DNA of 24,653 nucleotides, from positions 1-24,653 of the IMG/VR virus record IMGVR_UViG_3300021068_000328. One strand, given 5' to 3'. Positions 1-24,653 of the stretch are shown here, one piece after another. The position numbers and the translations under genes were made by a program. The first letter of the stretch is position 1; each line of letters begins with the position of its first letter. The notes under the pieces are model-generated. The model did not search any database. It was not told where the DNA came from and saw only the letters and a program-made list of their open reading frames with translations. The stretch comes from a virus.

Positions 1-429
1 TGTATTTCCTGTATCAAACCAATATGTACCATCTGCAGGGTTAGCCGCAGGCGCTGTAGCTGATGCAAGTAGTTCTGTAGTGTTTAGACTAGCTCTAGTT
101 ACATAAGCTCTGTTGCTTACACCTAAGTATGAGTAAGCCGCTTGTAAACCATATTCGTTTAATTCGCTACCATTAATTGGATTGTTATTTGTGTCTGTAT
201 AGAAACTTGGATCTCCAAATGTTTCTGTTAATTCTCTTTGTGATGTAAGCAAGTATGGTTCGCCTGCTTTTGCCGCCGTTGTACCCGCGGCTGTTCCTGT
301 TCCTGCACCATTTTTCTTATCTTGTGCAGATACAAAGAATATCATTGGTACTGTACCCGGTTCAGCTGGTGTATAGAAACTTTCGTCTATTACTTGAACC
401 TGTACTCCTGGTGATACTAAATTAGCCAT
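1..429 (-). CDS. 18: Tail sheath protein gp18, N-terminal part (cut by window edge)
   Basis: Contractile tail sheath subunit of a T4-like phage; it polymerises around the tail tube and contracts at infection. The reverse strand reads open from an ATG at 429 to the window edge, 143 codons with no stop, so only the N-terminus is present. It begins MANLVSPGVQVQVIDESFY, the usual opening of marine T4-like sheath proteins (a short 'SPGV' strand followed by a conserved 'P...GTVP.IF..T' stretch), and goes on to an Ala/Thr-rich insert and a segment reading LTSQRELTETFGDPSFY, then YGLQAAYSYLGVSNRAYVTR. These segments are seen directly; the family call comes from recognising them. A GGGAG ribosome site at about 442-446 and a perfect late promoter box at 460-467 precede the gene, as expected for a late, highly expressed structural gene. 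It diverges from the HNH-like gene at 550. Confidence 0.88.
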   Translation of the reverse strand, partial: MANLVSPGVQVQVIDESFYTPAEPGTVPMIFFVSAQDKKNGAGTGTAAGTTAAKAGEPYLLTSQRELTETFGDPSFYTDTNNNPINGSELNEYGLQAAYSYLGVSNRAYVTRASLNTTELLASATAPAANPADGTYWFDTGNT

Positions 430-459
430 TTTATGTTCTCCCGTTGAGCATGTTACAAG

Positions 460-467
460 TATTTATA
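460..467 (-). promoter_or_regulatory. Late promoter box for tail sheath gene
   Basis: Reverse-strand TATAAATA, identical to the T4 late promoter consensus recognised by the phage late sigma factor (gp55) with gp33/gp45. It is followed by ACTTGTAAC and lies 30 bases upstream of the sheath start codon, leaving room for a leader of roughly 25 bases with a GGGAG ribosome site. Confidence 0.8.
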
Positions 468-536
468 TGAATTGCCAAAAAACGGTACGGAATACACCGC
501 AAAAATATGATACAAAAGGGGTACGAAAAGGGGAGG

Positions 537-544
537 TATAAATA
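537..544 (+). promoter_or_regulatory. Late promoter box before HNH-like gene
   Basis: Forward-strand TATAAATA followed by CTACTATG. The box ends only 5 bases before the ATG at 550, so transcription from it would begin at or next to the start codon. A GGGGAGG purine run sits immediately upstream (530-536), 13 bases from the ATG. It would act as a ribosome site only on a transcript that starts farther upstream. Confidence 0.65.
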
Positions 545-549
545 CTACT

Positions 550-888
550 ATGAGACCCCTATGCAAATGCGGTAAAAAGCCGGTAGCAATTAATTATTAT
601 AAGGAAGGTGTTCCTTATTATAGAAGCCGTTGTGAAACTTGTTCTAAACGTGGAAGTACAGAGCCTGGATTACCTAAGTGGGTTCATGCTGGATATAAAC
701 AGAAAAGTATTTGCGATAAGTGTGGATTTAAAAGTAAGCATAAAGAACAATTTCATGTTTACTATATAGATGGAAACCTTAACAATGTTCGTACGTCAAA
801 CTTAAAAACTGTTTGTGCAAATTGTAGTAAGATTTTATATAAAGAAGGTGTTACTTGGAAGCAAGGAGATCTCGTACCTGATCTTTAA
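550..888 (+). CDS. Small zinc-finger protein with degenerate HNH-like fold
   Basis: A 112-residue protein with two cysteine knuckles. The N-terminal one uses C5-x-C7 and C28-xx-C31. The second uses C55-xx-C58 and C89-xx-C92 and frames an HNH-like core, H69 ... D74-G-N76 ... N79 ... N84-L85, which follows the spacing of HNH endonucleases. Two positions normally catalytic or metal-binding differ: the residue after 'HV' is Tyr rather than His, and Ser follows the last Cys instead of His. It may therefore be a DNA-binding or structural zinc protein rather than an active nuclease. Small genes of this kind are common beside structural genes in marine T4-like phages. Its 3' end overlaps the convergent dNMP kinase gene by 38 bases. 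The start is set by the only in-frame ATG upstream of the first knuckle. Confidence is high that it is a gene and moderate for HNH ancestry. Confidence 0.72.
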   Translation: MRPLCKCGKKPVAINYYKEGVPYYRSRCETCSKRGSTEPGLPKWVHAGYKQKSICDKCGFKSKHKEQFHVYYIDGNLNNVRTSNLKTVCANCSKILYKEGVTWKQGDLVPDL

Positions 889-1444
889 GTTCAGTAATAG
901 TACCATCATTATTAATAATATGTTTAAATTTAGTTTGTGCCCATGCCCATTCACTAGGGTGTACATCAGTAGGTTCTACACCTAGTTCTTGATATTCACT
1001 AAACCAAGCTGGATCATTACCACGTTTTACACGCCAAACTTCACCACCAATTTCATATAGCATTTTTGCTTCATTTGGAAAACGTGTATCAGGTAAGACA
1101 AAATTCATGTGCGGATTTTCTATAATTTTCTTTTTAGTTAAACTAACCCATATACCATCATAAAATCCGTTACGCATACATTCTGTACCAAATTCTTGTA
1201 ATACTAGTCTTGGTGTAATTGTACGACCTGTTTCGCTAGTCCAGTATGTATCTACTTTTTCACGCCATTCACGACTTTCATTAGTTTTACCATCAAGTAA
1301 TTCACGGTTCCAACTAAACATTGCTGATACACTATCTTTTAGCTTATCTGCAAATGAGATTTTATGAAAGGTGTGATTTTTAATTAAATAATCTGCTATT
1401 GTATCTTTGCCGGAACTAATAAGTCCACAAATTCCAATTACCAT
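851..1444 (-). CDS. 1: Deoxynucleoside monophosphate kinase (T4 gp1-like)
   Basis: Phosphorylates dNMPs to dNDPs with ATP, feeding phage DNA synthesis in the cytoplasm. The protein is 197 residues from the start chosen here and opens with a P-loop, GLISSGKDT (residues 7-15), immediately after a hydrophobic strand, as in adenylate/dNMP kinases. A central 'LQEFGTECMRNGFYDGIW' stretch and the following 'VLPDTRFPNEA' segment match the core of T4 gp1-type kinases. An upstream ATG at 1459 would add five residues. I prefer 1444 because GAGGA at 1453-1457 lies 8 bases upstream of it, and because the promoter at 1472-1500 would begin its transcript only a few bases before 1459. It lies in a late structural region but carries an early-type promoter. 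Its tail overlaps the HNH-like gene on the other strand. Confidence 0.87.
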   Translation of the reverse strand: MVIGICGLISSGKDTIADYLIKNHTFHKISFADKLKDSVSAMFSWNRELLDGKTNESREWREKVDTYWTSETGRTITPRLVLQEFGTECMRNGFYDGIWVSLTKKKIIENPHMNFVLPDTRFPNEAKMLYEIGGEVWRVKRGNDPAWFSEYQELGVEPTDVHPSEWAWAQTKFKHIINNDGTITELKDQVRDLLASK

Positions 1445-1452
1445 TTGAATAT

Positions 1453-1457
1453 TCCTC
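1453..1457 (-). promoter_or_regulatory. Ribosome binding site deciding the dNMP kinase start
   Basis: Reverse-strand GAGGA, 8 bases upstream of the ATG at 1444. It overlaps the alternative ATG at 1457-1459, so the two starts are mutually exclusive in practice and the downstream one is favoured. Confidence 0.7.
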
Positions 1458-1471
1458 ATATATAAAGTATT

Positions 1472-1500
1472 ATTATATAAGAAATTTATCTGTTTGTCAA
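1472..1500 (-). promoter_or_regulatory. Consensus sigma70 promoter for dNMP kinase
   Basis: On the reverse strand TTGACA (1495-1500) is followed after exactly 17 bases by TATAAT (1472-1477). Both hexamers match the bacterial housekeeping consensus perfectly with optimal spacing. It fills the 48-base gap between gp13 and the kinase and would give a leader of about 20 bases carrying the GAGGA site. This implies early transcription by unmodified host RNA polymerase. Confidence 0.9.
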
Positions 1501-1507
1501 GTGTTTT

Positions 1508-2266
1508 TTAACCAATTGAGAAGCCATAACCTTGGCCGCCTGCAACTTGAGTTTTGAGTTCTTCGTCAAGTTTTTCCATTTCGCCTAAGGCTTCTTGTTT
1601 TAAAGCATCACCATTAAGTGATGTACCACCTTGTGGACCAGCTACTGTGGCAAATTTGCTCCTAGCTTCACCAAGCATATATTTACACGTTGCAAGTGTA
1701 TAATCTTTAAGCCATTGTACAGCTAGATAATCTGTTAATAATTGGCTATCTGGGCGATAGTTATAACAGTATAATAGTAAGTCTTCTTCAGCACGGGGCC
1801 TCTGTAGAAGTGTTAATTCTTTAGTCGTAGTATTCCATTTAAATTCTATAAAACTACCAAACATTCTTCCAACAAGTTCTTGATATTGTGAGAATAACTC
1901 ATATGTTGCTAATCCGCCCATATTTGTACTTGCTAAAAGATAAGTGTTAGTATAAGCCATATTAAATGGTTCAAATAATGTACCACCATCACCGCCACCA
2001 GTACGTGATCCTATTGAACGTCTGAATAACTTTCTAACTTCAACAACTTCTTGTGGTAATATGTAGGTATTCTGATCAACAATAGTTGGCATAAACATAT
2101 ACGATTCTTCAACTGAATTATCAGAGCGTTGTCTAAATTTAGCAAAGGCTTTTTTAAGAGCTTCTTCGTAATGTGCAGGATCAAGTTCAACATCGACCAT
2201 GCCCCCACCTAATGATAGGTTTACATAATCAAATACTTCTTGTTTTTGTGTTGTTAAATCAGCCAT
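1508..2266 (-). CDS. 13: Neck protein gp13 (T4-like)
   Basis: Predicted neck protein that with gp14 joins the filled head to the tail. At 252 residues it has the features I recognise in marine T4-like gp13: an N-terminal helix with 'VDVELDPAHYEEALKKAF', then 'VEESYMFM', 'YILPQEVVEVRKLFRRSIG', a glycine-rich 'GGGDGGTLFEPFN' loop, 'NTYLLASTNMGGLATYE', 'QWLKDYTLATCKYMLGEARSKF' and a C-terminal 'GPQGGTSLNGDALKQEA', ending in FSIG. T4 gp13 itself is somewhat longer. The ATG at 2266 has GGAGA at 2276-2280, 9 bases upstream, and a late promoter box at 2286-2293. It is transcribed leftward, away from gp14, so the usual 13-14-15 collinear order is broken here. The main uncertainty is gp13 against gp14 naming, not the neck role. 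Confidence 0.82.
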   Translation of the reverse strand: MADLTTQKQEVFDYVNLSLGGGMVDVELDPAHYEEALKKAFAKFRQRSDNSVEESYMFMPTIVDQNTYILPQEVVEVRKLFRRSIGSRTGGGDGGTLFEPFNMAYTNTYLLASTNMGGLATYELFSQYQELVGRMFGSFIEFKWNTTTKELTLLQRPRAEEDLLLYCYNYRPDSQLLTDYLAVQWLKDYTLATCKYMLGEARSKFATVAGPQGGTSLNGDALKQEALGEMEKLDEELKTQVAGGQGYGFSIG

Positions 2267-2285
2267 ATTTGTTAGTCTCCATTAG

Positions 2286-2293
2286 TATTTATC
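2286..2293 (-). promoter_or_regulatory. Late promoter box for neck gene gp13
   Basis: Reverse-strand GATAAATA followed by CTAATGGAGAC; one mismatch from the T4 late consensus TATAAATA. It lies 19 bases upstream of the gp13 ATG and forms one arm of an inverted repeat with the gp14 promoter. Confidence 0.7.
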
Positions 2294-2307
2294 GGGAACC
2301 GCCATCG

Positions 2308-2315
2308 AATAAATA
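2308..2315 (+). promoter_or_regulatory. Late promoter box for gp14 operon
   Basis: Forward-strand AATAAATA followed by CTATTACG; one mismatch from the T4 late consensus. It ends 8 bases before the gp14 ATG at 2324, leaving almost no 5' leader and no visible Shine-Dalgarno sequence. It is the only promoter I can see for the genes up to 9075. Confidence 0.7.
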
Positions 2316-2323
2316 CTATTACG

Positions 2324-3481
2324 ATGCCTAAGTTATCTATATATAAACCTGAACGCGGTGCTGATTATCAATTTCTTGATAGGCACATTAGTGAGATGTT
2401 CACTGTTGGCGGTACTGACGTTTTTATACACAAATATTTAGGACCACAAAATCCTGACGAAGCTGATGCCACGGCTGATAAACCACGGTATGATGCTGTA
2501 AAAGAAACAAATATTCAGGATATGCTATTCCTTGAAAATAGGGATAGAAAGTATGATCCTAGTATCTATGAAATTCGAGGAATTTATAACGTACAAGATG
2601 TTGACTTTGATATGAGTCAATTTGGATTATTCTTACAAAACGATACCTTAATGATGACTATACATATTAATGATAGTGTGCAGACATTAGGTAGAAAAAT
2701 TATGTCAGGTGATGTAATAGAATTTCCACACTTAAAAGATCCACATGCACTTAATGATTATAGTGTAGCACTTAAACGGTTTTATGTAGTAGAAGATGTA
2801 AATAGAGCCGCAGAAGGCTTTAGTCAAACTTGGTTTCCACATTTATATAGAGTTAAATTAAAACAGATTGTTGATAGCCAAGAGTTTAAAGAGATATTAG
2901 ATTTACCTGCTGAAGAAGGATCAGCTCAAACACTTAGAGATGTACTTTCTACATATGAACAAGAAATGCAAATTAATAATGCTGTTGTTCAACAAGCAGA
3001 AGCTGATGCACCTAAGTCAGGGTATGATACAACGAATTTATTTACATTACAAGTAGATGACAAAGGTAAACCAGAACTTGTTACTACTGATATTAATACA
3101 TTAGATGCAAGTCAAGCCGGACTATTAGCTGATAGAGTTAACCAAACACCAGAACGAAGTGGGTATGATGGTTACTTACTTGGAGATGGTATTGCTCCTA
3201 ACGGTGAAGCATTTGGACATGGTATTGGTTTTCCAACAACTAGTATTAAAGGCGATTATTTTTTACGAACAGACTTTTTACCTAATAGATTATTTAGGTA
3301 TGATTCGAAAAGGTGGGTTAAGATGGAAGATGCAGTACGTATGACAATGACTAATACAGATACAAGAAATACACACAAAACTGGATTTGTAAACAATACT
3401 AAAACATCAACAATTGGAAGTGAAACTGTTAAAGAACGTCAACCTCTATCCAAAGCATTGAAACCAAAGGCAGATAATTAA
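2324..3481 (+). CDS. 14: Neck protein gp14 (T4-like)
   Basis: Predicted second neck protein, partner of gp13 in closing the head and docking the tail. At 385 residues it is longer than T4 gp14 (about 256). The N-terminal half carries the recognisable parts: 'VFIHKYLGP' near residue 35, 'ETNIQDMLFLENRDRKYDPSIY', an 'FDMSQFGLFLQNDTLMMTIH' strand block (about 95-115), 'GDVIEFPHLKDPHALNDY' and a 'FYVVEDVNRAAEGFSQTWFPHLYRVKL' segment. These resemble the 'FG...dev.lsin', 'EGDLIYFP' and 'EI.WVEPYDPFYQLG' blocks of T4 gp14. Residues 200-385 form a polar extension of unknown role. It is first in the rightward operon; its stop shares a base with the gp15 start (TAATG). No ribosome site is visible. Confidence 0.82.
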   Translation: MPKLSIYKPERGADYQFLDRHISEMFTVGGTDVFIHKYLGPQNPDEADATADKPRYDAVKETNIQDMLFLENRDRKYDPSIYEIRGIYNVQDVDFDMSQFGLFLQNDTLMMTIHINDSVQTLGRKIMSGDVIEFPHLKDPHALNDYSVALKRFYVVEDVNRAAEGFSQTWFPHLYRVKLKQIVDSQEFKEILDLPAEEGSAQTLRDVLSTYEQEMQINNAVVQQAEADAPKSGYDTTNLFTLQVDDKGKPELVTTDINTLDASQAGLLADRVNQTPERSGYDGYLLGDGIAPNGEAFGHGIGFPTTSIKGDYFLRTDFLPNRLFRYDSKRWVKMEDAVRMTMTNTDTRNTHKTGFVNNTKTSTIGSETVKERQPLSKALKPKADN

Positions 3482-4965
3482 TGCAACATTTTTACGATGC
3501 TCAGATAAGACGTTATATTACGCAACTTACAAGGTTGTTTAGTAACTTCTCTTATAAAGACGGTAAAGGTAACTTAACACAAATACCTGTGATGTACGGC
3601 GATATCACACGTCAAGTTGGTCATATTATACGTGATAATAGTGAAAACAAAATACCTAGTGCTCCAAGAATAAGCATTTATATAACCACATTAGAAATGG
3701 ATAGACAAAGAACATTTGATGCTTCTTTTGTAGGTAAAATACATTTGCGTGAAAGAGCTTACGATAGTACAGGTAAAGAATATTTAAATACACAAGGACA
3801 AAATTATACTGTAGAAAGACTAGCACCAACACCATTTACGCTAGGTATTAATTGTGATATTTGGTCAACTAATACAGAGCAAAAATTACAAATAATAGAA
3901 CAGATATTAACATTGTTTAATCCTAGTTTAGAAATACAAACAACTGATAACTATGTTGATTGGACAAGTTTAAGTGTAGTAAATTTAGATAACATTCAAT
4001 TTTCTACTAGAAGTATTCCTATAGGTACAGAATCTGAAATTGATGTAGGACAGTTAGGGTTTACTACTCCAATTTGGTTATCACCTCCAGCTAAAGTTAA
4101 AAAATTAGGTGTTATAACAAGTGTTGTTATGAGCATTTTCGATGAAACTAGAGGAACTATTGATTTAGGTCAAAGTGTTCCTGAACTTAAAGCATATGAT
4201 GATAGTCCTTCACAAGATGTTAAAGCAGAAGATCCTTCACTGGCTAATGTATCTACAGATGATCCGCAACTAGCTGATAAATCTAAAGCAAGTGTTTCTT
4301 CTAGACAAGGTGCTACTTCATTAGAAGTTGTTACTGCGGCAGGCTATGATATTATTGTAACTAACAATATAGTTGTATTAGGTAAAAATGGAGTTGCTGG
4401 CGAAATTAATTGGCGTACAGTTTTAGAATCAGAGCTTGGAGAGTATATAGCAGGACTAAGCAAAATTTATTTGAATAGATTAGATGTTGGAAATGTTATT
4501 GGTACATTTGCATTAAACTCTCTAGACGAAACTCAAATAATTGTAAACTGGGATGTTGATACTATTCCTACAAATTCAATATTTGACGGACCAGCAGTTA
4601 CTAAAGGTACAATTGACTATATTATTGATCCAACAAGAACTAATCCAACAAATCTTAAAGTTAGTGGTACTAGAATTTTATTGTTAGAAGATATTGGTGC
4701 AACAACTAATGCTGATGGTCCTGATGCTTGGAAAAGCATAGCTGGAGTTGATTTTATTGCATCAGCTAATGATATAGTTGAATGGGACGGAAATAGCTGG
4801 ACTATAGTATTTAATGCTAGTAATAATGACGGTTCAGACTCTACAATAGATATTAAATATACAACCAACCTTAATACCGGTATCCAATATAGATGGGACG
4901 GTTCAGAATGGACATTAAGCTTCGAAGGCACATATCGAATCGGCACCTGGCGCCTAGCTCTTTAG
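3481..4965 (+). CDS. 15: Proximal tail sheath stabiliser gp15 with long C-terminal extension
   Basis: Caps the upper end of the tail and sheath and joins it to the neck. Residues 1 to about 230 match T4 gp15 in layout: 'FYDAQIRRYITQLTRLFSNF' at the start, 'PRISIYITTLEMDRQRTFD', then 'PTPFTLGINCDIWSTNTEQ' and 'KLQIIEQILTLFNP', which correspond closely to the 'PSPIKMIYELSIFTRY..D..FQIVEQILPYFQP' block of T4. T4 gp15 is about 272 residues; this one is 494. The additional 240 residues include an acidic linker (about 245-280) and a C-terminal region with two Trp-rich half-repeats, 'VEWDGNSWTIVF' and 'YRWDGSEWTLSF', before an IGTWRLAL end. I believe similar extensions occur in marine T4-like phages; their function is unknown to me. 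The start overlaps the gp14 stop by one base, which suggests coupled translation. Confidence 0.84.
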   Translation: MQHFYDAQIRRYITQLTRLFSNFSYKDGKGNLTQIPVMYGDITRQVGHIIRDNSENKIPSAPRISIYITTLEMDRQRTFDASFVGKIHLRERAYDSTGKEYLNTQGQNYTVERLAPTPFTLGINCDIWSTNTEQKLQIIEQILTLFNPSLEIQTTDNYVDWTSLSVVNLDNIQFSTRSIPIGTESEIDVGQLGFTTPIWLSPPAKVKKLGVITSVVMSIFDETRGTIDLGQSVPELKAYDDSPSQDVKAEDPSLANVSTDDPQLADKSKASVSSRQGATSLEVVTAAGYDIIVTNNIVVLGKNGVAGEINWRTVLESELGEYIAGLSKIYLNRLDVGNVIGTFALNSLDETQIIVNWDVDTIPTNSIFDGPAVTKGTIDYIIDPTRTNPTNLKVSGTRILLLEDIGATTNADGPDAWKSIAGVDFIASANDIVEWDGNSWTIVFNASNNDGSDSTIDIKYTTNLNTGIQYRWDGSEWTLSFEGTYRIGTWRLAL

Positions 4966-4978
4966 CATAATTATTAGT

Positions 4979-5419
4979 ATGACTGATATAATATGTAGTG
5001 GTGCTCTCTTCTATACGTTAGATACTAATAGATTTTTATTTTTACATAGAGCCCAAAGTAAACAAAATAATGTTTGGGGACTTGTTGGTGGAACTAACGA
5101 GACTAAAGAAATCCCATTTCAAGCATTACAAAGAGAAGTACAAGAAGAAATAGGAAATACACCTCCTATAATTAAATCTATTCCTTTAGAAACTTTTGTT
5201 AGTAGTGACGAAAAGTTTAAGTTCCATACATATCTATGTGTTATAAAAGAAGAATTCATACCAAAATTAAATGAAGAACATAACGGATATGCTTGGGTAG
5301 GATTTAATAAGTGGCCAAAACCGTTACATCAAGGCTTACGAAATACTTTACAAAATAAATCAAATTTAACAAAATTAGAAACAGTTTTTAAATTAGTATC
5401 GCTAATGGAACAAAAATGA
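4979..5419 (+). CDS. Nudix hydrolase
   Basis: A 146-residue Nudix-fold pyrophosphohydrolase, acting on a nucleoside diphosphate linked to another moiety. The Nudix box is complete: residues 38-59 read as G-x5-E-x7-RE-x-x-EE-x-G, with 'REVQEEIG' as its core. It is preceded by 'FLFLHRAQSKQNNVWGLVGG', the strand-loop that positions the substrate in MutT-like proteins. The substrate cannot be read from sequence. Its place immediately before hldE, overlapping it by four bases (ATGA), makes a nucleotide-sugar or nucleotide-pool role reasonable, but that is inference. A 13-base gap separates it from gp15 and no Shine-Dalgarno is visible, so it is probably translated by reinitiation after gp15. Confidence 0.88.
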   Translation: MTDIICSGALFYTLDTNRFLFLHRAQSKQNNVWGLVGGTNETKEIPFQALQREVQEEIGNTPPIIKSIPLETFVSSDEKFKFHTYLCVIKEEFIPKLNEEHNGYAWVGFNKWPKPLHQGLRNTLQNKSNLTKLETVFKLVSLMEQK

Positions 5420-6693
5420 TCAAAGTGTATGGAGATATAATGTTAGACCGTTGGATTAACGGTAAAGCTGATAGAGTATCTCCTGAAGCTAATGTTTTAA
5501 TTTTAAACGAACACCACCAAACATTTAATTTAGGTGGTGCGGCTAATTTAGCAATTAATTTAAAAAATATAGATGTTAATACAGAATTATATGGAGTAGT
5601 AGGAAAAGATACGCAAGGAATTCATGTACTTCACTTATTAGGAAAGACTGATATAGTTAGTAATTTATCTAGTTTAGATAAGCCATATAGAACAACTATT
5701 AAAACAAGACTTGTAGGAGATTCAGGACAACATCTTTTACGTTGGGATAGAGAAACAAAATATACCGGTAAAGAAGCATTAAAAAGATTATCAGAAAGTC
5801 TGTCTAATAATGATATTGTTGTTATTAGTGATTATAATAAAGGAACTGTTACTGAAGAAACTGTTGAAGAATTATTAGGTACAGCAGATATAAAATTATT
5901 TGTTGATCCTAAACAAGATGCACATTATTATGATGGTGCCTTTTTAGTAAAACCTAATATGAAAGAATATGAAGAATGGAATGGCAAGTATAATAAAACT
6001 CATGCGTTAGAATATATGCGTGATCATAATTGGACTTGGTTAGTTGTAACTGACGGTTCTAATGGTATTCATGTTTTAAATAAAGATAGTGAATATCATT
6101 ATTTTAAAGAAGATATAAAAGAAGTCTCAGATGTTACAGGTGCAGGAGATATAGTTTTAGCAGTTATAGTTTATGCTTATAATAAAGGATTAAGTATTCC
6201 TTATGCTTGTGAACTTGCCAGTTATGCCGCAACTCGTAGTGTAGAAAAACGTGGAGTTGTTCCAGTAACATTAGATGATTTAGATAGGGGTATTGTATGG
6301 ACTAATGGGGTGTTTGATATACTGCATACTGGTCATTTAAAGCTACTTAGACACGCACACACGCTAGGTAAACGCCTTGTGGTGGGCATTAATAGTGATA
6401 AAAGTGTTAAGCGTCTTAAAGGCGAAACTAGACCCATTAACAATGAAATAAAGCGAAAAGAAACATTAGAAGAATTAGGATTTATAGATGAGGTTATAAT
6501 ATTTGATGAAGATACTCCAATAGATACTATTGAAAAAGTTAAACCAGATATCATTGTAAAAGGCGGAGATTATACTGTAGAAACAACTGTAGGAAATGAT
6601 CTAGCAAAGGTAGTTATATTTCCTAAGATAGAAGGACATTCAACAACAGAACTAATAAAAAAAATTTCTATTACAATGCCGGAGCAGTTATGA
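5416..6693 (+). CDS. hldE: Bifunctional heptose 7-phosphate kinase / heptose 1-phosphate adenylyltransferase
   Basis: Carries out two steps of ADP-heptose synthesis: phosphorylation of D-glycero-D-manno-heptose 7-phosphate to the 1,7-bisphosphate, and adenylylation of heptose 1-phosphate. Residues 1-290 are a PfkB/ribokinase domain: 'YGDIMLDRWINGKADRVSPEA' at the start, 'NLGGAANLAINL' (38-49), 'SDYNKG' (138-143), 'DPK' (164-166), and the anion-hole/catalytic motif DVTGAGD (239-245, catalytic Asp 245). Residues about 294-425 are the nucleotidyltransferase domain: 'TNGVFDILHTGHLKLL' with the HxGH signature at 304-307, 'GINSD', 'KRLKGETRPI' (332-341), 'VKGGDY' and the closing 'GHSTTELIKKI'. Order and motifs match E. 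coli HldE; at 425 residues it is about 50 shorter, mainly in the linker. Both active sites look intact. Start and stop overlap neighbours by ATGA. Confidence 0.93.
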   Translation: MIKVYGDIMLDRWINGKADRVSPEANVLILNEHHQTFNLGGAANLAINLKNIDVNTELYGVVGKDTQGIHVLHLLGKTDIVSNLSSLDKPYRTTIKTRLVGDSGQHLLRWDRETKYTGKEALKRLSESLSNNDIVVISDYNKGTVTEETVEELLGTADIKLFVDPKQDAHYYDGAFLVKPNMKEYEEWNGKYNKTHALEYMRDHNWTWLVVTDGSNGIHVLNKDSEYHYFKEDIKEVSDVTGAGDIVLAVIVYAYNKGLSIPYACELASYAATRSVEKRGVVPVTLDDLDRGIVWTNGVFDILHTGHLKLLRHAHTLGKRLVVGINSDKSVKRLKGETRPINNEIKRKETLEELGFIDEVIIFDEDTPIDTIEKVKPDIIVKGGDYTVETTVGNDLAKVVIFPKIEGHSTTELIKKISITMPEQL

Positions 6694-7502
6694 AAATTTT
6701 AATTACAGGAAGTAATGGATTTATAGGTAAAAATTTAGGCCCTTATCTTGTTCATAAAGGCCATGATGTAGAAGGGTATGATTATATTGATGGAAGATTT
6801 CCAGATCCAAAAGAGTACGATAGAGTAATTCATTTAGGTGCAATTAGTGATACAACAGAAAAAGATGTTGATAAAATCCTAAAGCAAAATTATGAGTTTA
6901 GTATTAAAATGTTAGAATTATGTGATACATTTGGAGTAACTTTTATGTATGCTTCAAGTGCCAGCGTATATGGAAGTAATACAGAATTTAAAGAAAACTC
7001 GCCTGTAAATCCGCAATCACCATATGCTTGGAGCAAATACTTATTTGATAGATTTGTTCAGTCAATAACTGAATATCAAGTTAATGTCCAAGGGTTTAGA
7101 TTTTTTAATGTATATGGTCCTGGAGAAGAACATAAAGGTGATCAAAAAAGTGTATTTCATAAGTTTAAAGAACAAGCAATTGAAACTAAAAAAATAAATG
7201 TTTTTGAAAATAGTGAGAATATACATAGAGATTTTATTCATGTAGGTGATGTATGTCAAATTTTAGAAAAATTTTTAACAGTTGATGCAACAGATATTTG
7301 GAATATTGGTACAGGGCAAACTAGAACTTTCTTACAAATAGCAGAACTAATAGCTAAAAAATGGGGAGCTGAAATTAATACAATACCTATGCCCGAAAAC
7401 TTAGTAAAACAATACCAGTATTATACAAAAGCAAACATAGAAAAGTTAAGTAATACTATTGGAGAGTACAAATTTAAACCGGTAGAGGATTTTATCATAT
7501 GA
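6690..7502 (+). CDS. hldD: ADP-L-glycero-D-manno-heptose 6-epimerase (HldD-type)
   Basis: Short-chain dehydrogenase/reductase-fold epimerase, predicted to convert ADP-D-glycero- to ADP-L-glycero-D-manno-heptose. The 270-residue protein opens with an NAD(P)-binding loop, 'ITGSNGFIGKNL' (GxxGxxG at 7-13). HldD-specific features rather than general epimerase ones are present: 'HLGAISDTTEKD' (48-59), 'YASSASVYG' (87-95), the YxxxK pair at Y112/K116, 'FRFFNVYGPGEEHKG' (137-150) with the second catalytic Lys position at K149, and 'ENIHRDFIHVGDV' (176-188). E. coli HldD is 310 residues, so this copy is compact, chiefly at the C-terminus. Position after hldE with an ATGA overlap strongly supports the assignment over other NDP-sugar epimerases. 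It ends with another ATGA overlap into the cupin gene. Confidence 0.88.
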   Translation: MKILITGSNGFIGKNLGPYLVHKGHDVEGYDYIDGRFPDPKEYDRVIHLGAISDTTEKDVDKILKQNYEFSIKMLELCDTFGVTFMYASSASVYGSNTEFKENSPVNPQSPYAWSKYLFDRFVQSITEYQVNVQGFRFFNVYGPGEEHKGDQKSVFHKFKEQAIETKKINVFENSENIHRDFIHVGDVCQILEKFLTVDATDIWNIGTGQTRTFLQIAELIAKKWGAEINTIPMPENLVKQYQYYTKANIEKLSNTIGEYKFKPVEDFII

Positions 7503-7900
7503 CACAATTAAATGGAACAGTAGAAAAGGGCTGGGGATACGAACTTATTTGGGCAACTAATGACAAATATTGTGGTAAAATTTTAGTGTTCGCTAAAAAA
7601 GGTAATAAATTTTCTATGCATTTTCATAAAGATAAAGACGAAACTTGGTTTGTAAATAACGGCAAGTTTATGTTAAATTACATTGACACTAATACTGCTC
7701 AACTATACCAAAAAGAATTAAAAGAAGGCGACACTTGGCATAACCCTCCTTTACAACCCCATCAATTAGTAGCATTAGAAGATGGAAGTAGCATAACCGA
7801 AGTTAGTACACCTGATTCAGTAGAAGATAATTATCGACTTATGCCTGGCGATAGCCAACCAATAGAAGATAGTCAAGATGCTAAAAATACACAAAAGTAA
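7499..7900 (+). CDS. Cupin-domain protein (sugar-phosphate isomerase-like)
   Basis: A 133-residue single-domain cupin. Motif 1 is 'SMHFHKDKDETWFVNNG' (39-55), with H41, H43 and E48 as likely metal ligands; motif 2 is 'NPPLQPHQLVAL' (82-93) with H88. The following 'EVSTPDSVEDNYRL' resembles the end of the mannose-6-phosphate-isomerase-like cupins often found in nucleotide-sugar operons. The sequence shows a metal-binding cupin; a sugar role is inferred from its neighbours, hldE and hldD, to which it is coupled by an ATGA overlap. I cannot tell whether it acts on heptose phosphate or another sugar. The last 20 residues are polar and overlap the next gene by 23 bases. Confidence 0.8.
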   Translation: MTQLNGTVEKGWGYELIWATNDKYCGKILVFAKKGNKFSMHFHKDKDETWFVNNGKFMLNYIDTNTAQLYQKELKEGDTWHNPPLQPHQLVALEDGSSITEVSTPDSVEDNYRLMPGDSQPIEDSQDAKNTQK

Positions 7901-8474
7901 TTTAGAGTTAAATCTTTCTGCATTAAAACATTCTTGTTATTTGTGTAATACGCAGATACAACAAGAATGTAGAGGTTTTGAACAACCAGTTGGTGGCACC
8001 TCAATACCTACCGGATTAAGCAAACATTATAATCTTTTTACATCAACACTTCCTGTATTTTTTGAATTATATAAAGAAATATCTAAAGCATTTCAAGAAA
8101 TTGAACATGACACAACACTTTCGTATTGGATTGTTGGTTGGTTAAACGTGTGGCCTAATAAAGGTGAAGTATTACCTTGGCACGGACATGGTGGTTCGGG
8201 CGGTAATGAGCATAATCAATTTCATGGATATTTTGGGGTCGATTGTGATGCTAATTCAGTTACTGAATATCGTTTTAGAGATACTACAGATATTATTGCG
8301 TCAGTACATAATAAAAATAATCAATTAGTAATTACAAATTCAGTTGGGGTTGAGCATAGAACTAGTAATTGGGATGAAGATTTCCCTAGAATTACAATTG
8401 CTTTTCAAATACAATCTACAGAAACAATAATGGATGATGTAGGTCATAAACTTAACTATTATATACCGGTATAA
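7878..8474 (+). CDS. 2-oxoglutarate/Fe(II) oxygenase-like protein
   Basis: A 198-residue protein whose C-terminal half looks like a double-stranded beta-helix oxygenase. 'NVWPNKGEVLPWHGHGG' (90-106) supplies a putative metal-binding H102-x-H104, followed by 'FHGYFGVD' and, after about 55 residues, 'GVEHRTSNW' with H160 and R171 in 'PRITIAFQI'. The normal facial triad is HxD/E...H, so the HxH form is unusual. The pattern of a late His followed by Arg in an 'R.TIAFQ' strand is typical of phage and marine bacterial 2OG oxygenase relatives. The N-terminal 80 residues contain four cysteines and no recognisable motif. The start overlaps the cupin gene by 23 bases; the next gene begins two bases after the stop. 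The substrate is unknown. Confidence 0.68.
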   Translation: MLKIHKSNLELNLSALKHSCYLCNTQIQQECRGFEQPVGGTSIPTGLSKHYNLFTSTLPVFFELYKEISKAFQEIEHDTTLSYWIVGWLNVWPNKGEVLPWHGHGGSGGNEHNQFHGYFGVDCDANSVTEYRFRDTTDIIASVHNKNNQLVITNSVGVEHRTSNWDEDFPRITIAFQIQSTETIMDDVGHKLNYYIPV

Positions 8475-8475
8475 T

Positions 8476-9075
8476 ATGCATATAGAAAAGATATTTCCAG
8501 TTGGTTTATTGGTACACGACATTGATCCTACGTTAGCAGATCGTGTGGAAGATATAGTAGTAAAAAAAATTAAAGACATTCCACGACCTGATGAAAATGC
8601 ACCCCACGCCACAGATTATTTTGAACCAAAAAAAGCTGTAGATTTACCTAACGATCTTCCAGAACTTTTTAGAATAATTTGTAATTGTATTGATCATTAT
8701 CAAACAAGTAATAATATAAGAACGGCACAACGAAAGGATACAGGATTTTCAATACCGGCTTTTTACGACCTTGCATATTGGACACAAGACTATATAGAAG
8801 GTGATGTTCATAAAGAACACGATCATGGTGTAGGACGTATTTCAGGAGTATATTGGGTTAGAGCAAATGAAAATGCTGGCGGGTTACAATTTAGAAATCC
8901 CAATCCTTTAGTACAATATCAATCACAACATGATACTAATGCAGAGTTTTCTTGGCAGGAATATGTATACCAACCTGTTAAAGGAAGAATGTTAATGTAT
9001 CCATCTTACTTAAAACATGAAGTATTAGAAAGTGGAAAAGACACAATACGTACAACGATTGCGTTTAACACTTAG
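8476..9075 (+). CDS. Putative 2OG-Fe(II) oxygenase
   Basis: A 199-residue protein of the phage-common putative 2OG-Fe(II) oxygenase type. Residues 100-140 read 'YWTQDYIEGDVHKEHDHG' then 'GRISGVYWVRANENAGGLQF', the typical arrangement in which His/Asp residues (H115, D116, H117) precede an 'SGVyYv' strand. Near the end 'GRMLMYPSYLKHEV' gives the distal His (H181) and 'IRTTIAFN' gives the Arg (R192) that binds 2-oxoglutarate. The N-terminus 'IEKIFPVGLLVHDI' also matches this family, whose members begin with 'lFp.pl......'. It is the second oxygenase-like gene in a row and closes the rightward operon. Its stop overlaps the stop of the giant structural gene on the other strand by four bases. Substrate unknown; protein hydroxylation or small-molecule oxidation are both possible. 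Confidence 0.8.
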   Translation: MHIEKIFPVGLLVHDIDPTLADRVEDIVVKKIKDIPRPDENAPHATDYFEPKKAVDLPNDLPELFRIICNCIDHYQTSNNIRTAQRKDTGFSIPAFYDLAYWTQDYIEGDVHKEHDHGVGRISGVYWVRANENAGGLQFRNPNPLVQYQSQHDTNAEFSWQEYVYQPVKGRMLMYPSYLKHEVLESGKDTIRTTIAFNT

Positions 9076-12000
9076 GCTTGTGCTTCACCCCATCTTAGAA
9101 TTAAGTTCGCGTTAACAGCCGCACCAGACGTTTTATAAACATTAATTGCTAATACATCAGGTCCATTTGGATATGTTCCTCGTCCACCTAATGTAGTATT
9201 TGTTAGTTCTTTCAATCCTGATAAATCTAAGTTTGCAAGACTACCTGGGTTTGCAATGAATGAAAATACAGTTTCACCTGGCTGTGCATACGGTGGTTGC
9301 CCAAATAAGAAACCTACAGTTGCGCCAGCCGTCACAGTTGCAATTGATGTTTGTGAAAACGTTACTTTATAATACTCTACTCCACCAAATGTTAATGGTC
9401 CTTGAACATTTGATACCGCAGTACCCGCCGGAAATTTAGCATCACTTACTTCTGTACCTGCAACTGCTTGAGTTGATTCCCAACTTGTTCTTGTAAAGTA
9501 CAAGTAGTTAGTATTTGTTAATTCACCACCAACAGCAAATGTAACTGTTTCTCCAGAACTAAGATAGCCTGTGTTGCTATTACTCATAAAAAGTCTGACA
9601 TAGTAACCCCCATCATAAATCTGAGATACAGTTGTTCCTGCTGGAAAGTCTGAAGTTCCTGCGGCAGGGTTACTAGTAGCAATAACTTGTGTACCAGTAG
9701 TAACAGTATTATTTAAGGCATCCCATGAAGCAGGAGTAAAGTAATGATATCTATTATTTGGATATCTGTTATATAATACTTCTGCTGTGTCTGTCAACTG
9801 CACCGTTGTAGTTGCATTTCTAATAACCTGTGTAGCACCTGTACTCCACGTAACAGATCCACCTGGTGCCACCTGTGCAAAGCTAGGTTGGCCTCCTTGA
9901 GCAAGTCCTGACAATCCGCCCCAACCAACGTTACCTGGATCAAGTGGATAGTTTTGTGGGTTTAACACACCCTCAATAACAATACCGCCTGTGCTTGTAT
10001 CTGATGTAACCTCAATACCTTCAAGTAGCAACTGAGCTCTATTAAGTAGTTCACGTTCACCTAAGTCACCAACAATAGCGTTGGATACACTTGGTGCTAG
10101 TCTAAGCATAAACACCGTGTTTCTTGTTGTAGTAATTTCGTTACCAGTTGATGCGTATGAGAAAATGTAACCACGATCACTATCAAAGCCACCGTCTGTT
10201 AAGAACGCTGATCCCCAGTGTGATATAATCGGTGATATAGTATTACTAATTAGTGGTACACCAGTTTTTGCTGTATGTGCCTCGGCTTCTCCAGCTGTAT
10301 ATGTTCTGTTGGCTCCTGATGCATAGTTTGACATCGGTGCTGACCTTGTTGCTCCAGTTAATGTATCACCATTAATACCTGTATAATTAATCATCTCACC
10401 GTCAATCATAATTGTGCCAGCTAATGGAAAATATTTTGCATTTACTAATGGAATAGTAGTTTGTGCATAATCGATATCTGCCGCTAGTTTTCCTGATGGA
10501 CCTTCGTTAGTAATTTCATATCTAACTGGCATATTACCAGTACGCATAAATGCTTCTGTGTTTATATTACTATTTCTCATTCTATGGAAGAAAATAAAGT
10601 TACCATCGTCACCACGCAACATATAGTCAATAAATCCTGCTCCGTACCAACTGTATTGGATTCCCATCATTTGCATCTTAGACACATCAATAATATATCC
10701 GCTACTACCTGTACCGTCAAGTTTATCTTTATTAAATTCGTTTTGTTTAGTTTTCTTATCACTAACTAAACATATTTTACACGCTGACGCTGGAGTTACA
10801 CCACGAAAGTCAGGTGTAAGATACATACTTGTATCACTTGCAATATTAGAAACAACATGGGTCATTCCTTTAATAACAATTCTATCGCCTGCTTTAAGTT
10901 GATCTCTAAATCTTGTTCCAACTCCTGTACATAAGTTACTATCAACAGCAACACTTACTGTACCTGCTAATTGTAATGTTGCAGTACGTTGTACACAAGT
11001 AAAGTTCTCTCCATCATACTCCATAAAGATACCGTTCTGATCATCAAATGCTCCTGAACGTACAGTTGCACCGTGCCATGTAAGTAACGAAACTTGTGCT
11101 CTTGGACTTAATGTTGGAGTTGTGTTACCTAGTTTGAAATCAGCAACAACTTTAAATTGTCTTTCTGAAACAATAGATGCTACCGTATAATCTCCGTTAT
11201 ATCCTGGAGTTTCAATTCCAAGTAATCTAATTACTCCACCAATTTGTAGACCGTGGTCTACATCATCTGTAGTAACAGTAATAAATGATCCAATTGTCAC
11301 TGCTTCTGCTGTAACGTTAAGCAAATCATAACTTGGTGCAAATAAGGCACCAGTTGTATACATAATACCTTTACCAGACTGGTATCTAATATATTTTTTA
11401 CTCTGTCTAATTGCCTGTGCACCGTGTTGTGGTCCACCTGTTCCTAACATAACACCACCATCATATGGTCTATGTACAAAGAACGAATCGGGTCTTGGAT
11501 AAATGTTTGCAACAATATCGTCAACATCACCAATTGTTCCTGGTGCTCTACATTGATATTTTAATGTAAGTAATGATGGAACTTGCTGTGCAAAAAATGG
11601 TCCTTCACAAAGTGTATGATTATTCGTTCCACTATCACTAGCTACAGTAATAATAAATGAATCTCCTGGAACTAATCCGTGTGCAGTAGCAAATGTAATT
11701 TTAACAGTAGCCAACGCCGCAAAAGCAATAGTACTTTGTGCCGTTAATGCTTGTGTTACCGATTCAGATAAAGTGACTGATGAATAAGTTTGAACAACTG
11801 TTCCTGTAATTCCTGATCCTAATCCTGTAACAGCAGTAATACTTCCGTCTGTTGTTACTCCACCAACTGTTATAATAATGTCATTAGTTGCATCTACACC
11901 ACCAAGTTGTGATCCTGTAATTTTAATTTTGTTTCCTGCAAGATAATTTTCACCATCAGCAACTACTGTCGGCGTACTATATACCCCTGTTGAACGTGTT

Positions 12001-15000
12001 ATTGTAAATGTAGCATTAGTACCTATATTATTTAAATTTGTTCCGGCAATATCAGTATACGATGCTGTACCACCAGGTGCTGTACCACTATGACTAAATG
12101 TAACTATTGCGCCTGTGGCATTAACACTAAGGATAGTTATTTCTACATCATTAGTTGGACTTGCACCACCTACTTGTGGACCAAGAATTTTAATTGTTTG
12201 TGATGCATTATAAAGCGTACCACCGTTAGCAATTGTTGGTGTATAAGTGCCACCACTTAATACTACATTCCAAGTAGCACCTGCACCAACTGTCATAACT
12301 GCTTGACCATCTACCTGGCTAATTCCGGGATAACTTGCTTGGTCTAATGCTGTACCAGTTACATTAATAGTTAAAATTTCACCACCGCCACCAACTGTAG
12401 CAATTGTAATTGTACAATCATTTGTACCAGATCCACCCCCTAAGTTTGCTCCGTCAATTGTAAATGTTTCACCTGTTAAGTAACCCGTTCCTGCGGTACT
12501 AATAATTGCCGAATACGCTATATCTAATCTAGTTATAGTAAAATCTGCTGTTGTTCCGCTGGCTGTATTTGTAGTATATGCTACTCCAGAATAAGTTGCT
12601 GTTGCATCTGCGGCACTACCACTAATTGAAAGTCCAGTAATTACACCTCCAGTAACTGAACTAATCGTAACTTCTGCATCATTAGTTGTATTAAGACCAC
12701 CTAATGTTGATCCTGTAATTTTTAATAAGTCACCAACAACATATCCAGATGTTGCATCAGCTGATGTTCCTGCTATAGTAAATCCTGTAATTAATCCTAC
12801 GGCATTTACACTAGTTACAGTAACAGTTGCATCATTAGTTGGTGTTGCTCCGCCTAACGTGGTTCCTGCAATTACTACTTGTGAATCAACATTATATGTC
12901 TCACCACCTACTGCTCCAAGTACAGCTGAATACGTATTATTATAATTTACAGTAACATTAAATTGTCCATTAGTACCTATTTGATTTACACCATTAGTTA
13001 CATTACTAAATGTTTGAGTATTAATTGCTGTACCAATAATAGTTGCTGTTAGCATAGTACCTGCGCCGCCGGGATCAACTGTGGCTACAGTAACAGTTGC
13101 ATCATTACCCGGTGTTGCTCCGCCTAAGGCTGTTCCTAAAACAGTTAATGTATCACCTACTCCATAACCTGAACCACCACCTGGTACTGCTACACTATAA
13201 ACTGTACCTACCCTAGAAATATTAATAGCCGCTGTAGTACCACCAATACTTGAAGTAGTATATGTAACATCTGTGTATGTAACGTTTGCATCAGATCCAA
13301 CACCAGTAATAGTCATACTCGTTATAACACCAGCACTAACTCCTGTAACTTTAACTAACGCATCGTTAGTTGAAGAAGCTCCACCTAAAGCTAATCCATC
13401 AATTTTAATATAATCATTAACAATAAATCCTGTACTAGCATCGCCGGCATTTAATGCAATGGCATAAACATTATTAGTTAGAGTAACATCAAGAGACGCT
13501 CCAGTACCAGCACCACCTGTAAACGTTCCTGTAGAATTATTATAAGTTGGTTGTGCTAAACTAACACTATATGCATTATTAGTATATGAAATATCAAATA
13601 ATGCTCCAAGTCCAACACCATTAGCGTTTGTACCTGTTAATCCTATATAGTTAGCATTTCCATCAAATGCTGTTCCTGTTGCATTGATAGTAACAATATC
13701 TCCGCTAGTATCTGCTTCTGTAATTTCAATTCTACAATCATGTTCAGGAGTAGTACCACCTAGTGAATTACCTAAAACTATAATAACATCTCCAGTTTCA
13801 TAATCATCGCCGTCGTTGTTAACAGTTACAGTATAATTTCCACTAGCTCTATCAATATCAAATGTTCCACTAAATCCTGCACCTGTAACATTTGTTCCTG
13901 ATAATGCTGTGTAAGTAACATTATTACCAATAATTGTGTTCGTTGTATTTCCATCTAAATTAATATTATTTCCAACAACACTACTTACAAATACCGCAGT
14001 TCCGTCACCTCTATCAAGTCCCATACCAGTTAATACACCTGCAGTATTTGTAACTGGAATTACGTTAGAACCAATAACAACATCTGACGATGTTTGAAGT
14101 GTTGCAATTGTTCCACCAGTACCTTGTACTGATGTAACCTGTGCACCAGTTGGAATACCGGCGCCATTGTTTATTGTTTGAATTTTGAATGTTAAGGCCG
14201 CCGCTCCGCCACTACCTAAGTTAGCATCTGTAACTGTAATAGTATCATTAACTGCATTACGTCGTCCACCTGTAACAATAGTTGCTACTGCGGCACCTGT
14301 CCCGTCAATTACAATATTAACTGTTGGAACAATTAAGTCTGCAACTACGCTATCTGATGTACCAACAATATTATTATAAGTTCCTGCTGTTCGTAAAGCA
14401 TCTGCCGCCGAGTATGTATAAATTGCAATAGCCATGCCAGCTTCAACTAACATCGGAGAACCAACTTCTGGAAGTGTTCCAGTCCATGTAATCTTATCTG
14501 TCCCATTTAATACCGCTAATGGATTATATAATACTCCTGCGGCACCTTGTGATTCAATAGTAAATGTTGGATTACCAATTGATGCTCCTGTATAAAATCC
14601 TGCTTCTCGTAATTGTGTATAAAATGTTGAAAGTACTTCACCGTTAGCTGTACCAACTTTTGATTTTGCAAAATATGTAAATGTACTAATAGTAGGTGTT
14701 GTTGAAATAATAAATGAACCTTCAGCTCTACTTGCCCCTGCTACTGAATTTTCTAATGCTTTAAGTGTAATTGGAGTTCCTGACTCTAAGTTATGAGCGC
14801 CAATCGTAGTAACAGTAATTAATGACTGACCAATTCCACCAGTTCCACTTGAAGCGTCTGTTACAACTGAACTAACTTGTTTATCTGTACCTGGTACTTC
14901 ATAAATTGATGGATAACCTCTTTGTGTAGCAATCGCTTGCCACTTCGTAGGTTGTAATCCATACTCAAAGTCAGCATCAAGCATAGATACTGAGTTTGAA

Positions 15001-17840
15001 ACTCTCATACGTTCAATTGCATCAGTACCAAAGTCGTATGGTCTAGTTCTTAATTCACCTTGGTCAATAAATATTTGAAGATCATCTGTTTCTGAAAATA
15101 TTTGTCTTTCATCTTTAACAGGCAGTACACTTGTACCATGTGTAATAACATCATTAACAACTTTAAATAGTTCACTTGTTCTATCTGATGTACCTAACTC
15201 TGCCGCAGTATACCATGTAACCTGAGCGACAGCCCCTGGACCTGCTTGTAATGTAGGCCATAAAATGTTTTTAAATACATAATGATTAATTAATCGTAAT
15301 ATAAATTCTTTAGTATATACTTCGTGTGAACGATCACCATCAATTTGCGGTGTTGCTCCATACCAATACTTTTCAGCATTTTTATAAGTTTCAAGATTGC
15401 CGCCATATTTTAAATCATACTTAAGAGCGTCAATTTGATATTTTACATCTCTTTCACATTTTGGTCCATTATAAGTATAGTCAGACCAAGATGGAATAGT
15501 ATTTGGTAACACTGATGTTCCACTTTGTATAACACTAGTAAATATTGCAACTAGATCTGTTACTCTTCCAAGTGTTTTTGTCTCACCATCATTAGCATTA
15601 GTAGATTGTACTGTTACAATAGGACTTTGTACGGTTGTCGCCATTGTATTTGTAAGTACATTATTAATAATTAAATCTCTTAATTTATTATTAACAGCAA
15701 TAGCATATGATATTTCTTGCTCAGTAGTAGCTGTAAATCCTTCACCTGAATTAGTAAGATTAGAAGTTACACCTTCCCAATATCTTTTTGCGTACTCAAT
15801 AGTTTTAGAATTGCTTCCATTTAGGATGTCATATGCAATTGCATCGATGTTATATTTTGTATCACGTTCACATTTTTCATGCTGTACAGTATCATGGACG
15901 CCTGGATATGTTATATCAAACCAAGCCATTACTTCGTCAGCCAACCATTCTTTGTTAGCAACTATCAATGCATTAGCAAAAGGATATGTAGTAGCTGTTG
16001 AAACATTATTACCAATCCATGCAGTAGCTTCTTTTTGTAAGAATTCTTTATTTGCTTCTAATTGAACAAGTGCATTAGGATGATATGTTGGAGTATCTGT
16101 GTTTGCATCTAAAAAGATAGTTGTAACTGTACCAGTTCTTTCTAAAAACTTTGGAAAATCATCGTCAACATTTTTAGTGAGAGCATTCATGTCTGTTTGG
16201 AACTTAACAGTAGCACCTTTTTCTGGATCTGTAAAGTTAAACAAGACTTCATTAACTGTAGTATCAGTAATTAATAATAAGTCATTTGTTGGTACTCGAG
16301 TTTGTAATCTAATAGAACTAACTCCTGCTCTATCAAGAGCTGGAACATTATCAAGTCCATGTTCAACTACGTCAGTAATAATACTAAATCTATCTGTTAT
16401 AATACCAGCCGCGGCACTTTCTGCCACACTAGCTGTATTAAAATATTGAGATGTTGTTGTTTGTAAAGGCGTATAACCTGCATTTGTATATCCCGGAGTT
16501 GGTGCAACGCCTGGACCATTTTCAGTAATATTATTAATAATAGTAACAGCATCTGCTATTCTAGAAGTACATCCAGCTTCTCCATTATTTGCATTTGTAG
16601 TTTGTGTAGTAACTACTGGAACTTGCTGAGTTGAATATGCTGTGTTTGTAAGAATATAATTATTAATAATATCTTGTACTTTATTGTTAACAGCAAGTGC
16701 ATACGCTTGTTCACCGCTACCTAATAAAGTAGCTATTCCCGTAAAATATTTGTTTCCCATTTTAATGGATTGATGATTACCACCAGTATATAAATCTGAT
16801 CTAATTGCATCAATATTAAATTTAGTATCACGTTCACATTTTTCATGTCTGTCTGCTGTATGAACACCTGGGTAAGTATTATCAAACCAAGCCATAACTT
16901 CATCAGCTATAAATTCTTTATTTGCATCAATTAATGTTAATGCATACGGAAATGTTGGTGCTTGTGTAGGTTGTGCTAAAATATAATTATTAATTAAATC
17001 ACGTACATAATTTTTAGCAAATATTTCAGGTGTTCTATTACCGTCAATTTGCGGAGTTGAATTAATCCAATATTTACTAGCAGTAAATCTTGTTTGTTCA
17101 TTACCACCATATCTTAAATCAAAAAGTATACCACCTGTACTATCAGTACCTTGTAAGTTATATCTTGTATCTCTTTCACAAAGTACAGGATCATAAGTGT
17201 ATCCTGCCCATGATGGAGTTACTGCCGGTATTGCACTTAATCCGTTTTCAGTAACATCATTAAGAATATCTTTTAATTCTATTACTCTGTATACTGCATA
17301 AGATTCGCCAACTGGGTTACTTGTATCTTGTGTAGTAACTATTGGTGATTGTTGTGTTGTATATGCAACATTTTTTAGGATATAATCTTTAAATATTTCT
17401 ACTACTTTATTATTAACAGCAAGTGCATACGTTTGTTCACTTGAGTTAGCAAGATTTGAATTAGTACCTTCCCAATATTTTTTTGCATATTCAATACATT
17501 TAGAATTACCACCAGTATTTAAATCATATGCAATTGCGTCAATGTTGTATCTTGTATCACGTTCACATTTTTCATGTCTTTCTGGTGTGTGAACTCCTGG
17601 ATATGTAGAATCAAACCAAGCCATTACTTCGTCAGCTACAAATTCTTTATTTGCTATTATCTGTGCATACGCATTTGGATACGTTGGCTCCATTTTAACT
17701 TGTTCAGCAATCCATGCCGCTGTTTCATCACAAATGAATTCAACATTATTCTTAATAAGATCATGCGCCATGCCATAGCGGTTATCTGTAACAGGGATAC
17801 CTGGTTGAAATACATATTGTTCTACTTTTGTTTTTGCCAT
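9072..17840 (-). CDS. Giant repetitive virion structural protein (2922 residues)
   Basis: An exceptionally long structural protein, presumably of the baseplate or tail fibres. Regions in order: residues 1 to about 900 hold five helical modules centred on 'CERDT.YNIDAI..DL..GGN' motifs at about 93, 220, 337, 657 and 797, three of them preceded by 'NKEF.ADEVMAWFD.TYPGVH'. A 'VSMLDADFEYGLQPTKWQ' segment lies near 970, typical of marine T4-like virion proteins. Residues about 1340-2010 hold beta modules with a repeated 'G..Y..GD...I.G..LGG...TND' motif. The remaining 900 residues form a non-repetitive, conserved-looking end with 'QSKKYIRYQSGKGIMY', 'GIQYSWYGAGFIDYMLRG' and 'NTEAFMRTGNMPVRYEI'. 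I recognise it as a marine T4-like phage structural family but cannot assign a T4 gene number; gp7- or gp10-type baseplate protein and fibre are the options. It is last in the leftward operon, 6 bases after the preceding stop. Confidence 0.85.
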   Translation of the reverse strand: MAKTKVEQYVFQPGIPVTDNRYGMAHDLIKNNVEFICDETAAWIAEQVKMEPTYPNAYAQIIANKEFVADEVMAWFDSTYPGVHTPERHEKCERDTRYNIDAIAYDLNTGGNSKCIEYAKKYWEGTNSNLANSSEQTYALAVNNKVVEIFKDYILKNVAYTTQQSPIVTTQDTSNPVGESYAVYRVIELKDILNDVTENGLSAIPAVTPSWAGYTYDPVLCERDTRYNLQGTDSTGGILFDLRYGGNEQTRFTASKYWINSTPQIDGNRTPEIFAKNYVRDLINNYILAQPTQAPTFPYALTLIDANKEFIADEVMAWFDNTYPGVHTADRHEKCERDTKFNIDAIRSDLYTGGNHQSIKMGNKYFTGIATLLGSGEQAYALAVNNKVQDIINNYILTNTAYSTQQVPVVTTQTTNANNGEAGCTSRIADAVTIINNITENGPGVAPTPGYTNAGYTPLQTTTSQYFNTASVAESAAAGIITDRFSIITDVVEHGLDNVPALDRAGVSSIRLQTRVPTNDLLLITDTTVNEVLFNFTDPEKGATVKFQTDMNALTKNVDDDFPKFLERTGTVTTIFLDANTDTPTYHPNALVQLEANKEFLQKEATAWIGNNVSTATTYPFANALIVANKEWLADEVMAWFDITYPGVHDTVQHEKCERDTKYNIDAIAYDILNGSNSKTIEYAKRYWEGVTSNLTNSGEGFTATTEQEISYAIAVNNKLRDLIINNVLTNTMATTVQSPIVTVQSTNANDGETKTLGRVTDLVAIFTSVIQSGTSVLPNTIPSWSDYTYNGPKCERDVKYQIDALKYDLKYGGNLETYKNAEKYWYGATPQIDGDRSHEVYTKEFILRLINHYVFKNILWPTLQAGPGAVAQVTWYTAAELGTSDRTSELFKVVNDVITHGTSVLPVKDERQIFSETDDLQIFIDQGELRTRPYDFGTDAIERMRVSNSVSMLDADFEYGLQPTKWQAIATQRGYPSIYEVPGTDKQVSSVVTDASSGTGGIGQSLITVTTIGAHNLESGTPITLKALENSVAGASRAEGSFIISTTPTISTFTYFAKSKVGTANGEVLSTFYTQLREAGFYTGASIGNPTFTIESQGAAGVLYNPLAVLNGTDKITWTGTLPEVGSPMLVEAGMAIAIYTYSAADALRTAGTYNNIVGTSDSVVADLIVPTVNIVIDGTGAAVATIVTGGRRNAVNDTITVTDANLGSGGAAALTFKIQTINNGAGIPTGAQVTSVQGTGGTIATLQTSSDVVIGSNVIPVTNTAGVLTGMGLDRGDGTAVFVSSVVGNNINLDGNTTNTIIGNNVTYTALSGTNVTGAGFSGTFDIDRASGNYTVTVNNDGDDYETGDVIIVLGNSLGGTTPEHDCRIEITEADTSGDIVTINATGTAFDGNANYIGLTGTNANGVGLGALFDISYTNNAYSVSLAQPTYNNSTGTFTGGAGTGASLDVTLTNNVYAIALNAGDASTGFIVNDYIKIDGLALGGASSTNDALVKVTGVSAGVITSMTITGVGSDANVTYTDVTYTTSSIGGTTAAINISRVGTVYSVAVPGGGSGYGVGDTLTVLGTALGGATPGNDATVTVATVDPGGAGTMLTATIIGTAINTQTFSNVTNGVNQIGTNGQFNVTVNYNNTYSAVLGAVGGETYNVDSQVVIAGTTLGGATPTNDATVTVTSVNAVGLITGFTIAGTSADATSGYVVGDLLKITGSTLGGLNTTNDAEVTISSVTGGVITGLSISGSAADATATYSGVAYTTNTASGTTADFTITRLDIAYSAIISTAGTGYLTGETFTIDGANLGGGSGTNDCTITIATVGGGGEILTINVTGTALDQASYPGISQVDGQAVMTVGAGATWNVVLSGGTYTPTIANGGTLYNASQTIKILGPQVGGASPTNDVEITILSVNATGAIVTFSHSGTAPGGTASYTDIAGTNLNNIGTNATFTITRSTGVYSTPTVVADGENYLAGNKIKITGSQLGGVDATNDIIITVGGVTTDGSITAVTGLGSGITGTVVQTYSSVTLSESVTQALTAQSTIAFAALATVKITFATAHGLVPGDSFIITVASDSGTNNHTLCEGPFFAQQVPSLLTLKYQCRAPGTIGDVDDIVANIYPRPDSFFVHRPYDGGVMLGTGGPQHGAQAIRQSKKYIRYQSGKGIMYTTGALFAPSYDLLNVTAEAVTIGSFITVTTDDVDHGLQIGGVIRLLGIETPGYNGDYTVASIVSERQFKVVADFKLGNTTPTLSPRAQVSLLTWHGATVRSGAFDDQNGIFMEYDGENFTCVQRTATLQLAGTVSVAVDSNLCTGVGTRFRDQLKAGDRIVIKGMTHVVSNIASDTSMYLTPDFRGVTPASACKICLVSDKKTKQNEFNKDKLDGTGSSGYIIDVSKMQMMGIQYSWYGAGFIDYMLRGDDGNFIFFHRMRNSNINTEAFMRTGNMPVRYEITNEGPSGKLAADIDYAQTTIPLVNAKYFPLAGTIMIDGEMINYTGINGDTLTGATRSAPMSNYASGANRTYTAGEAEAHTAKTGVPLISNTISPIISHWGSAFLTDGGFDSDRGYIFSYASTGNEITTTRNTVFMLRLAPSVSNAIVGDLGERELLNRAQLLLEGIEVTSDTSTGGIVIEGVLNPQNYPLDPGNVGWGGLSGLAQGGQPSFAQVAPGGSVTWSTGATQVIRNATTTVQLTDTAEVLYNRYPNNRYHYFTPASWDALNNTVTTGTQVIATSNPAAGTSDFPAGTTVSQIYDGGYYVRLFMSNSNTGYLSSGETVTFAVGGELTNTNYLYFTRTSWESTQAVAGTEVSDAKFPAGTAVSNVQGPLTFGGVEYYKVTFSQTSIATVTAGATVGFLFGQPPYAQPGETVFSFIANPGSLANLDLSGLKELTNTTLGGRGTYPNGPDVLAINVYKTSGAAVNANLILRWGEAQA
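12817..12866 (-). repeat. Near-identical repeat segment, copy A
   Basis: This 50-base segment closely matches 13087-13137, exactly 270 bases away. They differ mainly at a 3-base block and a 4-5 base block. They encode the same 'LGGATP.NDATVTV' peptide. The conserved nucleotide sequence, not only the protein, points to recent duplication or gene conversion. Confidence 0.8.
13087..13137 (-). repeat. Near-identical repeat segment, copy B
   Basis: Partner of 12817-12866, displaced by 270 bases (90 codons). Confidence 0.8.
15838..15960 (-). repeat. Helical 'NKE-MAWFD-CERD' repeat, copy 3
   Basis: Encodes 'NKEWLADEVMAWFDITYPGVH' style sequence followed by 'HEKCERDTKYNIDAIAYD'. It shares the nucleotide block tcaaaccaagccat and much flanking sequence with the copies at 16803-16925 and 17530-17654. 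Confidence 0.85.
16803..16925 (-). repeat. Helical 'NKE-MAWFD-CERD' repeat, copy 2
   Basis: Second copy of the module, encoding NKEFIADEVMAWFDNTYP and 'HEKCERDTKFNIDAI'. It is similar at the nucleotide level to the copies at 15838-15960 and 17530-17654. Confidence 0.85.
17530..17654 (-). repeat. Helical 'NKE-MAWFD-CERD' repeat, copy 1
   Basis: First copy in the protein, encoding NKEFVADEVMAWFDSTYP and 'HEKCERDTRYNIDAIAYDL'. Two more diverged modules (CERD at about 17180 and 15450) lack the 'MAWFD' half. Confidence 0.85.
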
Positions 17841-17846
17841 CTTAAG

Positions 17847-18866
17847 TTATACCCCTAGTGCGATCGCTAAAGCCGATGCTGTAGTATCTACATACTTTTT
17901 ATTAGTTATCTGTTTCGGTCCTACTGGTGTTGCTGTCATAGTAGCTACTGTAAAATTTCCTGCTGTAGGAGTAACATCTCCTATCACTGTGTTATTTAAC
18001 GTTCCTGACGTAGATTTTAAGTCTAAAAAGGCTCCGTTTTGAGCAGTAGTTGATCCTATAACAACATTGTCTAACTTACCACTTGTATTAGGATGCACTT
18101 CAACTGTTCCTGTTCCTGTAGGTTTAATTGTTATTATAGAATTTGCTCCAGCTAATGACACATTATCTGATGATGTTAATTTTAATGCATTAACATCCAT
18201 GTTACTTAATGTACCACCATTGGTTGGATTAATAACAACTGTTCCTGAACTACCAGTTGGTGCCAATGTTACTGTAGCATTTTCACCTTGTGCAGTTAAA
18301 TTTCCTGTAGTAAGAATACTACTAAAAGATCCAATACCTGAAATTGTTGGATCTGTAACTGCTATAGAACCTCTTGGACTTCCGTCGCCGTCTCCGTAAT
18401 ATAATATACTTGGCGCATTTGCAGGAACTGTAAAAAGTGTTTTGCCAGCATACTGTCCTTGTGCATCACCTTCAGTTAATGTTGTATTTCCGTCAACTGA
18501 TGTCCAAGATAAGCCATCATTATAAGGTACTTTAGGACCGCCTGGACTACCACTATCGTCTTGGAATACATTTAATGTAAGTGATCCAATGCCACCGACT
18601 CTTAATAAAATAGTAAATGTATATGCTTGTCCTCTTACTACAGCTACACCTGGATTAGTATCTAAAGTTTCAGTACCGTCAATAACATATCCATCAACAG
18701 TAAAGTTTCCGCCATTTTCTCTTACAATAAAGTCACCACTAACTGATGCTTCTTCTTGTGCAGTATATGTTAAAGTACGAACAGTTACATTACCTAGCTC
18801 ATCTACAGTAAATCCTGGGCTTTTGTATCCTGCTTGTGCTTCAAAGGGTGATTTAGTTACACTCAT
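17847..18866 (-). CDS. Tail fibre- or baseplate-like structural protein
   Basis: A 339-residue virion protein predicted to form a fibrous or beta-rich part of the tail. The N-terminus is compact ('SPFEAQAGYKSPGFTVDELGNVTVRTLTY'). From about residue 170 the sequence becomes a run of short Gly/Thr/Ser-rich beta repeats ('GENATVTLAPTGSSGTVVIN', 'ANSIITIKPTGTGTVEVHP', 'LNNTVIGDVTPTAGNFT'), as in trimeric beta-solenoid fibres. It ends with 'GPKQITNKKYVDTTASALA', the 'Kqit(N/T)KKYVD' signature placed at the base of many T4-like fibre and baseplate proteins. A CGGAGCC ribosome site (18872-18878) and a late promoter box (18883-18890) precede the start. The giant structural gene follows after 6 bases. 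No T4 number can be assigned. Confidence 0.78.
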   Translation of the reverse strand: MSVTKSPFEAQAGYKSPGFTVDELGNVTVRTLTYTAQEEASVSGDFIVRENGGNFTVDGYVIDGTETLDTNPGVAVVRGQAYTFTILLRVGGIGSLTLNVFQDDSGSPGGPKVPYNDGLSWTSVDGNTTLTEGDAQGQYAGKTLFTVPANAPSILYYGDGDGSPRGSIAVTDPTISGIGSFSSILTTGNLTAQGENATVTLAPTGSSGTVVINPTNGGTLSNMDVNALKLTSSDNVSLAGANSIITIKPTGTGTVEVHPNTSGKLDNVVIGSTTAQNGAFLDLKSTSGTLNNTVIGDVTPTAGNFTVATMTATPVGPKQITNKKYVDTTASALAIALGV

Positions 18867-18882
18867 TTATTGGCTCCGTATG

Positions 18883-18890
18883 TATTTATC
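18883..18890 (-). promoter_or_regulatory. Late promoter box for fibre-like and giant genes
   Basis: Reverse-strand GATAAATA followed by CATACGGAG. It is one mismatch from the T4 late consensus and the same octamer as before gp13. It lies 16 bases upstream of the start at 18866. Confidence 0.68.
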
Positions 18891-18894
18891 GACA

Positions 18895-19317
18895 TCATGT
18901 AGCCGTGGCTTCGTTCTGTGTTTTGTAGTAATTCGCACTATAAATTACCTTAGCTCCTGCAATTACTGTGGAGTCGTCTTGTTCTCTAGGATATGCAACT
19001 AAACTAAAATATGAATCTGTAACTACTACTTCTAGTCGGAGTAAATCATGACCTAAATTGCTTCGGCCATAAACCATAATGTTAGCTTTTTCTGGACTTG
19101 CTGTACAAAGCGCCTTTATTATTTCTTTACGTATTGTAGAAACATCGCAGGCTATTGTATATTCGGCACCCATAAATTCGCCCACATACCAACGATCTAT
19201 TTCTGTACCACTTTCAACTAGAGTAGCTGATGGTCCAGAATAGCTAAGGTTGGCGCCGTTTTTAAATTCAATTGAATTATTGGCTCCTTTGCGGAAGTAT
19301 TTGCTAATATCAAACAT
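18895..19317 (-). CDS. Small virion-associated protein of unknown function
   Basis: A 140-residue protein beginning 'MFDISKYFRKGANNSIEFKN'. The middle 'DRWYVGEFMGAEYTIACDVST' and 'KANIMVYGRSNLGHDLLRLEVV' look like an alternating beta-rich small domain, ending in a 'AGAKVIYSANYYKTQNEAT' strand. There is no signal peptide or membrane segment. I recall similar short proteins in the tail-gene clusters of marine T4-like phages but cannot name a function. The ATG has a clear AGAGGA site 6-7 bases upstream and a variant late box at 19339-19346. Its position between the carbamoyltransferase and the fibre-like gene suggests a tail component. Confidence 0.7.
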   Translation of the reverse strand: MFDISKYFRKGANNSIEFKNGANLSYSGPSATLVESGTEIDRWYVGEFMGAEYTIACDVSTIRKEIIKALCTASPEKANIMVYGRSNLGHDLLRLEVVVTDSYFSLVAYPREQDDSTVIAGAKVIYSANYYKTQNEATAT

Positions 19318-19338
19318 TCTAATCCTCTTTGTTTTATG

Positions 19339-19346
19339 TATTTACC
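19339..19346 (-). promoter_or_regulatory. Variant late promoter box
   Basis: Reverse-strand GGTAAATA followed by CATAAAAC, two mismatches from TATAAATA but with the shared TAAATAC core. It lies in the 64-base gap between the carbamoyltransferase stop and the start at 19317. Confidence 0.5.
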
Positions 19347-19381
19347 TAAAAACACGGGTTCCAAGAATATCTATATTTTGC

Positions 19382-21199
19382 TTAATAGTTTGATACGGTG
19401 ATTAATTTGTTATATTCAGGCAGGAATAAGTATTCAATATCACTATTTGCAAGGGTCCTAACAGCATCATCTAGTGTTTCAACTAATGGCTCGCCAGCTA
19501 AATTAAAGCTAGTATTAAACACTATAGAAATACCTGTTTTTTCCTTAAAGGCTTTAATAATATTATAATAATGGGGATTTTGTTTTTCATTTACTGTTTG
19601 AATTCTACAAGTTCCATCTACATGAATAATTGCAGGAATTCGTTCAGCAATACCATCCTGACAATTTACAGCATACATCATAGTTGGTGATGATTCCATT
19701 CCACGCAAATCAAACCATTCATGAACATCTTCTTCTAAAATTGTTCCTGCAAATGGTCTAAAATATTCTCTATGTTTTACTTCATTTACATGGTCCTTAC
19801 CATTAGGATCTGACGGGTCATACATAATAGTTCTATTTCCTAATGCTCTTGGACCGTTCTCACTTCTTCCTTGAAATAGTGTTACAATTTTTCTATCTGT
19901 TAATAATGTTACAGCATCGTCAATTGTTGCTGTTTTTACATCAGCATTATATTTTTTTGCAACTTCATGTATTTGATCTACGGAATAGTTATATTCTGGA
20001 CCTTCATATAATGTTTCAACTTGTGGGTTAACAGTAGTATCACCAGTTAACTTTCTATGCCATAGTAATGCCGCACCCATTGCCGTGCCAGCATCATTTG
20101 AAACTGGTTCAACATAAATTTCAATATCTTCATCTTTAAGTGCTTCTAAATAATGATAATTTGCAACACAATTTAATCCATACCCACCGCTAATTACAAC
20201 TTTCTTTTTGCCGCTTAATTTAACAGATTCTTTAATAAGTTTTACAACTTCGTCTTGTGTTTGTGTTTGTATAGAATAAGCAAAGTCTCTACGATTTTGA
20301 TATTCTGTAATATCGATTTGTTCATCTCTTGTAACGTCGCCTTTTGCAAGTTCAGTAAACATATTATAGTTAACATGAGCACCATTTGGATAATCAGGTA
20401 TAATAACTTGTCTATCTGCTATAGGGTAAATTGTATCATCTCTAAATATTTTCGGACACTTGGAGTTTTCTTTCCCGTAAGGAAATAATCCCATTGTTTT
20501 TCCTGCTTCAATAAATTGAAATCCACAATATTCTGTAACAGCCTCATATGCTTTTGTAATACCAGCATTTTCTGAGATGTGTAAAATATGTGTAGCATCT
20601 GCAGGTTCATCAAACATTTCGCTAGAGAATTCTATTATTTTATTGCCTATCATTGGACCTCTAACGCCCACATGTTTATAAAATGTTTTAAATGTTTCTG
20701 GATACTCACAATCAAAAATACTTTCAGTTTCCCAACATGTCATTACTTCGTTATTAATACGAAAGTCAAGAAAGGTTCCAGCACCGTCAACTACAAGTGC
20801 AACTGCAGAATCAAATCCACTACGATAAAATGCACAAGCGGCATGTAATTTATGATGAATATGACTTAGATCAATAACTTGCGGATGGCTTTCTGCATAT
20901 GAATTGTGTCCACGTTGAATTAGTCCTAACTTTCTTGCTAATCCAGTATATGGATCGTCACCACTAAAGTCAATTTTTCCTGCTGATGATTGTAATGATT
21001 GTGTATGAGCTACAATCAGATAATCAAGTTTATCTGTATATTCTAAAATTTTCACAATAGCGGCATAAGGAGCACCGTCATATTTTTGTCTTGTTAAACG
21101 TTCTTCTTCTATAGCAAATATAACTTCACCATCTTTTAATAGACATACTCCAGCATTGTGTCCTCTGGCTATTCCTGCAATCCAAACCGGTTTATTCAT
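19382..21199 (-). CDS. NodU/CmcH/TobZ-family O-carbamoyltransferase
   Basis: Predicted to transfer a carbamoyl group from carbamoyl phosphate, via carbamoyl-AMP, to a hydroxyl of a sugar or other acceptor. At 605 residues it is full length for the family. The N-terminal Kae1-like domain has 'IAGIARGHNAGVCLLKDGEV' (7-26), 'EEERLTRQKYDG' (31-42), a His cluster 'SHIHHKLHAACAFYRSG' (112-128), 'LVVDGAGTF' (135-143), 'KVVISGGYGLNCVAN' (333-347) and 'PVSNDAGTAMGAALL' (365-379). The C-terminal YrdC-like domain has 'FQGRSENGPRALGNRTIMYDP' (442-462), 'REYFRPFAGTIL' (477-488) and 'NTSFNLAGEPLVET' (562-575). All hallmark blocks are intact. An AAGGA site lies inside the end of the SGNH-like gene, which it follows by 3 bases. 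Acceptor unknown; its neighbours suggest a glycan. Confidence 0.92.
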   Translation of the reverse strand: MNKPVWIAGIARGHNAGVCLLKDGEVIFAIEEERLTRQKYDGAPYAAIVKILEYTDKLDYLIVAHTQSLQSSAGKIDFSGDDPYTGLARKLGLIQRGHNSYAESHPQVIDLSHIHHKLHAACAFYRSGFDSAVALVVDGAGTFLDFRINNEVMTCWETESIFDCEYPETFKTFYKHVGVRGPMIGNKIIEFSSEMFDEPADATHILHISENAGITKAYEAVTEYCGFQFIEAGKTMGLFPYGKENSKCPKIFRDDTIYPIADRQVIIPDYPNGAHVNYNMFTELAKGDVTRDEQIDITEYQNRRDFAYSIQTQTQDEVVKLIKESVKLSGKKKVVISGGYGLNCVANYHYLEALKDEDIEIYVEPVSNDAGTAMGAALLWHRKLTGDTTVNPQVETLYEGPEYNYSVDQIHEVAKKYNADVKTATIDDAVTLLTDRKIVTLFQGRSENGPRALGNRTIMYDPSDPNGKDHVNEVKHREYFRPFAGTILEEDVHEWFDLRGMESSPTMMYAVNCQDGIAERIPAIIHVDGTCRIQTVNEKQNPHYYNIIKAFKEKTGISIVFNTSFNLAGEPLVETLDDAVRTLANSDIEYLFLPEYNKLITVSNY

Positions 21200-21202
21200 A
21201 TT

Positions 21203-22108
21203 TTAAAATCCTTCATATCCTGTATTAATATCGACTAATTCATCTAATATTCGTTGTTCAAAACCAAAAAGATCTTTATGTTCTTTTCTAAATTGACTTA
21301 ATTGGTTATATAAATCGTTTTGTTTATTACAGTTTTCTTTTTCTATTCCTAAACTAGGACGTACAATGTCATTTAAATAATTATAATGATGTACATGACT
21401 AGGATGCAATTCTAACCATGGCTCTTTATCATCAGGACTTTGGAACCAATATGCATCATCTGGATTATCCCACGTATACAATCCTATAGGAGACATCCAG
21501 TTCTCTTTATAGTTGTCGAATACTGTTTGATAGCACTTCAACGCAGGCTCACGCTCCCACATAGACAATCTTCCTGGTTTATGGCTTTCTCCGTGGTCGG
21601 GATGATAAGGAAAATCAGTTCCGCATTTGTCTAACTCACCAATTGATGTCATTCTCCAAGTACATCCTGTTGACTCTAACAATCCTTGTGTAAGTGTTAT
21701 TTGATTCATTGTATGCATAAAATAACTTCGTTCATCCCAAAATCTCTTAATCCACTCATTGTCATATATTGAACTATTGCCTTGACTAAAAATACTACCT
21801 TGGGTTTTCCATCCTATCTTATTTGTATCCTTAAACCAAGAGTGTAAAAAACTATCCTTGTTAAACAATAAAGGATTAAACGTGTGCCAGTCATTACGCA
21901 TATGACTAGACCATTGTACTAATATAATATCATCTTTAGTAAAATTATTTTTTATATGACACTCTGCTACACGTTCTGCTATAGCTTTGTTGCCGAGTCC
22001 TGGATGAGCCCAATTAGAGTATGAATTAAATTCATAACCTAAATAGTCAGCATATGATGGCCAAGCATAGTATGTAAAAGAGCAACCAAACGCAAAGACT
22101 CGCTTCAT
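21203..22108 (-). CDS. SGNH/GDSL hydrolase-like protein
   Basis: A 301-residue protein with signs of an SGNH-type esterase or acyl-transferring fold. 'FAFGCSFTYYAWPSYADYLG' at residues 6-25 places a Ser (S10) in the 'G-(D/C)-S-(F)-T' nucleophile turn, and 'PGLGNKAIAERV' supplies the block-II Gly/Asn. A late 'ELHPSHVHHYNYL' (about residues 231-243) offers the catalytic His, as in 'D..HPs..gh'. The usual Asp before that His is not obvious; E231 or another acidic residue may serve. Substrate unknown: removing or adding an acyl group on a glycan is one option. It lies between the glycosyltransferase and the carbamoyltransferase, one base after the former's stop, so the three are probably co-translated. 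Confidence 0.72.
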   Translation of the reverse strand: MKRVFAFGCSFTYYAWPSYADYLGYEFNSYSNWAHPGLGNKAIAERVAECHIKNNFTKDDIILVQWSSHMRNDWHTFNPLLFNKDSFLHSWFKDTNKIGWKTQGSIFSQGNSSIYDNEWIKRFWDERSYFMHTMNQITLTQGLLESTGCTWRMTSIGELDKCGTDFPYHPDHGESHKPGRLSMWEREPALKCYQTVFDNYKENWMSPIGLYTWDNPDDAYWFQSPDDKEPWLELHPSHVHHYNYLNDIVRPSLGIEKENCNKQNDLYNQLSQFRKEHKDLFGFEQRILDELVDINTGYEGF

Positions 22109-22109
22109 G

Positions 22110-23075
22110 CTACTTGCCCTTTTTATCTTGTTTTTTACCTTTTATTCCTTTTTCAATAGATTCGATAATGACATCTTCAATTTTGTCATTCATTTGCATA
22201 ATACCATCATTAACTCTATCAGACCATTCATCAGTAGTAATACGAATTGGAGAATATACTCTTTTAGTTTCACCCATATCTAAAATATCTATATTCTCAT
22301 CGGTTGGATAAGAAACATTAACAGCAAAAGTTGAGCCTATAACAACTGTAGCTTTTTTATCTAGTGCATGAACTATATGTTGACCAGCACTATCACATCC
22401 TAAAAAGTAATCAGCCGCTAAAATAATACCAGCCCAAGCTCTTAAATCAGCACCCATTGGAGATGCTACAGGTTCTTCGACGTTATGTTTTTGAAATTCC
22501 ATTTGAAATTCAGCCATATGTATAACTGCATATTTTTTAGAAAGTTTTCTAATAATATTAACAGCATTTTCGGCTTCAAAACTACGTCCACTTCCGTCTG
22601 AAACCATTCCATTTTCGTTTTGAATCATTCGACCATATGGTTGGAATACTATTGCTTGTTTCTTTTTACATTTTTCTTTAACTTCGTTAACTACTTTTTC
22701 ACCAAACATCATTTCTTGACGATTAAGTCTTAGGACTGGTCTTGGAAGATCTCTTAATCCTTTATTATTAATGCCAATATCGTATGCTTGAGCAATACTA
22801 CATTTTTGATTATAATACTCCCAAACCCTATAAGGTTCAGGTGTACATAAATTCATGTTAATTAATTTTTCTTGGAATAGATTTTTGTGCCAATTATCGT
22901 ATGCTTTAGCATGTAGAACAGGGTGGCCTTTGTAGAAATCAGTGCCACCTTCACAAACAATAATAAAATCGTCGTCTGGATTTTCTGTTGCAAACAATTC
23001 TAAAGCAGGGATTGACGCAATTACTCGCCCGGCGCCACCATTTATAAAAATAGCTGTATTTCTGTTATTAGACAT
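22110..23075 (-). CDS. Family 9 (heptosyltransferase-like) glycosyltransferase
   Basis: A 321-residue GT-B-fold protein resembling ADP-heptose:LPS heptosyltransferases (GT9). The N-terminal 'INGGAGRVIASIPALELF' (11-28) matches the 'G.GD.il..P.l..L' acceptor-side motif. The C-terminal donor-site block 'AADYFLGCDSAGQHIVHALD' (220-239) with D228, S229, H233 and H236, then 'KATVVIGST', follows the 'aD..v..Ds...HlAaAl..P.v.lfG.t' pattern. 'AIVFQPYGR' (141-149) corresponds to the strand opening the second Rossmann half. It ends in a Lys-rich tail. GT9 enzymes normally use ADP-heptose, though some phage and Campylobacter-type relatives differ. AGAGGA and AAGG purine runs precede the ATG, and a weak late box lies at 23090-23097. 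It is first of three genes with the SGNH-like protein and the carbamoyltransferase. Confidence 0.8.
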   Translation of the reverse strand: MSNNRNTAIFINGGAGRVIASIPALELFATENPDDDFIIVCEGGTDFYKGHPVLHAKAYDNWHKNLFQEKLINMNLCTPEPYRVWEYYNQKCSIAQAYDIGINNKGLRDLPRPVLRLNRQEMMFGEKVVNEVKEKCKKKQAIVFQPYGRMIQNENGMVSDGSGRSFEAENAVNIIRKLSKKYAVIHMAEFQMEFQKHNVEEPVASPMGADLRAWAGIILAADYFLGCDSAGQHIVHALDKKATVVIGSTFAVNVSYPTDENIDILDMGETKRVYSPIRITTDEWSDRVNDGIMQMNDKIEDVIIESIEKGIKGKKQDKKGK

Positions 23076-23089
23076 CCTTTATCCTCTTG

Positions 23090-23097
23090 CATTTATT
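23090..23097 (-). promoter_or_regulatory. Possible late promoter box before glycosyltransferase
   Basis: Reverse-strand AATAAATG followed by CAAGAGGAT, two mismatches from TATAAATA. It sits in the 70-base gap after the structural gene ending at 23146, 15 bases upstream of the start at 23075. A weak 6-bp AT-rich hairpin (23100-23117) lies just upstream. Confidence 0.4.
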
Positions 23098-23145
23098 CGC
23101 ACTTAATAATATAAGTGTTACGCAAGATATTTAAAGAATTTTATA

Positions 23146-24633
23146 TTAAGAGGATTGTTTTCTGGCTGTAACTGTTCCAGCTACTCTAGTCTTACCTGCA
23201 GGGCTGGCTGGCGCCGCCGCTAATCCGTCAACATCACCGTCATCAAATGACGTTCCGTCTGTACTTAGGTTAAGTCTAGTTAAGTCTTTGGCCATGTAAT
23301 TTCCACCTAATTCTGGCGGAATAAAGCAACCTTGAACTGGATCATATATATTATCCATAATGTGTCCATCTGATGGATCATTACGCTCAGCTTCAGTTTT
23401 ATAACGTCCAATTTGACCTTCAAATTGTGCTGGCGGATCATCAGGTGCTAAAGGAAGTCTACATTTCCATGGATCCCAACGTACTACTTTGGATAATTTA
23501 AATTTTGCACCAGTACCAGCATCAGTAGTTGCTGTATTTGCCACATCAGTATGTGTTTGTGCTTCAAAAATATGTCTAGCATTAAAGGCATTACGTGTTC
23601 TTACACCACTAATCTTACCAGTAGCTGTAACAGATGTAACAATAATAGTAACATCAAGTGTTGGTTTTTCAGTTAATCCCAACGGTCCAAAACTACCTTC
23701 GTTAATTATACCTTCTGGACTTGTTGGATTATCACCGGATTCTGTTCCTTCAGGACTACCTGTATGTACATTACTCATGTCATAATGATCAAATCCTGGT
23801 CGCCATCCCATTGGTTGACTAATATCGTCTGGTGTTCCTAAATCATCATCGCTAAATCCAAATACTGATTTATCAACAACAAATTTATCATCTACTTTAT
23901 ACCCACTACCTTGAGCTGTAACTTCAACTGTAAATGCCACACCGTAAGTTTCAGGAAGAACTCTTAATTCTTGTCTATAATCTTCCCACGCTTTTTTTAA
24001 TGCCGCTGGTGTATCATCTTGAATTTTATGATCACATGCCATTAATCGAGAATGACGTGTACATTTTAATGAATACCAACTAACGTGCGGTTTTTTAAAT
24101 GGAAATGGAGTTATCCAAGTTCCGCCTGTTCCTGTTTTAGGATCGTGTCCAGTTGGATTAAATTCTATATCTGTAACTTCGTATGTATGATCAGGAGTTG
24201 GAACTTTTGGTTGTATATGCTGAAATGGTTTACTAGTAACTGAATTAATTACAGGCAAGTCTTCAATAGTTTGCTCTCTACCTTCGATTAATAGTAGATC
24301 AATATCTGGCTCAAATAATTCACAGAGTAATGGATTTTCAACACAATCAATTAATACTTTATAAGTGTGTGCTGGTGGTACATAATCATCTTCAATACCC
24401 CAAGGCCCTGGTGATCCAGAACGCTTGTTAGTTACCTTATCCATAAACACCCATAAATGATCTGGGCCTCTATAGTTATGTGTACCTACTAATCCTTTAT
24501 TAGTTGTTTGATATAGATATTTATCAGGCATATCATAACTAAATTGAATGTCAATTTGAGGAAACTCTTTTACATTAGGGTTTTCTGATCTATCTGAGTG
24601 TTCAAATCCGGTTATATCTGTAAATTTAGCCAT
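23146..24633 (-). CDS. Virion structural protein of unknown type
   Basis: A 495-residue protein that I cannot name, probably a tail or baseplate component. No signal peptide or membrane helix. Visible parts: an N-terminal 'GFEHSDRSENPNVKEFPQI' and 'YRGPDHLWVFMDKVTNKRSG' region; a middle segment with 'KKAWEDYRQELRVLPETYG' (213-231), which resembles the 'W..yRq.LR.lp' helix of tail-fibre assembly or collar-associated proteins; then 'VEVTAQGSGYKVDDKFVV' (236-253), the same beta module found repeatedly in the giant gene; an acidic, Gly/Pro-rich loop (259-310); and 'VTIIVTSVTATGKISGV' completing the module. The C-terminus is Ala/Pro/Gly-rich. A TAGGAAAA purine run precedes the ATG at 24633, 20 bases from the window edge, so its promoter is not visible. 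It is upstream of the glycosyltransferase on the same strand. Confidence 0.72.
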   Translation of the reverse strand: MAKFTDITGFEHSDRSENPNVKEFPQIDIQFSYDMPDKYLYQTTNKGLVGTHNYRGPDHLWVFMDKVTNKRSGSPGPWGIEDDYVPPAHTYKVLIDCVENPLLCELFEPDIDLLLIEGREQTIEDLPVINSVTSKPFQHIQPKVPTPDHTYEVTDIEFNPTGHDPKTGTGGTWITPFPFKKPHVSWYSLKCTRHSRLMACDHKIQDDTPAALKKAWEDYRQELRVLPETYGVAFTVEVTAQGSGYKVDDKFVVDKSVFGFSDDDLGTPDDISQPMGWRPGFDHYDMSNVHTGSPEGTESGDNPTSPEGIINEGSFGPLGLTEKPTLDVTIIVTSVTATGKISGVRTRNAFNARHIFEAQTHTDVANTATTDAGTGAKFKLSKVVRWDPWKCRLPLAPDDPPAQFEGQIGRYKTEAERNDPSDGHIMDNIYDPVQGCFIPPELGGNYMAKDLTRLNLSTDGTSFDDGDVDGLAAAPASPAGKTRVAGTVTARKQSS

Positions 24634-24653
24634 TTATATTTTCCTAGTAATAC

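Follow-up and report, generated by a model that had tools for sequence, protein, structure and literature searches.

A marine phage cassette for ADP-heptose synthesis with a candidate cupin isomerase and a putative heptosyltransferase

We analyzed the whole of a 24,653-base virus fragment, referred to below as the window, which comes from a marine virus that infects bacteria. On balance, we think that this phage has an ADP-heptose pathway, complete save for the phosphatase GmhB, that feeds a heptosyltransferase and a carbamoyltransferase, probably for the decoration of tail proteins. Sequence, structure, and genome context support the identities of HldE and HldD, the GT9 fold of the putative transferase, and an isomerase role for a small cupin; from there we infer enzymatic activity, a carbamoylated heptose as the product, and an acceptor on the virion.

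The presence of hldE and hldD in phages is, as such, already known for cyanophages and pelagimyophages. Pelagimyophages carry rfaE (PMC7029224), cyanophages carry heptose genes (PMC7378029), and LPS genes co-occur in P-SSM2, S-SM2, and S-SSM7 (PMC3037559). A preliminary description of this DNA had treated a phage-borne pathway as unexpected; these reports on marine T4-like phages, covering rfaE/hldE and heptose genes, show that it is not. In the literature we found, no paper recognizes a replacement isomerase or an attachment enzyme for the phage heptose pathway. The features of the window that bear on both are as follows.

4979..5419, plus strand: Nudix hydrolase, 146 aa (Pfam NUDIX, E 2.8e-14), with an ATGA overlap with hldE
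5416..6693, plus strand: hldE, 425 aa, predicted heptose-7-phosphate kinase and heptose-1-phosphate adenylyltransferase (PfkB and CTP_transf_like)
6690..7502, plus strand: hldD, 270 aa, predicted ADP-heptose 6-epimerase, short form (Epimerase domain, tree, and motifs)
7499..7900, plus strand: cupin, 133 aa, proposed sedoheptulose-7-phosphate isomerase (gene order, fusions, and genome distribution)
7878..8474, plus strand: 198-aa protein, 2OG-Fe(II)-oxygenase-like by eye only (sequence inspection; no Pfam or PHROG match)
8476..9075, plus strand: 2OG-Fe(II) oxygenase (Pfam 2OG-FeII_Oxy_5, E 1.5e-18)
9072..17840, minus strand: giant virion/tail-fibre protein, 2922 aa, candidate acceptor (phrog_5838, a virion structural protein family, E 2.3e-230, and tail-fibre families)
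19382..21199, minus strand: NodU-type O-carbamoyltransferase, 605 aa (Pfam Carbam_trans_C, E 6.8e-59; Carbam_trans_N, E 1e-27)
21203..22108, minus strand: SGNH-like protein, 301 aa, assigned by eye (sequence inspection; no Pfam match)
22110..23075, minus strand: GT9-fold glycosyltransferase, proposed ADP-heptosyltransferase (predicted fold and donor motif)
23146..24633, minus strand: tail-assembly-chaperone-like protein (Pfam Phage_tail_APC, E 2.1e-6), upstream of the GT9-like gene

The cupin, the GT9-fold protein, and the carbamoyltransferase go unmentioned in the preliminary description, as does the gmhB found in the cassettes of related phages.

The heptose cassette and its hldE and hldD genes

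The complete hldE and hldD genes reported earlier at 5416-7502 are both intact open reading frames at exactly those positions. The ATGA coupling noted between them is a 4-base overlap, and it extends to their neighbors: the run Nudix, hldE, hldD, cupin has such an overlap at each of its three junctions. The Nudix gene is kept beside hldE in window-type loci and adjoins the GT9-like gene in L166-L169. The surroundings are structural, as described before, with gp13/gp15-type neck genes and tail fibres, and the heptose cassette and the transferase module lie on opposite strands with the giant fibre gene between them. A cyanobacterial host for the window phage is unsupported, as the records of its relatives lack psbA and its neck protein is nearest to those of large non-cyanophages, such as Phosso, PA5oct, and Atu_ph07.

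The phage HldE has a Pfam PfkB domain (E 6.7e-32) followed by a CTP_transf_like domain (E 1.6e-18) in one chain, with the kinase spanning residues 1 to about 290 and the adenylyltransferase about 291-425. Its best NCBIfam models are HldE PRK11316 (E 4.2e-99), TIGR02198, and TIGR02199, and its best solved relative is HldA (4e84, E 1.3e-32). The bit scores fall below every curated equivalog cut-off (332 against 521, 229 against 345, and 157 against 181.5), which is a weak test here because this HldE is divergent. Aligned with E. coli HldE, the phage protein keeps the motifs of both domains (DVTGAGD with its anion hole and base, HxGH, and STT); the full set found across HldE and HldD comprises GGAAN, DPK, DVTGAGD, TNGVFDILHTGH, RLKG, VKGGDY, STT, YAWSK, and HKG. 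Sequence, structure, and genome context together make the gene at 5416-6693 a predicted hldE.

The same three lines of evidence support the gene at 6690-7502 as a predicted hldD. Pfam recognizes an Epimerase domain (E 3.2e-37), the best NCBIfam model is HldD TIGR02197 (E 1.1e-69, with 235 bits below the cut-off of 274.6), and the best solved relative is the HldD structure 1eq2 (E 2.5e-42). The Ser/Tyr/Lys triad (YxxSK) and the HldD-specific lysine of the HKG motif are kept; HKG is present in both the window protein and E. coli HldD and in none of the rows retrieved with GalE, RfbB, or RfbD as queries. At the N-terminus, in the cofactor-binding region, the phage protein keeps GxxGxxG but is missing some 25-35 of the residues that E. 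coli HldD has there; a relative in another phage locus (L082) is full-length. The preliminary description had named a position among non-heptose NDP-sugar epimerases as the result that would count against it. In our tree of 79 sequences, in which one CPR row labelled HldD solely by its query joins the outgroup, the window protein and E. coli HldD instead sit among HldD-type rows, split from GalE, RfbB, RfbD, Fcl, and Gmd (98/91). Pfam, the best NCBIfam models, motifs, and solved relatives agree on the bifunctional kinase/adenylyltransferase and HldD-type epimerase first proposed, and the alignments bear out its statement that the active-site motifs (DVTGAGD, HxGH, YxxxK, and HKG) are intact.

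Compared with the E. coli pathway to ADP-L-glycero-beta-D-manno-heptose (GmhA, HldE, GmhB, and HldD), the window shares both HldE domains and HldD but has a shortened HldD N-terminus, misses all curated cut-offs, has a cupin instead of GmhA, and, as a fragment, lacks GmhB. The same set of kinase, adenylyltransferase, epimerase, and cupin is present in the cyanophages P-SSM2, S-SSM7, Sf-FS3, P-TIM68, and S-T4, and in S-SSM7 and Sf-FS3 the heptose cluster lies beside gp13-gp15. The cyanophages have separate kinase and adenylyltransferase genes together with a small HAD protein annotated as phosphoheptose isomerase, whereas the window has a fused HldE, a Nudix gene, and a neck protein nearest to those of large phages.

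A cupin in the position of GmhA

Both HldE domains are encoded in 107 viral loci, and the cupin follows hldE in 95 of these; the other 12 lie on contigs that end 1-1716 bases past hldE. GmhA is in none of the 107, and a GmhA/SIS search of 18 viral records, including five complete cyanophages, found none. The cupin has the metal-ligand pattern H41, H43, E48, and H88. Its best PDB profile match is D-lyxose ketol-isomerase (2y0o, E 1.1e-5), and members of its family have weak Pfam matches to Lyx_isomer (27 of 39) and MannoseP_isomer (24 of 39), along with weak similarity to the type II PMI and WbuC families. The predicted fold is that of a standard cupin, with generic Foldseek matches to quercetinase, oxalate decarboxylase, and KdgF, then to PMI and D-lyxose isomerase. 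It thus resembles cupin sugar isomerases such as D-lyxose isomerase and archaeal phosphomannose isomerase in profile match, Pfam similarity, and fold, but is smaller than D-lyxose isomerase and belongs to a distinct family linked to HldE. It would have to turn a ketose phosphate into an aldose phosphate of manno configuration, a reaction that would be the seven-carbon analogue of that of phosphomannose isomerase.

A genome scan revealed cupin-hldD-hldE-gmhB operons in Woesearchaeota, Nanoarchaeota, and CPR bacteria. An earlier check for GmhA in 29 cupin genomes was equivocal, with strong GmhA-like matches in several, and we therefore carried out a phylum-wide test that included adjacency. The set comprised 237 archaeal genomes of one phylum, many of them likely incomplete MAGs, of which 50 have a strong HldE kinase. 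Fifteen of these 50 have the cupin, 28 have a strong GmhA, and one has both (Fisher p 4e-6, disregarding the relatedness and the incompleteness of the genomes); in that one (G242), the cupin is on a separate contig. Within 4 kb of hldE, the counts are 11 for the cupin, 25 for GmhA, and 0 for both (p 2e-4, with both again left out of account). The kinase domain of HldE is also fused to the cupin in four loci (L277, L278, L279, and L280) and to GmhA in four others (L281, L282, L283, and L284), all confirmed in the DNA. Between the phage cupins and three aligned fused archaeal cupins, 19 residues are invariant, including the metal-ligand pattern.

Thus, the cupin fills the place of GmhA in gene order, in fusions, and in genome distribution. 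We conclude that it is likely a sedoheptulose-7-phosphate isomerase replacing GmhA, based on sequence, structure, and genome context. The open-access literature yielded no paper on a cupin-type sedoheptulose-7-phosphate isomerase, and this candidate substitute, well supported by its context, is new within the literature that we searched. If the assignment is correct, the pathway known from textbooks has an alternative first enzyme unrelated to GmhA, and heptose synthesis becomes recognizable in archaea and phages where it is now called incomplete. A broader proposal can be offered only tentatively: that the cupin represents a new non-orthologous class of sedoheptulose-7-phosphate isomerase, present in marine phages and Woesearchaeota-type archaea, and that it serves the phages in a near-complete heptose pathway whose product, carbamoylated heptose, is added to their own tail proteins.

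The cupin family also has members outside the hld pathway: a 66% relative occurs on its own in Marinoscillum (L196), and a second adjoins an aminotransferase in a phage-like contig (L208). Two Neomarinimicrobiota MAG contigs with the cassette (L193 and L194) were considered as cellular examples and ruled out, their neck protein being 80% identical; they are phage contigs and so provide no cellular evidence.

The GmhB step

The preliminary description had found neither GmhA nor GmhB in the window. GmhB is indeed missing, but the pathway is less truncated than that account implied, given the cupin as a likely substitute for GmhA. It had also named host enzymes or other phage genes as the source of the heptose 1,7-bisphosphate dephosphorylation, and related phages do carry gmhB in the cassette. 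Two cassettes (L070 and L082) contain a GmhB relative, and a third locus (L108) has one next to its SGNH gene. Among the viral loci scanned, 11 have a GmhB relative and 12 others have the small HAD protein of the cyanophage type. Searches with TIGR00213 and TIGR01656 found no GmhB in window-type relatives of up to 267 kb, and among viral records these models matched only G010 and the record of L070; a PF08282 search of the whole record returned nothing. Because these searches found no GmhB in window-type relatives, the host probably supplies the phosphatase step for the window phage.

The cyanophage protein annotated as phosphoheptose isomerase (P-SSM2 311, 115 aa) begins MSKRYCIDIDGT, with the HAD motif IDIDGT, and gave no match to a SIS domain. 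We rejected it as a GmhA for these reasons, and, judging from its sequence, it is more likely the phosphatase, a reading that would correct the cyanophage annotation.

The transferase module and the destination of the heptose

The AlphaFold2 model of the GT9-like protein (pLDDT 83.8, pTM 0.86) has a GT-B fold, and its top Foldseek matches are 3tov (E 4.1e-10), WaaC, WaaF, and TibC. A D-S-x-G-x-H donor motif, shared with these GT9 enzymes, aligns with WaaF/WaaC/WaaQ, and an ADP-heptose-binding motif of the D-[ST]-G-x-x-H type is present with the spacing Asp228-His233. However, identity to WaaC, WaaF, and TibC is about 10%, and an invariant Arg17 aligns where WaaC and WaaF have Asp13, presumably the catalytic base. 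Neither Pfam, PF01075 (GT9) included, nor the PDB gave a significant sequence match to the window protein; one relative (G012) passes PF01075 with 24.5 bits. The claim accordingly rests on fold and motif, and we do not claim full GT9 membership because the invariant Arg replaces the catalytic Asp. Given the predicted fold, the protein is likely a heptosyltransferase.

A NodU-type carbamoyltransferase lies downstream of the GT9-like gene on the same strand in all 82 viral loci, with an SGNH-like gene between the two in 56, and a tail-assembly-chaperone-like homologue lies upstream in 78. The carbamoyltransferase of the window has both Pfam domains of its type over cut-off and differs from others of that type as the constant partner of a GT9-fold protein. 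P-SSM2, S-SSM7, Sf-FS3, and several IMG/VR loci have the GT9-like gene and the carbamoyltransferase only a few kb away from their heptose genes, and the pair is close to hldE in L001-L003, L174-L178, L185, and L186. Together with ADP-heptose synthesis, this GT9-fold protein and its constant partner offer a testable outlet for phage heptose.

In the mechanism we propose, the phage itself would make ADP-L-glycero-beta-D-manno-heptose. The cupin, instead of GmhA, would convert sedoheptulose 7-phosphate to D-glycero-D-manno-heptose 7-phosphate, the HldE kinase domain would phosphorylate C1, and GmhB, host-borne for the window phage and phage-borne in some relatives, would take off the 7-phosphate. 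The HldE adenylyltransferase domain would then yield ADP-heptose, which HldD would epimerize at C6. The GT9-fold protein would transfer the heptose, the sugar would probably be carbamoylated by the carbamoyltransferase, and its most likely acceptor would be a protein of the tail or fibres, given that the transferase module sits within a tail operon.

Alternatively, the ADP-heptose and the GT9-like transferase could alter the LPS core of the host, for example to block superinfection; this was one of the options raised in the preliminary description, and we regard it as possible though rather unlikely. WaaC and WaaF, among the nearest folds, both act on LPS, but TibC, another of these near folds, modifies a protein. 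The heptose of Pseudomonas LPS is carbamoylated (PMC7168646), and LPS modification is what the authors describing pelagimyophage glycosyltransferases prefer (PMC7029224). On the other hand, the transferase is in a late tail operon, by the chaperone homologue, and cyanophages have the same genes despite the absence of heptose and KDO from cyanobacterial LPS (PMC4390846). Based on that absence and on the tail-operon context, we lean towards the virion over host LPS as the destination. The proposed outlet also bears on the puzzle of why cyanophages carry heptose genes when the LPS of their hosts has no heptose.

It is improbable that the cassette makes a different nucleotide sugar, with a cupin that is not a heptose enzyme but a phosphomannose isomerase proper or a 3,5-epimerase. 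That idea draws on the sub-threshold HldE and HldD scores and on the cupin's resemblance to type II PMI and WbuC and its occurrence in other contexts; it is opposed by the HldD-specific motif and tree position, the GmhB relatives in cassettes, the way kinase-cupin fusions mirror kinase-GmhA fusions, and a window in which no GDP-mannose enzymes were recognized. We see still less chance that the ADP-heptose has a different purpose, for example to modify a nucleotide or nucleic acid, to act as a decoy metabolite, or to serve in counter-defence. DNA modification by phage glycosyltransferases is known from work cited in PMC12619734, and the Nudix hydrolase of the operon could act on nucleotide sugars, but the same phages hold the GT9-fold protein and the carbamoyltransferase, near hldE in the loci listed above. 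Finally, the genes might be inactive filler held for genome length, as suggested for cyanophage LPS clusters, and PMC3037559 leaves undecided if genes of this kind have a function or serve as stuffer DNA; this is very improbable, since open frames, motifs, and the order of the genes are maintained in over 100 viral loci whose proteins range in identity from 99% to about 30%.

Domain identities within hldE

When the window hldE (5416-6693) was compared with those in loci L055-L071, the adenylyltransferase domain was 70-81% identical but the kinase domain only 32-34%, a disparity that indicates domain swapping inside a single gene. Two archaeal loci (L278 and L280) carry GmhB fused to the HldE adenylyltransferase domain, adjoining a fusion of HldE kinase to cupin. 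With both fusions side by side, four steps would be covered by two polypeptides.

Phage lineage and host

Large phages (Phosso, PA5oct, and Atu_ph07), rather than cyanophages, have the nearest relatives of the window neck protein (1508-2266). In contrast, the window's GT9-like protein (22110-23075, minus strand) shares 59% identity with its counterpart in Synechococcus phage S-CAM1. Thus, judging from these similarities, the GT9-like module probably moved between phage lineages. Contigs L193 and L194 are filed under a Neomarinimicrobiota MAG, yet hold the neck, fibre, and heptose genes of the window phage. We conclude that they are phage contigs; their filing is a faint hint at a host.

Cyanophage and accessory genes

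Several genes in related heptose clusters bear on this pathway or adjoin its genes:

L001:15101-15445, P-SSM2_311, annotated phosphoheptose isomerase (equivalents in L002-L005)
L004:9320-10465, transketolase-like gene of P-TIM68, 5' of the heptose genes in one gene run
L012:11269-11916 and L096:9360-10004, extra gene of ~215 aa between hldE and hldD, methyltransferase-like by eye

Because the P-SSM2_311 protein has a HAD motif (IDIDGT) at its start and the phages of L001-L005 lack any recognizable SIS domain, this gene and its equivalents probably encode a GmhB-type phosphatase, despite the isomerase annotation. The P-TIM68 transketolase-like gene could be a source of sedoheptulose 7-phosphate.
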